DNA of 64,000 nt, taken from NCBI RefSeq assembly GCF_002844595.1, contig NZ_PJNW01000017.1, positions 1 to 64,000 on the forward strand. Direction: 5' to 3'. Shown one piece after another: positions 1 through 64,000 of this stretch. This DNA comes from Pleomorphomonas diazotrophica. Its GTDB lineage: Bacteria > Pseudomonadota > Alphaproteobacteria > Rhizobiales > Pleomorphomonadaceae. Positions within the stretch are counted from its first letter, which is position 1. The number at the start of each line of letters is the position of its first letter. Under the pieces are notes generated by a model. That model was not told where the DNA came from, did not search any database, and saw only the letters and a list, made by a program, of their open reading frames with translations. The position numbers and the translations under genes were made by a program.

Positions 1-304
1 CGCGGCCGACCGGCACGTCAACGATGGCACCGGTGCGCTTGACCGTATCGCCTTCCTTGATGTCGCGGTCGGAGCCGAAGATGACGACGCCGACGTTGTC
101 GCTCTCGAGGTTGAGCGCCATGCCGCGGATGCCGCCGGGGAACTCGACCATCTCGCCCGCCTGGACGTTGTCGAGACCGTAGACGCGGGCGATGCCGTCA
201 CCGACGGAGAGTACCTGGCCGACCTCGGATACCTCGGCATTGCGGCCGAAGTTCTTGATCTGCTCCTTGAGGATTGCGGAAATTTCCGCGGCGCGGATAT
301 CCAT
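1..304 (-). CDS. atpA: ATP synthase F1 alpha subunit, N-terminal part (cut by window edge)
   Basis: The first 101 codons of the F1 alpha subunit, the non-catalytic nucleotide-binding subunit of the F1Fo ATP synthase on the cytoplasmic face of the membrane. The protein starts [19 protein letters not shown] and continues with a beta-barrel domain containing [19 protein letters not shown], both typical of alphaproteobacterial AtpA. The ATG overlaps the atpH stop codon by one base (TGATG), so the genes are translationally coupled in the usual atpH-atpA order. The nucleotide-binding and C-terminal domains lie outside the window. Confidence 0.96.
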
Positions 305-864
305 CAGCCGACCTCTTTCAATGCGATCTTGAGTGCGTCGAGTTTCGTTTTGAGCGACGTGTCGATCATGCGCGAGCCGAGCTTGACGACGAGACCGCCG
401 ATCAGCGACGGGTCGACGTCGAGTTCAACATGAACCGACTTGCCGGATATGTCGGCCAGCGCACGCTTGATGTCGGTGAGCTGACCGTCGGAAAGGGGGA
501 TCGCCGAGACGATGCCGGCCGTCACCTCGCCACGGCGGTCAGCCAGAAGCTGACGGTAGCGGCGGAACATGTCGGACAGCGCCGAAAGGCGGTTATTGGC
601 GGCGACGAGCTTGATGAAGTTGCCCACCGTGTGGCCGAGGCCGGCGGCCTCGATGACGGCGGTGATGGCCCTCAACTGATCCTCGGTAGAGAAGACCAGC
701 GACTTCATCAGGCGGCGAAGGTCGGCGCTTTCGCGGTGAAGGGTCTCGAAACGGGCGATGTCCGCCTCGACGATTTCGAGCTCGCCGGTCTCGCTCGCCA
801 GTTCAAACAGGGCCGTTGCATACCGTTCGGCGACCCCGAAGACCATCGTTTCCGCTTCGCTCAC
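304..864 (-). CDS. atpH: ATP synthase F1 delta subunit
   Basis: Delta subunit (OSCP-like) of the F1Fo ATP synthase, which joins the F1 head to the peripheral b-subunit stalk. I chose the GTG start at 864, giving 186 residues (the usual alphaproteobacterial length), because AGGGG lies 7-8 bases upstream. The more upstream ATG at 879 would add five residues (MRGSY) and overlap that ribosome binding site. The N-terminal helical domain begins [16 protein letters not shown], and the C-terminal [20 protein letters not shown] is the family signature. First gene of the atp operon seen here; atpA follows directly. Confidence 0.95.
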
Positions 865-1161
865 GTAAGAACCCCTCATCGGTGCGAACCATCAAAGGTT
901 CACCCGTTTGAACGCTTTGAAGAAATTCGCAGAATAGAATACGACGGCGGCACGGCGCACGGCCCCGCAGCGAACTTGGCTCCGTCTATCACAGGACTTT
1001 CCCTCACGCAACGCGTTCACTGGATTCAGGAATTCCGTTTTTTGCGCGGATATCCTTAGGTAATTGGCCGCTTGGGACATCCCCTTAAAAAATGCTCATC
1101 CTAAAGTCGAATAGTTTATCGTTTTAGATGGACTTTGGCCGGCATTTTCGAGTCGTCGGCC
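865..1161. other. intergenic region upstream of atpH
   Basis: About 300 bases between the atpH start and the priA end (both minus strand). It should contain the atp operon promoter, but no -35/-10 pair is convincing by eye. Short open frames here lack ribosome binding sites and family similarity. Nothing recognisable as a terminator follows priA. Confidence 0.5.
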
Positions 1162-3396
1162 TCATAGGAAGTTCTGCGGATCGACGTCGACATAGGCCTC
1201 GACGCCGCGCGTCGGCCGGTCGGCGGCGGCGATCCAGGCCCGCATATAGGCGGAAAGGTCGGTATCGCGCCCTGAATGGGCGATCAGGCGGAAGCGGTGG
1301 CGACCACGCACCACGGCGAGCGCCGCCTCGGCCGGCCCCAGCACCTCCACCGCCGGATCGCGCGGTGCCATGCGGGCAAGGTGCCGGGCGTGATCTTCGG
1401 CAAGCTCACGGCTCGGGCCGGATACCAGGATTGCCGCGAGGCGACCGAAGGGCGGCATGGCCGATCGCTCGCGCTCGGCAAGCTCGGTACGATAGAAGCG
1501 CTCGGCATCGCCCGATATCAGCGCCTCGATCACCGGGCTTTCCGGCGCATAGGTCTGGAGCAGGCCAAGGCCCTTGCCGATGACGCGGCCGGCGCGGCCG
1601 GTGACCTGGGCGAGCAGTTGGAAGGTTCGCTCGGCGGCGCGAGGGTCGCCCTGGGACAGGCTGAGATCGGCATCGACCACGCCGACCAGCGTCAGCTTGG
1701 GGAAGGTGTGACCTTTCGCGACCATCTGCGTGCCGACGACGATGTCGCACTCGCCCTTGGCCACCGCCTCGAACTCCGCCCTCAAGCGCTGGATGCCGCC
1801 CCCGATATCGGACGACAGCACCACGGTCCGTTTGTCGGGCAGCAGTGTCTGCATCTCCTCGGCGATGCGCTCGACGCCGGGGCCGCAGGCGACGAGGCTG
1901 TCGAGCGTGCCGCAAGAGGGGCAAGCCTCGGGACGGGGCACCGTGTGGCCGCAGTGATGGCAGACGAGACGCCCCCGGAACCGGTGCTCCACCAGCCAGG
2001 CCGAGCATTGGGGGCACTGAAAGCGATGGCCGCAGGAGCGGCAGAGGGTGAGCGGCGCATAGCCGCGCCGGTTGAGGAACAGCATCGCCTGTTCGCCACG
2101 CTCGGTCACTTCGCGAATGGCGGCGACGAGGCCTGGTGCCAGGAAGCGGCCGCGCGGCGGACCGGCCTTGCGCATGTCGATGGCATAGAGGCTGGGCAGG
2201 TCGCGGCCGGTGGCGCGGGCCGGCAACACGATATGCCGGTAGCGGCCGCGTTCGGCATTGACGCGGCTTTCGAGCGACGGTGTCGCCGAGGCGAGGATGA
2301 CCGGGATGTTTTCCAGCCGGCCGCGCACCACCGCCATGTCGCGGGCGTGATAGCTCGCCCATTCCTCCTGTTTGTAGGCTGTGTCGTGCTCCTCGTCGAC
2401 GACGATCAGGCCGAGGTCGGAGAAGGGCAGGAACAGGGCCGAGCGGGCGCCGACAACGACGCGTGCCTCGCCGAGCGCCACGGCCCGCCAGGTCCGGGCG
2501 CGCATCTTCGGGCCGACATCGGAGTGCCATTCGGCCGGCAACGCGCCGAAGCGTTCGGAGAAGCGATCGAGGAAGGCACGGGTCAAGGCGATCTCCGGCA
2601 CCAGGATTAGTGCCTGCCGACCGGCGCGGAGCGCGTCGGCCACCGCTTCGAGGTAGACCTCGGTCTTGCCCGAGCCGGTGACGCCGTCGATCAGAGTCAC
2701 GCCGTCGTCGCGCGCCTCGCGCAGCTTGGCGACAGCGGCCGACTGATCGGGCGTCAGATCGATGGGATTGAAATCGGGGTCGGGCGTCCGGAACGGCCGC
2801 CCAGGCGCAAGTTCCACCTCCGCCAGCGCGCCGGCTGTCACCAGCCCCTCGACAACCGAAGGGGAAACGCCGGCCGCCGCCGCGAGACCGGCGCGTGTCC
2901 AGGCCTGGCCTTCGTTCTCCGCGAGCAGCGCCAGCACACGGCGGCGGGCATCGGTGAGACGCTCAGCCGTGGCTCCGGTCGCGACGAGGCCGCGCAAGGG
3001 CGGCTCCGGTTCGAGCGCGTCCGGCGCCCGCAGCACCATGCGCATCACCATGCCGCGCGGCGTCAGCGTATAGCGGGCGACCCAGTCGACGAAGGAAAGC
3101 ATCTCGGGCGTCAGCGGTGGCGCGTCGAAGGCTGCTTCGATGGGGCGGAGCCGGTTCGACGAGGCGGAAAGCTCGGCCGGCTCGGCGGTGACGACGCCCA
3201 CCACCTTGCGCGGGCCGAGCGGCACCTGGACGATCGACCCCGGCACGACGGCCATGCCGTGCGGCACCCGATAGGAATAGGAGAGATCGAGGCCGACCGG
3301 CGTCAATACCTGCACCACCTCGCCGCCGGATGCCGGGCGGACGCTGGCGTCTCCGAACAGATCATGGAGCGAGGAGGTGGGTTTTTCGGTCGGCAT
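1162..3396 (-). CDS. priA: primosomal protein N' (replication restart helicase PriA)
   Basis: 3'-5' superfamily 2 DNA helicase that reloads the replisome at stalled forks. The start chosen at 3396 gives 744 residues beginning MPTEKPTSSLHDLFG, a normal PriA length; the frame stays open far upstream, but that extension is antisense to other genes. An N-terminal DNA-binding domain precedes the Walker A motif GVTGSGKTEVYLEA and the DEAH-type box VDEEHDTAYKQEEW. A zinc-binding insertion follows with paired cysteines (CRSCG, CPQC, CHHCG, CPSCG). The helicase C-terminal domain includes VGTQMVAKGHTFPKLTLVG. Divergent from the pyridoxal kinase gene. Confidence 0.96.
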   Translation of the reverse strand: MPTEKPTSSLHDLFGDASVRPASGGEVVQVLTPVGLDLSYSYRVPHGMAVVPGSIVQVPLGPRKVVGVVTAEPAELSASSNRLRPIEAAFDAPPLTPEMLSFVDWVARYTLTPRGMVMRMVLRAPDALEPEPPLRGLVATGATAERLTDARRRVLALLAENEGQAWTRAGLAAAAGVSPSVVEGLVTAGALAEVELAPGRPFRTPDPDFNPIDLTPDQSAAVAKLREARDDGVTLIDGVTGSGKTEVYLEAVADALRAGRQALILVPEIALTRAFLDRFSERFGALPAEWHSDVGPKMRARTWRAVALGEARVVVGARSALFLPFSDLGLIVVDEEHDTAYKQEEWASYHARDMAVVRGRLENIPVILASATPSLESRVNAERGRYRHIVLPARATGRDLPSLYAIDMRKAGPPRGRFLAPGLVAAIREVTERGEQAMLFLNRRGYAPLTLCRSCGHRFQCPQCSAWLVEHRFRGRLVCHHCGHTVPRPEACPSCGTLDSLVACGPGVERIAEEMQTLLPDKRTVVLSSDIGGGIQRLRAEFEAVAKGECDIVVGTQMVAKGHTFPKLTLVGVVDADLSLSQGDPRAAERTFQLLAQVTGRAGRVIGKGLGLLQTYAPESPVIEALISGDAERFYRTELAERERSAMPPFGRLAAILVSGPSRELAEDHARHLARMAPRDPAVEVLGPAEAALAVVRGRHRFRLIAHSGRDTDLSAYMRAWIAAADRPTRGVEAYVDVDPQNFL

Positions 3397-3486
3397 CGGC
3401 TGATTCGAGATGTACGGAGAACAATCATAGGCTAAACGGAGGGCCGTCGCCTCGCCAAGCCATTGTCCGTATGGAAGCCGCCGACC

Positions 3487-4386
3487 ATGAGCCGTCCCGC
3501 CGTCATCGTTCTCTCGTCCTTCGTTGCCCGCGGATCGGTGGGCGCCCGCGCCGCCTTCGCGCTGGAACGGCTCGGCCATCGTGTCTGGACGCTGCCGACG
3601 GTCATCCTGCCCTGGCATCCCGGTCACGGACGCGCTCATCGCCTGGCCTTGCCGGAAGCCGACTTCGCAGCGCTCTGCGCTGATCTCGCCCGCGCGCCCT
3701 GGCTTTCCGAGGTGGGTGGCATCATCACCGGCTATCTCGGCTCGGCCGGACAGGCGGACGCCGCTGCCGCACTGGTGGCCGCCGTCAGGGCGGCCAACCC
3801 CGAGGCCCTGCATCTCGCCGATCCGGTCATCGGCGACATCGGCGCCGGCGGTACCGGCAGTCTTTATGTACCAGAACCGGTGGCCGTCGCCCAACGCGAC
3901 CGTCTCGTCGCCATCGCCGACATCGCGACGCCCAACCGCTTCGAGCTCGGTTGGCTGACCGGCCGACCGGTCGAGACGCTGACCGAGATTGCCGCCGCGG
4001 CGCGGGCGCTGGGTCCGAAACGGGTCGTCGTCACCTCGGCGCCGGCGCTTATGGCCGGCAAGATCGCGGCCGCCCTCGTCACCGCGAGCGAGACCATCGT
4101 CGCCGAGAACCAGATGGTCGAGGGCGCCCCCAATGGCACCGGCGACCTGTTCGCGGCGCTGTTCCTGTCGCGGCTGATCGGTGGCGCCTCCGACGAGGCG
4201 GCGCTCGCCGCGGCATCGGCCTCCACCTTCGAGGTGATCGCCCGGTCGGTGAAGGCCGGCGCGCGCGAGCTGGAACTGGTGGACCAGCAGGAGGCGCTGG
4301 TCCGGCCGATGGCCATGGTCGACATTCGCCGGCTCGCCACGCCGCGTCGACCGGTTCCGCGCCCTTCGGGGATCGAGACCCTGTGA
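3487..4386 (+). CDS. pdxY: pyridoxal kinase
   Basis: Cytoplasmic ribokinase-fold enzyme phosphorylating pyridoxal to pyridoxal 5'-phosphate in the vitamin B6 salvage pathway. It is about 299 residues from the ATG at 3487 (MSRPAVIVLSS). Visible signatures are GARAAFALERLGHRVW near the N-terminus, the substrate-lid segment GYLGSAGQ, DPVIGDIG, TPNRFELGWLTG, and the C-terminal phosphate-binding motif GAPNGTGDLFAALFL with the GTGD catalytic aspartate. An in-frame TTG lies eight codons upstream, but the ATG matches the family start better. Divergent from priA; carbonic anhydrase follows on the same strand. Confidence 0.9.
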   Translation: MSRPAVIVLSSFVARGSVGARAAFALERLGHRVWTLPTVILPWHPGHGRAHRLALPEADFAALCADLARAPWLSEVGGIITGYLGSAGQADAAAALVAAVRAANPEALHLADPVIGDIGAGGTGSLYVPEPVAVAQRDRLVAIADIATPNRFELGWLTGRPVETLTEIAAAARALGPKRVVVTSAPALMAGKIAAALVTASETIVAENQMVEGAPNGTGDLFAALFLSRLIGGASDEAALAAASASTFEVIARSVKAGARELELVDQQEALVRPMAMVDIRRLATPRRPVPRPSGIETL

Positions 4387-4398
4387 AGCCCGCCTTGA

Positions 4399-4428
4399 TT
4401 GACGCTTATAAGTAGACTTCCGTATAAC
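4399..4428 (+). promoter_or_regulatory. candidate sigma70-type promoter for carbonic anhydrase
   Basis: TTGACG at 4399-4404 and TATAAC at 4423-4428 are separated by 18 bases. They lie in a locally AT-rich stretch just after the pyridoxal kinase stop codon and about 50 bases upstream of the carbonic anhydrase ATG. Inferred from consensus match only. Confidence 0.5.
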
Positions 4429-4476
4429 GCGCCGGGTGGGCTCGCCACACCCGTCCCTCCAGCCGGACCTGTAGCC

Positions 4477-5163
4477 ATGACCGAAACGCAAGCTCCCTTC
4501 CGCCCGAAGCTGCCCGCCTCCTTCCCGGGGCGCCTGACGACCGGCTACGAAGCCTTCCGAGACGGCCGCTATCCGACCGAAAACGAGCGCTACAAGCGCC
4601 TCGCTGCCGAGGGACAGAAGCCGCAGATCATGATCATCGGCTGCTCGGACAGCCGGGTGTCGCCGGAAGTGATCTTCGACGCCGGGCCGGGCGAGATCTT
4701 CGTCGTCCGTAACGTCGCCAACATCGTGCCGCCCTACACGCCGGACGGCGAGACGCACGGCACCTCCGCCGCCCTGGAGTTCGCGGTCATGGCGCTCAAC
4801 GTGCGCCACATCGTGGTGATGGGCCATGGTCGTTGCGGCGGCATCATGGCGGCGCTCGACAGCCGCGACCCGCTGACGCCCACCGACTTCATCGGCAAGT
4901 GGGTGTCGGTGCTGGACGAGACGGCCGAGCGGGTGCGCTGCGACCATGCCATCGCCCCCGGCCTGCGCTATACCGCCCTCGAGCATGAGGCGATCAAGTC
5001 GTCACTGAAGAACCTCCTCGCCTATCCCTTCGTCAAGACCCGGGTCGAGGCCGGTGCGCTGGCGTTGCATGGCGCCTGGTTCGACGTCGCCGAGGGCGAA
5101 CTTCACGTGCTCGATCGCGACAGCGGCGATTTCACCGTCCTCTCCGGTACGCTTGCCCCTTGA
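4477..5163 (+). CDS. beta-class carbonic anhydrase
   Basis: Zinc enzyme interconverting CO2 and bicarbonate. The 228-residue protein starts at the ATG at 4477 (MTETQAPFRPKLPASFPG). The zinc and catalytic residues are visible as CSDSR (cysteine ligand plus the Asp-Arg dyad), followed by HIVVMGHGRCGG (histidine and second cysteine ligands). Between them, VVRNVANIVPP and GTSAALEFAV are standard beta-class motifs. No signal peptide is seen, so it is probably cytoplasmic and supplies bicarbonate for carboxylations. It has its own candidate promoter at 4399-4428. Confidence 0.94.
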   Translation: MTETQAPFRPKLPASFPGRLTTGYEAFRDGRYPTENERYKRLAAEGQKPQIMIIGCSDSRVSPEVIFDAGPGEIFVVRNVANIVPPYTPDGETHGTSAALEFAVMALNVRHIVVMGHGRCGGIMAALDSRDPLTPTDFIGKWVSVLDETAERVRCDHAIAPGLRYTALEHEAIKSSLKNLLAYPFVKTRVEAGALALHGAWFDVAEGELHVLDRDSGDFTVLSGTLAP

Positions 5164-5251
5164 ACCTTGCCGGCAAGGCGATTACGGCTAGCGGCCGATG
5201 TTTCGGCCGGAGGAGACCGGCTGCCTTCTTTCAAGCTTCGAGGATGCGACG

Positions 5252-6364
5252 ATGGCAAAGAATTCGCTGTTCCTGCTGCCCGGCGACGGCATCGGCCCGG
5301 AAATCATGGCCGAGGTCGAGACGATCATCGCCTTCCTGAACCGCAAGGGCCTCACCGACTTCTCGCTCGATCGCGGTCTGGTCGGCGGTTCGGCCTATGA
5401 CGCCCATGGCGTCGCCATCTCGGAAGCGGACATGGCCAAGGCGCTCGCCGCCGATGCCGTGCTGTTCGGTGCGGTCGGCGGTCCGAAGTGGGACGGCGTG
5501 CCCTATGACTGCCGGCCCGAAGCTGGCCTCCTGCGTCTCCGCAAGGATCTCGGCCTGTTCGCCAACCTGCGACCGGCCATCTGCTACCCGGCGCTGGCCG
5601 ATGCCTCGTCGCTGAAGCGCGACGTGGTGGAAGGCCTCGATATCCTGATCGTCCGCGAGCTGACCGGCGGCGTCTACTTCGGCGAGCCGAAGGAGATCGT
5701 CACGCTGGAGAATGGCGAGAAGCGCGCCGTCGACACGCAGGTCTACACCACGCACGAGATCGAGCGCATCGCCCGCGTTGCCTTCGATCTCGCCAAGGCA
5801 CGCAACGGCCGCGTTTCCTCGGCCGAGAAGCGCAACGTCATGAAGTCGGGCGTGCTTTGGAACCAGGTGGTGACCAAGATCGGCAGGGAAGAATACGCCG
5901 ACGTCAAGCTCGACCACATCCTCGCCGACAACTGCGCCATGCAGCTGGTCCGCTACCCCAAGCAGTTCGACGTCATCCTGACCGACAACCTGTTCGGCGA
6001 CGTGCTCTCCGACATCGGCGCCATGCTGACTGGTTCGCTCGGCATGCTGCCGTCGGCCTCGCTCGGTGCGCCGGACGCTGCCACCGGCAAGCGCAAGGCG
6101 CTCTACGAGCCCGTCCACGGTTCGGCGCCGGATATCGCCGGCACGGGCGCGGCCAACCCGATCGCCATGATCGCCTCCTTCGGCATGGCGTTGCGCTATT
6201 CCTTCGGCCTGATCGACCTTGCCGGCAAGCTGGACGAAGCCATCGCCCGCGTTCTCGGCAAGGGTCTCCGCACCAAGGACATCGCCCAGAAGGGCGAGGC
6301 CACCGTCGACACCCGCGCCATGGGTGCCGCCATCCTGGCCGAGTTCGAGGCGCTGGTCGGCTGA
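5252..6364 (+). CDS. leuB: 3-isopropylmalate dehydrogenase
   Basis: Third step of leucine biosynthesis: NAD+-dependent oxidative decarboxylation of 3-isopropylmalate to 2-oxoisocaproate. The 370-residue enzyme starts [19 protein letters not shown] at 5252. It contains [10 protein letters not shown], the substrate-binding REL.GGVYFG segment, the catalytic-loop [12 protein letters not shown] with metal-binding aspartates, and the nucleotide-binding [19 protein letters not shown]. leuC follows after a 526-base gap containing a terminator, so leuB and leuC are probably separate transcripts; leuA lies about 41 kb away. Confidence 0.97.
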
Positions 6365-6890
6365 CCCTTCGACTTTCGGCGATCGGAGCGGCGCTCACGG
6401 GGTTGTTAACTCCGCCGCTCTTGTTTTCCGGGGGTGCCGCACCAAATCATGATCATGACGGCACCGCCCATCAGGCACTGCCCCCCGTCTCGCCAGCGGC
6501 GGTGACCGTCGGCCGGGCTCCCCTCCCGGCCCGCGCTGATCCCTAGCGCCGCGCCCAGCCTTCCCCCGAGGCTGGGCGCTTTCATATTCAAGCGATGGGA
6601 ATGCGGCCCGCAGATCGATGCCCACAGATCGGCGATTGTCGGCGGGCCGGTTTTTCAGTATAGAGCGGGTCATGTACGCGAAGCCGCAGATCACGCGCCT
6701 GCCGACGTCGGTCGACTATTTCCCGGCCCACGATCACGCGCGCCTGCCGTGGCGGTTTCTGGCGCGGCAGACCGGCGACAGCCGACTCCGGGCCTGAGAT
6801 ACCGGCCGATACCGTCGGCCTGTTCCATGATTTCCTACATATGTCAGGGCGCGGTTCGCCCGCACCCCTGGAATCGAAAGTCCGATCATC
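6365..6890. other. leuB-leuC intergenic region
   Basis: 526 bases without a recognised gene. It holds a strong hairpin terminator (separate entry, 6551-6584) and presumably the leuC promoter. A 41-codon open frame at 6672-6797 (starting MYAKPQITRLPTSVDYF) has no family I recognise and only a weak GAGCGGG upstream, so I do not call it a gene. No leucine-rich leader ORF was seen ahead of leuC, unlike leuA. Confidence 0.5.
6551..6584 (+). terminator. Rho-independent-like terminator after leuB
   Basis: Perfect 11-bp stem GCGCCCAGCCT / AGGCTGGGCGC (6551-6561 and 6569-6579) with a 7-base loop, then a short T-rich tail. It lies about 190 bases beyond the leuB stop. Confidence 0.65.
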
Positions 6891-8303
6891 ATGACCGCCA
6901 AGCCTCGTACCCTCTACGACAAGATCTTCGACGACCACGTGGTCGAGACCCAGGCCGACGGCACTTCGCTGCTCTACATCGATCGCCACCTCGTGCATGA
7001 GGTGACCAGCCCGCAGGCCTTCGAGGGCCTGAGGACAGCCGGTCGCAAGGTGCACCAGCCGGGCAAGACGCTCGCCGTCGTCGATCACAACGTGCCGACC
7101 ACCGACCGCACCAAGGGCATCGAAGACCCCGAGAGCCGCGAGCAGGTGGCCCAGCTCGCCATCAACGCCGCCGAGTTCGGTGTCGAATACTACAACGAGC
7201 TCGACCGCCGGCAGGGCGTCGTCCATGTCGTCGGTCCCGAGCAGGGCTTCACGCTGCCCGGCATGACCATCGTCTGCGGCGACAGCCATACCTCGACGCA
7301 TGGCGCCTTCGGCGCGCTCGCCCACGGCATCGGCACCTCCGAGGTCGAGCATGTGCTCGCCACGCAGACGCTGATCCAGAAGAAGGCGAAGAACATGCTG
7401 GTGCGCGTCGATGGCAAGGCGCCGGCCGGCGTCACTGCCAAGGACATCGTGCTGGCGATCATCGGCGAGATCGGCACGGCCGGCGGTACCGGCTACGTCA
7501 TCGAATATGCCGGCGAGGCGATCCGCGCCCTTTCCATGGAAGGCCGCATGACCGTCTGCAACATGTCGATCGAGGGTGGCGCCCGTGCCGGCCTGATCGC
7601 GCCGGACGAGACGACCTATGCCTATATCGCCGGCCGGCCCAAGGCGCCGACGGGTGAGGCTCTGGAACGCGCCATGGCCTACTGGCAGACGCTCTACACC
7701 GACGAAGGGGCGCATTTCGACAAGGTGGTGACGCTCGACGCGGCCAGCCTGCCGCCGATCGTCACCTGGGGCACCAGCCCGGAGGACGTGGTGGCGATCA
7801 CTGGCGCTGTCCCCAACCCCGACGACATCCAGGACGAGACCAAGCGCGCCTCCAAGTGGCGGGCTCTCGACTACATGGGCCTCAAGCCGGGCCAGCAGAT
7901 GACCGACATCGCCATCGACAAGGTGTTCGTCGGCTCCTGCACCAACGGCCGCATCGAGGATCTCCGGGCTGCCGCCGCGGTCGCCAAGGGCCGCAAGGTG
8001 GCATCGTCGGTCAAGCTCGCGATGGTCGTGCCGGGGTCGGGCCTTGTCAAGGAGCAGGCGGAAGCCGAGGGCCTCGACAAGATCTTCATCGAGGCGGGCT
8101 TCGAGTGGCGTGAGCCGGGTTGCTCGATGTGCCTTGCCATGAACCCCGACAAGCTGGCGCCGGGCGAGCGTTGCGCCTCCACCTCGAACCGCAATTTCGA
8201 GGGCCGGCAGGGTTACATGGGCCGTACGCATCTGGTGTCGCCGGCCATGGCGGCGGCGGCGGCCATCGCCGGCCACTTCGTGGACATCCGTCAGTTCAAG
8301 TGA
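6891..8303 (+). CDS. leuC: 3-isopropylmalate dehydratase large subunit
   Basis: Aconitase-family [4Fe-4S] subunit of isopropylmalate isomerase (second leucine step), which works with LeuD (not in this window). The 470-residue protein starts [18 protein letters not shown]. Signatures include [18 protein letters not shown], and the iron-sulfur cysteines are visible in [12 protein letters not shown] and in [13 protein letters not shown] near the C-terminus. The arginine-rich segment [11 protein letters not shown] is the usual substrate-binding element. A clear terminator follows. Confidence 0.97.
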
Positions 8304-8334
8304 CCTAGCGCCTTGGCGCCGTAAAAATATCAAG

Positions 8335-8363
8335 GGCCGGAGCCAGTCGCTCCGGCCTTTTTC
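8335..8363. terminator. terminator between leuC and the DUF2332 gene
   Basis: Nine-base perfect stem GGCCGGAGC / GCTCCGGCC (8335-8343, 8349-8357) with a 5-base loop, followed by five Ts on the plus strand. The minus strand also reads into a T-rich run after the stem, so it may serve both convergent genes. Its tail touches the stop codon of the minus-strand gene. Confidence 0.85.
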
Positions 8364-9390
8364 ATTCGTCGCCCAGCCAGCGCAGCCATCGACCGTGGAA
8401 ATCGCCGCGTGCCAGGACGTGATGTTCGCCAGAAGGAAACAGCGTCACCAAAAGGCCGGCGCCTGGCGTCTGGCCGTCCGCCTCGAGCCGCAGCCAGGCC
8501 AGCGGCTCCTTTTCGGCGGCCCGCAGCATGGCCGTCTGGATGCGGAGACGAACGGGATCGGCGAGATATTGCCAGAAGATCGAATGGACCACGACGCGCA
8601 GCGTTCCTTCTTCCGGCGGCGCGGCCAGTTCGCGGGCGAGGAAGTCGGCCGCGTCGGCTGCTTCCACCCGTTCCGGCCGGGCGGCGGCGTGGGTGAGGGC
8701 GGCGGTGAGGCGCGCCTTGCGCTCTGTCTGGTCGGCCCAGACGTAGGAGAGAAGGCGCGTCCGGTGCTCGGCGTCATCGGGGTCGAGGGGCGCCAGGTCG
8801 CAGGCCCGGCGGCGTACCACCTCGACGGCGCCATCAAGTGGCGGCGGCGCGTCGCATTCGGGAGCGAGCTCGATGGGCGCCTTCTTGTTCCCCCAATGGG
8901 CGGAGCCGTAGCGATAGGCGTAAGCATCCCAGTGAAGGTTGAGGCCGGCGCTGGCGCCGATTTCCAGGATGTCGAGCTTGGGGCCGAAGCGCCGGGCCAG
9001 CCACAGGAAGCCGGGCAGAAGCATGGCCGAGCGGCCGACCTCGTTGGTCTGCGGCGGGCTCATCAGGATGTCGTGGAGATCGTGGTCGTGCCGGGCGATG
9101 GCGGCAGTCACGGCGGCCACCAGCGTTTCGTCCGAGGCGTCGATCGGCGGATAGGCGGCGGCGAGCCCGGCGTCGCGCCGGGTCAGTACCAGCCGATGCA
9201 GGCCGCCGAACAGGCGGAGCGGCACGGCGTCTTCGCCGGCGTGGCCGTTCCAGGCGAGAATGCGGCGGCCGGTCAGGGTCGTCCCATCGAGAAAGCGCGG
9301 CGCGAGATCGGCGAGGCGGGCAGTGAAGGAGGAGCCCATGGCACGGCAGGCCTCGGCCTGGCGGCGGAAATGGTCGAAGATGTCGCTCAT
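8362..9390 (-). CDS. DUF2332 family protein
   Basis: 342-residue protein of the DUF2332 family (COG4427-like), function unknown. The N-terminus (MSDIFDHFRRQAEACRAMGS) and central segments LDILEIGASAGLNLHWDAY and GNKKAPIELAPECD are the family hallmarks. The EIGASAGLN motif resembles the glycine-rich loop of S-adenosylmethionine-dependent methyltransferases, so a methyltransferase role is possible but unproven. No signal peptide or membrane segment. GGGGGA upstream supports the start. It is the only gene of its strand here, convergent with leuC and divergent from the GNAT gene. Confidence 0.8.
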   Translation of the reverse strand: MSDIFDHFRRQAEACRAMGSSFTARLADLAPRFLDGTTLTGRRILAWNGHAGEDAVPLRLFGGLHRLVLTRRDAGLAAAYPPIDASDETLVAAVTAAIARHDHDLHDILMSPPQTNEVGRSAMLLPGFLWLARRFGPKLDILEIGASAGLNLHWDAYAYRYGSAHWGNKKAPIELAPECDAPPPLDGAVEVVRRRACDLAPLDPDDAEHRTRLLSYVWADQTERKARLTAALTHAAARPERVEAADAADFLARELAAPPEEGTLRVVVHSIFWQYLADPVRLRIQTAMLRAAEKEPLAWLRLEADGQTPGAGLLVTLFPSGEHHVLARGDFHGRWLRWLGDE

Positions 9391-9602
9391 CGCTTGTCCC
9401 CCGGCGTTCCCGTTTCTTTCGACGATAGCGGTGGCGGGGGGCGATGACCAGCCCGGCGGTCGTCACTCCAGTGTGAGCGGACTGCCGTCCGGCGGTTCAA
9501 AAAAGAACGCCACCTGTCGTCTCAGCCTTGCCCCGACCGGCCGCATGGGGCAAGTAATGGTAATGTCACGCGTAAGCGTTGCTTTCCGGGGGACTTTTGA
9601 CC

Positions 9603-10085
9603 ATGTCGCTGACGATTGCCGCCGTCACCCAGGCCGACGCCCACAAGCTGGCGCCGATCATCGCCGCCTATGCCCAGGCGATGAAGCGCGGGGCTCCGCG
9701 CCGTCCGGACGAGTATTACGCCGAGCTTCTCGCCGTCGACCCGGCAACGGAAGTGCTGGGTGCCTTCGTCGATGAGGAACTGGTGGGGTTCGCGGTGTTC
9801 TTCGACCTGCCCGACACCATGTCCGGGCACCGCGTCGGTCATCTCGAAGACATCTACGTCCTGCCTGCCTTCCGCAATCGCGGCATTGGCCGCAAGTTCG
9901 TCGAGGTCCTGAAGATCGAGGGCCAGAGCCGCGGCTGGGATCGTCTGCGCTGGGTGGTGCCGCCGCCGGTCGACGCCGCCGCCACCGGTCTGCCCACCGA
10001 CAGCGCGCTCTATGAAGAGATCGCCACGCCGTCGACCTCCAAGCTCTACGACATCATCATCGACCCGCTGTCGCGCAAGTCCTGA
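9603..10085 (+). CDS. GNAT family N-acetyltransferase
   Basis: 160-residue GCN5-related acetyltransferase transferring an acetyl group from acetyl-CoA to an unknown amine. The beta-4 strand LVGFAVFFDLPDT and the acetyl-CoA pyrophosphate-binding loop EDIYVLPAFRNRGIGRKFVE (R-x-x-G-I-G) are clear. The ATG at 9603 follows a GGGGG-containing ribosome binding site. The C-terminal STSKLYDIIIDP is unlike ribosomal-protein acetyltransferases, so the substrate cannot be named. Upstream of and on the same strand as the transglutaminase/ATP-grasp set, about 100 bases away; functional linkage is uncertain. Confidence 0.85.
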   Translation: MSLTIAAVTQADAHKLAPIIAAYAQAMKRGAPRRPDEYYAELLAVDPATEVLGAFVDEELVGFAVFFDLPDTMSGHRVGHLEDIYVLPAFRNRGIGRKFVEVLKIEGQSRGWDRLRWVVPPPVDAAATGLPTDSALYEEIATPSTSKLYDIIIDPLSRKS

Positions 10086-10157
10086 CGGACTGCCCATAAA
10101 GCGGGCAGGTGACGCCCAAGCTCAGGGCTTTCCCGGATGGCTGTTTCGCCCTTAAAT

Positions 10158-10180
10158 GCGGTCGCGCTCGACGCGACCGC
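10158..10180 (+). promoter_or_regulatory. perfect hairpin abutting the ribosome binding site of the DUF2126 gene
   Basis: Nine-base perfect inverted repeat GCGGTCGCG / CGCGACCGC with a 5-base loop (CTCGA), ending one base before the AGGGAG ribosome binding site at 10181-10186. It has no T-tract, so it is not an obvious terminator. It could influence translation initiation or protect the 5' end; this is inference. Confidence 0.5.
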
Positions 10181-10191
10181 AGGGAGAGATG

Positions 10192-13100
10192 ATGGCCGTC
10201 CTGACCAAGCTGACGCACGTCACCCGCTATGTCTATGACAAGCCGGTCGTTCTCTCTCCGCAACTGGTGCGCCTGAGGCCGGCGCCGCACAGCCGCACCG
10301 CCGTGCCGGCCTATGCGCTCAAGGTCACGCCCGAGAACCATTTCGTCAACTGGCAGCAGGACCCGCACGGCAACTGGCTGGCCCGCTTCGTCTTTCCCGA
10401 ACCGACCAGTGAGTTCTCGGTCAGCGTCGACCTGCTTGCGGAAATGGCCGTCTACAATCCCTTCGATTTCTTCATCGAAGACTATGCCGAGCACTGGCCG
10501 TTCACCTATGCGCCGGAGCTGGCCAAGGATCTCGCGCCTTTCCTCGAATGCGAGGGGGAAGGGGAGCTCTTCGAGTCCTATCTCGCAACGATCCCCCGGG
10601 ACCGCAGGCAGACGACCGATTTCGTGGTGGCGGTGAACCAGGCGCTGCAACAGCACATCGCCTATGAGATCCGGCTCGAACCGGGCGTCCAGAGCCCGGA
10701 GGAGACGCTGTCCCGCCGCGCCGGCTCCTGCCGCGACAGCGGCTGGCTGCTTGTGCAGCTCCTGCGCCGGCTCGGCCTCGCCGCCCGCTTCGTCTCCGGC
10801 TACCTCATCCAGCTCAAGCCCGACGTCAAGGCGCTCGACGGCCCCTCCGGCACCGAGGTCGACTTCACCGACCTTCACGCCTGGGCGGAGGTCTATATTC
10901 CCGGGGCCGGCTGGATCGGCCTCGACCCCACCTCCGGTCTCTTGACTGGGGAGAGCCATATCCCGCTCGCGGCCACACCGCATTACCGCTCGGCAGCACC
11001 GATCGTCGGCTCCTACAGCGCGCCGCCGGACACGAAAGCCGAATTCTTCTTCGACATGAAGATTGCTCGGATCGACGAGCGGCCGCGCGTCACCTGGCCG
11101 TTCTCGGACGAGGCCTGGGCGCGGCTCGACCGGTTGGGCGAACTGGTGGATGGCGACCTCCAGGCGGGCGACGTTCGGCTGACCATGGGCGGCGAGCCGA
11201 CGTTTGTTTCCATCGACGACTATCAGTCGGACGAGTGGAACACCGCCGCCGTCGGTCCCACCAAGCGTGGCCGCGCCGATGATCTGATCCGCCGCCTCGC
11301 CGCCCGTTTCGCGCCGGGCGGCTTCCTGCATTACGGGCAAGGCAAGTGGTATCCGGGCGAGAGCCTGCCGCGCTGGACCTTTTCCCTCTATTGGCGCAAG
11401 GACGGCAAGCCGATCTGGCGCAACCTCGACCTCGTTGCACCCGAGCAAATGCCGACGCCGGCCGATGCGGAGGCCGCCTGCGCCCTGGTGCGCGGCGTCG
11501 CCCGCCGGCTCGGCGTATCGGGCCGCTGCGCCGTTCCCGCTTATGAGGATCCGGCCCATTGGATCCTCAAGGAAGCCGAACTGCCAGATAACGTCACCGC
11601 CGAGGACAACAAGCTCGACGATCCGGAAGCGCGCGCCCGCATCGCCAGAGTGTTCGAGCGCGGCCTCGGCACGCCGAGCGCCTATGTGCTGCCGATCCAG
11701 CGCTGGCAGGGCGCCGCCGCCGGCAACTGGCTATCGGAGGTCTGGAATCTTCGGCGCGGCAAGCTCTACCTCATCCCCGGCGACTCGCCGGCCGGTTTTC
11801 GCCTGCCGCTCGCCTCGTTGCCCTGGGTACCGCCGGCCGCCTATCCCTTCCATGTCGACCGCGACCTGATGGGCGAGTTGCCGCCGCTTCCGGACCCGGA
11901 TCAACTCGCCACTGCCTATGAGCATTCGCGCGAACCGGCGGCCGATGATCCGCGCGTCGATCAGTGGATGACCGAAGGCGGCGCTGTGCGTACGGCCATG
12001 AGCGTCGAGCCCAGGGGTGGCCGGCTCTGCGTGTTCATGCCGCCGGTCGCCGGTGCCGACGACTATCTGGAGCTGCTCGCCGCTGTCGAATCCACAGCCG
12101 AGGACCTCGGCCTGCCCGTTCATATCGAAGGCTATCCGCCGCCGCATGATCCGCGCCTCAACGTCATTCGTGTGGCGCCGGATCCGGGTGTCATCGAGGT
12201 CAACATCCATCCGGCGGCAAGCTGGAAGGATTGTGTCGCCATCACCTCCGCCGTCTACGAGGAGGCGCGGCTGTCCCGCCTCGGCACCGACAAGTTCATG
12301 ATCGACGGTCGCCACACCGGCACCGGCGGCGGCAACCATGTGGTAGTCGGCGGCGAGACGCCCCACGACAGTCCGTTCCTGCGCCGGCCGGATCTTCTCA
12401 AAAGCCTCGTGCTCTACTGGCAGCGTCACCCCTCGCTGAGCTACCTGTTCTCGGGCCTGTTCATTGGGCCGACCAGTCAGGCGCCGCGCATCGACGAGGC
12501 GCGGCACGACAGCCTCTACGAGCTGGAGATCGCACTCGCCCAGGTGCCGTCACAGGGCGAGGGATCGGCTCCCTTGCCCTGGCTGGTCGACCGGTTGTTC
12601 CGCAATCTTCTGACCGACGTCACCGGAAACACCCACCGCTCGGAAATCTGCATCGACAAGCTGTTCTCGCCGGACGGCCCCACCGGCCGCCTCGGCCTCG
12701 TGGAGTTCCGCTCCTTCGAGATGCCGCCGGACGCCCGAATGTCGCTCGCCCAGCAGCTCCTGCTCAGGGCGCTGATCGCCTGGTTCTGGAACGAACCGCA
12801 GCAGGGCAGCTTCACCCGCCACGGCACGGCGCTGTTCGACCGCTTCATGCTGGAGCACTTCGTCTGGCAGGACTTCATGGAGGTGATCGCCGACCTCAAC
12901 AGGGCCGGCTATCCGATCGAGTCAGTCTGGTACGACGCCCAGCGTGAGTTCCGCTTCCCCTATTTCGGCACCGTCACCCGCCAGGGCGTGTCGCTGGAAC
13001 TGAGGGGCGCGCTGGAACCCTGGCATGTCACCGGAGAGCAGGGGGCGGTTGGCGGCACGGTGCGTTTCGTCGACAGTTCGGTGGAGCGATTGCAGGCGCG

Positions 13101-13503
13101 CGTTTCCGGCTTCGATCCGGCTCGCCATGTGCTCGCCTGCAACGGCCGGCGCGTGCCGGTGGCGGCGACCGAGCGCAACGGCAGTTATGTCGGCGGCGTC
13201 CGCTTCAAGGCCTGGCAGCCGGCCAGCGGTATTCACCCTGTACTGCCGGTCAACGCGCCGCTCACCTTCGAGATCATCGATCGCTGGTCGAAGCGCTCAC
13301 TGGGTGGCGCCACCTATTTTGTCGCGCACCCCGGAGGCCGCAACTATGAGACCTTCCCGGTCAATGCCTATGAGGCGGAGGCGCGACGTCTGGCCCGCTT
13401 CCAGGATTTCGGCCATTCGCAAGGGTTGGTGAACCTGCCGGCCGAGGAGACGCCGGGCGAGTTCCCGGTAACGCTCGACCTGCGCCGGCCGGCCGGTATC
13501 TGA
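10192..13503 (+). CDS. transglutaminase-like / DUF2126 fusion protein
   Basis: 1103-residue two-part protein. The N-terminal third is a bacterial transglutaminase-like domain: an N-terminal beta region ([20 protein letters not shown]), then the Cys-His-Asp triad in [31 protein letters not shown] and [10 protein letters not shown]. The rest is DUF2126, with [42 protein letters not shown] and a C-terminal all-beta module. ATG codons at 10189 and 10192 are both possible; the second has better spacing to AGGGAG. Published comparative genomics of amidoligases (Iyer and colleagues) places such proteins with permuted ATP-grasp and alpha-E genes as predicted peptide-bond-forming systems; the substrate is unknown. 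It heads a three-gene cluster. Confidence 0.85.
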
Positions 13504-13592
13504 ACAGACGCCGACCGGCGGCCATCTTGGCGATGCCGCGCCGGTCTGCTTAACTTGGGGCGGTGATGCCCGTCCCTCATGCCGGAAAGCCG

Positions 13593-16097
13593 ATGAGCCA
13601 GCTCCAGTCCGATCCGCCTCCTGCCGGACAGAAAGCCGGGTATGGTTTGCTGACGCGCGGTTATAAGCCGCTTGCCGGCACCTATGACGAGATGATGGCG
13701 CCGGACGGCACGTTGCGCGGCCCCTGGTCCGCGTTTTTGCAGCGCCTTGCCGCACTGGGCGAGGAGGGCGTGCGCGAAGCCTTCGCCGGCGCCGAACAGC
13801 AGCTCAAGAACTCCGGTGTCTTCTTTCGCGTCTATGACGATCCGGCCGGCGCCGAACGGCCGTGGCCGCTGACGCCGGTGCCGCTTCTGATCTCCTCGTC
13901 GGAATGGGCGGCGCTGTCGGCTGGCGTCGTCCAGCGGGCGCGTCTCGCCGAGGCGCTGCTTGCCGATGTCTACGGTTCGGGGCGGCTTGCCCGCGACGGG
14001 GTGCTGCCGGCGGCCGCCATTGCCGGCAGCCCGGATTTCCTGCGGCCACTGGTCGGCGTTACCCCTAAGGGCGGCCGTTTTCTGCGCTTCTTCGCGGTCG
14101 ACCTCGGTCGCGGCCCGGATGGCCGCTGGTGGGTGCTCTCCGACCGTGCCCAGGCGCCGTCGGGTGCCGGTTATGCGCTGGAAAACCGCCTGGCGGTAAC
14201 GCGGGCGCTGCCGGAAGTGGCACGCGGCCTCAACGTCGAGCGTCTCGCTTCGTTCTTCCAAGCTTTCCGCGATGACCTCGCCGCCCTCAACGCCGGCGCC
14301 GAGGCACGCGTGGGGTTGCTCACCCCCGGGCGCCTCAACGAGACCTATTTCGAGCACGCCTATCTCGCTCGCTACCTTGGCTTCCTGCTGGTGGAAGGCG
14401 GCGATCTGACGGTGCGGGACGATGCGGTTTATGTCCGCACCGTTTCCGGCCTCAAGCGCATCGACGCGCTGTGGCGGCGCCTCGACGGTGACTTTGCCGA
14501 CCCCCTGGAGCTCCGCACCGCCTCGGCGCTTGGCGTGCCGGGCCTTGTGCAAGCCATCAGAGCGGGGCGCGTCGACGTCACCAATGCGCTCGGCTCCGGC
14601 CTTGCCGAATCGCGGGCGCTGATGGGCTTCATGCCGGCGCTCTGCCGGCATCTCCTCGGCGAGGAGCTGACGCTGCCCAACCTTGCCACCTGGTGGTGCG
14701 GACAGGAGGCGGAGCGGCGGATGGTGCTCGACGGTTTCGACCGCATGGCGATCGCTTCGGCCTTCTCGGGCCCGCTGCCGGGGCTGCCCTTCTGGAGCAA
14801 GCTCGGCGCGGCGATGAACAAGAGCGAGCGGCAGACGGTTAGGACCTTGATCGAAACGCGCGGCCTCGACGTGGTCGGCCAGGAAAATGTCGGCCTCTCC
14901 ACCATGCCGGTGTGGGACGGCAGTCGCCTCGTGCCCAAACCCTTCGTGTTGCGCCTCTTCGTGGCGGCGGTCGGTGACCAGGATTGGGTGGTAATGCCCG
15001 GCGGCTTCTGTCGCATCTCCGGGTCGAGCGACGCCCGTCTCGTGTCCATGCAGCAAGGCGCCGAGACGGCCGATGTCTGGGTGCTGTCCAACGCGCCGGT
15101 CAGAGAGGTTTCGCTGCTGCCGCAGCCGGACCGTGCCTCCATCCGCCGGTCCACCGGCACGCTGCCGTCGCGCTCGGCCGACAATCTCTATTGGCTGGCC
15201 CGCTATCTCGAACGGGCGGAAGGCACGCTGCGTCTCCTGAGGGCGCTGATCAACCGCTTGGTGGAGGCTGGCGGCGATGCCGAGCAGCCGATTATCAGGG
15301 CGCTCATCGACCATCTGCGGTTCATCGGCGCCATCGACCTCGATCGCCAGGGAACGCCGGCCGAACTCGTTGCCGCCGCCCTCGGCGACCCTGCCTCGCC
15401 CTCCGGGCTGCCGGCACTGACCGGCGCGGCGCGCGCCGCTGGCTCGGCCATCCGCGACCGTCTGGCACCGGACGCCTTCCGGGCGGTGACGGAAATCGCC
15501 GTCCTGTTCGAGAGCTTCGGTCGGCGCCGCCTCACGCCCGGCCAGATGCTTGACGAGGTCAATCACGGTCTCCGCCGCATCGCCGCCTTCGCCGGGCTCG
15601 CCGCCGAAAACATGAACCGCGCCATGGGCTGGCGCTTCCTCGATCTCGGCCGCCGTATCGAGCGGGCGCTGGCGACCGCAGCCATTGTCCGCCGCTTTGC
15701 GCTGGACATGACCTCAACCGAGGGGCTCGACCTTGCCCTTGAGGCGGGCGACAGCCAGATCACCTATCGCTGGCGCTACGTCATGCGGCCGGCCCCACTG
15801 CCGGTCATCGACCTCCTGATGCTCGATGACGCCAACCCGCGCTCCGTCGCCTTCCAGATGGCGCGCATCGTCGAGCACCTTGAGGCGCTGCCGGCCACCC
15901 GCCTCGACGGCCGACCTGTGGACCTCCTGCGCCTTGCCCGCAAGCTCGACGCGCGTCTCGCCAACAGCGCTGCCGAGAAGATCGAGGCGCGGGACATCGA
16001 CAAGATCACCGGCCGGCTGTTGCGGCTGTCCGGCCTCGTCAGCGATCGCTTCTTCACCCAGCGCCCCAGTGAGGCGCGGCCGGAGGAGCTCGAATGA
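13593..16097 (+). CDS. circularly permuted ATP-grasp / alpha-E domain fusion
   Basis: 834-residue fusion of a circularly permuted ATP-grasp ligase (about residues 1-480) and an alpha-helical alpha-E domain (about 510-830). The ligase part shows LAGTYDEMMAPDGTLRGPW, ALENRLAVTRALPEVARGL and the late GGFCRISGSSDARLVSMQQG. The alpha-E part starts SADNLYWLARYLERAEGTLR and includes NMNRAMGWRFLDLGRRIERAL. Such proteins are predicted to form amide bonds on an amino acid or peptide; many genomes encode the two halves as separate genes. The start is ambiguous: ATG 13593 (MSQLQSDPPP) or ATG 13566. The stop overlaps the next ATG by four bases, so the genes are coupled. Confidence 0.85.
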   Translation: MSQLQSDPPPAGQKAGYGLLTRGYKPLAGTYDEMMAPDGTLRGPWSAFLQRLAALGEEGVREAFAGAEQQLKNSGVFFRVYDDPAGAERPWPLTPVPLLISSSEWAALSAGVVQRARLAEALLADVYGSGRLARDGVLPAAAIAGSPDFLRPLVGVTPKGGRFLRFFAVDLGRGPDGRWWVLSDRAQAPSGAGYALENRLAVTRALPEVARGLNVERLASFFQAFRDDLAALNAGAEARVGLLTPGRLNETYFEHAYLARYLGFLLVEGGDLTVRDDAVYVRTVSGLKRIDALWRRLDGDFADPLELRTASALGVPGLVQAIRAGRVDVTNALGSGLAESRALMGFMPALCRHLLGEELTLPNLATWWCGQEAERRMVLDGFDRMAIASAFSGPLPGLPFWSKLGAAMNKSERQTVRTLIETRGLDVVGQENVGLSTMPVWDGSRLVPKPFVLRLFVAAVGDQDWVVMPGGFCRISGSSDARLVSMQQGAETADVWVLSNAPVREVSLLPQPDRASIRRSTGTLPSRSADNLYWLARYLERAEGTLRLLRALINRLVEAGGDAEQPIIRALIDHLRFIGAIDLDRQGTPAELVAAALGDPASPSGLPALTGAARAAGSAIRDRLAPDAFRAVTEIAVLFESFGRRRLTPGQMLDEVNHGLRRIAAFAGLAAENMNRAMGWRFLDLGRRIERALATAAIVRRFALDMTSTEGLDLALEAGDSQITYRWRYVMRPAPLPVIDLLMLDDANPRSVAFQMARIVEHLEALPATRLDGRPVDLLRLARKLDARLANSAAEKIEARDIDKITGRLLRLSGLVSDRFFTQRPSEARPEELE

Positions 16098-17008
16098 TCT
16101 ACGAACTCAGTCAGGAAACGCGCTACGCCTACACGGCGGCGGTTCCCTATTCGAGCCACGTTGCCCGTCTCTTGCCTGTGGACCGCAAGGGACAGACGGT
16201 GCGGCGAGCGACGCTTTCCATTACGCCGGCACCGGCCGAACGACGCGAGACCATCGACTTCTTCGGCAATCGCATCTGCCATTTCGCCTTGGACCGGCCG
16301 CATGACCAGCTGATCGTCCGTCTTGGCGCAGAAGTGGAAGTGGCGCCGGCCGAGCCTTATCTCGCCGCGCTGACGCCGCCCGCCGAGGAGGTGCAAGCGC
16401 TGGCGGCCGCGAGCGGCGATCCCGGTGCCGACTCGCCCGTGCATGGCCTGTTCCCCTCGCCGTCGGTGCCGCTCGATCCGGCCATCACCCGCTATGCCGC
16501 GCTGTCCTTTCCGGCGCGACGGCCGGTGCTGGAAGGGGCGATCGAGCTCATGACGCGGATCAAGGGCGACTTTGCCTATGTGCTGGGCGCCACCGATGCC
16601 GACACCAGTCCTTCCGACGCTTTCGTGGCGAAGAAGGGGGTCTGCCAGGACTTCGCCCATGTGATGATCGCCGGCCTGCGCGGCCTGGCGCTGCCGGCCC
16701 GCTACGTTTCCGGCTATCTCCGCACCGAGCCGCCGCCCGGCCAGCCGCGGCTCGAAGGTGCCGACGCCACCCATGCCTGGGTCGAGGTATGGTGTGGCGG
16801 CGAGACCGGCTGGGTGGGGCTCGACCCGACCAACGGCATCGTAGCCGGCGAGGATCACTTGGTGCTCGCCATCGGCCGCGACTATTCCGACGTGTCGCCG
16901 CTCGACGGCGTCATCGTCGCCTCCGGAGCCCACAGCCTGACGGTGGCGGTGGATGTCATTCCCTTGATCGGGGCGTCCGGAAACCGGCCCCTTCGCGTGG
17001 TGGAGTGA
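16094..17008 (+). CDS. transglutaminase family protein
   Basis: 304-residue protein with a Bact_transglu_N-type beta domain (MIYELSQETRYAYTAAVPYS) followed by a papain-like transglutaminase core. The triad is visible as KKGVCQDFAHVMIAG (Cys), DATHAWVEVWCG (His) and GWVGLDPTNG (Asp). No signal peptide. It is the last gene of the three-gene ligase set, starting inside the end of the ATP-grasp/alpha-E gene (ATGA overlap). By family knowledge it is a predicted amidase or peptidase acting on the product of the ligases. Ends three bases from the convergent hutG. Confidence 0.85.
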   Translation: MIYELSQETRYAYTAAVPYSSHVARLLPVDRKGQTVRRATLSITPAPAERRETIDFFGNRICHFALDRPHDQLIVRLGAEVEVAPAEPYLAALTPPAEEVQALAAASGDPGADSPVHGLFPSPSVPLDPAITRYAALSFPARRPVLEGAIELMTRIKGDFAYVLGATDADTSPSDAFVAKKGVCQDFAHVMIAGLRGLALPARYVSGYLRTEPPPGQPRLEGADATHAWVEVWCGGETGWVGLDPTNGIVAGEDHLVLAIGRDYSDVSPLDGVIVASGAHSLTVAVDVIPLIGASGNRPLRVVE

Positions 17009-17011
17009 TCC

Positions 17012-17833
17012 TCACCCTCTCGCGAAGGCGAGGCAGGCGGCGAGTACGGCTCGCAGCGTCAGCCGCGTCGGTCCGGCGAACACCGGGTCAAAGGCGACAG
17101 GCCAGTTCGCCTCGCTGACCGGCCCAAGGCTCTCGCGGATATAGCCACGGCAGGCAAGTTCCATCTGCAGCGCGTAAACCCCCGTCTCCGGCTGGCCGTA
17201 ATGGCGGGTGATGTAGCCACCCTTGAAACGACCGTCGACCACATGGCTGCGACCAGAGCCGGCAAGGATGTCGGATAGGCGCTTTATCAGGTCCGAAGCG
17301 GCCGAGGCGCCGCTGTTGGTCCCAAGATTGAACACGGGAAGTTTGCCGGCAAACAATCTGGGAATGGCGGAACGGATGGAGTGGCAATCATAGACGACCA
17401 CCCGTTCGTTGATGTTGCATAGCCGGCTAATTTCCGCGGTCAAGGCCTCATGATAGGGACGATAGTAGACGTCGGTGCGCGCCTCGATTTCGTCGGCATC
17501 GGGTTCAAGGCTTGGGCGATAGAGCGGTTCACCATCGAAGGTTTCGACCGGGCAAAGACCCGTGGTGGCCTGTCCCGGATAGAGCGAGACGCCCGAGGGG
17601 TCGCGATTGAGGTCGATGACCGTGCGCGACCAGTGAGCGCGGACGATGGTGGCGTCCATCTCGCTTGCGAAGTCGTAGAGCTGGTCGATCCACCAGTCGG
17701 CGTCTTTTCTCGCCAGCCAGGGCGATACGAGCCGCTTCTCGATGTCCTCGGGAATCGCCGTGCCGACATGCGGCAGCGAGAGAAGGAGCGGCGCCTGGCC
17801 GCGTCGGATGACCGGGTTCGTCGCCTCGCTCAT
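17012..17833 (-). CDS. hutG: N-formylglutamate amidohydrolase
   Basis: 273-residue enzyme hydrolysing N-formyl-L-glutamate to glutamate and formate, the last step of the five-step histidine degradation route. Family features include [48 protein letters not shown] and [16 protein letters not shown] with likely metal-binding His and Asp residues. The start overlaps the hutH stop by four bases. The last gene of the hutIHG operon; hutU and hutF are not in the window, and the formate produced could feed formate metabolism. Confidence 0.92.
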
Positions 17834-19380
17834 TCTTGCACCAGGGTCGGCAGGAGGTCGTTACCAAGGGCGGCGATGAGCCGACCGGAGGTGACGAGGC
17901 GGGTGGCCGCCTCCATGTCCGGTGCGAAATGTCGGTCATCGGCCAGCGCTGGCACGTCGGCGCGCAGCAGGTCGATGGCTGCGGTGAGCGGCGTCGATGT
18001 GCCGAGCGGAGCATGAAAGCCGATGCCCTGGGCGGCGGCGAGATACTCGATGCCGATGACGTTGGCGGCATTCTTTGCCATGGCGAGGAGGCGGCGGGCG
18101 CCGTGGGCGGCCATGGAGACGTGATCTTCCTGGTTGGCCGACGTCGGGATGGAGTCGACCGAGGCCGGATGGGCCATCTGCTTGTTTTCGGAAACAAGCG
18201 CCGCTGCCGTCACCTGCGGGATCATGAAGCCCGAGTTGAGGCCGGGTTTGGGCGTCAGGAAGGCCGGCAGGCCGGAGAGAGCCGGGTCGACCAGCATGGC
18301 GATGCGCCGCTCGGCGATCGAGCCGATCTCGCAGATGGCGAGGGCGATGATGTCAGCGGCAAAGGCCACCGGTTCGGCGTGGAAGTTGCCGCCTGAGATC
18401 ACTTCGCCGGTGTCGGTGAACACCAGCGGGTTGTCGGAGACGCCGTTGGCCTCATCACTCAGCGTGGTGGCCGCTTGCCTGAGCAGGTCGAGGCTGGCGC
18501 CCATTACCTGGGGCTGGCAACGCAGGCAGTAGGGATCCTGGACGCGGCCATGATCATCGAGATGCGAGGCGCGGATGGCCGAGCCCGACAAGAGAGCGCG
18601 CAGGCTGGCGGCGACGTCGATCTGGCCCTTGTGGCGGCGCAGGAGGTGAATGCGCGGATCGAAGGGCCCGTCGGAGCCCTTGGCGGCATCGACCGACAGT
18701 GCGCCTGTAACCAGTGCCGCCTGGAACACGCGCTCGGTCTCGAACAGGCCGGCCAGTGCCAGCGCCGTCGACACCTGCGTACCGTTGAGAAGCGCTAATC
18801 CCTCCTTGGGACCAAGCACGAGCGGCTTGAGACCGTTTGCTTCCAGCGCGGCAGCGGCATCGACCGGCCGTCCCTCGACGAACATCTGGCCGACGCCCAT
18901 CAGTGCGGCGGTCATATGGGCGAGCGGAGCGAGATCACCGGAGGCGCCGACCGAACCCTGACCGGGGATGACAGGGATGAGGCTGCGTTCAAGGCATGTG
19001 CCGAGATGTTCGAGCGTTTCCCAGCGCACGCCGGACGCACCCTGGGCGAGGCTCGCCAGCTTCAGCGCCATGATCAGCCTGATGACGGCGATCGGCAGTG
19101 GTTCGCCGACGCCGGCGGCGTGCGACAGCACGATGTTGCGCTGGAGCGTTTCGAGGTCGGCGGCATCGATGCGCACCGAGGCGAGCTTGCCGAAGCCGGT
19201 GTTGACGCCATAGACCGGGTCGCCCTTGCCAATGATCGCTTCGATGGCGGCGGCGGCCTTGTCGACCGGGCCGCGTGCGGCGGCGTCGATGGTGGCGCCA
19301 TCGCCGAAGTAGATGGCGCGCCAGACCGACAGCGGCACCTCGCCGGGCACGAGGCGGTGGAGGATCGGGGTGTCTTTCAT
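17830..19380 (-). CDS. hutH: histidine ammonia-lyase
   Basis: 516-residue cytoplasmic enzyme removing ammonia from L-histidine to give trans-urocanate. The Ala-Ser-Gly triad that cyclises to the MIO prosthetic group is seen in [16 protein letters not shown]. Other family motifs are [12 protein letters not shown] near residue 60, [22 protein letters not shown] and the C-terminal [18 protein letters not shown]. Overlaps hutI upstream and hutG downstream by four bases each, typical of a tightly coupled hut operon. Confidence 0.97.
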
Positions 19381-20579
19381 TCACCTCTCCAATAGCGGGC
19401 GGCGAGCGGGTTGAATCCCATGCGGTAGACGAGTTCGGCAGGGCGATCGACGTCCCAGACGGCGAGGTCGCACCATTTGCCTCTTTCGATCGACCCGGTC
19501 TCCCCGGCAAGGCCGAGGGCGGCGGCGGCGTGGATGGTCATGCCGGCAAGGCATTCGGTGACCGTCAGCCGGAACAGGGTCGCCGCCATGTTCATGACGA
19601 GAAGCGGCGAGGTCAGTGGAGATGTGCCGGGATTGCAGTCGGTGGCGATGGCGATGCGGGTGCCATGCTGGCGGAACAGGTCGACCGGCGGCAGCTTGGT
19701 CTCGCGGATGAAATAGAAGGCGCCGGGCAGCAGCACGGCGACGGTGCCGGCGGCGGCCATGGAGGCGGCTCCAGCCTCGTCGGTGTGTTCGAGATGGTCG
19801 GCCGACAGCGCGCCGTGGCGGGCGGCAAGAGCCGCGCCGCCGAGGTTGGACAGTTGATCGGCGTGGAGCCGCACCTTGAGACCGAGGCGCCGGGCGGCGG
19901 AGAAAAGGTCGTCCACCTCCTCCGGCGAGAAGGCGATTGTCTCGCAGAAGGCGTCGACGCAATCGGCTACCCCCTCGGCGGCAATGGCGGGCAGCATCTT
20001 GTCGCGGAGAAGCGCCAGATAGCCGGCGCGGTCGCCCTTGAACTCGGGCGGCAGGGCATGGGCGCCGAGGAAGCTGGTGCTTACCGTCACCTTCCGTTCG
20101 CCGGCGAGGCGGCGGGCGGCGCGCAACTGGGCGCGCTCGCTGTCGAGATCGAGGCCGTAGCCGGACTTCACCTCGACGGTGGTGACGCCCTCGGCAATCA
20201 GGTGGTCGAGGCGGGGCAGGGCGCTGGCCACGAGGCCGTCCTCGCCGGCGACCCGGGTGGCGGTGACGGTCGAGACGATGCCGCCGCCGGCTCGGGCGAT
20301 TTCCTCGTAGCTGGCGCCGGCCAGGCGCAGCTCGAACTCGTGGGCACGATTGCCGCCGTGGACGAGGTGGGTATGGCAGTCGATGAGCCCCGGCGTCACC
20401 AGCCGCCCCCCGAGATCGACGACCTCGCCGTCGGGCGGGATTGCCGGCGCGCCGGTCTCGGCGCCGGCATAGACGACGCGGCCGTTGGTGGAGATGATCG
20501 CCGCCCGCTCCACCGGCGTGATGTCGAGGGGATCGGCCATCGTGACGAGGCGGGCGTTGCGGAACAGGCGGGTGGCCAT
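19377..20579 (-). CDS. hutI: imidazolonepropionase
   Basis: 400-residue amidohydrolase-superfamily zinc enzyme converting imidazolone-5-propionate to N-formimino-L-glutamate. Metal-binding residues are in [20 protein letters not shown]; further motifs are [29 protein letters not shown] and [10 protein letters not shown]. The ATG at 20579 ([14 protein letters not shown]) was preferred to an in-frame ATG 21 codons upstream because that extension would run over the HutC-like operator at 20610-20619. First gene of the hutIHG operon. Confidence 0.95.
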
Positions 20580-20609
20580 CGCGATACCTGATGTGGGTGT
20601 TGGTTTATA

Positions 20610-20619
20610 TGTATAGACA
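20610..20619. promoter_or_regulatory. candidate HutC (GntR family) operator
   Basis: TGTATAGACA matches the core of the HutC-subfamily GntR consensus (GT-n-TA-n-AC). It lies in a locally AT-rich patch 31 bases upstream of the hutI start, where a repressor would block the hutIHG promoter. In other proteobacteria HutC is released by urocanate. No hutC gene is in the window, so the regulator is inferred. Confidence 0.55.
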
Positions 20620-20825
20620 ACCTCGATCCCGATGCAAGCCATTCGCAGGCCAGGGCCTGCTTGCGGGCGACAGTCGGCTTGCGCAAGACAGCTCGGCAGA
20701 ATCCGAATGGGCCATCGAATTTCGGCATTACGTCTCTGGACATCATAGCCTGGAAATGATGCATTGCCCGCCGCCGGTCGCTCTCTAGCAGCGTCGGCGC
20801 GTCCCCTTGTTGACCGGAGCCTCAG

Positions 20826-21596
20826 ATGTCGCCGCTTGCCCTTTTCAGCCTTGAAGGTCGCAAGGCGCTGGTGACTGGGGCGAGCCGGGGCATCGGCCAG
20901 GTCTTGGCCGCCGCGCTCGCGGGAGCCGGTGCCGACGTGGCCGTCACGGCCCGCGATGCGGCCTCGCTCGAGGAGACTGTTGCCGCCATCGACGCCCTAG
21001 GGCGGAAAGCCGTGCCGCTTGCCCAGGATGTGCGCGACGTGGCCGGCAGTCGCATTGCCGTGGCGCGGGCCGCCGACGCGCTGGGTGGCCTGGACATTCT
21101 CGTCAACAACGCCGGCTACGAGGAAGTGACGCCATCGCTGGATATCGAGGAAGCGGTTTGGGACCGGGTGGTCGACACCAACCTCAAGGGCGCCTTCTTC
21201 ATGGCGCAGGCGGCGGCGCGGCAGATGCAGGCCGGAAGGGGTGGGGCGATCATCAACCTTGCCTCCCTGACCAGTTACGTCGGCGTGCCCACGGCCGTAC
21301 CCTATGGCGCCTCGAAGGCCGGCATCATCGGCATGACCAATGCGCTCGCTACCGAGTGGGCGGGCCTCGGCATCCGCGTCAATGCCGTGGCGCCCGGCTA
21401 TTTTCGCACGGCGATGACCGACGTCTTCTACCGCGACAGTGCCTGGCAGGCGTCCATGCTGGCCAAGATTCCGCTCGGCCGCTTCGGGGCGTTGGGCGAT
21501 CTCGCCGGCGCGGTGATTTTTCTGGCATCGGATGCATCTGCCTACATTACAGGACAGTGCATTCCGGTTGATGGTGGCTATCTTGCCTCGATTTAA
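20826..21596 (+). CDS. short-chain dehydrogenase/reductase (SDR)
   Basis: 256-residue classical SDR. The Rossmann motif is TGASRGIGQ, the NNAG motif is LVNNAGYEE, and the catalytic Ser-Tyr-Lys is in [10 protein letters not shown] and YGASKAG. The C-terminal [16 protein letters not shown] is typical of gluconate 5-dehydrogenase/3-oxoacyl-reductase-like members. The acidic/Arg pattern after beta-2 (TARD) suggests NADP(H), with low certainty. CGGAG precedes the ATG. It lies just before the ABC importer genes on the same strand, so it may oxidise or reduce the imported compound; the substrate cannot be named. Confidence 0.88.
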
Positions 21597-21707
21597 GGCA
21601 TGCATAGAAACAGCGCTAAAGGCGGGTGACGGCCTGTCTAGGGATGTATATGGTACCGCGGTGCTTGGGGTGGCAGCGCTGGGATTTTGAGGACAGAGAG
21701 CAAGGGG

Positions 21708-22820
21708 ATGACGGAAACGACAGCAGCCGATGCGCCGTTCGCGGTGTCGGTCCGCGACGTCAACATGGTGTTCGACGGCGTGCATGCGGTGCGCGACGCA
21801 ACGTTCGATCTGGAAAAGGGTCGCTTTCTCACGATCCTCGGCCCGTCGGGGTCGGGCAAGACGACGCTGCTCCGGATGATCGCCGGCTTTGGCCGCCCGA
21901 CCTCGGGGGAGGTGTTCATCAACGGCCTCGCCGTCGGCAGCGTTCCGCCGCACAAGCGGTCGATCGGCATGGTGTTCCAGAAGCTCGCCCTGTTCCCGCA
22001 CATGACGGCGGCCGAGAACGTCGCCTTCCCCCTGCGGATGCGCCGTTTCGACGCTCGCACCATTCCCGATCGCGTCCAGCGCTATCTCGACCTCGTCAAG
22101 CTCGGAAAGCTCGGCGACCGCCGCATCCACGAGCTCTCCGGCGGCCAGCAGCAGCGCGTCGCCATTGCCCGCGCCCTGGTCTTCGAGCCGGACCTGTTGC
22201 TGCTCGACGAACCGCTCGCCGCGCTCGACCGCAAGCTGCGCGAGGAGATGCAGCTGGAGTTCCGTCGCATCCAGCGGGAGCTCGACGTCACCACCATCAA
22301 CGTCACCCACGACCAGCGCGAAGCCCTTGTGGTGTCGGACGAGATCATCGTCATGGACCACGGCCGCATCCAGCAGAAGGCACGGCCGGAGGCGACCTAC
22401 CGCCAGCCGAAGAATGCCTTCGTCGCCAACTTCATCGGTGTCACCAACTTCATCGACGGCGTGGTGGCGAGCATCGACGGAGAGCGGATCGTCTTCGATC
22501 GTCCGGGCTTCATCGGCCGGTCCGGCAATGGCTTCCGTCCCACGTCGGGTGTGGCAGCGCGTGGCGCACTTCGGGCCGAGCAGATCCGGATCGGTAGCGG
22601 CCGGGAAGCGCTCGGGGATGTCGACACAGTGTTCGGCGGTACCGTCACCGATGCGATCTTCGAGGGCGAGCGGGTGGTCTACGAGGTGACGGTGGCCGAC
22701 CTCGGGGATACGACGCTCCGCGTCTTCGACCATGACCCCGTAGCCCATAATCAGCACGACATCGGATCGACCGTCGCGCTGGGATGGAACGTGAAGGATG
22801 TGCTGGTCTTCGGGGATTGA
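21708..22820 (+). CDS. ABC transporter ATP-binding protein (spermidine/putrescine type)
   Basis: 370-residue ATPase of a PotA-like importer. Walker A GPSGSGKTTLLRM, Q-loop FQKLALFPHM, signature ELSGGQQQRVAIARAL, Walker B LLLLDEPLAALD and H-loop NVTHDQREAL are all present. A C-terminal TOBE-like domain of about 120 residues follows. AAGGGG precedes ATG 21708. First of four importer genes (ATPase, binding protein, two permeases). The solute is unknown; the family carries polyamines but also other small organic compounds. Confidence 0.92.
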   Translation: MTETTAADAPFAVSVRDVNMVFDGVHAVRDATFDLEKGRFLTILGPSGSGKTTLLRMIAGFGRPTSGEVFINGLAVGSVPPHKRSIGMVFQKLALFPHMTAAENVAFPLRMRRFDARTIPDRVQRYLDLVKLGKLGDRRIHELSGGQQQRVAIARALVFEPDLLLLDEPLAALDRKLREEMQLEFRRIQRELDVTTINVTHDQREALVVSDEIIVMDHGRIQQKARPEATYRQPKNAFVANFIGVTNFIDGVVASIDGERIVFDRPGFIGRSGNGFRPTSGVAARGALRAEQIRIGSGREALGDVDTVFGGTVTDAIFEGERVVYEVTVADLGDTTLRVFDHDPVAHNQHDIGSTVALGWNVKDVLVFGD

Positions 22821-22835
22821 GAACCGGCACGACAG

Positions 22836-22874
22836 CATCGGACCGAAAAGTGGAGTTCGGTTTTCGGTCCGATG
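22836..22874 (+). repeat. rhizobial-type intergenic palindrome (REP-like hairpin)
   Basis: Perfect 14-bp inverted repeat (CATCGGACCGAAAA / TTTTCGGTCCGATG) with an 11-base loop, followed by AGCAAG. Its shape (C/G-rich base, GAAAA/TTTTC near the loop) resembles dispersed palindromes common between genes of Rhizobiales. It lies between the ATPase and binding-protein genes, 36 bases before the latter's ATG. It could stabilise or partly terminate the mRNA. Confidence 0.7.
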
Positions 22875-22909
22875 AGCAAGACAAGAAACAGAGCCAGAGG
22901 AGAACGACA

Positions 22910-24022
22910 ATGAATGGACCGAGCAAGCCCTTCCTCAACCTCGACCGTCGCCGTTTCCTGCAAGGCGTCAGCCTTGCCGGCGCCGCCGGCCTCGTCGGCA
23001 TGCCGTTCGGCCGCGCCTTCGCCGCCGAACCGGAGAAGCCGAAGGAGATCATCGTCCGGGCCTGGGGCGGCTCCTGGGTCGACAGCCTGAAGAAGGGTGT
23101 CTCCGACCCCTTCACTGAGGCGACCGGGATTGCCGTCCGTCACGACCTCACCGAGGATAACGAGATCCAGCCCAAGGTCTGGGCTGCCGTGGCGCAGAAG
23201 CGCGTGCCGCCGATCCACATCAACTGGGATACCACCACCAACGCCACCAAGTCGGCGCTGCGCGGCGTGACCGAGGACCTGTCCGATCTCTCCAACCTTG
23301 CGGGCGTGACCGAGCTCGCCAAGCCGGTCGGCCTCGACGGCTATCCGATCGTCAACACCTACGGCTACGTCTACGTGCTGGCCTACCGCCCGAGCGCCTT
23401 CCCCAATGGCGCGCCCAAGTCGTGGAAGGATCTGCTCGACCCGAAGTTCAAGGGTCGCATCGCTCTCTACAACGACGGCATCGGCTTCCACTTCCCGGCC
23501 CAGGTGGCCGGCGGCGGCAAGCTGGAGGACATTCCCGGCAACATGCAGCCGGCCTGGGACTTCATTGCCAAGATCAAGGAGCAGGAGCCGCTGCTGGGTG
23601 AGGACCCGGATTTCACCGCCTGGTTCCAGAAGGGTGAGATCGACGCGGCCTGCACCATCTCCACCAACGCCCGCGAAGCCAAGGCCAACGGCGTCGACAT
23701 CGCCTGGACGGTGCCGGAAGAGGGCGCCAAGTATGACACCGATGGCCTGTGGATCCCCAAGGGCCTGCCGGAGAACGAGCTCTACTGGGCCAAGCAATAC
23801 ATCAACTTCGCCATCACCAAGGATGCGCAGCAGGTGTGGCTCGACGGTCTCGGCCTGCCGGGCGTGGTGCCGGGCGTCAACCCGCCGGCCGATCTGGTCG
23901 GCGATCCGTCCTATCCGACCACCGAAGCCGACTTCAAGAAGCTGATCCGCATCTCCTCCAAGGTGCAGGTCGAGCACGAGAGCGAGTGGTTCGGCAAGTT
24001 CAAGGAAATCATGCAGGGCTGA
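22910..24022 (+). CDS. ABC transporter substrate-binding protein, Tat-exported
   Basis: 370-residue periplasmic solute-binding protein of the PotD/spermidine-putrescine class. The N-terminus has a twin-arginine signal (LDRRRFLQGVSLAGAAG) and likely cleavage after AFA (FGRAFA|AEPEKP). The mature part contains IIVRAWGGSWVDSLKKGV and PKSWKDLLDPKFKGRIALY. AGAGGAG precedes ATG 22910. Hairpins bracket the gene on both sides, which often keeps binding-protein mRNA more abundant than that of the permeases. The Tat route suggests folding or cofactor binding before export. Confidence 0.92.
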   Translation: MNGPSKPFLNLDRRRFLQGVSLAGAAGLVGMPFGRAFAAEPEKPKEIIVRAWGGSWVDSLKKGVSDPFTEATGIAVRHDLTEDNEIQPKVWAAVAQKRVPPIHINWDTTTNATKSALRGVTEDLSDLSNLAGVTELAKPVGLDGYPIVNTYGYVYVLAYRPSAFPNGAPKSWKDLLDPKFKGRIALYNDGIGFHFPAQVAGGGKLEDIPGNMQPAWDFIAKIKEQEPLLGEDPDFTAWFQKGEIDAACTISTNAREAKANGVDIAWTVPEEGAKYDTDGLWIPKGLPENELYWAKQYINFAITKDAQQVWLDGLGLPGVVPGVNPPADLVGDPSYPTTEADFKKLIRISSKVQVEHESEWFGKFKEIMQG

Positions 24023-24043
24023 TTGCCGCTGTTCCCCTGAGGT

Positions 24044-24064
24044 CCGCCACCTTTTGGGTGGCGG
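24044..24064 (+). promoter_or_regulatory. hairpin after the binding-protein gene
   Basis: Eight-base perfect stem CCGCCACC / GGTGGCGG with a TTTTG loop, 22 bases beyond the binding-protein stop. There is no T-tract behind it, so it more likely protects the upstream mRNA or attenuates transcription into the permease genes than stops it. Confidence 0.5.
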
Positions 24065-24092
24065 GCCACTCCTCGAAGAACTCGACTGAACG

Positions 24093-25046
24093 ATGCGTCC
24101 GAGCCGTACCTCCTACCCCCTCTCCTACCCCCTCTCCTGGCGCCTGATGGATGCCCTCGAAGCGGTGGCCGCCGCCATCTGGCCGAGGAGCTTCTCCGCG
24201 GCCGTGCCCTGGCTGATGCTGCTGCCGGCCGTCGTCCTGGTGGGACTTCTTGTCCTCGGCCTCTGGGATATGGCCGACGGCTCGTTCCGGACGCTCGACA
24301 CCGCGACCTTCCTGCCGTCCGACGACTATTCGCTCGCCAACTACGATCGCGCCTTCAGCGAGAAACTGTTCTTCACGGTGGCAAGCCGCAGCCTGATCGG
24401 CTCGCTGATCGTGACGGTGGTCACGCTCGTCTTCGCCTTCCCCTATTCCTACGTCATGGTGCGGACGCGCTCGGCGGCCCTGCGCAAGTTCCTGCTGATC
24501 GCCCTGTTCCTGCCCTTCTTCATCGGCCAGGTGGTCCGCGCCTACGGCTGGCTGATCATTCTGGGCTCGCAGGGCATGGTCAACGAGGCGCTCGGCCTCG
24601 TCGGAGTGGCGCCGATACGCCTTCTCTACAACTACCCGGCCGTGCTGTTCGGGCTCGTGCAATACATGCTGCCCTTCGCCGTGCTGATGCTGGCGCCGGC
24701 TTTGACGGCCATTCCCGAGGAGATGGAGTCGGCGGCCGGCTCGCTGGGCGCCAACTGGGTGCGGACCTTCATCCACGTGGTGCTGCCGCTCGCCAAGCCC
24801 GGCTTCATCGGCGCTGGCCTCGTGGTGCTGACGCTGTCGCTCACCGATTTCGCCATACCCGCCATTCTCGGCGGCGGTTCGCAGGACTTCATCGCCAACG
24901 CCATCTACGACCAGTTCTTCCGCACCTCCGACCAGGGGATGGGCGCAACGCTGGCATTGCTCCTGGTGGCGGTCGGCTCGATCATGGTCGGCGTGGTGTT
25001 CGCCCTGTTCGGGGCCGGCACGCTGGCCATGGGGAGGTCGAAATGA
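24093..25046 (+). CDS. ABC transporter permease (PotB-like)
   Basis: 317-residue inner-membrane permease with about six hydrophobic segments. The first (LMLLPAVVLVGLLVLGLW) is followed by a periplasmic loop, and the EAA-type loop is MESAAGSLGANWVRTFIHVV. The N-terminus is uncertain: ATG 24093 encodes a tandem Ser-Tyr-Pro-Leu repeat from a duplicated 12-mer, and an alternative ATG at 24147 (MDALEAVAAA) skips it. Neither has a strong ribosome binding site. Overlaps the next permease gene by four bases. Confidence 0.88.
   Translation: MRPSRTSYPLSYPLSWRLMDALEAVAAAIWPRSFSAAVPWLMLLPAVVLVGLLVLGLWDMADGSFRTLDTATFLPSDDYSLANYDRAFSEKLFFTVASRSLIGSLIVTVVTLVFAFPYSYVMVRTRSAALRKFLLIALFLPFFIGQVVRAYGWLIILGSQGMVNEALGLVGVAPIRLLYNYPAVLFGLVQYMLPFAVLMLAPALTAIPEEMESAAGSLGANWVRTFIHVVLPLAKPGFIGAGLVVLTLSLTDFAIPAILGGGSQDFIANAIYDQFFRTSDQGMGATLALLLVAVGSIMVGVVFALFGAGTLAMGRSK
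24110..24133 (+). repeat. tandem 12-bp repeat
   Basis: CTCCTACCCCCT occurs twice in direct succession, followed by a partial third copy (CTCCT). In frame it encodes SYPLSYPLS at the very start of the permease if ATG 24093 is used. A pyrimidine-rich tract like this may be non-coding leader instead. Confidence 0.7.
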
Positions 25047-25843
25047 AGGGCGATCGCTCCAAGGCCGTGACGCTCTGGACCTTCGTCGCCATCGCGCTGG
25101 TCATGCTATCAGCACCGACGCTGGTCGTGCTGGGCGCCTCGTTCACGGCCGGCAACATGATCACCTTCCCGCCAGAGGGGCTGTCGCTCAAGTGGTACGC
25201 TGAGATCGCCGGTGCCACCGATCTCCGCGACGCCTTCCTGCGTTCGCTGATCGTCGCCACCATCTGCACGGCGATCTCCATCCCTACCGGAACGCTGGCC
25301 GGCATCGCTCTGGCCAAATATCGCGTGCGGTTTGCCGCGGGCGTGCAGGTCTATCTGCTGCTGCCCTTCACCGTGCCGCTGATCGGCTCGGGCATCGGCC
25401 TGATGCTGATTTTCGGCAAGTGGGGACTGCTCGGCCAGCTCTGGCCGGTCGGCGTCGCCTGCGCGGTGATCAACCTGCCTTTCATGATCTGGGCGGTGAC
25501 GGCGAGTGCCGCCAGCCTCGATCCGGATCTCGAACTTGCCGCCGCCAACTGCGGAGCGCCGCCGCTTTCGACGTTCCTGGCGGTGACCGTGCCGGCGGTG
25601 ACGCCCGGCATCATCACCGGCGCGCTCCTGATGTTCATCCTGGCGCTCAACGAGTTCCTGGTGTCGCTGCTCCTCGTTGACGCGCGCATCGTCACGCTGC
25701 CGGTGCAGATCTACAACTCCATCCGCTCCATCATCACACCCGATCTCGCGGCGATCTCCGTGGTGTTCATCGCCGTGGCGGCGATCGCCATCGCGCTGCT
25801 CGACTGGCTGGTCGGGCTGGACATTTTCCTGAAATCGAAATGA
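25043..25843 (+). CDS. ABC transporter permease (PotC-like)
   Basis: 266-residue inner-membrane permease partnering the previous one. Hydrophobic segments include LWTFVAIALVMLSAPTLVVL and VQVYLLLPFTVPLIGSGIG, and the coupling loop is LELAAANCGAPPLSTFLAV (EAA-like). It starts inside the preceding gene (ATGA overlap). With the Tat-exported binding protein and PotA-like ATPase it completes a polyamine-family importer. Confidence 0.9.
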   Translation: MKGDRSKAVTLWTFVAIALVMLSAPTLVVLGASFTAGNMITFPPEGLSLKWYAEIAGATDLRDAFLRSLIVATICTAISIPTGTLAGIALAKYRVRFAAGVQVYLLLPFTVPLIGSGIGLMLIFGKWGLLGQLWPVGVACAVINLPFMIWAVTASAASLDPDLELAAANCGAPPLSTFLAVTVPAVTPGIITGALLMFILALNEFLVSLLLVDARIVTLPVQIYNSIRSIITPDLAAISVVFIAVAAIAIALLDWLVGLDIFLKSK

Positions 25844-25880
25844 AGGCGCGCCAGACGCCCTGCCGCTCAAGGACCGCACC

Positions 25881-27203
25881 ATGACCGACGTTTCCTTCCA
25901 CGACTACGCCAAGCTCGATGCAGTGGGCCGAGCCGCCCTGCTCAAGCGCTCGGAAACCGACCTCACCTTCTTTCTCGACAAGGTTGGCCCGATCATCGAG
26001 GCGGTGAAGACGGAAGGCGACGCGGCGCTCCATCGCTTCGCCCGCGATCTCGACAAGGCTGATGTGAAGCCCGGCGCTCTCAAGGCGACCGAGGCCGAGT
26101 TCGACGCCGCCTTCAAGGCGGTGGAGCCGGAGGTGGTGGAGGCGATCCGCTACGGCATCGAGAACATCCGCCGCTTCCATGAGGAGCAGAAGCCGGAAGC
26201 GATGTGGCTGAAGGAGATCCGCCCCGGCGCCTTCGCCGGCGACCGGGTGACGCCCATCAAGTCGGTGGCGCTCTACATTCCCCGCGGCAAGGGTGCCTTC
26301 CCGTCCGTGACCATGATGACGGCTGTGCCGGCGGTGGTGGCCGGCGTGCCGGATCTCGCCATCGTCACGCCGCCGACGCCGGACGGTTCGGTCGATGCGG
26401 CAACGCTGGTCGCCGCCCGCCTTGCCGGTGTCGAGACGGTCTACAAGGTTGGCGGCGCGCAGGCCGTCGCTGCCGTCGCCTTCGGCACCGAAACCGTCAA
26501 GCCGGCGTTGAAGATCGTCGGCCCCGGCAGCCCGTGGGTGGTGGCGGCCAAGCGGCTGTTGTCGGGCGTCATCGATGCCGGCCTGCCCGCGGGTCCGTCG
26601 GAAGCAATCATATTCGCCGACGACACGGTGCATGGCGGCCTCGCCGCCCTTGACGTGCTGATCGAGGCCGAGCATGGGCCGGACAGTTCGGCCTATATCG
26701 TCACCCATTCGCACCGCGTTGCCGAGGAGGCGCTGGCCGCGCTGCCCGAGCACTGGGCGCGCATGACGCCGCAGCGCGTCGAGTTCTCCAAGAAGGTTCT
26801 GGGCGGCGCCTTCGGCGGCATCATCCTGACCTCATCGGTCGAGGAGAGCCACGCCTTCGTCAACGCCTATGCGCCGGAGCACCTGGAGATTCTCTCCACC
26901 GACCCCTATGCCCATCTCGGCAAGATCACCGAGGCGGCGGAGATCCTGATGGGGCCGTATACGCCTGTGTCCATCGCCAACTTCGGCCTCGGTCCCAATG
27001 CCGTGCTGCCGACCAGCCGCTGGGCCCGCACCTGGGGACCGCTGTCGGTGTTCGATTTCGTCAAGCGCTCGTCGATTGGCTACGTCACCGCATCCGCCTA
27101 TCCAGAGCTCGCCCACACCGCCCGCGTGCTGGCCCGCTACGAGGGCTTCTCCTCGCACGAGCAGGCGGTGTCGTCGGTGCGCGACGCCTATCTCAAGGGC
27201 TGA
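25881..27203 (+). CDS. histidinol dehydrogenase-family oxidoreductase (HisD paralogue)
   Basis: 440-residue member of the HisD family, NAD+-dependent zinc enzymes oxidising an alcohol through an aldehyde to an acid. The overall fold motifs are kept ([41 protein letters not shown]). By alignment from memory to E. coli HisD, zinc ligands Gln259 and Asp360 become Glu262 and Asn367, and histidinol-contacting His367 becomes Ala374. His262, Glu414 and His419 are retained (His265, Glu421, His426). Together with its place behind an ABC importer and far from his genes, this suggests another substrate. The family includes the sulfopropanediol dehydrogenase HpsN, a possible but unproven analogue. Confidence 0.8.
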
Positions 27204-27206
27204 GTG

Positions 27207-28499
27207 ATGACGGCATCGAGCCGCACCGCCGAGATCCGGCGCCTTGCCGCCGGTGACGAGAGCGCGGCAACGGCGGCGCTGACGGCCTTGTTCGCCGATT
27301 TGTTCGGCCTCTCGGCCGAGGGCGTCGCCATCAATCGCGACCAGTACAGCCTCAACTCGCTGAACGGTTTCTTCTCGGCCGGTGGTGCCGATTATTTCTT
27401 CAAGTTCCATCAGGAAGACGGCGAAGAGGCGATGACCGGCGAGTATTACCGCGCCGACATCCTCGCTCGGGCCGGCCTGCCGGTGGATATGCCGGTGTTC
27501 GTCTCCAACCTGCCGGGCGAGCAGGTGCTGGTCTATCGCCGCCGCTCCGATCCGCGCTTCTCCGATGTTCTGAGGGCGCTGGATATCGTCGCGCTCGATG
27601 GTCATCGCGATCTCGCCGGTGAGGCGGATGCTGTCGCGGCCGAACGCGCTCTCGATGCGTCGATCGCACGGGTCTATCTCGACAGCCTGCACCCGGTGAC
27701 GCCCACTCAGGCGGCGGCCGAGCCGATCCATCGCCTCTTTCACGATCGCCTCGTCGACATGCCCGGCCGGCGTTTTCCCGGCGGCCGGCTTTCAGGGTTT
27801 TATCTTGGCAAGACCGTACGCTTGCCGGGCGTTGAGCTCGGCTGGGACGATTTCGCAAGCCGCCGCTTGATCATCAACGGACGCGCCTACCGGCGGACGG
27901 TCGGCGAACTCTTCGCGGCGGCGGGCGCGCGGCTGCGGCCGGATCTGCTCGCCGATGCCGGCGGCGTGGTGGCGCATGGCGACGCCCACAATGCCAACGT
28001 CTGGTACGGCAAGGGACCGGAACTCAGCTTCTATGATCCCGCCTTCGCTGGCGAGCACGTGCCGGCGCTGATGGCCGAGGCCAAGGCAACCTTCCACAAC
28101 GTGTTTGCCCATCCGCTCTGGCTCTACGATCCGGATGAGGCGACGCGGCGCTTTTCGGCGTCGGTGCGTCTCGCCGAGGGCAGTCTCGCCATCGATACCG
28201 ACTGGGCGCTGACGCCGGTGCGGCGGGCGCTGCTCTCTGCCAAGGCGGAACTGGTCTGGAAGCCGCTGCTTGTCGCGCTCAAGGCGCGCGACCTGCTGCC
28301 GACCGAATGGCGCGAGGTGATCCGTCTCGCTCTGTTCCTCTGCCCGACCTTGGTGATGAACCTCAGGGCCGGAGCGGCGACGCATGCCGAGACCTCCTCG
28401 GCCATCGCCTTTGCCGTCGCCGTCATGGTCGGCAGCGAGCCGGAGCGCGACGAGGACGAGATGACGGCTTTCTTCGACGCCATCGATCCGGTCAAATAG
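27207..28499 (+). CDS. aminoglycoside-phosphotransferase-fold kinase-like protein
   Basis: 430-residue protein of the protein-kinase-like/APH superfamily. The catalytic-loop pattern is VVAHGDAHNANVWYG (H-G-D-x-x-x-x-N), followed by SFYDPAFAGEHV in the position of the metal-binding DFG/D motif. A putative N-lobe lysine is in DYFFKFHQEDGE with the downstream glutamate in GEEAMTGEYYRADILARAG. It probably phosphorylates a small molecule; the substrate is unknown. It starts (GTG 27204 or ATG 27207) within five bases of the HisD-like stop, so the two are likely co-transcribed and may act on the same compound. Confidence 0.72.
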   Translation: MTASSRTAEIRRLAAGDESAATAALTALFADLFGLSAEGVAINRDQYSLNSLNGFFSAGGADYFFKFHQEDGEEAMTGEYYRADILARAGLPVDMPVFVSNLPGEQVLVYRRRSDPRFSDVLRALDIVALDGHRDLAGEADAVAAERALDASIARVYLDSLHPVTPTQAAAEPIHRLFHDRLVDMPGRRFPGGRLSGFYLGKTVRLPGVELGWDDFASRRLIINGRAYRRTVGELFAAAGARLRPDLLADAGGVVAHGDAHNANVWYGKGPELSFYDPAFAGEHVPALMAEAKATFHNVFAHPLWLYDPDEATRRFSASVRLAEGSLAIDTDWALTPVRRALLSAKAELVWKPLLVALKARDLLPTEWREVIRLALFLCPTLVMNLRAGAATHAETSSAIAFAVAVMVGSEPERDEDEMTAFFDAIDPVK

Positions 28500-28558
28500 G
28501 GCATAGTCGGTCAGCCCGCCAATGGGGTCACCCGTCGCCGATCACGGAGGACCTGACC

Positions 28559-30292
28559 ATGGAGTTGCCGACAAAGCCAAGGACTGCACAGTTTGTCGCA
28601 GTCTTGACCGGAACATTGTTGTTCGCCGTTCCAGCTTGGTCGGGAGCGGCGATCGGATCGCCGACCTATCATCAAGGCATTGTCCAGTACCTCGAACACG
28701 GCAAGGTCTCCGGCCGCGAGGTCAACCACGGCAAGACCCTGCTTTGGCTGGGCATCCCCTATGCCGAGCCACCGGTCGGCGCTCTCAGGTGGAAGGCGCC
28801 GCGACCGCTGCCAGCTTCGGTGGGTGACATTGACGCCACCAGGAGCGGTCCTCTCTGTCCGCAGCTCCACGCTGGCAGGCTCGTTGGCAGTGAAGACTGC
28901 CTGACGCTCGACATCTACAGGCCCAACAGCCCGGAGACCGACCTGCCGGTGCTGGTCTACATCCACGGTGGCAACAACCAGAACGGCACCAGCCAGGAGT
29001 TCGATGCGAGGCATCTCGCGGTGACCGTCAACGCCGTGGTCGTCTCCGTCAACTACCGGCTGGGGCTGCTCGGCTTCAACAGCCTGCCGACGCTCAGGAA
29101 CGGCAGTGCCGAGGAGAACTCCGGCAACTTCTCGCTTCTCGACATGTCGCAGGCCCTGAGGTGGGTCAAAGGCAACATCGCCGCCTTCGGCGGTGATGGC
29201 GGCAACATCACCGTGGCGGGCTTTTCGGCCGGTGGGCGGGACGTCATGGCGATGCTGATCTCGCCGGTCTTCAACGGGCGGTTCCAGAAGGCGATCTCCA
29301 TCAGCGGCGGCATGACTGTCGCCAACGCCGAAGCGAGCGCCAGGCTGACGGCTACGGCGCTGGCGCCGCTCGTGGTGGCCGACAATGTCAAGGCGGATCA
29401 AGAGGCGGCCTATCAATGGCTGCTCGCCGCCTCGCCCGAGGTCGACGACTATCTGCGCGTGTTGGCGGCCGACCGTCTCGCCGGGCTCATGACCAATGCC
29501 GGCATCCGCATGGCGGTGTTTCCTCACCTCTTCAATGACGGGGTGGTGCTACCGAAGGACGGCTTTGCCAAGGCAACCTACAACTCCGTGCCGCTGATCA
29601 TGCTGACCAGCTCGAAGGAGTTCTCGCTCTTTGCCCGCAGCGATCCGGAGTTCGCGGCTATCAGTGACGAGGAGCTGATGGCCGACGCCGAGGGGCTGCG
29701 GGCTTACGCCTTCGCGAACGACTACGGCAGCAAGCTCTACGAGCTGTTCAACGCCCAGGATTCGGCGACGGCCATGTTCGCCGGTTACAGGGCACCCATC
29801 TACACCCTGCGGATCGCCTGGGGCGGCAATCCCAACATCGTCGGCGAACGCATGGCCACGGTCTACGGGTCGTTCCACGGCGTGTGGATTCCCTTCGTCA
29901 CATCGGCCACAAGCGGCTTCTCGGCGGGCTTCCCGGCCGTCTTCGACAATCCGGGCGCCCGCGACCTCTCGGGCAAGCTCGGCCATTATCTCGGCAACTT
30001 CCTGAGAACCGGCGACCCCAACGGGGAAGGGCTCGTCTCCTGGGAGCCGTGGCGGTCAGAGACCGGCGGCCCGACGCAGCTTGTGGTCGATGCCGACGCC
30101 GACAAGGCCATCATCAGTATGACCGAGGAACGGATGCGCTACGATGACGTCCTGGCGGAGATGGAGGCCGACCGGTCGATCCCGGAGGCAGACAAGCGGT
30201 ACCTGATTGAAAAGGTGCTGAACGGCCGCTGGTTCAGCCGTCGCCTCGACCAGCACTTCGGCAACGCTTCGCCTTGGATCATCGTCGAGTGA
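28559..30292 (+). CDS. type-B carboxylesterase, exported
   Basis: 577-residue alpha/beta-hydrolase of the cholinesterase/carboxylesterase B family. The N-terminal hydrophobic stretch FVAVLTGTLLFAVPAWSGAA looks like a Sec signal peptide. Family motifs are LWLGIPYAEPPVGALRW, SEDCLTLDIY, the oxyanion-hole YIHGGNN and the nucleophile loop VAGFSAGGRD. The histidine is probably in YGSFHGVWIPF. The usual GESAGG loop has Phe in place of Glu, which is atypical. CGGAGG precedes the ATG at 28559. It probably cleaves an ester outside the cytoplasm; a terminator follows. Confidence 0.85.
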   Translation: MELPTKPRTAQFVAVLTGTLLFAVPAWSGAAIGSPTYHQGIVQYLEHGKVSGREVNHGKTLLWLGIPYAEPPVGALRWKAPRPLPASVGDIDATRSGPLCPQLHAGRLVGSEDCLTLDIYRPNSPETDLPVLVYIHGGNNQNGTSQEFDARHLAVTVNAVVVSVNYRLGLLGFNSLPTLRNGSAEENSGNFSLLDMSQALRWVKGNIAAFGGDGGNITVAGFSAGGRDVMAMLISPVFNGRFQKAISISGGMTVANAEASARLTATALAPLVVADNVKADQEAAYQWLLAASPEVDDYLRVLAADRLAGLMTNAGIRMAVFPHLFNDGVVLPKDGFAKATYNSVPLIMLTSSKEFSLFARSDPEFAAISDEELMADAEGLRAYAFANDYGSKLYELFNAQDSATAMFAGYRAPIYTLRIAWGGNPNIVGERMATVYGSFHGVWIPFVTSATSGFSAGFPAVFDNPGARDLSGKLGHYLGNFLRTGDPNGEGLVSWEPWRSETGGPTQLVVDADADKAIISMTEERMRYDDVLAEMEADRSIPEADKRYLIEKVLNGRWFSRRLDQHFGNASPWIIVE

Positions 30293-30302
30293 CTGGGTCG
30301 CG

Positions 30303-30341
30303 AAAAGAAAGGGAGCGGCGCCCATGGGCATCCGCTCCCTT
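30303..30341. terminator. bidirectional terminator between carboxylesterase and ferredoxin genes
   Basis: Perfect 10-bp stem AAGGGAGCGG / CCGCTCCCTT (30309-30318, 30332-30341) with a 13-base loop between two convergent genes. Read on the minus strand it is followed by TTTCTTTT, so it should end the ferredoxin/hydrogenase transcript. Confidence 0.8.
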
Positions 30342-30387
30342 CGTCTTTCGTGGGAAGGCGCCGGCTGCGGCGCCTTCAAAGGCAGCC

Positions 30388-30585
30388 TCAGGCGGCTTCC
30401 GGCATGCAGGAGCCCGACGGGCAGACTTCGGCGCACTGCTGGGTGTCGAAGTGGCCTTCGCACTCGGTGCACTTCTTGGCGTTGATCGAGTAGACCTTGC
30501 CCTTGTGGCTGATCGCCTTGTTGGGGCACTCGTCTTCGCAGGCGCCGCAGGAGGTGCAGGTGGAGGTATCAATCATATAGGCCAT
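30388..30585 (-). CDS. 2[4Fe-4S] ferredoxin
   Basis: 65-residue bacterial-type ferredoxin. The first cluster motif is [12 protein letters not shown]. The second is [18 protein letters not shown], with the longer insertion typical of the Allochromatium/FdxN/YfhL type and a short C-terminal tail. The ATG at 30585 has AGAGGAG eight bases upstream. It lies 162 bases downstream of cooH on the same strand and ahead of a terminator, so it may be the electron donor to the membrane hydrogenase. It is much smaller than the multi-cluster CooF of R. rubrum; a nitrogenase-type role is an alternative. Confidence 0.92.
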
Positions 30586-30747
30586 GGGTGTCACTCCTCT
30601 TGGTTGTCCAGCGGGGTCGCGGTTGTCCGTTTATGTGCGGCCCCGATTTCGGTCGCCGGGAGCAAGTGGATTGCACCCTTGCCCTCGGCTCCAGTTTTCC
30701 TGTTTTCGTGTCGTCCGAAAAGTCTGCAGCTTCCCGGATGACAGTTT

Positions 30748-31848
30748 TCAGCGTTCCGTGCAGGAAAGGCAGGGATCGATGCTGTTGACGATCATGGCGA
30801 TGTCCGCGACCTTGGCGTCCTGCAGCATGAAGCGCAGGCTGTCCCAGTTCATGAAGGTCGGCACGCGCCACTTGACGCGCTCGGGCTGCGGCGTGTCGTT
30901 GGTGCGGAGGTAGTAGATCACCTCGCCGCGCGGCGCTTCGCTGCGGGTCACCGCCTGTCCGGGCGGGATGTCCGGGCGGTCGTTGATGTTGACCGGGCCG
31001 CCGGGCAGGTCGCGCAGGCAGACGCGCAACAGGTCGATCGAGGTCAGGATCTCCTCGAGGCGGACCATGGCGCGCGACCAGACGTCGCCGTCGGTCAGCG
31101 AGTGCACGACGAGCGGCAGACGATCATAGGCGGCATAGGGCGCTTCGCGGCGCACGTCGTAGTCGACGCCGGAGGCGCGGGCCACCGGGCCGACGACGCC
31201 GCAGGTGATGGCGTCGGCATGGGTGAGCACGCCCACGCCCTTGGTGCGGCGCAGGATCGAGCCGTTGGTCTTGAAGGTCTTGATGATGTCCTTCGTCTCG
31301 GTCTCGATCTTGTCGAGCGCGCCCTTGATGTAGGCGATCGATTTGTCATCGAGATCGTAGCGGACGCCACCGATGCACATGGCGCCGATGTCCTGGCGGT
31401 TGCCGAAGATCGATTCCAGCATGTCCTGGCCGATCTCGCGGACCTGCATCATGTGCATGAAGTAGGTCTCGTAGCCGACGAGGTGCACCAGAAGCGCCAC
31501 GTTGAAGAGGTGCGAGGTGACGCGCTTCATCTCGTCCGCGACGGTGCGCAGGTAGATGCCGCGCTCGGGCACCTCGATGCCGGCGATCTTCTCGGCCGCC
31601 ATGGCGAAGGTCTGCGGATGGCTGTTGGAGCAGAGCGAGCAGATGCGCTCGGTCAGCACCACGTTCTGGTACATCGAGCGCTTGGTGGTGAGGTACTCGA
31701 TGCCGCGGTGGGCGTGGCCGGCGTTGATGTCGATGTGGCTGACGGTTTCGCCCTGCACATCGATCTTGAAGTACATCGGCTCCTCGAGGGCCACGTGCAG
31801 CGGGCCGACGGGGATGCTGAAGGTCTCGGGTACGTTGTGCGTGCTCAT
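30748..31848 (-). CDS. cooH: energy-converting [NiFe] hydrogenase large (catalytic) subunit, CooH type
   Basis: 366-residue catalytic subunit, homologous to NuoD, carrying the NiFe site facing the cytoplasm. The nickel-binding cysteines are in ERICSLC (Cys70, Cys73) and in the last residues DPCLSCTER (Cys360, Cys363). The protein ends three residues after the last cysteine, so there is no C-terminal extension for a maturation peptidase, as known for R. rubrum CooH. The intact L1 and L2 motifs separate it from respiratory NuoD. Its ATG overlaps the cooU stop. Sixth gene of the cooMKLXUH-order operon. Confidence 0.93.
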   Translation of the reverse strand: MSTHNVPETFSIPVGPLHVALEEPMYFKIDVQGETVSHIDINAGHAHRGIEYLTTKRSMYQNVVLTERICSLCSNSHPQTFAMAAEKIAGIEVPERGIYLRTVADEMKRVTSHLFNVALLVHLVGYETYFMHMMQVREIGQDMLESIFGNRQDIGAMCIGGVRYDLDDKSIAYIKGALDKIETETKDIIKTFKTNGSILRRTKGVGVLTHADAITCGVVGPVARASGVDYDVRREAPYAAYDRLPLVVHSLTDGDVWSRAMVRLEEILTSIDLLRVCLRDLPGGPVNINDRPDIPPGQAVTRSEAPRGEVIYYLRTNDTPQPERVKWRVPTFMNWDSLRFMLQDAKVADIAMIVNSIDPCLSCTER

Positions 31849-32471
31849 GCTGCACCCTTCTTTCCGGCGGCGGTGAGGCGTTCCCACAGGCCCTTGGTGC
31901 TGGCGGCGTTGACCAGCGTGGAGAACGGGATCAGCCGCTCGAGAACGGCGCCGTCGACGGAAGCGTCGAGGAACAGGCGGCGCGGATCGGGATGGTCGGT
32001 GACCTTGACGGCGTAGAGCTCCATCATCTCGCGCTCGTGCCAGTCGGCATTGCGGAACAACGGCGTCAGCGAAGGGATGCTGCCACCCTGCGGTACGTAG
32101 GCGATAATGGTCAGCGCGTCGCCGGCGATGTCGAAGTGATAGTCGATCTCGTAGGAGGTGCCGTCGAGCGGCGTGCCGCCGAACGTCTTCGGCGTTTCCT
32201 TGGGCTCGGCTTCGGCCTTCGCTTCGCCGTCCTCGTTCTCCTCGTCCTCGTCTTCCTCCTCCTCGGGGACGGAGGGCTGGGCGCAGGTGATCATCGACAG
32301 GCGCGCGCCCATGTCCTTGAGCAGGGCGGCGACGGGCGACAGATCGGCAGCGCTGGCGAGGCCCAACCAGGCGACGGTGACGCCATACTGGTCGGTTTCG
32401 GCCGAGAACTCGACGCCGGCCGGCGCCGCGGCGGTGAGGCGGGCTTCCAGGTCTTGCGGTAGGCGGCTCAT
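31845..32471 (-). CDS. cooU: hydrogenase subunit, NuoC-like (CooU type)
   Basis: 208-residue NuoC-family subunit that bridges the catalytic and iron-sulfur subunits. The family core is at the C-terminal side (YVPQGGSIPSLTPLFRNADW, HEREMMELYAVKVTDHPDPR). An unusual Glu/Asp/Lys-rich insertion of about 25 residues, beginning VPEEEEDEDEENEDGEAK near residue 70, separates the N-terminal part from the core. ATGA overlaps link it to cooX upstream and cooH downstream. The call rests on the NuoC core and gene order. Confidence 0.88.
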   Translation of the reverse strand: MSRLPQDLEARLTAAAPAGVEFSAETDQYGVTVAWLGLASAADLSPVAALLKDMGARLSMITCAQPSVPEEEEDEDEENEDGEAKAEAEPKETPKTFGGTPLDGTSYEIDYHFDIAGDALTIIAYVPQGGSIPSLTPLFRNADWHEREMMELYAVKVTDHPDPRRLFLDASVDGAVLERLIPFSTLVNAASTKGLWERLTAAGKKGAA

Positions 32472-32971
32472 GCTGGGACCTTCCGGTTCTTGAGATACTT
32501 GGCGCGGCACTTCGGGCAGCGGGCGCGCACTTCGGCATATTCCTCGGTGCTGAGCGGCGGCTTGGCGTTCTTGACCATCGGCGCCGTGTTGAGCGCGGTG
32601 GCGCCGCATTCGACGCAGGTCTGATTGGGGATCAGGCCGTGCTCGACCATGTCGAACTTGTCGGCGTTGACGTGGGAGAGGTCCCAGTCGTTGGTCTGGT
32701 GGATGGCGTCCGTCGGGCAATAGAACTCGCAATTGCCGCAGAACACACAGGTGTTGTGCCAGCAATCGAAGGTCATGCCGTCGGGCGTCTTGGCGAAGCG
32801 GATGGCGTTGGCCGGGCAGACGCGCTCGCAGATGCGGCAACCCTCACAGGTCGCCGCGTTGAACTCGATGCGGCCACGCAGGCGCTCCGGCGTGAAGGCC
32901 GGCCCGAGGGGGAAGGCCTCGGTCTGAGGGCCCTGCTTCAGGTTGCGGGCGAAAATCGTCAGGAAGTTCAT
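32468..32971 (-). CDS. cooX: hydrogenase iron-sulfur subunit, NuoI-like (CooX type)
   Basis: 167-residue polyferredoxin subunit with two [4Fe-4S] motifs, CEGCRICERVCP and CVFCGNCEFYCP, which pass electrons to the small subunit. A C-terminal extension holds two more CxxC pairs (CVECG, CPKC) that could form a zinc ribbon or rubredoxin-like site. No transmembrane segment. Overlaps cooU by four bases and starts 14 bases after cooL. Fourth gene of the hydrogenase operon. Confidence 0.9.
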   Translation of the reverse strand: MNFLTIFARNLKQGPQTEAFPLGPAFTPERLRGRIEFNAATCEGCRICERVCPANAIRFAKTPDGMTFDCWHNTCVFCGNCEFYCPTDAIHQTNDWDLSHVNADKFDMVEHGLIPNQTCVECGATALNTAPMVKNAKPPLSTEEYAEVRARCPKCRAKYLKNRKVPA

Positions 32972-32985
32972 CTTGGGACCTTTCC

Positions 32986-33423
32986 TCAGAGACGCTCGCG
33001 CCAGATGGCGATGGCCTTGGCGACGCCGGCGATGATCGCCTGCGGCCGGGGCGGGCAGCCGGGCACGTTGACGTCGATCGGAATGTACTGGTCGATCGGC
33101 GCCAGCACGGCATAGCTCTCGCGGAAGATGCCGCCGGAGATCGGGCAGACGCCGACCGCCACCGTCACCTTCGGATCGGGGATCTCCTCGTACATGCGCA
33201 GCACGGCGTCCTTGACGCGGACGGTGAGCGGACCGGAGATCAGCACGATGTCGGCGTGCTTGGGGCTGCCGCAGTACTGGCAGCCGAGGCGCTCGATGTC
33301 ATAGCGGGGGATCAGCGCGGTGGTCGCCATCTCCACGTCGCAGCCGTTGCAGGAGCCGGCATTGATCCGGTAGATCCAGGGCGAGCGCGTGGCGATGTTC
33401 TTGAAATTGGGTATCAGGCCCAT
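32986..33423 (-). CDS. cooL: hydrogenase small subunit, NuoB-like (CooL type)
   Basis: 145-residue [4Fe-4S] small subunit next to the NiFe site, homologous to NuoB. Cluster-binding cysteines are visible in NAGSCNGCDVEM, VGVCPISGG and VPGCPPRPQAI, matching the N2-cluster pattern of energy-converting hydrogenases. The start at 33423 (MGLIPNFKN) has AGGAGGG at good spacing; a longer frame upstream lacks one. Ten bases follow cooK. Confidence 0.93.
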   Translation of the reverse strand: MGLIPNFKNIATRSPWIYRINAGSCNGCDVEMATTALIPRYDIERLGCQYCGSPKHADIVLISGPLTVRVKDAVLRMYEEIPDPKVTVAVGVCPISGGIFRESYAVLAPIDQYIPIDVNVPGCPPRPQAIIAGVAKAIAIWRERL

Positions 33424-33433
33424 CTTGCCCTCC

Positions 33434-34393
33434 TCAGACCACGACGACGACTGCAAGGCTCGCCACGGCGAGCAGCAGGGGCCACTTCAGGAAAAACACA
33501 AAGGCTTGGTCGATGCGCATGCGGCCCATGGACAGACGGACCGCGGTGATGCCGACCAGCATCATCACTGCCATCTTGACGAGCCACACCAGGAAGCCGC
33601 CGACGATGCCCGCCGGGGCCGCCGGGAAGAAGAGCGCGATGCCGAGACCCAGCACGACCACCTTCTTCAGCGCCGACATGATCTTGAACAGCGCCAGCAC
33701 CGGGCCGGAGTATTCGAGCAGCGGTCCCTCAAGCACTTCGGTCTCGGCCTCGGGGATGTCGAAGGGCACGATGCCGACGTTGGCCGGATAGAAGAAGCAG
33801 AAGGCGGCGACTGCTGGCCACATCACCGGGTCGAACAGGAAGGAACCGTGGGCCTGCTGATAGGCGACGATGTCGTTCAGCGAGAAGGTGGCCCAGCCGC
33901 CCATTCCCATGCCGGTGCGGATGGCGACGGCGGCGGCGATCAGCACCAGCGGACCTTCGTAGGCGATCATCAGGGCCATCTCGCGGGAGAAGCCGATGGC
34001 GCCGTAGGGCGAACCGGAAGCCGAGCCGGCGATCATCAGTACGATGCCGGGGATCATCAGCAGGTAGAGCAGCACCAGGAGATTGCCGATGGCGGCATCC
34101 GGCGCATAGACCGAGGTGATCGGCACCAGGGCGGCGGCGACCAGCATGGCGACGACGCCGACGAGCGGGGTGTAGAGGAACACCGTCTCATTGGCGGCGG
34201 CCGGCACCATGGTGCGCTTGAAGCCGAGCTTGATGATGTCGAAGAACGGCTGCAACAGCGGCGGTCCGACGCGGCTCTGCAGGCGGGCGGCGACGCGGCG
34301 GTCGACACCCTTCATGGCGAGGCCGAAGGCGAGGGCGAAGACTCCACCGGGGAAGAGGAGCACCGCCAGCAAGATAGCGATCTGGTTGGACAT
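33434..34393 (-). CDS. cooK: hydrogenase membrane subunit, NuoH-like (CooK type)
   Basis: 319-residue integral membrane subunit homologous to NuoH/HyfC, about eight hydrophobic segments, connecting the hydrophilic arm to the ion-translocating antiporter-like arm. Family motifs include LQSRVGPPLLQPFFDIIKLG near residue 45 and PFDIPEAETEVLEGPLLEYS, a conserved acidic loop. Ends with a hydrophobic run rich in valine. Lies between cooM (20-base gap) and cooL (10-base gap). Confidence 0.93.
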   Translation of the reverse strand: MSNQIAILLAVLLFPGGVFALAFGLAMKGVDRRVAARLQSRVGPPLLQPFFDIIKLGFKRTMVPAAANETVFLYTPLVGVVAMLVAAALVPITSVYAPDAAIGNLLVLLYLLMIPGIVLMIAGSASGSPYGAIGFSREMALMIAYEGPLVLIAAAVAIRTGMGMGGWATFSLNDIVAYQQAHGSFLFDPVMWPAVAAFCFFYPANVGIVPFDIPEAETEVLEGPLLEYSGPVLALFKIMSALKKVVVLGLGIALFFPAAPAGIVGGFLVWLVKMAVMMLVGITAVRLSMGRMRIDQAFVFFLKWPLLLAVASLAVVVVV

Positions 34394-34413
34394 TTTGGGT
34401 CTCTCCTCTCCCG

Positions 34414-37400
34414 TCAGTGCTGTTCTTTGGCCTTGGCGGGCTTGCTCGCCAGGAGGCCGCGGATGGCAGCGGTCGGGGACTCGAACAGGTTGACGGCACC
34501 GACACGGCCGCCGGCTTCCGGCAGGAAGTCATTGGGCGTGGCGCCGGCGAAGTGCAGGCCGCTCTTCTGGACGCCGCGGTGGGCAAGACGCATCCAGGGG
34601 ATGAACAGCGCGGCGACGATCAGAACCAGCAGGCTGAGGGCGAGCGGGCTCCAGCCGCCGGCGCCCGGCAGCGGGCCGAAGATCGAGGCGTCGATCGGCG
34701 TGAGGCCGAGCTCCACCTGCATCTTGGCGATCGGCACCAGGGCGAGGCCTGGGAAGAAGCCGAGCAGAACACTCGCACCCACCAGCACGCCCATCGGCAG
34801 CAGCATGGACATCGGCGCTTCCTCGGCTTCCAGGGCCTTCGCCGTCGGCGCGCCCATGAAGGCGGCGTGGGCGAACTTCAGCACGGCAGCGAGGGTGAAC
34901 AGCGACGACACCATGGCACCGGTGGCGAGCGCCCAGTGGCCACTCTCGAAGGCGGCGGAGAAGATCATCCACTTCGAGGAGAAGCCGTTGAGCGGTGGAA
35001 CGCCGGCCAGTGACAGGCCGGCGAACAGGAAGAAGCCGAAGGTGATCGGCATCTTCCGGCCGAGGCCGCCCAGTTCGTCGAGCTGGCTGGCATGGCTCTT
35101 CACCATGACGGCGCCCGCCACGAGGAACAGCGTGTCCTTCAGGAACATGTGGTTGACGAAGTGGAACAGGCCGCCGGCGACGCCGAGCGAGGTGCCGAGG
35201 CAGAGCGCCATCAGCACGTAGCCGAGCTGGCTGACGGTGGAGTAGATCAGCAAGAGCTTGATGCCGTTCTGAACCACGGCCATGGCGCCGGCGTAGACGA
35301 CGGTGATGCCGGCGATGATGGCGATGATGTCGATCAGCGCCGGAACACCGCCGATCTCGCCGCCGAGGCGCAGGAACACCGCGCTGCCGCCGAACAGGCT
35401 GAACAGCTTCAGAACGCCCCACGGACCCGACTTCAGCAGAACCGCCGAGATGTAGCCGGAGACGGGGGTCGGCGCGAGGGCCGGGTGCATCTGCACGTCG
35501 ATGCGGACGGGCAGCATGGCAGCCTTCATGACCAGGCCGATGAACACCGGGACGATGCCGATGGCCAGCGTCATGAGCGGCATGTCGAGCGCCTTCTGGC
35601 CGATCTCGACGAGATCGAAGGTGCCGGCATGGGCGGCCAGCGCCGCGACGCCCAGGAACATGAAGGAGGCGCCGACGGTGTTGAAGAAGAAGTACTTGAA
35701 GCCTTCCCTCCGCGCCTCGTCGTTCTCCTCATGGATGATGGCCGCCCAGAGCGCCCAGCTCGACATCAGCTCCCAGAAACCGAAGAAGGTGAAGATGTCC
35801 TTGGCCGCCGTCATGCCCAGGAGGCCGGCGATCATGATGCCGAAGGCGGCAAAGAAACGCGGTTGGGCATGGTTGTGGGCGAGATAGGCAGTGGCGTGCA
35901 GCATGTTGAGCGCGCCGACGCCGGCGATCAGCACTGCGAACCAGAAGGACAGCGTGTCATAGGCCGGGGCGGTGAAGATCACCGCGAGGAAGGCCACAAC
36001 CAGCACCGCCACGGCGAGCCAGCCGGCCTGCTGGACCGACTTGCGGCCGACCAGCCAGACAGCCACGGCGCCCAGGAAGGCGATGGTGGCCGGCAGCGTC
36101 CAGGTCATGACGAGGCTCGGCAGCGCCGCCGCGGCGAGACCGCTGCGGGCAGCCACCTCGGCGCCGACGGCACCGACGAGGTTGAGCTGGAAGGACGGAA
36201 CGAAGCCGCCGAAGACGATCGCGGCAGCGAGAACCCCGACAGCGACCAGCATGGAGAGCGGCGCTTCCTTGACGCCGGCTTCGCCCTTCCAGGGACGGAA
36301 GAACAGCATGCCGACGACGCGGAGATAGTAGACCACGGCGATGATGCCGCCGACCAGAAGGCCGGTGGCCACTTCATAGTGGCCGGCCTCGGCCGCTGCG
36401 TAGACCATCAGGAACTTCGAGACGAAGCCCGAGAAGGGCGGCAGGCCCATGATCGACACGGTGGCGAGCGCGTAGCAGCCGGCGGTGAAGGGCATGACGC
36501 GACCGACGCCGGCGAGGTCGGCGATGTTGCGCCGGCCCGTCTGCATGATGAAGGCGCCGGCTGCGAAGAACAGCAGGGTCTTCATCACGGCGTGGTTGGT
36601 GACGTGCAGGAGGCTTGCGTCGGTGGCGAGCGCCGTGCCGATGCCGAGCACCGCGACGATCTCGCCGACCTGGGCGAGCGTCGAGAAGGCCAGCATCCGC
36701 TTGATCTCGGTCTCCAAGAGGGCGCGGATCTCGCCGTAGAGGAGCGTGATCAGGCCGAGGCCGATCAGCACCACCTCGAGGCTGAGGCCCCAGCCGGTGA
36801 AGGTGGAGAGCGCCGGGACGCCGATGACGATGAACAGCACCTTGACGAGGCCGAACACGCCGGCCTTGGTCAGGATACCCGACAGCGGACCGGAGATGGA
36901 CGACGGCGCGGCCGGGTGGGCGATCGGCAGCCAGCTATGAGCCGGCCACACGCCCGCCTTCACCGCGAAGCCGGCGAAGAAGCAAAGCGCGATGACGAGG
37001 CCGGCGACCGGGGAGATCGTGCCGACCTTTTCGGCAAGGGCGGCGAACTCGAAGGAGCCGATCTCGGCGTGCGTCAGCAGGATGCCGAAGTGCATCAGAT
37101 AGGCGCCGGAGGCGCACATCATGAAATAGATGAGGCCGGCGCGCAGCGACTTCTGGTTCTGCTCGTGAATGACCAGGAAGTAGGAGGTCCAGGTCATCAG
37201 CTCCCAGTAGACGTAGAAGTTGCCCATCTCGTGCGCGGTGGTGAGGCCGAGCAGCGAGCCGATCATCAGGAAGGCGAAGAAGTAGTAGCGGTTGGTCCAC
37301 TCGGCGCGGGCCATGTAGCCGACCGAGTAGACGATCATCACGGCGGTGATGCCGGCGAACACCAGAGCGAAGACGCGGGAGGCCGGATCGAGGCTGGTGT

Positions 37401-38208
37401 CGAACACCACGAGGGCCAGCGTCGCGACGGCGAGGATCACGGCGCCGATGTCGCGGGCGCGGGTCGAGACGTGGCCGAGGCCGTAGATCACGAAGCCGCC
37501 GATATAGGGAACGAGGACGAGCAGCGCCCAGGGCGACTCGAACTCGGGAACGCCGCCAACGGCGCCGGCGAGGGCCTCGGCCGCATGCTGGAAGGGCAGC
37601 GGGAAGACCGAGATCAGCGCGGTGACGGCGGCGAGCGCCCAGGCGATCGGAAGGGCGAGGGCCGGGGGAGCGGCGAGCTCGACGCGGCGGGCCGGATGCT
37701 CCAGGCAGACGCGCTGGATCACCACCAGATAATAATAGGCGGCGACGATCGAGGCGGCGGTGCCGATCAGAGCGATGGCCCAGTGGCCCTGCTCGATGGC
37801 GGCGTAGAGCACCAGGAACTTGGAGAAGGATCCCTTGAAGGGCGACAGGCCCATCACGGAGAACATGCCGAAGCCGAACAGCGTCGCGGCGACCGGCATG
37901 CGGTGTCCGGAGCCGGCGAGGTCGTCGAGGCGCGACGAGCCGGTGCGGCGGATGATGTACCAGCCGGCGGCGATCACCAGACCACGCATGATGACCTGAT
38001 AGCCGAAATGCATGTAGGCGCCGGTCAGGCCGGCTTCACCGCCGAGGCCGAGACCGATGAGGATGTAGCCGATCTCGGCGATCGTCGACCATATGACGAC
38101 ACGCGTGAGGCTCGGCAGGCTCATGAGGGCGGCGACTTCGCCGAAGAACAGGAAGATCGCGCCCATCCAGGCCAGCGCCATCGGGTCGATCTGAGTTAGG
38201 GATAGCAT
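34414..38208 (-). CDS. cooM: large antiporter-like hydrogenase membrane subunit (CooM type)
   Basis: 1264-residue membrane protein made of NuoL/M/N antiporter modules. Residues about 1-215 resemble only the C-terminal half of such a module (STIAEIGYILIGLGLG, GLSPFKGSFSKFLVLYAA). About 230-650 form a complete module (NFYVYWELMTW, VKAGVWPAHSWLPIAH, ETEIKRMLAFSTLAQVGEI). About 680-1130 form another (FFGFWELMSSW, LVMKAAMLPVRI, QNGIKLLLIYSTVSQLG). The TM5 glutamates and central lysines used for proton or sodium transfer are present in both complete modules. A single protein above 1200 residues heading this gene order is characteristic of R. rubrum CooM. ATG 38208 has GGAAGGA upstream; an in-frame ATG at 38232 has none. 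Confidence 0.92.
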   Translation of the reverse strand: MLSLTQIDPMALAWMGAIFLFFGEVAALMSLPSLTRVVIWSTIAEIGYILIGLGLGGEAGLTGAYMHFGYQVIMRGLVIAAGWYIIRRTGSSRLDDLAGSGHRMPVAATLFGFGMFSVMGLSPFKGSFSKFLVLYAAIEQGHWAIALIGTAASIVAAYYYLVVIQRVCLEHPARRVELAAPPALALPIAWALAAVTALISVFPLPFQHAAEALAGAVGGVPEFESPWALLVLVPYIGGFVIYGLGHVSTRARDIGAVILAVATLALVVFDTSLDPASRVFALVFAGITAVMIVYSVGYMARAEWTNRYYFFAFLMIGSLLGLTTAHEMGNFYVYWELMTWTSYFLVIHEQNQKSLRAGLIYFMMCASGAYLMHFGILLTHAEIGSFEFAALAEKVGTISPVAGLVIALCFFAGFAVKAGVWPAHSWLPIAHPAAPSSISGPLSGILTKAGVFGLVKVLFIVIGVPALSTFTGWGLSLEVVLIGLGLITLLYGEIRALLETEIKRMLAFSTLAQVGEIVAVLGIGTALATDASLLHVTNHAVMKTLLFFAAGAFIMQTGRRNIADLAGVGRVMPFTAGCYALATVSIMGLPPFSGFVSKFLMVYAAAEAGHYEVATGLLVGGIIAVVYYLRVVGMLFFRPWKGEAGVKEAPLSMLVAVGVLAAAIVFGGFVPSFQLNLVGAVGAEVAARSGLAAAALPSLVMTWTLPATIAFLGAVAVWLVGRKSVQQAGWLAVAVLVVAFLAVIFTAPAYDTLSFWFAVLIAGVGALNMLHATAYLAHNHAQPRFFAAFGIMIAGLLGMTAAKDIFTFFGFWELMSSWALWAAIIHEENDEARREGFKYFFFNTVGASFMFLGVAALAAHAGTFDLVEIGQKALDMPLMTLAIGIVPVFIGLVMKAAMLPVRIDVQMHPALAPTPVSGYISAVLLKSGPWGVLKLFSLFGGSAVFLRLGGEIGGVPALIDIIAIIAGITVVYAGAMAVVQNGIKLLLIYSTVSQLGYVLMALCLGTSLGVAGGLFHFVNHMFLKDTLFLVAGAVMVKSHASQLDELGGLGRKMPITFGFFLFAGLSLAGVPPLNGFSSKWMIFSAAFESGHWALATGAMVSSLFTLAAVLKFAHAAFMGAPTAKALEAEEAPMSMLLPMGVLVGASVLLGFFPGLALVPIAKMQVELGLTPIDASIFGPLPGAGGWSPLALSLLVLIVAALFIPWMRLAHRGVQKSGLHFAGATPNDFLPEAGGRVGAVNLFESPTAAIRGLLASKPAKAKEQH

Positions 38209-38253
38209 GAGAGGAGATCCTTCCGCAGACATGCATCTTGGCTGTCATGAATG

Positions 38254-38259
38254 ACGTTA
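38254..38259 (-). promoter_or_regulatory. candidate -10 element of the cooM promoter
   Basis: On the minus strand TAACGT occupies 38259-38254, placing the likely transcription start near 38247, which is 41-42 bases from the centre of the CooA-type dyad. That is the geometry of a class II Crp-family activated promoter, where a -35 box is not needed. Inference from spacing only. Confidence 0.45.
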
Positions 38260-38280
38260 ATCGGAGCATCCACTAGGGTA

Positions 38281-38296
38281 TGTCGGCTAGCCGACA
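38281..38296. promoter_or_regulatory. CooA-type operator upstream of cooM
   Basis: TGTCGGCTAGCCGACA is a perfect 16-bp palindrome of the form TGTCG-N6-CGACA. The known R. rubrum CooA sites follow the pattern TGTCA-N6-CGACA, so the match is close and the spacing identical. It lies 73 bases upstream of the cooM ATG. A CooA-like regulator is encoded 2 kb away at 40397-41053. Confidence 0.75.
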
Positions 38297-38573
38297 TATA
38301 CGCATTCGCACGACGCCAATGCTTTGGAGGCGGAAGTAAAACTGATATCTATATTCAAGTTATTATGTTTGCGATAATCGTAGTAATTTCAAAGCGATAC
38401 CCAAAGACGGGCGGCTATCGGCGGACGGAAACACGGAGTTTTGGGGCGTGTTGACGGGCAGATTTCGGCCATTTTCTAAGTAGTATGTCCGATGCAGCTT
38501 AGTGCATTCCCGCCATGCAGAATCCAAGGGATTCCCCTTTGCTGCGAATGGCTTGCAAGAATCGAAGAGAAAA

Positions 38574-38589
38574 TCCGTCATTTCACGGA
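38574..38589. promoter_or_regulatory. dyad TCCGT-N6-ACGGA upstream of hypA
   Basis: TCCGTCATTTCACGGA has 5-base arms and a 6-base spacer, the spacing used by Crp/Fnr-family proteins, centred about 70 bases before the hypA ATG. The arm sequence does not match the CooA or Fnr consensus, so the regulator is unknown and the element may be chance. Confidence 0.3.
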
Positions 38590-38651
38590 CAAGTATTCCC
38601 TTGGCCGCGGCGATTGGAGTAGATGAAAAGACAGAGAAGAAAGGACAGCCG

Positions 38652-38999
38652 ATGCACGAGACGGCGGTGGTCGAGGGGCTGATGCGCATCCTGACCGAGC
38701 ATGCCAAACAGAATGGCGTTGCCCGGGTCGTCGCCGTGCGGCTGAAGATCGGCCGCCTGCGCGGCATCGACAGCCGGCAGATCCGGCTGGCCTTCGAGAT
38801 CTTCGCCGAGGGAACGCTGGCCGAAGGCGCACGCCTCGACATCGACGAGGTCGGCGTCACCGCGAAATGCCGGACCTGCGGCGCCACCTTCGAGGTGGAG
38901 AAATATCAGTTCGTCTGCTCGGGCTGCGGTGGCTCGGACGCCGAGGTGCTCACCGGACGTGAGCTCTACATCGAGAGCTTCGAGGCGGCGAAGAGTTGA
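38652..38999 (+). CDS. hypA: hydrogenase nickel-insertion protein
   Basis: 115-residue nickel metallochaperone that delivers Ni to the NiFe hydrogenase large subunit together with HypB. The N-terminal Met-His-Glu (MHETAVVEGLMRIL) supplies the nickel ligands, and the zinc ribbon is CRTCG then CSGCG. AAAGGA precedes the ATG at 38652. Divergent from the cooM operon, whose CooH subunit is its expected client. The remaining hypCDEF genes are not in the window. Confidence 0.95.
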   Translation: MHETAVVEGLMRILTEHAKQNGVARVVAVRLKIGRLRGIDSRQIRLAFEIFAEGTLAEGARLDIDEVGVTAKCRTCGATFEVEKYQFVCSGCGGSDAEVLTGRELYIESFEAAKS

Positions 39000-39015
39000 C
39001 GGGTAGGCGTTACGC

Positions 39016-39044
39016 TTGTCGGCCAGGTCGAGCGTTGTTATATT
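39016..39044 (+). promoter_or_regulatory. promoter of the hicAB pair
   Basis: TTGTCG (39016-39021) and TATATT (39039-39044) with a 17-base spacer. The expected transcription start falls at or next to the hicA ATG (39051), and no ribosome binding site is visible, so hicA may be translated from a leaderless mRNA. Confidence 0.6.
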
Positions 39045-39050
39045 GCTAGC

Positions 39051-39305
39051 ATGAATAGCAAGCACAGGAAGGTCCTAGCGGCGGTTTTTGCCGATCCTGT
39101 CTCGGGCTCGATCGCTTGGGCCGATATCGAAGGTATTCTTGTTGCTGTGGGCTGCCGCGTGATCGAAGGCGCCGGCTCGCGAGTGAGGTTCGAGAAGGAC
39201 GGTCTTATCGCCAGCTTTCATCGCCCCCATCCGGAGAAGGAAGCCAAGAGGTATCAAGTGCGGGATGCCCGCGAGTTCCTGTCGAAGCTGGGAGTCGAGC
39301 CATGA
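39051..39305 (+). CDS. hicA: HicA-type toxin of a type II toxin-antitoxin system
   Basis: 84-residue dsRBD-fold protein, the ribosome-independent mRNA-interferase partner of HicB. The core GAGSRVRFEKDGLIASFHRP belongs to the HicA subgroup in which the usual GSHH catalytic-histidine segment reads GSRV, with conserved histidines shifted to SFHRPHP. It is therefore a variant whose nuclease chemistry should not be assumed. Followed by hicB with an ATGA overlap. Promoter at 39016-39044. Confidence 0.85.
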   Translation: MNSKHRKVLAAVFADPVSGSIAWADIEGILVAVGCRVIEGAGSRVRFEKDGLIASFHRPHPEKEAKRYQVRDAREFLSKLGVEP

Positions 39306-39643
39306 GCGGCATGACCTACAAGGGGTACCACGCCCGTGTCGAATTCGACGCCGACGACGAGATCTTCGTCGGCCGTGTTGCGGGGCTCAACGATGTCGTC
39401 GGGTTCCATGCCGAAACGGTCGAAGATCTCAAGGCAGCGTTCCGCGAGGCGGTCGACGACTATCTCGAAACCTGCCGGACGATCGGCAAGGCGCCGCAAA
39501 AGCCTTATTCCGGCCGGGTGATGTTCCGCATCTCTCCGGAAGTTCATGCCAAGGCGGCCACTGCCGCCGAGCTCTCGGGCAAGAGCCTCAACGAGTGGGC
39601 GGAAGCGGCTCTTGCAGAGGCGGCGGCAAAACAGGTTGCATAA
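39302..39643 (+). CDS. hicB: HicB-type antitoxin
   Basis: 113-residue antitoxin. The N-terminal half is the partial RNase H-fold HicB domain (MTYKGYHARVEFDADDEIFV, DYLETCRTIGKAP). The C-terminal half is a ribbon-helix-helix DNA-binding domain (GRVMFRISPEVHAKAATAAE, GKSLNEWAEAAL) expected to repress the hicAB promoter. The ATG at 39302 overlaps the hicA stop. The pair sits between hypA and hypB and separates two hydrogenase maturation genes. Confidence 0.9.
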   Translation: MSGMTYKGYHARVEFDADDEIFVGRVAGLNDVVGFHAETVEDLKAAFREAVDDYLETCRTIGKAPQKPYSGRVMFRISPEVHAKAATAAELSGKSLNEWAEAALAEAAAKQVA

Positions 39644-39659
39644 ACGAGACGGTGCCTGA

Positions 39660-40373
39660 TCAGCTCCGGCCCACCGCCTGCCGTCGTTCGCCGAGGCGAT
39701 CGACGATCCACTGCGTCCAGGCGTCGAGGCCGGCGCCCTTCTTGGCCGATACTTCGAGGACCGGGCCGGGGCCATGGACGCGGCCGATGGCGGCACGAGC
39801 CCGTTCGGTCGAGAATTCCTCGATGGCCGGCAGCAGGTCGGTCTTGGTGAGAAGCACCAGGTCGGCCTTGCGGAAGATCACCGGATACTTGTCGGGCTTG
39901 TCGTCGCCCTCGGTCACCGAGAGAAGCACCACGTCGTGATGCTGGCCGACGTCGAAGTCGGCGGGACAGACGAGGTTGCCGACGTTCTCGACGAACAGCA
40001 CGTCGATGTCGTCGAGGTCGAGGACGTGCAGCGCGTCGTGGATCATCACCGCATCGAGGTGGCAGGTGACGCCGGTGGTGATCTGCACCGCCGGCACGCC
40101 ATGGCGGCGGATGCGGTCGGCGTCGTTCTCGGTTTCGAGGTCACCCTCGACCACGGCAATCCGGATGCCCTTCGGCAGCGCCGCGATGGTCGCTTCCAGA
40201 AGTTGCGTCTTGCCGGAGCCGGGCGACGACATCAGGTTGATCGACAGCACGCCATGGGCGTCGAGGTGCTCACGGATGTGAGCGGCGATCCGGTCGTTTT
40301 CCGACAGGAGATTCTCGACGACGGGAATGGTGGTGGTGGCGGCCTTGGTGCCGCAGCCGCAGTCGCTGCACAT
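39660..40373 (-). CDS. hypB: hydrogenase nickel incorporation GTPase
   Basis: 237-residue SIMIBI-class GTPase that drives nickel insertion with HypA. The N-terminal high-affinity metal site MCSDCGCG is present. The histidine-rich stretch of some HypB proteins is absent, so it probably lacks nickel storage. The P-loop is SSPGSGKTQLLE, with VEGDLETENDADRI, the metal-binding VTCHLDAVMIHDAL and the nucleotide-specificity LLTKTDLLPAI. CAGGAG lies six bases before ATG 40373. It lies 23 bases downstream of the CooA-like gene on the same strand, so the two are likely one operon. Confidence 0.95.
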   Translation of the reverse strand: MCSDCGCGTKAATTTIPVVENLLSENDRIAAHIREHLDAHGVLSINLMSSPGSGKTQLLEATIAALPKGIRIAVVEGDLETENDADRIRRHGVPAVQITTGVTCHLDAVMIHDALHVLDLDDIDVLFVENVGNLVCPADFDVGQHHDVVLLSVTEGDDKPDKYPVIFRKADLVLLTKTDLLPAIEEFSTERARAAIGRVHGPGPVLEVSAKKGAGLDAWTQWIVDRLGERRQAVGRS

Positions 40374-40396
40374 GGGAAACTCCTGAAATGGGGGCG

Positions 40397-41053
40397 TCAG
40401 CGGACGTCGGCGAGCTCGCGGCGCAGGCGGCCGAGATCGGAGATCACCATCGAACCGCCGCCGAAGCGGTAGAGGATGCCCGAGCGGACCAGCTCGGCGA
40501 TGACGGTTGAGACCGACTGCCGCGTGGCGCCGATCTGCATGGCAAAGTCCTCGGCGTTGGGCAGATGGTCGATGACGATGCCTTCCTCGGCCGGACGGCC
40601 GACGCGGTCGGCGGTGTCGCAGAGCACGCGGATGAGCCGGTGCTTGACGCCGTGGAAGGCGATGTCCTCGATCATGCGGACCGATTTCTGCGCCAGACGG
40701 TCGAGGGCCGGCAGGACGGCAAGCGCCAGCTCCGGCTCGGCGAGCACGAGCTGGCGGAAAGCGGAGGGCGAGGCGAGCAGGACGTCGGCAGCGGTGCGCA
40801 CCTCCAGCATGGCGCCGCCATGCAGGTAGACAGCATCGCCCGCCTCGAGCATGTAGAGCGTCAGCTCCTTGCCCTCGAAGGACGTGAAGCAGCGCAACCG
40901 GCCGGAGCGGACGATCAGAAGGTCGCCGTCGGCGGCCTCGTCGCCGCCATAGACGATCTGCCCGGCACGCATCGAACGCTGGTTGAACAGGCGGCCGTGG
41001 CCGTCCTTCAGAAGGCGTTCGACGAGTGCGCTGAGCGGGTTGTCGGTCAACAT
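40397..41053 (-). CDS. Crp/Fnr-family regulator resembling CO sensor CooA
   Basis: 218-residue Crp/Fnr-type activator with an N-terminal cyclic-nucleotide-binding-like domain, a long dimer helix (SVRMIEDIAFHGVKHRLIRV, very like CooA) and a helix-turn-helix (IGATRQSVSTVIAELVRSG). In the loop where R. rubrum CooA has haem ligands Cys75 and His77 (GDMFCMHSG), this protein reads GDAVYLHGG: His78 is kept, Tyr76 replaces the cysteine. The redox-state ligand is therefore changed, but the ferrous-haem histidine is present. The Arg-Gln recognition-helix pair fits the TGTCG-N6-CGACA site ahead of cooM. Comparisons are from memory. Confidence 0.82.
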   Translation of the reverse strand: MLTDNPLSALVERLLKDGHGRLFNQRSMRAGQIVYGGDEAADGDLLIVRSGRLRCFTSFEGKELTLYMLEAGDAVYLHGGAMLEVRTAADVLLASPSAFRQLVLAEPELALAVLPALDRLAQKSVRMIEDIAFHGVKHRLIRVLCDTADRVGRPAEEGIVIDHLPNAEDFAMQIGATRQSVSTVIAELVRSGILYRFGGGSMVISDLGRLRRELADVR

Positions 41054-41129
41054 CGGCGGTTCCGTGGTCGGTGCTAAGGCGCTTGCTCGACCAGTATCGC
41101 AGGGTGGATTTGCGTGTTTCTTACCGAAG

Positions 41130-41159
41130 AGAATAGTCCGAAGCGGGTCAACTTTTCAA
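41130..41159 (-). promoter_or_regulatory. candidate promoter of the CooA-like gene
   Basis: On the minus strand TTGAAA (41159-41154) and TATTCT (41135-41130) are 18 bases apart, about 77 bases upstream of the regulator ATG. The dyad AACTT-TTC-AAGTT overlaps the -35 box and might bind a regulator. Confidence 0.4.
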
Positions 41160-41253
41160 GTTAAGCTATGTTCTTCAAGGCGTTGGTTTTTCAGGGGCTG
41201 GGTTGCCGTATTTGCATGGTAAGTGTTTCAACGTCTTTATAAGTTCGTTTTGC

Positions 41254-42330
41254 TTATACTTTGGTCGCGGGCGGCCAGATGGCGCCACGCAAGGTGAACA
41301 GAATGTAACCGAGAAAGGCGACGGCCCAGCTCCAGCGGGCCAGCGGGATCAGGGTATCGTAGAGCTCGAAATCCAGGGCGGCGCCGACGCGGGCGACAGC
41401 AGCACCGGCGATGGCCACGTAGACGACGTCGGCGAGCAGCGACGGCATCAGCGACCGCTTGTCCTTCTTGCGGACGATGGAGGTGGCGATGGCGATGGCC
41501 AGTGTCGCAAGACCCCCCACCGCAAAGGCGTGGATGACGGCGAAGGGCGAGATGTCGGCGATGCCGAGATCCATCAGCGCCAGCAGGAGAAAGGCCAGCC
41601 GCTTCCAGACGAGGCCGACCGCTAGGATGACGCAGCCGGCATAGGGCTTGATGCGCCAGGGTTCTATGTGAACGAGCCAGGCGACGCCGAACAGGAAGGC
41701 GGCGAGCGCCGGCCAGCCGGCGTTCCATCCGAGCCCCCAGAGCGCCAGCGCCAGGATGGTGAAGGCACGCTGCGGCAGGGCGACGAGGGCCGGAACGGGT
41801 GTGAGCTTTGGGTAGCCGGCGCGCTCGCGCGCCACAGACAGCACGGCGATGCCGATGCGGTTCGACACTTCGATGCAGATCAGCACGATGACGGCAAGGC
41901 CGGCCATGGTGGCCTCAGGCCAGCCGCCCAAGAAGGCGGCAACGCCGATCAGCCCATGCAGGGCGGCAAGGCCGAGGATCGGCAGCGTCTCGGCCGTCTT
42001 GCCGGGCGGTGTTGTCGAGAGCAACAGCACGACGCCCGATAGCGTCGCCAGGGCGCGTAGGATTCCTCCCAGTTCCAGATCGAAGCAGCCCCAGACGAAA
42101 GCGACGGCATGGGCTGCGAGAACGGCCCAGAGCACGGGCGCCGGCGTGATCGGCTTGCCGATCCAGCGCGGCAGCGCCACGGTCAGGAAGCCGAACAACT
42201 GGATGCCGAAGAAGCCGAAGATCAGTTCATTTGGATGGGTGGCAATGTCGCCGATCTCGGGACTGATGGCCCTGAGCGCCGTCAGCGCCGCCAGCACGAA
42301 GGCGACGCGAAACGGGTCCAGCTTGGTCAT
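41254..42330 (-). CDS. nnrS: NnrS family membrane protein
   Basis: 358-residue polytopic protein (about 11-12 hydrophobic segments) of the NnrS haem- and copper-binding family, linked in other proteobacteria to nitric-oxide resistance and denitrification. Family features include DPFRVAFVLAALTAL, THPNELIFGFFGIQLFGFLT, an AHAVAFVWG segment, IHEPWR-like VHIEPWRIKPYAG, and the late FAVIHAFAVGGLATLAIA with histidines suited to haem binding. Its ATG overlaps the ubiV stop by four bases, placing it last in a ubiT-ubiU-ubiV-nnrS operon, which suggests expression under low oxygen. Confidence 0.88.
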   Translation of the reverse strand: MTKLDPFRVAFVLAALTALRAISPEIGDIATHPNELIFGFFGIQLFGFLTVALPRWIGKPITPAPVLWAVLAAHAVAFVWGCFDLELGGILRALATLSGVVLLLSTTPPGKTAETLPILGLAALHGLIGVAAFLGGWPEATMAGLAVIVLICIEVSNRIGIAVLSVARERAGYPKLTPVPALVALPQRAFTILALALWGLGWNAGWPALAAFLFGVAWLVHIEPWRIKPYAGCVILAVGLVWKRLAFLLLALMDLGIADISPFAVIHAFAVGGLATLAIAIATSIVRKKDKRSLMPSLLADVVYVAIAGAAVARVGAALDFELYDTLIPLARWSWAVAFLGYILFTLRGAIWPPATKV

Positions 42331-43226
42331 GCCATCTCCACGCGGGCGCTTCCCGGCTGTCCGCGCGTGAAGCCATCGACAAGATCGCCGGGAAGCCCCA
42401 GCAGCTTGACCGCGGCGAGCGTTTCGGCACGGCCGGCACGGCCGTCGAGCAGCGCCCGGTAGAGGCGGCTCACCGCCACCATGTCGACTGTGTGCGGGGA
42501 GAGCCGCAGACGGCGGACGCCGAGCTCGGCGAGCTCGACCGGTGTCGGGCAGAAGGCCTCGACGCCGTTCGACAGCGTCTGGATGCCGTTGATGGCGAGA
42601 AACTGCTGGCCGTCCAGCGTGTCGACGGGCAGGCCGTCCGGATCACGATCGCAGACGAACTGGCAGCCGTCCTTGTGCAGGCCGTGCAGGCGGGCGTGAT
42701 AGCAGCGGCCGGAGAGGGCCAGCGGCAAGCGACCGAAGGCGAAGAGTTCGAACTCCACCTCGGGCAGTGCGGCGGCGATGACGGAAACCGAGGCGATCGG
42801 CAGTTCCACCGGCAGGCAGATGCCGGTGGCTCCGCGTCCGGCCAGGAAGCGCGCCGCGCCCTCGTTGTAGACATTGACGAAGGGGCCGACCAGGAAGGGC
42901 TTGCCGGCCACGGTGGGCAGGGCCGTGAGGTCGTTGATCTCGGCAAGCTCGCCGGCCTTGCAGAAGTCGAGGACGGAAGCGCGTTCGCGCGGGTTGTAGG
43001 GGAGGGCAAGGGTCGACAGCACGACCTCCTTGCCTGCCGCCTGAAGACGCTCGATCAGCTCCGGCCAGATACCATCGGTGAAGGGCTGGCGCTTGCCGCA
43101 GACCACCTCGCCGAGGTGGACGCGATCGACCTCGGCCTCGTCGGCGATCCGGGCGTAGAAATCGCGAAGCCGATCGGGCGACCAGTTGAAGAGAACGGGG
43201 CCGAGGGTGAGGCCGGTCTTGGTCAT
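42327..43226 (-). CDS. ubiV: oxygen-independent ubiquinone hydroxylation protein UbiV (peptidase U32 family)
   Basis: 299-residue U32-family iron-sulfur protein which, with UbiU, hydroxylates the ubiquinone ring without O2 (prephenate is the known oxygen source in E. coli). Four candidate [4Fe-4S] cysteines are visible: EVVCGKRQPF early, then GRCYHARLHG, DGCQFVCDRD. The ATG at 43226 was chosen because GGAG lies six bases upstream; an in-frame ATG at 43232 would touch it. Thirteen bases follow ubiU and it overlaps nnrS. Confidence 0.92.
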   Translation of the reverse strand: MTKTGLTLGPVLFNWSPDRLRDFYARIADEAEVDRVHLGEVVCGKRQPFTDGIWPELIERLQAAGKEVVLSTLALPYNPRERASVLDFCKAGELAEINDLTALPTVAGKPFLVGPFVNVYNEGAARFLAGRGATGICLPVELPIASVSVIAAALPEVEFELFAFGRLPLALSGRCYHARLHGLHKDGCQFVCDRDPDGLPVDTLDGQQFLAINGIQTLSNGVEAFCPTPVELAELGVRRLRLSPHTVDMVAVSRLYRALLDGRAGRAETLAAVKLLGLPGDLVDGFTRGQPGSARVEMA

Positions 43227-43239
43227 TGTCATCTCCGGC

Positions 43240-44229
43240 TCAGCGCCACGTCTTCTTGTAGGCGCCCGATGTCTGGCGGCCGCCCTCCACGAGGCCGGCG
43301 AGCAGACGGCCGACCTCGACTTCGGTGCCACCGGCGTCGATCGCCTCGACGGCGGCGCGGAAGGTGCGCACCACCTCCGTGACATAGCCCTTGCCGCGCT
43401 GGCGCCCCTCGATCTTCAGCGCCGTGATGCCGGCCTTGGCCAGCGCCGCGATCAGGCTGGCCGCGTTGAGGCTGACCGGGTCCTCGAAGAGATAGGAGGT
43501 CTTGCCGCCGGCCACGAAGCGCCCCTTGCAGAGCGTCGGATAGCCCGCCTGCTCGCCGGCGCCGAAGCGGTCGATGGTGAAGCCGTTGAGGCGGGTCGCC
43601 GTGCCGTTCCTGTCCTCGGTATAGGCGACGTGTTCGGGCGGCGAGCAGACGCCGGTGAGGTTGGGCGACTTGCCGGTGGCGTAGGAGGACAGCGAGCAGC
43701 GCCCCTCGGTCATCGGGCAGAGGCCGCCGAAGACGAAGGCCTCGGTCTCCACGTTGATCGCCGCGTTGAGCTTGGCGATTTCCTCGACCGAGAGGACGCG
43801 CGGCATGACGACGCGCTTGACGCCGAAGGTGTCGGCGTAGAAGGCGATCGCCTCGGGCGTCGCGGCGGCGGCCTGCACCGAGAGATGCAGGCGGAGGTTT
43901 GGGTGATGCGTTGCCGCGTGATCGAGTACGGCGAGGTCGGCGAGAATCACCGCGTCGGCGCCGGCTTTCTCGGCGTTGGCGAGCGCCGCCTTCCAGGCAT
44001 CCATGGCGCCGGCCTTGGCGAAGGTGTTGATCGCCACCAGCACCTTGGCGCCATGCGCATGGGCAAAGCGGACGCCTTCGACGAGCTCGTCGGGCGAGAA
44101 GTTGAGGCCGGGGAAGTTGCGGGCGTTGGTCTCGTCGCGGAAGCCGCAATAGACAGAGTGGGCGCCGGCCTCGACTGCGGCCCGCAAGGCCGAGGGCGTG
44201 CCGGCCGGGCAGACCAGTTCCAGGCTCAT
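43240..44229 (-). CDS. ubiU: oxygen-independent ubiquinone hydroxylation protein UbiU (peptidase U32 family)
   Basis: 329-residue U32-family protein partnering UbiV. The N-terminus MSLELVCPAGTPSALRAAVE and the U32 signature EAFVFGGLCPMTEGRCSLSS are diagnostic, with iron-sulfur cysteines there and in GVCSPPEHV and TLCKGRFVAG. ALKIEGRQRGKGYV is a further conserved segment near the C-terminus. GGAGAG lies five bases upstream of the ATG, which overlaps the ubiT stop. Presence of UbiU-UbiV predicts that this organism makes ubiquinone anaerobically. Confidence 0.94.
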   Translation of the reverse strand: MSLELVCPAGTPSALRAAVEAGAHSVYCGFRDETNARNFPGLNFSPDELVEGVRFAHAHGAKVLVAINTFAKAGAMDAWKAALANAEKAGADAVILADLAVLDHAATHHPNLRLHLSVQAAAATPEAIAFYADTFGVKRVVMPRVLSVEEIAKLNAAINVETEAFVFGGLCPMTEGRCSLSSYATGKSPNLTGVCSPPEHVAYTEDRNGTATRLNGFTIDRFGAGEQAGYPTLCKGRFVAGGKTSYLFEDPVSLNAASLIAALAKAGITALKIEGRQRGKGYVTEVVRTFRAAVEAIDAGGTEVEVGRLLAGLVEGGRQTSGAYKKTWR

Positions 44230-44777
44230 GACGGCTCTCCGGGGATCGGCGAGCCGGTGAAGCGGCGGGCAAGGCCGAGGCCGCCGATCACCGAGCGGTC
44301 GACCAGCCGGCCGAGGCCGCCGGTGGCGCCCACGAAGTCGGCCGGCGTCAGCTCGGCGTCCTCGATGGCATTGCGCAGGGCGACCAGCGCGTCGGTGCGG
44401 CCGGACACGGCAATGGCACGGTTGAAGAACAGGGCATCGCCGTCGAAGGTGCCGTCGAGCAGGCCGAGGAGGACGAGAAGCGGGCCGCGCACCGTCACGT
44501 CGGCGTGCTGGCTGGCCCGGCGGCGCAGGCATTTCACCTCGGCGCGCGTGCCGTCCGGCACCATCAGGAAGCAGACGTCGAGGTCGGACGGCTCGATCAG
44601 GAACGAGCATTTGCCGTAGTCGCCGAGCCGGTCGAAGACGGCCGGCTTGCGGCGGGCGAATCGGCGGACGGCCAGCGTCAGCGCCGGTCCGAGCGGCAAG
44701 AAGCCGGCCGGCGCAGCCAGCAAGCGGAGGATTTTGGGCAGCTCGCCCCGGAAATGTTCGGCCATCGCAATATCCAT
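44226..44777 (-). CDS. ubiT: SCP2-domain ubiquinone biosynthesis accessory protein
   Basis: 183-residue protein with an SCP2 sterol-carrier-like domain, the anaerobic counterpart of UbiJ that is thought to hold the lipid intermediate. Visible features are LRLLAAPAGFLPLGPALTLA, DLDVCFLMVPDG and the beta-rich ADVTVRGPLLVLLGLLDG with FDGDALFFNRAIAVSG. It heads the ubiTUV-nnrS operon and overlaps ubiU by four bases. The start is not certain: ATG 44777 and ATG 44765 both lack a clear ribosome binding site. Confidence 0.88.
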   Translation of the reverse strand: MDIAMAEHFRGELPKILRLLAAPAGFLPLGPALTLAVRRFARRKPAVFDRLGDYGKCSFLIEPSDLDVCFLMVPDGTRAEVKCLRRRASQHADVTVRGPLLVLLGLLDGTFDGDALFFNRAIAVSGRTDALVALRNAIEDAELTPADFVGATGGLGRLVDRSVIGGLGLARRFTGSPIPGEPS

Positions 44778-44818
44778 TTCGAAGGCGAGAAGCTTAGGAC
44801 AGTCGGTCGCTCATGTTT

Positions 44819-44832
44819 TTGTCATAGCTCAA
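44819..44832. promoter_or_regulatory. weak Fnr/FixK-like box between ubiT and ubiD
   Basis: TTGTCATAGCTCAA has the TTG...CAA ends and 14-base length of the Fnr consensus TTGAT-N4-ATCAA, with three mismatches in the inner arm positions. It sits 42 bases upstream of ubiT and about 130 before ubiD, a plausible site for low-oxygen control of the divergent pair. Confidence 0.3.
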
Positions 44833-44961
44833 AGACGTGCCGCTTTTTGCCGTGGCAATCTGTTTGATTGGCGAGAAGGTGTTATGTGTCGGCGGTGCCC
44901 GGCGCCAGTGGGGAAAAGACCGAAGGTCTGGAGCATCGCGAACGAGAGGTCGGGAAAGAGA

Positions 44962-46452
44962 ATGTTCAGCCGCAGCCTGCCGCGTTTCCCCGATCTCACG
45001 AGCTTCCTGTCCTTCCTCGAAACCAAGGGTGACCTCCGTACCCTAACGGCGCCGGTCGACATGCGGCTCGAGGCGACGGAGATTCACCGGCGGGTGATCG
45101 CGGCCGGCGGCCCGGTCCTGCGCTTTTCCGCGCCGACCGTCGGCGGCCAGCCATCGGCCATGCCGGTCGTCGCCAACCTGTTCGGCACCCGCGCCCGCGT
45201 CGCCGCGGGCCTCGGCACCGACGAGGCCGGCCTTGCCACCCTTGGCCGGATGATGGCCTTCCTGCGGTCGCCGAAGCCGCCGCGCTCGCTTGGCGAAGCG
45301 ACCAGCCTCTGGCCGGTGGCGCGGGCGGCGCTCAATGCCCGGCCGAAGGTCGTCGGCGAACGCGGCCGCTGGCGCGATTGTCCCATCGACCTCTCTGCTC
45401 TGCCGATCCAGACCTGCTGGCCAGGTGACGCCGGGCCGCTGCTCACATGGCCTCTGGTGGTGACCCGCGCGCCCGGCGCCGACGACCTCAACGCCTATAA
45501 CGTCGGCGTCTACCGCATGCAGGTGCTCGACGAGACGAGCGCCATCATGCGCTGGCTGCCGATGCGGGGCGGAGCGCAGCATCACCGGCAATGGCTGAAG
45601 GCCGGCGAGACCATGCCGGTGGCGGTGGTGATCGGCGCCGATCCCGCCACCATTCTCGCCGCCGTCATGCCGGCACCCGAAGGCGTGACGGAACTGTCGC
45701 TGGCCGGTCTCATCGCCGGCGCGCGCACGTCCGTCACGCCCTGCCGCACCATTCCGCTGCATGTTCCGGCCTCCGCCGAGATCGTCCTCGAAGGCACCAT
45801 TACCCCCGGCGACACGGCGATGGAGGGGCCGTTCGGCGATCACACCGGCTACTACAATCCTCCGGAGCGGCATCCGGTGTTCCGGCTGACGGCGATGCGG
45901 GTGCGCGAGGGGGCGCCCTATCTCACTACCTTCACTGGACGGGCGCCGGACGAGCCGGCGGTGATGGGCGATGCGCTGGCCGAGGTGTTCAAGCCGCTGC
46001 TGATGGAGGCCATTCCGGAGATCCGCGATCTCTGGCTGCCGCCGGAGACCTGCTCCTATCGCGTCGCGGTCATCGCCATCGACAAGCGCTTCGCCGGCCA
46101 GGCGCGGCGGGTGATGATGGGCTTCTGGTCGCTGCTGCCGCAGTTCACCATGACCAAGATGGTCATCGTCGTCGATGATGACATCGACGTCCGCTCGTGG
46201 TCCGACGTAATGTGGGCGGTGGCGACGCGCGCCGATCCGGCCCGCGACACGCTTGTGCTCAATCGCACGCCGATGGACCATCTCGATTTCGCCTCGCCCC
46301 TCGAAGGGCTCGGTGGCAAGATCGGCATCGACGCGACCAACAAGATCGGCGCCGAGACCAGCCGGGAGTGGGGGCGGGTGATGACCATGGACGAGGCGGT
46401 GAAGCAATCGGTCGACGCCCGCTGGACCGAACTGTTCGGAGCAGCGCCATGA
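44962..46452 (+). CDS. ubiD: UbiD family decarboxylase
   Basis: 496-residue prenylated-FMN-dependent decarboxylase; the canonical substrate is 3-polyprenyl-4-hydroxybenzoate in ubiquinone synthesis. Family features include NAYNVGVYRMQVLDETSAIM, EIVLEGTITPGDTAMEGPFG, DHTGYYNPPERHPVFRLTAM and the late ATNKIGAETSREWGRVMTMD. The Glu-Arg-Glu-type catalytic residues should lie in these segments. GGGAAAGAG precedes ATG 44962. The stop overlaps the ubiX ATG; UbiX makes its cofactor. Divergent from ubiTUV. Confidence 0.93.
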   Translation: MFSRSLPRFPDLTSFLSFLETKGDLRTLTAPVDMRLEATEIHRRVIAAGGPVLRFSAPTVGGQPSAMPVVANLFGTRARVAAGLGTDEAGLATLGRMMAFLRSPKPPRSLGEATSLWPVARAALNARPKVVGERGRWRDCPIDLSALPIQTCWPGDAGPLLTWPLVVTRAPGADDLNAYNVGVYRMQVLDETSAIMRWLPMRGGAQHHRQWLKAGETMPVAVVIGADPATILAAVMPAPEGVTELSLAGLIAGARTSVTPCRTIPLHVPASAEIVLEGTITPGDTAMEGPFGDHTGYYNPPERHPVFRLTAMRVREGAPYLTTFTGRAPDEPAVMGDALAEVFKPLLMEAIPEIRDLWLPPETCSYRVAVIAIDKRFAGQARRVMMGFWSLLPQFTMTKMVIVVDDDIDVRSWSDVMWAVATRADPARDTLVLNRTPMDHLDFASPLEGLGGKIGIDATNKIGAETSREWGRVMTMDEAVKQSVDARWTELFGAAP

Positions 46453-47012
46453 AGGTCGTCATCGGGATCAGCGGTGCGTCGGGCGCGGCGCTCGGCCGCG
46501 AGGTGCTGCGTCAGCTCGGCGCTGCCGGCGTCGAGACGCATCTCGTCATCACCGAGGGGGGCGAGCGCACCATTACGCATGAACTCGGGCCGGACGGGCT
46601 TCAGGAGATGCGGCGGCTCGCCACTTTCGCCCATGACATCGACGATCTCGGCGCATCGATCGCCTCCGGCTCCTTCGGCGCCGACGCCATGGCCGTGGTT
46701 CCCTGCTCGATGCGGACGCTCGCCGCGCTCGCCCATGGCTTCGGCGACAACCTGTTGACGCGGGCCGGCGACGTGATGCTGAAGGAGCGTCGGCGGCTCG
46801 TCGTGTTGCCGCGCGAGGCGCCGCTCACCGAGGCGCATCTCAACTCCATGCTGATGCTCACCCGCATGGGTGCCCTGGTGGCGCCGCCGGTGCTGCCCTT
46901 CTACAGCAAGCCGGAGACCATCGACGACATGATCAGGGAGATGGCGGCTCGGGTGCTCACTTGGCTCGGCGTCAATCCCGGTGATGCGTTGACGCGCTGG
47001 CAGGGCCTCTGA
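46449..47012 (+). CDS. ubiX: flavin prenyltransferase
   Basis: 187-residue enzyme attaching a dimethylallyl group to FMN to produce the prenyl-FMN cofactor of UbiD. FMN and phosphate-binding motifs are VIGISGASGAALGREVL, GSFGADAMAVVPCSMRTLAA and VLPREAPLTEAHLNSMLML, all diagnostic. Coupled to ubiD by an ATGA overlap. Confidence 0.95.
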   Translation: MKVVIGISGASGAALGREVLRQLGAAGVETHLVITEGGERTITHELGPDGLQEMRRLATFAHDIDDLGASIASGSFGADAMAVVPCSMRTLAALAHGFGDNLLTRAGDVMLKERRRLVVLPREAPLTEAHLNSMLMLTRMGALVAPPVLPFYSKPETIDDMIREMAARVLTWLGVNPGDALTRWQGL

Positions 47013-47121
47013 GGCCTTGTCAGGCCGCATTTCTACGGGTATAGCCCTTTACATGACCACGACGCCTGACATCTCGCGCCATATCTCCGCCGAGGGCACC
47101 GCCCCCGGGGACCGTGCACGG

Positions 47122-47175
47122 ATGCTCGGCTCGCTTCTTCGTCTCGGCCTTATCAGCGGTTGCCGGGTCCAGTGA
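47122..47175 (+). CDS. putative leucine leader peptide
   Basis: 17-residue ORF MLGSLLRLGLISGCRVQ with five leucines among the first ten residues, ending about 150 bases before leuA. GGGGA lies upstream of the ATG. An in-frame ATG at 47053 would extend it to 40 residues. Slow translation when leucyl-tRNA is short could change folding of the following hairpin. Leader peptides in front of leuA are known in alphaproteobacteria; this instance is inference. Confidence 0.45.
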   Translation: MLGSLLRLGLISGCRVQ

Positions 47176-47184
47176 GGGAGCGCC

Positions 47185-47204
47185 CGGCGGCCGATAGCCC
47201 GCCG
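47185..47204 (+). promoter_or_regulatory. hairpin in leuA leader
   Basis: CGGCGG / CCGCCG stem with an 8-base loop, starting 10 bases after the leader-peptide stop codon. It could be an anti-terminator, pause or sequestering structure. Alternative pairings with GGCC repeats around it are possible. Confidence 0.4.
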
Positions 47205-47210
47205 CTGGCC

Positions 47211-49047
<1,837 letters not shown>

Positions 49048-49069
49048 TTGCACCAACCCCAGATGAAGC

Positions 49070-49103
49070 AAGCCCTCGGTCGTCTGCCGGCCGGGGGCTT
49101 TTC
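49070..49103 (+). terminator. leuA terminator
   Basis: Ten-base stem AAGCCCTCGG / CCGGGGGCTT with one G-T pair (49070-49079, 49091-49100) followed by TTTTC, 22 bases after the leuA stop. Confidence 0.75.
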
Positions 49104-49155
49104 TTGTCGGGCCTCCGGCTTGACTTTGGCGGCGCCTCGCATGCAAGCATGGCCC

Positions 49156-49575
49156 ATGTCGCTTCCCGAAGATCTTGCCAACTGCCTCGTTCTCAACACC
49201 GTTGCGGCGGCGCGGGCGCTGGTCCGTCGCTATGACGCCAAGCTGAAACCCTTCGGCGTCACCGTGCAGCAGTTCTCGCTGCTCGCCGCCATCCGCTACA
49301 ATCCCGGCGCCACGGTGGGGACCTTGTCGTCCCGTATCCATCTCGACCGTACCAGCCTGATCCGCAACCTCGACCGGCTCGAAGCGAAGGGTCTGGTGCG
49401 GCGATTGGATAGCGCCGGCGGCAACACGCGGGTCAGCGAACTGACCGACGAGGGGGATGCCCTGCTCGATCGCCTGATTGTCGAGTGGCAGGCAGCCCAG
49501 GCCGGCTTGATGCGCGGCAGCTCGCCAGAGGAGACCGAGGCCTACCTCAAGATATCCAGACGGTTTTCCCGCTGA
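49156..49575 (+). CDS. MarR family transcriptional regulator
   Basis: 139-residue winged-helix regulator. The core includes LAAIRYNPGATVGTLSSRIH, the recognition helix LDRTSLIRNLDRLEAKGLVR and the wing RRLDSAGGNTRVSELTDEG. Start at ATG 49156 (MSLPEDLANC) is preferred; ATG 49141 is five codons upstream. It lies 68 bases upstream of a FabF-like gene, with palindromes between them that look like its operator. The ligand is unknown, possibly a fatty acid or phenolic compound by analogy with the family. Confidence 0.87.
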   Translation: MSLPEDLANCLVLNTVAAARALVRRYDAKLKPFGVTVQQFSLLAAIRYNPGATVGTLSSRIHLDRTSLIRNLDRLEAKGLVRRLDSAGGNTRVSELTDEGDALLDRLIVEWQAAQAGLMRGSSPEETEAYLKISRRFSR

Positions 49576-49605
49576 TCGGAACGACCGGTTGTTTCCCGGC
49601 CATAT

Positions 49606-49619
49606 AGTGTATATGCACT
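49606..49619. promoter_or_regulatory. palindromic operator candidate ahead of the FabF-like gene
   Basis: AGTGTATATGCACT is a 14-base dyad with one mismatched symmetrical pair, directly followed by a second imperfect dyad TGTGCTTGTACACA (49619-49632) that touches the ribosome binding site. The position suits repression by the MarR protein encoded just upstream. Confidence 0.5.
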
Positions 49620-49643
49620 GTGCTTGTACACATGGAGGTGAGC

Positions 49644-50906
49644 ATGCAGGAACCGATCGTCGTTACAGGGATGGGGGCGGTGTCGCCCCTGGGCACCGGC
49701 GTCGAAGCCATCTGGAACCGCCTCGTCGCCGGCGAGAGCGGCATTCGGCGGAACGATCGCTTCGACACCGACGGCTGGAAATGCCGGATCGCCGGCCTTG
49801 TTCCCGGCCGCGACGAGCCCGGCGGCTTCGACCCTGAGGCCGTCATGGACCCGCGTGACCTGCGCCGTACCGACCTCTTCATCCACTACGCCATGGCGGC
49901 GGCCTCCGAAGCGCTCGCCCAGGCGGGTTGGTATCCGGAAAGCGAAGCCGAGCGGATGAGCACGGCGACGGTCATCGCCACCGGCGTCGGCGGCGTGCCG
50001 GCGATCACCGCGGCGAGCGAGACGGTGCGGACCGACGGCGTCCGGCGCCTGTCGCCCTTCGTGGTACCGTCCTTCCTGCCCAATCTTGCCACCGGCCAGG
50101 TGTCGATCCGTTTCGGTTTTCGCGGTCCCTCTGGGGCACCGGTCACCGCCTGCGCCGCTTCGGCGCAGGCCATTGGCGATGCCATGCGCATGATCCGCAA
50201 CGGCGAGGCGGACATCGCGCTATGCGGTGGCAGCGAGGGTTGCGTCGACCCGGTGGCGATCGGCGGCTTCACGGCGGCCAAGGCGCTGTCGTTCAACTTC
50301 AACGACGAGCCGGCCAAGGCATCGCGGCCTTTCGATGTCGATCATGATGGCTTTGTTTTGTCGGAGGGGGCGGCGACTCTGGTCATCGAGAAACTGTCGC
50401 ATGCCGAGGCACGCGGGGCGGTGCCGCTCGCCGTCGTCTCGGGCTATGGCACGACCACCGACGCCCATCATGTCACCGCCGGCTGGCCGGATGGGAGGGA
50501 AGCGGCGCGCGCCATGCGGTTGGCGCTCGGCATGGCCGGCCTCGAGCCCGCTTCCATCGGCTATGTCAACGCGCACGCCACCTCGACGCCGGTCGGCGAC
50601 GCGGCGGAGCTTGCCGCTTTGGCGTCTGTTTTCGGGCCGGGGGGCGGCGGCGTGCCGGTCGGTTCCACCAAGTCGGCGACCGGCCACATGCTGGGCGCGG
50701 CCGGCGCCATCGAGGCCATCTTCTCGGTGCTGGCGCTTCGTCACCAGACACTGCCGCCGAGCCTCAACATCGAGCACCCGATGGCTGAGGCAGAGGGCTT
50801 CGACCTCATCGGCGCGGCCCGTCCCGCCGCCGTCGGTCATGTGTTGTCCAATGCCTTCGGCTTCGGCGGCGTCAACGCGGCGCTGGTCTTCTCGCGCTTC
50901 AACTGA
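49644..50906 (+). CDS. beta-ketoacyl-ACP synthase II-like (FabF family)
   Basis: 420-residue condensing enzyme of the thiolase fold that elongates acyl-ACP with malonyl-ACP. The Cys-His-His triad is in VTACAASAQAIGDAM, VNAHATSTPVGDAAEL and SATGHMLGAAG. The N-terminus is IVVTGMGAVSPLGTGVEA. GGAGGTGAGC directly before ATG 49644 fixes the start. As it is not in a fab cluster but behind a MarR gene, it may be a specialised second FabF rather than the housekeeping enzyme. Confidence 0.92.
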   Translation: MQEPIVVTGMGAVSPLGTGVEAIWNRLVAGESGIRRNDRFDTDGWKCRIAGLVPGRDEPGGFDPEAVMDPRDLRRTDLFIHYAMAAASEALAQAGWYPESEAERMSTATVIATGVGGVPAITAASETVRTDGVRRLSPFVVPSFLPNLATGQVSIRFGFRGPSGAPVTACAASAQAIGDAMRMIRNGEADIALCGGSEGCVDPVAIGGFTAAKALSFNFNDEPAKASRPFDVDHDGFVLSEGAATLVIEKLSHAEARGAVPLAVVSGYGTTTDAHHVTAGWPDGREAARAMRLALGMAGLEPASIGYVNAHATSTPVGDAAELAALASVFGPGGGGVPVGSTKSATGHMLGAAGAIEAIFSVLALRHQTLPPSLNIEHPMAEAEGFDLIGAARPAAVGHVLSNAFGFGGVNAALVFSRFN

Positions 50907-50915
50907 CTGGTCGTC

Positions 50916-50950
50916 CAAAAGAAACGGGCGGCAGGTTACCCCGCCGCCCG
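50916..50950. terminator. terminator between FabF-like and [FeFe] hydrogenase genes
   Basis: Perfect 8-bp stem CGGGCGGC / GCCGCCCG (50925-50932, 50943-50950) with a 10-base loop. On the minus strand it is followed by TTTCTTTT, so it ends the hydrogenase operon; it may also act on the convergent fabF-like gene. Confidence 0.75.
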
Positions 50951-50978
50951 GCTCTCAAGTCTTTCAGAACGCCAGATC

Positions 50979-52829
50979 TCAGTAGATCATGGTGCTCATC
51001 TTGATCTCGCCCCAGATCTCCTTGACCGTCAGTTCCAGCTCCGCCTTGCGGTCGGTGTAGAACGTGTGGAGGAGGTGGTGCGCCTTCTCGGAGTTCGGCG
51101 AACCCAGGAAGTCGCGGTAGAGGGCCTTGACCTGTTCGTTGTTGTGCGACTGGCGCACCTTGGCCTTCCGGTCGATGCCGAACATCGTCTCGCGCCGCTT
51201 GAGGGCGTAGGGCAGATACTGCTTCTTGGAGCGCAGCGTGCCGCCGCCGTCGACGCAACCGCCGGGGCAGGCCATGATCTCGATGAAGTCGAAGTCGGCC
51301 TCGCCGGCCTTGATCGCCTCCATCAGGGCGCGCGTCTCGCCGAGGCCATGGGCCATGGCGATCTTCACCTCACCGATGTTGCCGCCGAGGTCGACGGTGG
51401 CCGAGCGCACGCCCTCGAAGCCGCGCAGCTGGGTCAGCTCGATCTGGTCAAGCTCCTTGCCATTGACGACCTTGTAGACGGTGCGCAGCGCCGCTTCCAT
51501 GACGCCGCCGGTGGTGCCGAAGATCACGCCGGCGCCGGTGTACTCGCTCATATAGGGGTTGTCGAAGGTCGACGGCTCGATGGTATTGAGATCGAGGCCT
51601 TCGCGCTTCAGAAGGCGCGCGAACTCGCGCGTCGTCAGCACGACGTCGACGTCCGGCGTACCATCCTCGCCGAGCTGCGGCCGGACGATCTCGTCCTTCT
51701 TGGCCGTGCAGGGCATGATGGAGATGACGCGAATCCGCTTCGGGTCGAGACCCATCTTGGCCGGCAGGTAGGTCTTGGCGATGGCGCCGACGACCGCCTG
51801 CGGCGAGCGGGTGGACGAGAGCAGCGGCAAGAGCTCCGGATAATGGATCTCGGCGAAGTTGATCCAGGCCGGGCAGCAGGAGGTGATGGTCGGCTTCTTG
51901 CGCTCGGCGAGACGGTGCAGAAGCTCGGTGCCTTCCTCCATGATCACCACGTCGGCGCCGAAGTTGGTGTCGAGCACGATGTCGACGCCCAGCTTGCGGG
52001 CGGCCGCGATGATCTGGCCCTCGACGTTGGTTCCCGGCGGCATGCCGAACTCCTCGCCGAAGCCGACGCGGATGGCCGGCGCGAACTGGAGGACGGTGGT
52101 CACCTCGGGATCGTAGATGTAGTCGAGGACCCGATCGGTCTCGTCCTTCTCGGCAAGAGCGCCGGTCGGGCAGACGAGGACGCACTGGCCGCAGGTGACG
52201 CAGGTGGAGTCCTTCTGGTTCTTGCCGTGACGCAGGCCGATCGCCGTGTCGAGGCCGGTGCCGGTGACGACCAGCGCGTCGACTTCCTGGTAGTTGCGGC
52301 AGACCGTGACGCAGCGCTGGCAGCGGATGCACTTGGTCATGTCGCGGACCATGGCCGGCGACGAATGGTCGACCTCGCGGGAGGCGACGCGGATCGGGTC
52401 GAAGAAGCGGTTTTCCTTGAGGCCGACGAACTGCGCGACGTCCTGCAGCTCGCAGGAGCCGTGGCGGGTGCAGGTGGCGCAGTCCTGAAGGTGGTCGGCC
52501 ATCAGGAGCTCGACCTGCAGCTTCTGCATGTCGCGCACCTTCTTGGTGCGCGTCTCGATGGCGAGGCCTTCCTTCACCGGCGTGTTGCAGGCCGTCACCA
52601 TGTGGGTGTTGGCCTGACCGGGCATCTGGATCTCGACGAGGCACACGCGGCAGGTGCCGGGGGTGTGGTCGATGTCCGCGAGCTCGCACAGCGTCGGGAT
52701 GTAGAAGTCATGCCGGCGGGCGGCCGAGAGGATCGTCTCGTTCGGATAGGCCGTGAGGGCCTTGCCGTTGACCTTGACGTTGATCGTGGCCTCGGCGCCC
52801 ACGGGGGTGAGGGTTTCGACGTTGCACAT
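50979..52829 (-). CDS. [FeFe] hydrogenase, multi-cluster catalytic subunit
   Basis: 616-residue cytoplasmic [FeFe] hydrogenase catalysing H2 evolution or uptake. In order: an N-terminal [2Fe-2S] domain (CELADIDHTPGTCRVCLVEI), a His-Cys3 [4Fe-4S] site (HLQDCATCTRHGSCELQ), and two ferredoxin clusters (CIRCQRCVTVC, CVTCGQCVLVCPTGAL). The H-cluster domain has all three signatures: TSCCPAW, MPCTAKKDE and EIMACPGGCVDGGG. A small-subunit-like tail follows (NNEQVKALYRDFLGSPNSEK). All catalytic residues are intact. It starts four bases after the flavoprotein partner. The maturases HydE, HydF and HydG are not in the window. Confidence 0.95.
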   Translation of the reverse strand: MCNVETLTPVGAEATINVKVNGKALTAYPNETILSAARRHDFYIPTLCELADIDHTPGTCRVCLVEIQMPGQANTHMVTACNTPVKEGLAIETRTKKVRDMQKLQVELLMADHLQDCATCTRHGSCELQDVAQFVGLKENRFFDPIRVASREVDHSSPAMVRDMTKCIRCQRCVTVCRNYQEVDALVVTGTGLDTAIGLRHGKNQKDSTCVTCGQCVLVCPTGALAEKDETDRVLDYIYDPEVTTVLQFAPAIRVGFGEEFGMPPGTNVEGQIIAAARKLGVDIVLDTNFGADVVIMEEGTELLHRLAERKKPTITSCCPAWINFAEIHYPELLPLLSSTRSPQAVVGAIAKTYLPAKMGLDPKRIRVISIMPCTAKKDEIVRPQLGEDGTPDVDVVLTTREFARLLKREGLDLNTIEPSTFDNPYMSEYTGAGVIFGTTGGVMEAALRTVYKVVNGKELDQIELTQLRGFEGVRSATVDLGGNIGEVKIAMAHGLGETRALMEAIKAGEADFDFIEIMACPGGCVDGGGTLRSKKQYLPYALKRRETMFGIDRKAKVRQSHNNEQVKALYRDFLGSPNSEKAHHLLHTFYTDRKAELELTVKEIWGEIKMSTMIY

Positions 52830-52833
52830 GGTC

Positions 52834-54834
52834 TCACGCCGCTCCTTCGGGGATGGAGTGTTCGGTGATCACGGAGTAGATGCGGTAGCAGCGCATGCAG
52901 CGCATGGACTCCTTGTAGGCGTCCTCCGAGCTGATGATCTGCTCGACTTCCCCGAACATGGTCTTGCGCACTTCCGGCGACAGTTCCGGATGGTGGACGC
53001 GGTACTCGTTCTTGACCGGCACCTCGATGCAGTCGTTGGAGAACAGCTTGTTGTTCTCCAGAATCTTGCGCATGCGGGAGCGCGGGAAGAAGCGGGTCGA
53101 ACCGCGGCGCAGATAGTCGTCGATGTTGCGGGCGGCCTTGAGGCCGTCTGCCATGGCGGCGATCAGCGTCGACGGACCGAGGTAGCAATCGCCGCCGGCG
53201 AACACGCCCGGCCGCGAGGTGGCGAGCGTCTCCTTGTTGGCGACCACCCAGTTCCACTTGCTCATCTCGACGCCGTCTTCGGGCTTGACCGAGCCGGTGT
53301 CGACCTGCTGGCCGATGGCGGCGATCACCACCGAACAGGGCATGACATACTCGCTGCCGGGGATCGGCCGCACGTTGCGGCGACCCTTGGCGTCCATCTC
53401 CGTCTGCTCCATCTTGGTGAGCTTGACGCCGGTGACCTTGCCGTTCTCCGAGATGATGGCGAGCGGGTTGGTCAGCACGTGGAACTCGATGCCCTCGGCA
53501 TGGGCCGCCACGATTTCCTCGTGGTCGGCGGGCATGTCGGCTTCGGTGCGGCGGTAGACGAGGTGGACCTTCTTGGCGCCCATGCGGATGGCCGAGCGGA
53601 CGCAGTCCATGGCGACGTTGCCGCCGCCGACGACGACCACTTCGCCATCGATATTGTGGGTCTTGATGCCGGCCACGTGGTCGTGGACCTTGAGCAGGAA
53701 GCCGACGCCGGACTCGTAGCCTTCGAGGCTGGTGTCCTCGTTCTCACAGCCCATCTTGGTGCCTTCCTGGCAACCGAGGGCGAGGAACACCGACTTGTAG
53801 CCCCGCTTCATCAGGTCATCGACCGAGAAGTCCTTGCCGAGGCGCTGGTTGAAGAAGAAGCGGCCACCGAGCTTGGTGATGGCATTCATCTCGTTGAGCA
53901 GAACGTCCTTCGGCAGACGGTAGGACGGGATGCCGATGGCGGCCATACCGCCCATCTCGCCCTGGGCCTCGTAGATGTCGACGTGATAGCCGCGCATCAG
54001 CAGGTGATAGGCGCAGGACACGCCAGCCGGGCCGGCGCCGACGACGGCGACGCGCTGGTCCTCGGGCAGGACGTTGGCGATCATCTCCTTGGAGAACACC
54101 AGCGGGTGCGCACCGGTCTGGTACTCAGCCACATAGCGCTTCAGGATCTTGATGCCGACCGCCTCGTCGACCATCTTGCGGCGGCAGGCCGCTTCGCAGA
54201 AGCGGACGCAGACGCGGCTGCAGGTGGCGGCCATCGGGTACTTCTGCAGGATGACGCCGAGCGAATGCTCGGGCTTGCCGTCGCGGATGTAGTCGATGTA
54301 GCGGGGAACGTTGACCTTGGACGGACAGGCTTCGATGCAGGGCGCCGTCATGTAGCTCATGGCGTGCTGCTGACGGGCCGGCTCCTTCTTGGCGAGCTCG
54401 GCCTCGAACTCGTCGCGGAAGGCGGCAATGGCCTTGCCGAGGGCGGTGCCGCAGGACTGGCCGAGGCCGCAGAGCGAGGTGGCGCGCATCTGCTCGGCCA
54501 TGGCCGCGATCTCGTCGAGGCTGAGGTCGCCCTCAAGGCCGCGGCGCATGGCGCCGAGAGCGTCGCGAACCAGCACGGTGCCCATGCGGCAGGGGGTGCA
54601 CTTGCCGCAGGATTCCGCGGCCGCCTTGCTGAGATACTGCCAGAAGGCGTCGAGGAGATTGACCTTCTCGTCGAAGACGAAGAAGCCGCGATCGGCCACG
54701 AAGGCGCGGATCGGGTTGCCTTCGTCGAACACCTCGAAGTCCTTCAGGTCGGGAGGCGTCGCGCCCTCCACGGCCTTTCCCTGGCGGTAATCGTGGACGA
54801 CGCCGTCCCACACGCCATAAACAACCTGTGCCAT
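52834..54834 (-). CDS. NAD(P)H-linked flavoprotein: NuoF C-terminal domain fused to GltD-like oxidoreductase
   Basis: 666-residue protein. Residues about 1-150 resemble the C-terminal [4Fe-4S] part of NuoF (ESCGKCTPCRMGT, SLCGLGQSCG) without its FMN/NADH domain. The rest is the GltD/NfnB-type module: cysteines in PCIEACPSKVNVP and CSRVCVRFCEAACRR for two [4Fe-4S] clusters, the FAD loop VAVVGAGPAGVSCAYHL, and the NAD(P) loop VVVVGGGNVAMDCVRSAIR. Such subunits occur with glutamate-synthase-linked (group A2) [FeFe] hydrogenases and probably move electrons between NAD(P)H and the hydrogenase. ATG 54834 has GGGGGTGG upstream; longer frames lack support. Confidence 0.9.
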   Translation of the reverse strand: MAQVVYGVWDGVVHDYRQGKAVEGATPPDLKDFEVFDEGNPIRAFVADRGFFVFDEKVNLLDAFWQYLSKAAAESCGKCTPCRMGTVLVRDALGAMRRGLEGDLSLDEIAAMAEQMRATSLCGLGQSCGTALGKAIAAFRDEFEAELAKKEPARQQHAMSYMTAPCIEACPSKVNVPRYIDYIRDGKPEHSLGVILQKYPMAATCSRVCVRFCEAACRRKMVDEAVGIKILKRYVAEYQTGAHPLVFSKEMIANVLPEDQRVAVVGAGPAGVSCAYHLLMRGYHVDIYEAQGEMGGMAAIGIPSYRLPKDVLLNEMNAITKLGGRFFFNQRLGKDFSVDDLMKRGYKSVFLALGCQEGTKMGCENEDTSLEGYESGVGFLLKVHDHVAGIKTHNIDGEVVVVGGGNVAMDCVRSAIRMGAKKVHLVYRRTEADMPADHEEIVAAHAEGIEFHVLTNPLAIISENGKVTGVKLTKMEQTEMDAKGRRNVRPIPGSEYVMPCSVVIAAIGQQVDTGSVKPEDGVEMSKWNWVVANKETLATSRPGVFAGGDCYLGPSTLIAAMADGLKAARNIDDYLRRGSTRFFPRSRMRKILENNKLFSNDCIEVPVKNEYRVHHPELSPEVRKTMFGEVEQIISSEDAYKESMRCMRCYRIYSVITEHSIPEGAA

Positions 54835-55211
54835 GCTGCCACCCCCATTTGGTTGGGCGTTCCCCGGCAAGTCTGTCACAGGCGAGCGACCTTCGGGGAA
54901 ATGTGTCCGTATCATGCGTTCCATAGGCATCTGCCATGCAAACAGCAATGAGGAAAGTCAAACGGGTCGGCCTACGTAGTTGCTTTCTCTCTTTTTCGAT
55001 TTAGATGCTTCTCGTTCTCAGCTTTCATATTACGCATTATCGCGTATTAGGGTGAATTCCTATCCGTAAATCATCGGAATGTCTTGGTTCCCAGTTCGTT
55101 GTTCCTCAAGCATTGGCCTCGCGACTGGCAATTTCCCCGGGCAGCGATTTGGTCTAGTGTCGGACGAATGCCTCTCAGAATGCGGCCGCGCCGCGCAGTC
55201 CGGGTTCCGAC
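54835..55211. other. divergent intergenic region between hydrogenase operon and ABC importer
   Basis: 377 bases, AT-rich in the middle (about 54960-55090), which should hold both promoters. A dyad TACGC-N6-GCGTA (55031-55046) has Crp-family spacing. I saw no convincing -24/-12 (sigma54) promoter, Fnr box, TPP riboswitch or gene here. Confidence 0.5.
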
Positions 55212-56231
55212 ATGACAGCTTCCTCCATGCCATCAAGCATGAGCCGCCGGCGGTTTCTCGAAGGCGCGGCCCTCGCTGCCGGACTTGTCGCGTTGCCGGC
55301 TTGGTCGTCCGCGAGAGCTTCTGCCCTCGATCGTCTGACCGTCTGGGGCATGCCGGCCTCGCCTTCGGTGGTGCTGGCGCGCGCCGTGGCCTCCGGTGCG
55401 CTGGCGCCCCTCGTCGGGGAGGCGCGCTTCGATGTCTGGCGCACTGCCGACCAGATGCGGGCCGGCGTGGTTTCGGGCGAGATCGCTCTGTTCGCGACGC
55501 CGACCTATGCTGCCGCCAACCTCTTCAACCGCGGCGCCGGCGTCCGGCTCGTCAACGTGATCACCTGGGGGCTGCTCTATGTGTTTGCCGGTCAGGGCGT
55601 TCGGCTCGAAAGGGTTGAGGACCTCAAAGGAAAAACGCTGCTGGTCGGTGCCAAGAACGACGCGCCCGACCTCCTCACCCGCTTTGTGCTGAAGTCGGCC
55701 GGGCTGGATCCCGAGCGCGACGTCACCCTCTCCTATGTCGGCACGTCGGCCGAGGCGGTGCCGCTGCTCCTGGCCGGCAAGGCGGACGCCGCGGTGCTGC
55801 CGGAACCGGCGGCGAGCGCCGCCGAGATCAAGGCGAAGCAAGCGGGGGTTTCCGTCACCCGCGCTCTTGACGTGACCGAGCTCTACGCCGCCCGCAGCGG
55901 CCGCCCGGCAGGCATCCCGCAGGCCGGCCTCGCGGTGACCGAGAGATTTCTCGACGCCCATCCCGAGCTGGTCGCGGCGCTGCATGCCGCTTCGGTCGAG
56001 GCAGCGGGCTGGGTTGGAGACCACCCGAAGGAGGCCGCAGGTCTCATCGCCGATCCCCTGAAGCTGCCGTCGCCGATCGTCGAGGCGTCATTGCCGCGCT
56101 TCCGATTGAAGGTCGCGTCGGCCAGGGAGGCCAAGACCGACCTTGAGGCCTATTTTGAGGCACTGATGACGCTGTCGCCGGATATCGTCGCCGGGCACCT
56201 GCCGGAGGCGGCGTTCTACTGGGGGCGCTGA
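55212..56231 (+). CDS. ABC transporter substrate-binding protein (NMT1/SsuA type), Tat-exported
   Basis: 339-residue periplasmic binding protein of the nitrate/sulfonate/taurine/THI5 class. The N-terminus has a twin-arginine signal (MSRRRFLEGAALAAGLVALP). The mature part has VWGMPASPSVVLARAVASGA, EDLKGKTLLVGAKNDAPD and a hinge ending AVLPEPAASAAEIK. The first of three importer genes (binding protein, permease, ATPase); the solute is not identifiable from the sequence. Confidence 0.88.
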   Translation: MTASSMPSSMSRRRFLEGAALAAGLVALPAWSSARASALDRLTVWGMPASPSVVLARAVASGALAPLVGEARFDVWRTADQMRAGVVSGEIALFATPTYAAANLFNRGAGVRLVNVITWGLLYVFAGQGVRLERVEDLKGKTLLVGAKNDAPDLLTRFVLKSAGLDPERDVTLSYVGTSAEAVPLLLAGKADAAVLPEPAASAAEIKAKQAGVSVTRALDVTELYAARSGRPAGIPQAGLAVTERFLDAHPELVAALHAASVEAAGWVGDHPKEAAGLIADPLKLPSPIVEASLPRFRLKVASAREAKTDLEAYFEALMTLSPDIVAGHLPEAAFYWGR

Positions 56232-56234
56232 GAC

Positions 56235-57029
56235 ATGCCGAAGATCTCCTGGCGCCGGCTTGCCGGTGGCGGCGAACGCCGCTGGGGCATGTTGGGGCTT
56301 GCGGCAGTCGTCGCGCTCTGGGAGATGGGGCACAGCGCCTATGGCGATTTCGTCCTGCCCTCGCCGCTATCGACGCTTGCCGCCCTTGGGCGCCTCGCCT
56401 CGGACGGTGATCTGTTGCCGGCCATCGTGACCACCATGCGCGATGCCCTCTCGGGCTTTCTCGCGGCGACGCTGGCCGGTTCGGTTCTAGGTGGTCTTGC
56501 CGGGCGGTCGATGCCGGTCCGGGCCATGTTGCAGCCGACCGCCACCATGCTGATCGGCGTACCGGCCATCGCCTGGGTGGTGCTGTCGCTGCTGTGGTTT
56601 GGCGGCTCCGGCCTCGCCGCGACCTTTTCCGTGGCGGTTGCCGCCGGTCCCGTGGTGTTTGCCGCGGCAACGCAGGGCACCCGCACCGTTGACGGCGGGC
56701 TGCGCACCATGGCGCGCGCTTTCCGCGTACCGCTCGGCGCGGTGATCGTCGACGTCTATCTGCCGCATGTGCTGTCCTACCTTCTTCCGGCGCTCGGCAC
56801 GGCCCTCGCCATGAGCTGGAAGGTGGCCGTGATGGCCGAGCTGCTGTCCGGGGCCGGCGGCATCGGCGACGGCTTGGCCGCGGCTCGTGCCGAGGTCGAC
56901 ACCGCCAAGACCATGGCCTGGGTGATCGTGGTGGTGGCTCTGTTGCTCGTCGTTGATCGTCTGGTCATCGAGCCGGTGCGCCGGCATTTCGAGACGTGGC
57001 GGCGTGGTCTGCCGGGAGAGACGGCATGA
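56235..57029 (+). CDS. ABC transporter permease (SsuC/TauC type)
   Basis: 264-residue inner-membrane permease, about six hydrophobic segments, with the coupling loop GLRTMARAFRVPLGAVIVDV (EAA-type) and LSYLLPALGTALAMSWKVAV. It starts three bases after the binding-protein stop and overlaps the ATPase gene by four bases. Confidence 0.9.
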   Translation: MPKISWRRLAGGGERRWGMLGLAAVVALWEMGHSAYGDFVLPSPLSTLAALGRLASDGDLLPAIVTTMRDALSGFLAATLAGSVLGGLAGRSMPVRAMLQPTATMLIGVPAIAWVVLSLLWFGGSGLAATFSVAVAAGPVVFAAATQGTRTVDGGLRTMARAFRVPLGAVIVDVYLPHVLSYLLPALGTALAMSWKVAVMAELLSGAGGIGDGLAAARAEVDTAKTMAWVIVVVALLLVVDRLVIEPVRRHFETWRRGLPGETA

Positions 57030-57772
57030 GCGACGGCGCGCTCGCGGCGAGCGGCATCACGCGCGGCTTTTCCGGTGCCAAGGTGCTCCACGCCGTCGAT
57101 CTTAGCGTGCCGAAAGGCGGCGTCCTTGCCATTCTCGGACCGTCGGGCAGCGGCAAGACGACACTCCTGCACATCCTCGGCGGTCTTCTTCGCCCCGACG
57201 CCGGCCATGTCGAGCTGCCGTTCGAGCGTCCCGCCTTCGTCTTTCAGGATCCGCTGCTCCTGCCCTGGCGGACGGCACGCGGCAATGTCGCCTTTGGTCT
57301 CGCCGGCCGGCGGCTCAGCCGTGCCGAGCGGCTCGCGCGAGCGCGGTCGATGCTGGTCAAGGTGGGGCTCGGCCACAGCGAGGCCGGGCTCTATCCGCAC
57401 CAGCTGTCCGGCGGCATGAAGAAGCGGGTGGCGCTGGCGCGGGCTCTCGTCATCGAGCCCGACCTGCTGCTGCTCGACGAGGCCTTCTCGGCGCTCGACG
57501 TCGGCCTGTCGCGCGAGATGCAGCAACTCGTCCGCCTCGACGCGCAGGAACGCGGCGTGACGGTGGTGCTGGTGACTCACGACCTTTCCGAGGCGGTGCG
57601 GCTGGCCGACGAGGCGGTTGTTCTGTCCGGCCGACCGGGGCGGATCGTCACTCGCCTTTCCATCGACCGGCCGTCGCGTCTCAGGGACGACGCCTTCGTT
57701 GAGGAAGAAATCCGCCGCATCGCCGGGCAGGAGGCCATCCGCGATGCCTTCCGCCCAACGCTGTCGGGCTGA
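57026..57772 (+). CDS. ABC transporter ATP-binding protein (SsuB/TauB type)
   Basis: 248-residue ATPase energising the preceding importer. Walker A is GPSGSGKTTLLHI, Q-loop FQDPLLLPWRTARGN, signature LSGGMKKRVALARAL, Walker B LLLLDEAFSALD and H-loop VTHDLSEAVRLADE. The ATG lies within the permease stop. Ends one base before the convergent RND gene, with no room for a separate terminator. Confidence 0.93.
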   Translation: MSDGALAASGITRGFSGAKVLHAVDLSVPKGGVLAILGPSGSGKTTLLHILGGLLRPDAGHVELPFERPAFVFQDPLLLPWRTARGNVAFGLAGRRLSRAERLARARSMLVKVGLGHSEAGLYPHQLSGGMKKRVALARALVIEPDLLLLDEAFSALDVGLSREMQQLVRLDAQERGVTVVLVTHDLSEAVRLADEAVVLSGRPGRIVTRLSIDRPSRLRDDAFVEEEIRRIAGQEAIRDAFRPTLSG

Positions 57773-57773
57773 C

Positions 57774-60700
57774 TCAGGCCGCCGGCGTTTCCGTGGGAGC
57801 CTCGATCCCTTCTTCCCGGATGCGGAACCAGGTGACGTAGAGCGCCGGCAGGAAGATCAGCGTCAGCGCGGTGCCGACGATGATGCCGCCCATCATGGCA
57901 AAGGCCATCGGCTGCCAGAACACCTCGTTGGCGATCGGGATGAGGCCGAGGCTGGCCGCCAGAGCCGTCAGCACGATCGGTCGGAAGCGGTGGCTGGTCG
58001 CTTCGATCACCGCGTTCCAGGCGGACATGCCCTCCGTCCTCAACCGTTCGATCTGGTCGACCAGGATCACCGAGTTGCGGATGAGGATGCCGATCAGCGC
58101 GAGTACGCCGAGGATGGCGACGAAGCCGAGCGGTGAGCCGGTCGGCAGAAGCGCCGCCACCACGCCGATCAGGGCGAGCGGCGCCACCGCCACAACCAGC
58201 ACGAGGCGGCTGAAGCTCTGGAGCTGGATCATCAGCACGGTCAGCATGATGAAGACCATCAGCGGCACGACGGCAACGATTGGCGCCATCGCCTCTTGCG
58301 ATTCCTCGACCGAGCCGGCGGTTTCCACCCGATAGCCGGCCGGCAAGGCGGCGGCGAAGGCATCGATGTCCGGCTTCAACGCGTCAACGATGGTATCAGC
58401 CTGCGTCGCGTCGGCGCGCGCCGCCTTGATCGTGACGGTCGGCAAGCGGTTGCGGCTCCAGACCACCGGCTGTTCCAGCTCATAATGCAAGGTGGCGACG
58501 GCGGCGAGCGGTACGCTCGATCCGGTCTGGGTGGCGAGCTGCAGGTTCTTCAGCGTTTCGATGGAGTTGCGTTCCTCCGGCACGGCGCGCCCGACGACAT
58601 CGATCTGGTAGATGTCGTCTCGGATCTTGGTGACGGTGGCGCCACCGATGATGCTGTAGAGCGCGTTGGAGATGTCCTGAGAGGAGACGCCGAGCAGTCG
58701 CGCCTTGTCCTGCATGACGTCGACCTTGACGACGCGTCCCGGCTCGCCCCAGTCAGCCACGACATTGTCGACATGGGGGTTGGCCGCGACGATGGCGGCG
58801 AGCCGGCCGGAGGCTTCCCGCACGGCTTCGATATCAGGCCCGGACAGGCGATAGGCGACGGGTCGGCCGACCGGTGGTCCGATCTCAAGGAGATGGACGA
58901 AGCTGTCGACGCCTGGGAAGGTGCGGCGGAGATAGTTTGAGAACTCCGTCCTGAGGCGGTCTCGTGCGTCCTCGTCGCGGGTGACGACGACGAGCTGACC
59001 GAAATAGGGAGCGGCGGGTTCCTGATCGAAGGTCAGCAGGAAGCGCACTGCGCCATGACCGACGTAGGACGACCAGTGATCGACGCCGTCCTTGCCGGCC
59101 AGCATGTCGTGCTCGAAGCGGGAGATCACGCGGCCGGTTTCCTCGATGGAGGCGTTCTGCGGCAAGGTGATGTCGACGATCAGTTCCGAGCGGTCGCTGT
59201 CGGGAAAGAACTGCTGCTGAACGTGGCCGAGGCCGTAGACCGACGCGCCGAAGGCGAGGAGCGTCAGGCCGATGACGATAAGCCGGTTGCGAAGACCGAG
59301 CACCAGCAGTCGCTCGAAACCGCGGGCGAAGCGGGTTTTCTCGGTGTGCTTATGCTTCAACTGCGCCGGCAGCACCGTGACGCCGATCAGCGGCGTGAAC
59401 ACCACCGCGACGATCCAGGACACCAGCAACGACACGGCGATGACGACGAACATGGTGAAGGTGAACTCGCCGGCCATCGACGAGTTGAGGCCGACGGGGA
59501 TGAAGCCGGCCACCGTGACAAGCGTGCCCGTCAGCATCGGAAAGGCGGTGGAGGTGTAGACGGCCGTCGCCGCCTTCCTGAGCGAGTCGCCCTTTTCGAG
59601 GCGCGCCACCATCATCTCGACGGCGATCATCGCGTCGTCGACGAGAAGGCCGAGGGCGATGATCAGCGCGCCGAGCGACACGCGTTGCAACGAGATGGCC
59701 GACGCCTCCATCACCATGAAGGTGATGGCGAGCACCAGCGGAATGGACAGGGCCACCACCACGCCGGCCCGGAGGCCGAGGCTGACGAAGCTGACCAGCA
59801 GGACGATGGCGACCGCCTCGAACAGCGCCTGCGTGAAGCCGGACACAGCCTTCTCCACCAGCTTCGGCTGGTCGGCCACCTGATGCACGGCGATGCCGAT
59901 CGGCAGCTCCGCCTCGATCTTGACCATCTCGGCGCGAAGCGCGTCGCCGAACTCCAGGAGGTTGGCGCCGCTTCGCATGCCGATGGCAATGGCGACCGCC
60001 GGCTCGCCGTTGTAGCGGAACAGCTCCGTCGGCGGATCGGCGTAGCCGCGGGTGATCGTCGCCACGTCGGACAGGCGGAAGAAACGGCCGTTGACGCGCA
60101 GATTGACGGCTTCGAGGCTCTTTTCCGACCGGAACTCGCCTGACACACGCACCGACACTCGCTCGGAACCCGTCTCGATGGTGCCGGACGGGTTGACGGC
60201 ATTCTGCTCGGCGAGCGTGGTCATCACCGCCTTCTGGTCGACGCCATAGGCGGCGAGCTGGCGCGGCGAGAACTCCAGATAGATCACCTCGTCCTCGGCA
60301 CCGATGATCTCCACCTTGCCGACATTCTCGACGGAGAGCACGCGGGTGCGGACGGCCTCGGCATAGTCGCGCAACTGGCGCGGCGTGAAGCCATCGGCGG
60401 TCAGCGCGTAGATGTTTCCGTAGACGTCGCCGAAGTCGTCGTTGAAGAAGGGGCCGACCACGCCGTCCGGCATCTCGGTGCGGATGTCGGAGACGAGATT
60501 GCGCACGCGCACCCAGGTGCCGTCGACGTCGGCGGCCTTGGTGTCGTTGCGCAGATTGACGAAGACCGTGGTCACGCCGGGTCGCGTCAGGTTGCGCGTA
60601 TAGTCGAGGTTCGGCAGTTCCTGCAGCTTCTTCTCGATGCGGTCGGTGACCTGCCGGGTCATTTCCGTCACCGAGGCGCCCGGCCAATAGGCCTGGATAA

Positions 60701-60845
60701 CCATGGTCTTGATGGTGAAGGAGGGGTCTTCCTCCCGGCCGAGGTTGATGTAGGAGAACACCCCGAACAGCGTGAAGACGATCATGAAGTACCAGACGAG
60801 GGATTTGTGATCGAGCGACCAGTCCGAGAGATTGAACCTCTTCAC
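57774..60845 (-). CDS. RND-family efflux transporter, inner-membrane pump
   Basis: 1023-residue AcrB-like (HAE1/MdtB-type) proton-driven exporter with twelve expected membrane helices and two large periplasmic loops. Features include the N-terminal cytoplasmic helix MKRFNLSDWSLDHKSLVWYF, NLGREEDPSFTIKTMVIQAY, the TM4 proton-relay aspartates in LGLLVDDAMIAVEMM and the C-terminal LIGILIRNSVILVDQIERL. It overlaps the adaptor gene upstream by four bases. No outer-membrane channel gene is present, so TolC must come from elsewhere. Substrates unknown. Confidence 0.94.
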   Translation of the reverse strand: MKRFNLSDWSLDHKSLVWYFMIVFTLFGVFSYINLGREEDPSFTIKTMVIQAYWPGASVTEMTRQVTDRIEKKLQELPNLDYTRNLTRPGVTTVFVNLRNDTKAADVDGTWVRVRNLVSDIRTEMPDGVVGPFFNDDFGDVYGNIYALTADGFTPRQLRDYAEAVRTRVLSVENVGKVEIIGAEDEVIYLEFSPRQLAAYGVDQKAVMTTLAEQNAVNPSGTIETGSERVSVRVSGEFRSEKSLEAVNLRVNGRFFRLSDVATITRGYADPPTELFRYNGEPAVAIAIGMRSGANLLEFGDALRAEMVKIEAELPIGIAVHQVADQPKLVEKAVSGFTQALFEAVAIVLLVSFVSLGLRAGVVVALSIPLVLAITFMVMEASAISLQRVSLGALIIALGLLVDDAMIAVEMMVARLEKGDSLRKAATAVYTSTAFPMLTGTLVTVAGFIPVGLNSSMAGEFTFTMFVVIAVSLLVSWIVAVVFTPLIGVTVLPAQLKHKHTEKTRFARGFERLLVLGLRNRLIVIGLTLLAFGASVYGLGHVQQQFFPDSDRSELIVDITLPQNASIEETGRVISRFEHDMLAGKDGVDHWSSYVGHGAVRFLLTFDQEPAAPYFGQLVVVTRDEDARDRLRTEFSNYLRRTFPGVDSFVHLLEIGPPVGRPVAYRLSGPDIEAVREASGRLAAIVAANPHVDNVVADWGEPGRVVKVDVMQDKARLLGVSSQDISNALYSIIGGATVTKIRDDIYQIDVVGRAVPEERNSIETLKNLQLATQTGSSVPLAAVATLHYELEQPVVWSRNRLPTVTIKAARADATQADTIVDALKPDIDAFAAALPAGYRVETAGSVEESQEAMAPIVAVVPLMVFIMLTVLMIQLQSFSRLVLVVAVAPLALIGVVAALLPTGSPLGFVAILGVLALIGILIRNSVILVDQIERLRTEGMSAWNAVIEATSHRFRPIVLTALAASLGLIPIANEVFWQPMAFAMMGGIIVGTALTLIFLPALYVTWFRIREEGIEAPTETPAA

Positions 60846-61954
60846 GATGCGTCTCCCCGATCGTCCCCTGAAGCGTCGGGGACGATGACCTTCTGACCGT
60901 CCTGAAGGCTGTGAACGCCGGCAATCGCAACCCGCTCGCCGGCGGAAAGGCCGGAAACGACGCGGAGGCGCCCGTCGCCGGCTGGCGCGGTGGTCACCGG
61001 CCTCAGGGCGACGCTGCCTTCCCGCCGCGCGGCGCGGCTCGCCTCATCGACGGCTATCACCCAGACGAACACCCCGTCGTCGCGCCTGAGGATGGCGGCC
61101 TCCGGCAGGGTGATGGTCGAGCTTGTCTGTCGGTCGGCGCGCACTTCGACGGTCGAACCGAGACGGAACAGATCCGGCGGTCCGGAAAGATCGATCTTGA
61201 GACGGCGGGTGCGGGTGAGGGGATCGGCTTCAGGCGCGATCTCGCGAAGATGGCCGACCACCGATTGGTTGGGAGCGATTTGAGGGGCGACGATGAAGGG
61301 TGCGCCCGGGGGAAGAGCTCCGGCCATCCAGTCGGGTACGTCGATGATCGCGTCGCGCGGGTCGGGCCTGGCGATGGTGACGACACTCTCGCCGGCGGCC
61401 ACCGTCTGACCGGGCTCGGCGCCGGTGGCGGTCACCACGCCGTCGAAGCCGGCCTTGATCTCGGTATGTACGAGCGCGTCGCGCGCCTTGGCAAGATCGG
61501 CCTCCGCTTGGCGGACGGCGGCACCGGCCGCGTCAAAGGCGGTGCGGGCATCCTCGAGGTTGGCTTCCGGTGCGGTGCCGCTCGCTCGAAGAGCCTCGAC
61601 GCGCGCGACGGTCGTGGCGGCGTTTTCGCGTTCGGCTCGCCGGTTTCCGAGTGTCGCCTCGGCGGAGCGGACGGCAAGATCAAGCGTGGTGGCATCAAGG
61701 GTCGCCAGAACATCACCGGTGTGAACCAGGTCGCCGATGCCGACGGCGCGGGTCATCAGCCGGCCGAGCACCTGAAAGCCCAGATCGGCCTTGTCGCGAG
61801 GCTCAACCGTGCCGACGAAGCCCTGCGAACCGGCGTCATCGATGGCGACGCGCGTCGACAGGACGGGGCGCACCGGTGGCGACACCTCGGTTTCCTCCCG
61901 GCAGGCGACGAGCGCGACGCCGACGAGGATCGTAAGGGCAAGCCGTCGGATCAT
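60842..61954 (-). CDS. RND efflux periplasmic adaptor, lipoprotein
   Basis: 370-residue membrane-fusion protein linking the pump to an outer-membrane channel. A lipoprotein signal with lipobox LVAC (ALTILVGVALVACREE) anchors it to the inner membrane. The lipoyl halves (LGFQVLGRLMTRAVGIGDLV, FDGVVTATGAEPGQTVAAGE) flank a coiled-coil hairpin. Second gene of the operon, overlapping both neighbours by four bases. Confidence 0.9.
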   Translation of the reverse strand: MIRRLALTILVGVALVACREETEVSPPVRPVLSTRVAIDDAGSQGFVGTVEPRDKADLGFQVLGRLMTRAVGIGDLVHTGDVLATLDATTLDLAVRSAEATLGNRRAERENAATTVARVEALRASGTAPEANLEDARTAFDAAGAAVRQAEADLAKARDALVHTEIKAGFDGVVTATGAEPGQTVAAGESVVTIARPDPRDAIIDVPDWMAGALPPGAPFIVAPQIAPNQSVVGHLREIAPEADPLTRTRRLKIDLSGPPDLFRLGSTVEVRADRQTSSTITLPEAAILRRDDGVFVWVIAVDEASRAARREGSVALRPVTTAPAGDGRLRVVSGLSAGERVAIAGVHSLQDGQKVIVPDASGDDRGDAS

Positions 61955-63030
61955 GGTGCATCCCCTCCGACGATCTCGACGGCGGCGCCGGGGCGGAGCA
62001 GCTTGCCGCCATCAATGACGACACGGTCCCCGTCGCGAAGGCCGGCGTCGATCACGATGCCATCGGTCGTGTAGGCGGCGATGCCTATCGGGCGAAGCTC
62101 GGCGCCGGCGCCGTTGGTGTCGAGCACCCAAACCGCCGGGGCACTGTTTCTATCGGTCAGAGCGCTGGCCGGCAGCACGACCGCCGATGTCTGTCGCCCT
62201 TCGATATGGCCGGTGACCGGTGCTCCGAGGTTCATCGCGGCGGGAGGGACGCCGATATCGACCTTGACGCGCACCGTGCCGGTCTGTGCCGCGACGGTGG
62301 GCGAGATCTCCCGCACGCGACCTGAAGCTGTGACTGACGGATCCTTGACGAGGCTGACAGCAACATCCGGCAGCTCGGGAATGGACAGGAAGAGTTGTTC
62401 GTAGACGTCGAAGACGGCATCGCGAGGCCCGTCGGCGGCAACGATGAAGATCGGTCGGGCGGCGGCGGCAATCTCGCCGACATCACCCTTGCGGGTGGTG
62501 ACGATGCCGTCGGCATCTGCCCGAAGTTCGGTATAGCTGAGATTGGACCGCGCGATATCGAGGGCGGCCTTGGCCGATTCCACAGTGCCCCCAGTGGTTC
62601 GCACCGCCCTTAGCGCTGCATCGAAGGCAGATTGGGTGGTGAAGCCCTTGTCCAACAGCGCCTTCTGCCGGTCGAAGGCGGAGGCGGCCTGCCGGGCGCC
62701 GGCCTCGGCGGCGGCCAGGGCGGCTTCGGCGTTGGCGACGTCGGCCGCCTGCTGGCTCGGGTCGAGACGGGCGAGAAGGCTGCCCGCCGTCACGTGATCG
62801 CCGACGTCGGCGAAACGTTCGGCGATCCGCCCGGAGAGACGGAAGGAAAGCTGGGACGAGACGCGCGCCTGTATTTCACCGGTCAACACAAGTGTCTCGG
62901 CATATGGCGCCGGCCGGGCGGTGACTACCCTGACGGTGACCGGGCGACTTCCCGCTTCGGTTGGTGCGTCGGCAAGCGCGGGCGAAAGGGCAAGGCAGCA
63001 GACGGCGATCAATGGTAGCAAGAGCTTCAC
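61951..63030 (-). CDS. second RND efflux periplasmic adaptor
   Basis: 359-residue membrane-fusion protein. The GTG start at 63030 has GGAG six bases upstream and begins with a Sec signal (VKLLLPLIAVCCLALSPALA). The lipoyl segment is LSFRLSGRIAERFADVGDHV, followed by a heptad-rich hairpin (about residues 90-150) and a beta-barrel. First gene of the three-gene RND operon, giving two different adaptors for a single pump. Confidence 0.9.
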   Translation of the reverse strand: MKLLLPLIAVCCLALSPALADAPTEAGSRPVTVRVVTARPAPYAETLVLTGEIQARVSSQLSFRLSGRIAERFADVGDHVTAGSLLARLDPSQQAADVANAEAALAAAEAGARQAASAFDRQKALLDKGFTTQSAFDAALRAVRTTGGTVESAKAALDIARSNLSYTELRADADGIVTTRKGDVGEIAAAARPIFIVAADGPRDAVFDVYEQLFLSIPELPDVAVSLVKDPSVTASGRVREISPTVAAQTGTVRVKVDIGVPPAAMNLGAPVTGHIEGRQTSAVVLPASALTDRNSAPAVWVLDTNGAGAELRPIGIAAYTTDGIVIDAGLRDGDRVVIDGGKLLRPGAAVEIVGGDAP

Positions 63031-63135
63031 GGGTGGCTCCGTCAAGCGTGAGGATGCCAAGCTCTAGTCTCGACGCAACCGTAGGTCAACGAAGGACCTG
63101 GAGGCGGGACGCTCGACGTGTTGCACGGCAAATAC

Positions 63136-63161
63136 GAAAACGGGCGCCCGAGGGCGCCCGT
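63136..63161 (-). terminator. terminator after the tyrosine kinase gene
   Basis: Nine-base stem CGGGCGCCC / GGGCGCCCG with a 2-base loop (63141-63160), followed on the minus strand by TTTTCG. It lies about 40 bases downstream of the kinase stop. Confidence 0.7.
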
Positions 63162-63201
63162 CGTCACAACATGTCCGACAAAGTCGGGCCTCGGGCTCCG
63201 G

Positions 63202-64000
63202 TCAGCTTTCGGGCGCGTAATAGTAGTAGCTGTTGTACTTGTTGCGGTAGGACCCAACGCCGAGCTCGGCCTTGGAGAGCACGGCGGCGATCGGGATATC
63301 CTCGCCGGCGGTGGTTCTGAGGTCGTTGATGGCCGAACGGACGTCGCGTTGGGAGGTTGAGGCCCAGTGGACCACCAGCGTGATGATATCGGCGCGCGTG
63401 GCGAGATACTGCGCGTCGACCACCGGCAGGATCGGCGGTGTGTCGAGCACGATGATCTCGAAGCGTTCCTTCGCGAGTTCCATCAGGAGATTGAACTGCG
63501 CCGTCTCGATGAGGCTGTCAGTCGACGTCCGATGGGTGTTCTTGCCGACGATCATGTCGAGGCCCGGCACCTTGTCCTTGGTGACGAACTGGCGGATCGA
63601 CTGGGAATCGAGCGACAGCGTCAAATAGTCGGCAAGGCCGTTTTCGGGCGTCAGCCCGAGTGCCGGAGCGATCGAGGGACGCCGGAGGTCGCAGTCGACC
63701 AACAGCACGCGCTTTCCCGACATGGCGAAGGCGCGGGCGATGGCGATGGCGGTGGTCGTCTTGCCTTCGCCCGGAATGGCCGAGCCGACCATGATGATGA
63801 GCCCACCCTCCCGGCTCTTGTCCTGCAATTTCCGTCTCAGCATGTTCTCGAGGCCGAGGCGGATCCGCCGGATCGACTCGCTGTAGGCAGTGAGCGGGTG
63901 GTCGATGAGTTCGCTTGCCACTTGCGACCGCTCGGTGACGGAACGTCCGGCGCGTGACAGCAGCGGGATGGAGGATATGACGGGCACGCCGAGCACCGCC
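63202..64000 (-). CDS. bacterial tyrosine kinase / polysaccharide co-polymerase, C-terminal part (cut by window edge)
   Basis: C-terminal 266 codons of a Wzc/ExoP-like BY-kinase that controls exopolysaccharide or capsule export. Walker A is GSAIPGEGKTTTAIAIARAF, Walker A' is VLLVDCDLRRP and Walker B is FEIIVLDTPP. The tail ends in a tyrosine cluster (YRNKYNSYYYYAPES), the site of autophosphorylation in the family. The frame is open to the right edge; the N-terminal Wzz and transmembrane parts should lie beyond it. Confidence 0.9.
   Translation of the reverse strand, partial: AVLGVPVISSIPLLSRAGRSVTERSQVASELIDHPLTAYSESIRRIRLGLENMLRRKLQDKSREGGLIIMVGSAIPGEGKTTTAIAIARAFAMSGKRVLLVDCDLRRPSIAPALGLTPENGLADYLTLSLDSQSIRQFVTKDKVPGLDMIVGKNTHRTSTDSLIETAQFNLLMELAKERFEIIVLDTPPILPVVDAQYLATRADIITLVVHWASTSQRDVRSAINDLRTTAGEDIPIAAVLSKAELGVGSYRNKYNSYYYYAPES

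Follow-up and report, generated by a model that had tools for sequence, protein, structure and literature searches.

The window, the 64,000-nucleotide stretch of the Pleomorphomonas diazotrophica genome analysed here, encodes a cooMKLXUH hydrogenase on the minus strand, running from 38232 down to 30748. The set begins with cooM (34414..38232), which encodes a 1272-aa subunit of antiporter type matching Proton_antipo_M in three stretches. It is followed by the NuoH-like membrane anchor cooK (33434..34393; PF00146, E 1.5e-60) and the NuoB-like small subunit cooL (32986..33456; PF01058, E 7.3e-28; NF005012, 127.6 bits versus a cut-off of 116), whose true start probably lies downstream of the listed TTG. 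Next are cooX (32468..32971), a NuoI/HycF-like Fe-S subunit with a Fer4 family match, and the NuoC-like cooU (31845..32471, 208 aa; PF00329, E 1.5e-15), whose ATG start overlaps the cooX stop. The last gene, cooH (30748..31848), encodes a 366-aa [NiFe]-hydrogenase large subunit, identified by family match, alignments and tree. Frames are overlapping or closely spaced throughout. The six-gene Coo order proposed in the sequence-only reading was confirmed, as all six genes are intact and a family scan returned the expected subunit families (Proton_antipo_M, NADHdh, Oxidored_q6, Fer4, Complex1_30kDa and Complex1_49kDa/NiFeSe_Hases). Gene order and subunit families are thus those of a CooH-type hydrogenase, and CooH keeps both NiFe-ligating CxxC motifs (RICSLC and DPCLSC). 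All eight sequences of an alignment share these four cysteines, which also line up with those of MBH and FHL large subunits in the PDB.

Profile and PDB matches bear out the accessory genes described earlier. Directly downstream of cooH is a gene for a 65-aa 2[4Fe-4S] ferredoxin (30388..30585, minus strand), YfhL/FdxN-like by a match to NF033683 that falls below the cut-off of that model (E 2.6e-21). The nickel metallochaperone gene hypA is divergent (38652..38999, plus strand; TIGR00100, 99.7 bits, cut-off 88.1). The minus strand also carries hypB, for a nickel-inserting GTPase (39660..40373; TIGR00073, 268 bits, cut-off 121), and a CooA-like Crp/Fnr regulator (40397..41053; PDB 1ft9, E 9.4e-26, and 2fmy, E 7.9e-22). 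The flanks hold a COesterase match (28307-30292, plus strand) and two U32-family genes that we read as UbiU/V type (42327-44610, minus strand), in agreement with the esterase and ubiUV assignments made before.

Hydrogenases of the CooH type are commonly taken as a sign of CO oxidation. We take the CooMKLXUH complex of R. rubrum and Carboxydothermus to be [NiFe] group 4c, and the R. rubrum gene layout as the reference. The locus resembles that system in its six-gene order, large CooM, NiFe cysteines, nearby hyp genes, and CooA-type regulator and site. It differs in the 65-aa ferredoxin gene after cooH, a separate CooH clade, co-occurrence with aldehyde oxidoreductases (AOR), and the lack of a CooS. 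Ni-CODH (CooS) was not found in the whole assembly, which is 100% complete, extending to the genome the absence first seen in the window; the locus is in this sense not CODH-linked. The assembly has a single Prismane-family match, which scores 22.7 bits against the CooS model (cut-off 478) and begins MFCYQCEQTA, presumably the motif of a hybrid-cluster protein (Hcp). This protein looks like Hcp, and these profile results give no support to the earlier suggestion that CODH is encoded elsewhere in the genome, which we reject.

Only one of the 14 genomes of the genus, that of P. carboxyditropha, has a CooS over the cut-off. There, CooS adjoins a second CooH, which shares 61% identity with that of the window. 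A CODH-less CooH is kept by 12 of the 13 genus relatives, at 84-99% identity and with no internal stops. This conservation, across the genus and in the wider clade described next, excludes a recent CODH loss confined to one strain.

We compared the best 80 of 182 confirmed loci. Among these, named relatives share 54-99% identity with the CooH of the window (58% for Carboxydothermus), versus 29% for the Hyf-type subunit encoded in the same genome. The CooH of the window falls in a clade of 41 rows (the window and 40 loci from 39 genomes) with support of 100/99; the clade label was set after a previous tree, of CooH sequences with Hyf as outgroup, had been seen. With that outgroup, the large subunit nests among CooH and not Hyf, as the first reading expected. 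The CODH-less loci of this best 80 number 43 (L082-L122, L124 and L125) in 42 genomes, one of which has both L095 and L096; three of the loci, L120, L122 and L125, are not members of the clade with the window. The 37 other loci include 13 without cooS in the flank. No cooS was found in any of the 40 fetched flanks of the clade, versus 24 of 40 loci outside it. Within the same best 80, CooS occurs in two of the 39 named clade genomes, each time adjoining a second, CODH-type CooH, and seven of eight searched genomes with an outside locus lacking cooS in its flank have CooS elsewhere. The CODH-less clade of this set spans Alpha- and Betaproteobacteria. From these comparisons, the CODH-less state is not a loss in a single strain.

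These data also bear on whether the locus is a remnant of a CO system, either with CODH recently lost and the hydrogenase now disappearing, or with CO still acting as the signal. The retained CooA-like regulator and CooA-type site are consistent with such a remnant, as is the CODH-linked locus of P. carboxyditropha. That locus, however, belongs to the different, 61% identical CooH lineage and coexists with the CODH-less CooH, and both the stop-free CooH of the genus relatives and the two-class span of the clade argue against decay. We regard a remnant as very improbable.

The site itself is a perfect palindrome, TGTCGGCTAGCCGACA (38281..38296), some 50 bp upstream of the start of cooM, which we take to resemble the CooA operator consensus. 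It is the sole match in the window; 3.67 matches are expected by chance at up to one mismatch. Among the best 80 of 182 loci, many of the CODH-less and of the CODH-linked loci have TGTC-N8-GACA in a comparable position ahead of cooM, while others lack it. The haem ligands of CooA are, we assume, His77 and Cys75/Pro2. The regulator in the window keeps the His77 position and has Tyr at the Cys75 position; a Siculibacillus regulator has Asn at the His77 position. CODH-linked regulators in the best 80 keep His in all 22 aligned and have Cys, Ser or Thr at the Cys position. The regulator and site in the window would fit CO control, and we count them against an aldehyde-fed hydrogenase.

Potentially addressing the source of electrons, an AOR gene lies within 10 kb of 22 of the 43 CODH-less loci and of none of the 37 others in the best 80 of 182. 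A molybdenum enzyme (Mo-AOR) on the same strand accounts for 17 of the 43 and a tungsten enzyme (W-AOR) for five. Since many flanks stop at contig ends, these counts are lower bounds; the Mo-AOR linkage was seen again by tblastn. The small ferredoxin family is present in 31 of the 43 loci, though a few of these have it several kb away from cooH, versus none of the 37. In L121 the order is cooH-fdx-AOR, and L112 has one ferredoxin copy after cooH and a second before W-AOR.

Co-occurrence extends beyond the flanks. We searched 397 order-level genomes, an even sample of a larger group (CooH, E<=1e-60; Mo-AOR and pyruvate oxidoreductase (PFOR), E<=1e-300, cut-offs that may pass over broken genes or weaker matches). 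Here a CooH sharing 64% identity or more with that of the window counted as CODH-less. G310, with CODH-linked CooH only, and G045, with a CooH of 35-44% identity, were set apart. In G011 contig ends divide the Mo-AOR gene, and this genome was counted as AOR-positive too. Mo-AOR is present in all 24 genomes with CODH-less CooH versus one of 373 others. The same six of 141 genera carry both; because Fisher values take no account of phylogeny, the comparison by genus (6/6 versus 0/135) is the safer one. In the best 80 of 182, Mo-AOR was found in 34 of the 39 clade genomes and W-AOR in three more; for all 42 CODH-less genomes, Mo-AOR is present in 36 at E<=1e-150, 33 of them over the model cut-off. 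The W-AOR search took in 38 of these 42, the window's genome and nine CODH-linked genomes. AOR and CooH distances agree across 17 genomes (Mantel r 0.67, 0/5000 permutations), leaving aside L116, a short match, and four AOR loci for which there was no CooH row to pair. Counting against the association, G010 (89% complete) has Mo-AOR without such a CooH, and neither AOR was found in the clade MAGs L109 and L119 (2.5 and 2.7 Mb). Mo-AOR also occurs in nine of 34 genomes with other CooH lineages in the best 80, seven of them Desulfovibrio-like, so it is not exclusive to the window's clade.

The genome of the window encodes both AOR types, a Mo-AOR cluster (L178) and a W-AOR cluster (L184), on other contigs, so that linkage to the hydrogenase is seen only in relatives, which counts against the association. 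The Mo-AOR (C1:24144-26846; NF045668, 1542 bits, cut-off 1100) is of the D. gigas type. It aligns over its full extent with the D. gigas enzyme (1sij, residues 6-905 of 907) as a full-length Mo-hydroxylase with an N-terminal 2x[2Fe-2S] region, and keeps the [2Fe-2S] cysteines and the GVGE region with the catalytic Glu, presumably E869. It is encoded with a maturation/Trs gene cluster, and a dicluster flavoprotein gene adjoins. An operator common to the Mo-AOR cluster and cooM was looked for and not found; L178 and L179 have one imperfect TGTC-N8-GACA each. The genes surrounding the Mo-AOR are the DVU_1551-1556/TrsS cluster, and TrsS appears without a function in a table of PMC13188914.

We consider it likely that this is a membrane-bound, CooH-type ion-pumping hydrogenase whose electron-input module was exchanged, with aldehyde oxidation in place of CODH/CooF. 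The electron path, its direction, the substrate, pumping and regulation are inferred. Mo-AOR and/or W-AOR would oxidise an aldehyde to the acid, and electrons would pass, perhaps via the dicluster flavoprotein, to the 65-aa ferredoxin. From there they could reach CooX/CooL and then the NiFe centre in CooH, reducing protons to H2, while CooM/CooK would pump ions. The net reaction, RCHO + H2O -> RCOOH + H2 with energy conservation, would make this an "aldehyde hydrogenlyase". We also favour, with less assurance, a fuller account: the Alpha- and Betaproteobacterial clade arose from within CODH-linked ancestors and swapped CO input once for Mo-/W-AOR and a dedicated ferredoxin, and, with a change of signal in the system, the CooA-type sensor is disappearing or losing the residues that sense CO.

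Feeding by another donor through the small ferredoxin had been proposed before, and the AOR linkage and co-occurrence support that part; AOR of either type appears a better candidate than the formate or pyruvate then named. Formate would make the complex a second formate hydrogenlyase. The genome has a separate Hyf-type group 4 hydrogenase, and no formate dehydrogenase was recognised among the families recurring beside CODH-less loci in the best 80 of 182, of which only part are library-named. A formate feed seems very improbable.

Alternatively, ferredoxin reduced in general fermentation, by oxidation of pyruvate or other 2-oxoacids, could feed the hydrogenase, with AOR as one of several inputs. 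In the window the ferredoxin alone, and no AOR, adjoins the hydrogenase genes, and the CooH of D. vulgaris probably runs from lactate without CO. Against this, full-length single-chain PFOR of the NifJ type (TIGR02176, E<=1e-300) was found in none of the 14 genus genomes, which leaves pyruvate feeding by that enzyme unsupported. At order level it occurs in two of 24 genomes with CODH-less CooH versus six of 373 others (Fisher p 0.08), and no PFOR-like family was recognised among those recurring beside loci of the best 80. General fermentative feeding is unlikely.

Flow could also be reversed, with H2 oxidation and the ion gradient reducing ferredoxin for nitrogenase, for CO2 fixation or for AOR to turn acids into aldehydes. 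Hydrogenases of group 4 can work in both directions, and the 65-aa ferredoxin, we assume, resembles nitrogenase-type ferredoxins. In C. autoethanogenum, W-AOR uses ferredoxin to reduce acetate when driven by CO (PMC12727526). Against reversal, the same paper gives acid reduction as unfavourable under standard conditions, and the genome seems to encode a separate large subunit of the uptake type (G000:C11:990828, L185). We consider reverse flow quite unlikely.

Several known systems come close to the predicted aldehyde-fed hydrogenase in part. In Pyrococcus, electrons pass from W-AOR to ferredoxin to MBH, likewise an AOR-reduced ferredoxin feeding a group 4 hydrogenase; that enzyme is archaeal, whereas here the hydrogenase is CooH-type, in Proteobacteria and mainly with Mo-AOR. 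Nautilia profundicola is epsilonproteobacterial and lies outside the best 80 of 182 loci compared. Its full operon has the cooMKLXUH order (cooMKLXUHF3) and is named CO-induced hydrogenase (PMC2628731). D. gigas AOR, flavodoxin, cytochrome c3 and hydrogenase carried aldehyde electrons to H2 in vitro (PMC10223205). The Mo-AOR family and the predicted conversion of aldehyde and water to acid and H2 are the same, but that chain is soluble and reconstituted, whereas here a membrane pump with its own ferredoxin is predicted and the AOR association is genetic. In the sections of the open PMC literature consulted, which most subscription papers lie outside, no link between a Coo-type hydrogenase and an aldehyde oxidoreductase was found.

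If the prediction holds, the whole CooH clade would point to energy-conserving, anaerobic oxidation of aldehydes to H2, an added metabolic mode for facultatively anaerobic bacteria, and carboxydotrophy should be inferred from cooH only with caution. It would also offer a possible context for the DVU_1551-1556/TrsS cluster around Mo-AOR, which is poorly understood. More broadly, it would represent modular exchange at the electron-input side of a complex-I-like pump.

The cooMKLXUH energy-converting hydrogenase set recognized in the sequence-only reading is complete: its six minus-strand genes, running from 38232 down to 30748, are all intact. CooM is a 1272-aa protein with three antiporter stretches. 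CooH retains the motifs RICSLC and DPCLSC and can be aligned throughout its length with the MBH and FHL catalytic subunits. The ferredoxin, hypA, hypB, and CooA-like gene noted near this set were all found: a 65-aa 2[4Fe-4S] ferredoxin is encoded 3' of cooH, and hypA (plus strand), hypB, and the regulator gene lie before cooM. A hicA-hicB toxin-antitoxin pair (PF07927, PF05534) is located between hypA and hypB (39051-39643, plus strand).

No CO dehydrogenase (CODH) had been seen near the locus, and the suggestion that one is encoded elsewhere in the genome was not supported. The window, with Pleomorphomonas as its closest named relatives, lies on contig C9 of a 4.53-Mb assembly (40 contigs, scored 100% complete), and the sole Prismane-family match in the whole assembly looks, by its motif, like Hcp. 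Within the genus, the model for the CODH catalytic subunit, CooS, scored above cut-off in 1 of 14 genomes, that of P. carboxyditropha SVCO-16 (G002), where it adjoins a second CooH sharing 61% identity with that of the window. Window-type CooH occurs in 12 of 13 genus relatives (84-99% identity); the one in which it was not found, G010, is 89% complete. An earlier report describes conversion of CO to H2 and CO2 by a Pleomorphomonas-like isolate (PMC5603099).

We scanned 84,980 species' genomes for CooH relatives, confirmed 182, and kept the best 80 with flanks of up to 10 kb; CooS is encoded in the flank of 24 of these best 80 loci. The window and 40 loci from the same best 80 of 182 group in a single clade (ultrafast bootstrap 100, SH-aLRT 99, 200 of 200 bootstrap trees), whose membership was fixed from an earlier tree before support was computed in a later one. 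CooS was found within these flanks of up to 10 kb in none of the 40. The clade includes Alphaproteobacteria (Pleomorphomonas, Oryzibacter, Siculibacillus, Rhodoplanes, Consotaella, Cohaesibacter, Breoghania, and others) and Betaproteobacteria (including Uliginosibacterium, Propionivibrio, and MAGs labelled Rhodoferax, Sideroxyarcus, and Rhodocyclaceae), and is placed amid CODH-linked lineages, beside loci L126 and L127 and the Telmatospirillum group. The CODH-less set comprises 43 loci (from the best 80 of 182 relatives) in 42 genomes, and whole-genome searches detected CooS in three of these genomes: P. carboxyditropha and the L105/L146 genome, in both of which CooS adjoins a second CooH, and the genome of L125, a locus outside the clade. 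P. oryzae DSM 16300, a cultured clade member, gave no CooS match at E<=1e-50. Eight further loci that have no cooS in the flank, none of them in the clade, were also covered, and seven of their genomes encode CooS elsewhere. Thus, as far as searched, genomes of the clade typically lack CODH, whereas those outside it seldom do. The Telmatospirillum-type loci (L120, L122, L125, L130) likewise lack cooS in the flank; hypA and hypB lie 3' of cooH in three of these four, and CooS is present elsewhere in the genomes of two (L125 and L130).

Genes outside the coo block were clustered and counted in the 43 CODH-less versus the 37 other loci (best 80 of 182). The small ferredoxin is linked to 31 of the 43, a 900-aa Mo enzyme to 17, a C-GCAxxG-C-C protein to 16, an XdhC-like protein, a methyltransferase, and an NTP transferase to 15 each, a dicluster flavoprotein to 14, and a radical SAM protein to 11; each is linked to 0 of the 37 others. 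The Mo enzyme representative is a molybdopterin-dependent aldehyde oxidoreductase (Mo-AOR; NCBIfam, 1534 bits, cut-off 1100), and tblastn with the window genome's Mo-AOR recovered the identical 17 of the best 80 of 182 loci, every copy on the cooH strand. The XdhC-like representative matches, under its cut-off, the XdhC-family AOR maturation factor of NCBIfam; other names in the linked cluster are NF045663 dicluster protein, the DVU_1556, DVU_1555, and DVU_1551 families, and TrsS (under its cut-off in L115, where it is cut by the locus end). A tungsten-dependent enzyme (W-AOR) takes the place of Mo-AOR in five loci on the betaproteobacterial side of the tree (L103, L107, L108, L111, L112); PF02730 scores above cut-off in all five genomes, and the L112 protein matches an NCBIfam AOR model far under cut-off. 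Neighboring genes in four of these five are read as TupABC-type transport and MoaD. The gene order in L121 is cooH, ferredoxin, Mo-AOR; L112 has two closely similar ferredoxins, one after cooH and one before the W-AOR; and in L090, from an uncultured Pleomorphomonas closely related to the window, Mo-AOR lies 3.3 kb 3' of cooH.

Linkage to cooH is seen in relatives only, as the AOR clusters of the window's genome are on contigs C1 and C11 and cooH is on C9. The C1 cluster (L178/L179) encodes the XdhC-like protein, Mo-AOR, dicluster protein, methyltransferase, C-GCAxxG-C-C protein, NTP transferase, TrsS (above cut-off), a DVU_1553-type CoA-ligase piece at the stretch edge, and a regulator with a weak DhaR match. 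On C11 (L184) are a ModE-type gene, W-AOR, an Fe-S protein, and a regulator of the same weakly DhaR-like kind. In an alignment with D. gigas AOR (1sij) that covers residues 6-905, the Mo-AOR retains the cysteines and the GVGE region; it is present in all 14 genus genomes (12 above cut-off, two split at contig ends). Our literature search found no function for the DVU_1551-1556/TrsS cluster around Mo-AOR. Just 5' of it are flavorubredoxin-like and ArsM-like genes, both under cut-off.

Across 397 order-level genomes (CooH E<=1e-60, Mo-AOR E<=1e-300), CooH occurs in 26 and Mo-AOR in 24, plus G011 with a split gene. Every one of the 24 genomes whose CooH is window-type (at least 64% identity) also has Mo-AOR, against 1 of the 373 remaining (G010). 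CooH without Mo-AOR occurs in G310, which has CODH-linked CooH only, and G045, which has distant copies only (35-44%). CooH-like copies at 35-44% identity (L057, L058, L080, L081) lie in G045, G276, and G330. The same 6 of 141 genera carry both CooH and Mo-AOR (Fisher p 1e-10); the genome-level value, which ignores phylogeny, is 1.3e-37. Among genomes from the best 80 of 182 relatives, Mo-AOR is present in 36 of 42 with CODH-less loci; in the window's clade the count is 34 of 39, with W-AOR in three of the other five. A search of 48 genomes detected W-AOR in 20, namely the window's own and 19 of 38 CODH-less ones; of the 9 CODH-linked genomes, 0 had it. AOR and CooH distances are correlated in 17 genomes (Mantel r 0.67, 0 of 5000 permutations), as expected from joint inheritance or transfer, and partly trivially so for linked genes. 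Counting against a simple AOR-CooH story, of the 34 genomes with a CooH of another lineage (from the best 80 of 182), 9 have Mo-AOR too: seven Desulfovibrio-like, a Telmatospirillum (L130), and a clostridial genome (L140) with a below-cut-off match.

The proposal that the hydrogenase serves a donor other than CO finds support, but pyruvate is a less likely candidate for that donor than an aldehyde: full-length single-chain pyruvate:ferredoxin oxidoreductase was not found in the genus genomes and occurs in 8 of 397 order genomes and 2 of 24 with CODH-less CooH. This rarity in the same genomes argues that the AOR link is not merely a generic sign of anaerobic metabolism.

The best PDB matches of the window's regulator are CooA. 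Of the 40 clade loci (best 80 of 182; some flanks cut), only 11 have a CooA-like gene 5' of hypB and cooM. The position of His77, a haem ligand of CooA, is His in 22 of 22 aligned regulators of CODH-linked loci; ten of the 11 clade regulators also have His there, and the Siculibacillus one has Asn. Two more Crp-like proteins in clade flanks (L102 and a second L090 copy) lack this His and may be other paralogues. A TGTC-N8-GACA-type palindrome before cooM (38281-38296) recurs at a similar place across the genus; several loci of the CODH-less and CODH-linked kinds have it there too, and many other loci lack it. Since chance alone predicts 3.67 such sites in a window when up to one mismatch is allowed, the weight lies on the recurrence of its position.

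The genome encodes four hydrogenases: CooH, an [FeFe] enzyme, a Hyf-type, and an apparent uptake-type. The [FeFe] hydrogenase (group A; 50979-54948, minus strand; TIGR02512 above cut-off), about 13-17 kb from cooM, best matches the NADH-dependent A6 model, just under cut-off, and adjoins a GltD-like NAD(P)-binding protein; [FeFe] hydrogenase maturases have been reported from Pleomorphomonas before (PMC4967309). The Hyf-type group 4 set on C11 (L059, L185) has hypC- and hypD-looking genes 5', and the apparent uptake-type large subunit lies about 18 kb away.

CooH-type hydrogenases and Mo-AOR are each already known kinds, and two papers describe Coo operons in further bacteria (PMC2628731, PMC7952632); our literature searches on coupling of the CODH-less CooH clade to AOR did not find that link. 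We predict that an aldehyde would be oxidized by Mo-AOR (or W-AOR), with electrons passing via the 776-aa dicluster flavoprotein and/or the 65-aa ferredoxin to CooX/CooL and CooH, where H2 would form while CooM/CooK may pump ions. For D. gigas, PMC10223205 describes reconstituted AOR-dependent H2 formation via soluble carriers. As the W-AOR of C. autoethanogenum runs in reverse, from acetate to acetaldehyde (PMC12727526), the direction from aldehyde to H2 is here predicted only. Overall, we lean toward a single event in which the CO input of this CooH clade was swapped for AOR and ferredoxin, the CooA-type sensor perhaps being lost or altered. In reducing power the aldehyde/acid couple roughly equals CO/CO2, so such an exchange of electron donor is chemically sensible.
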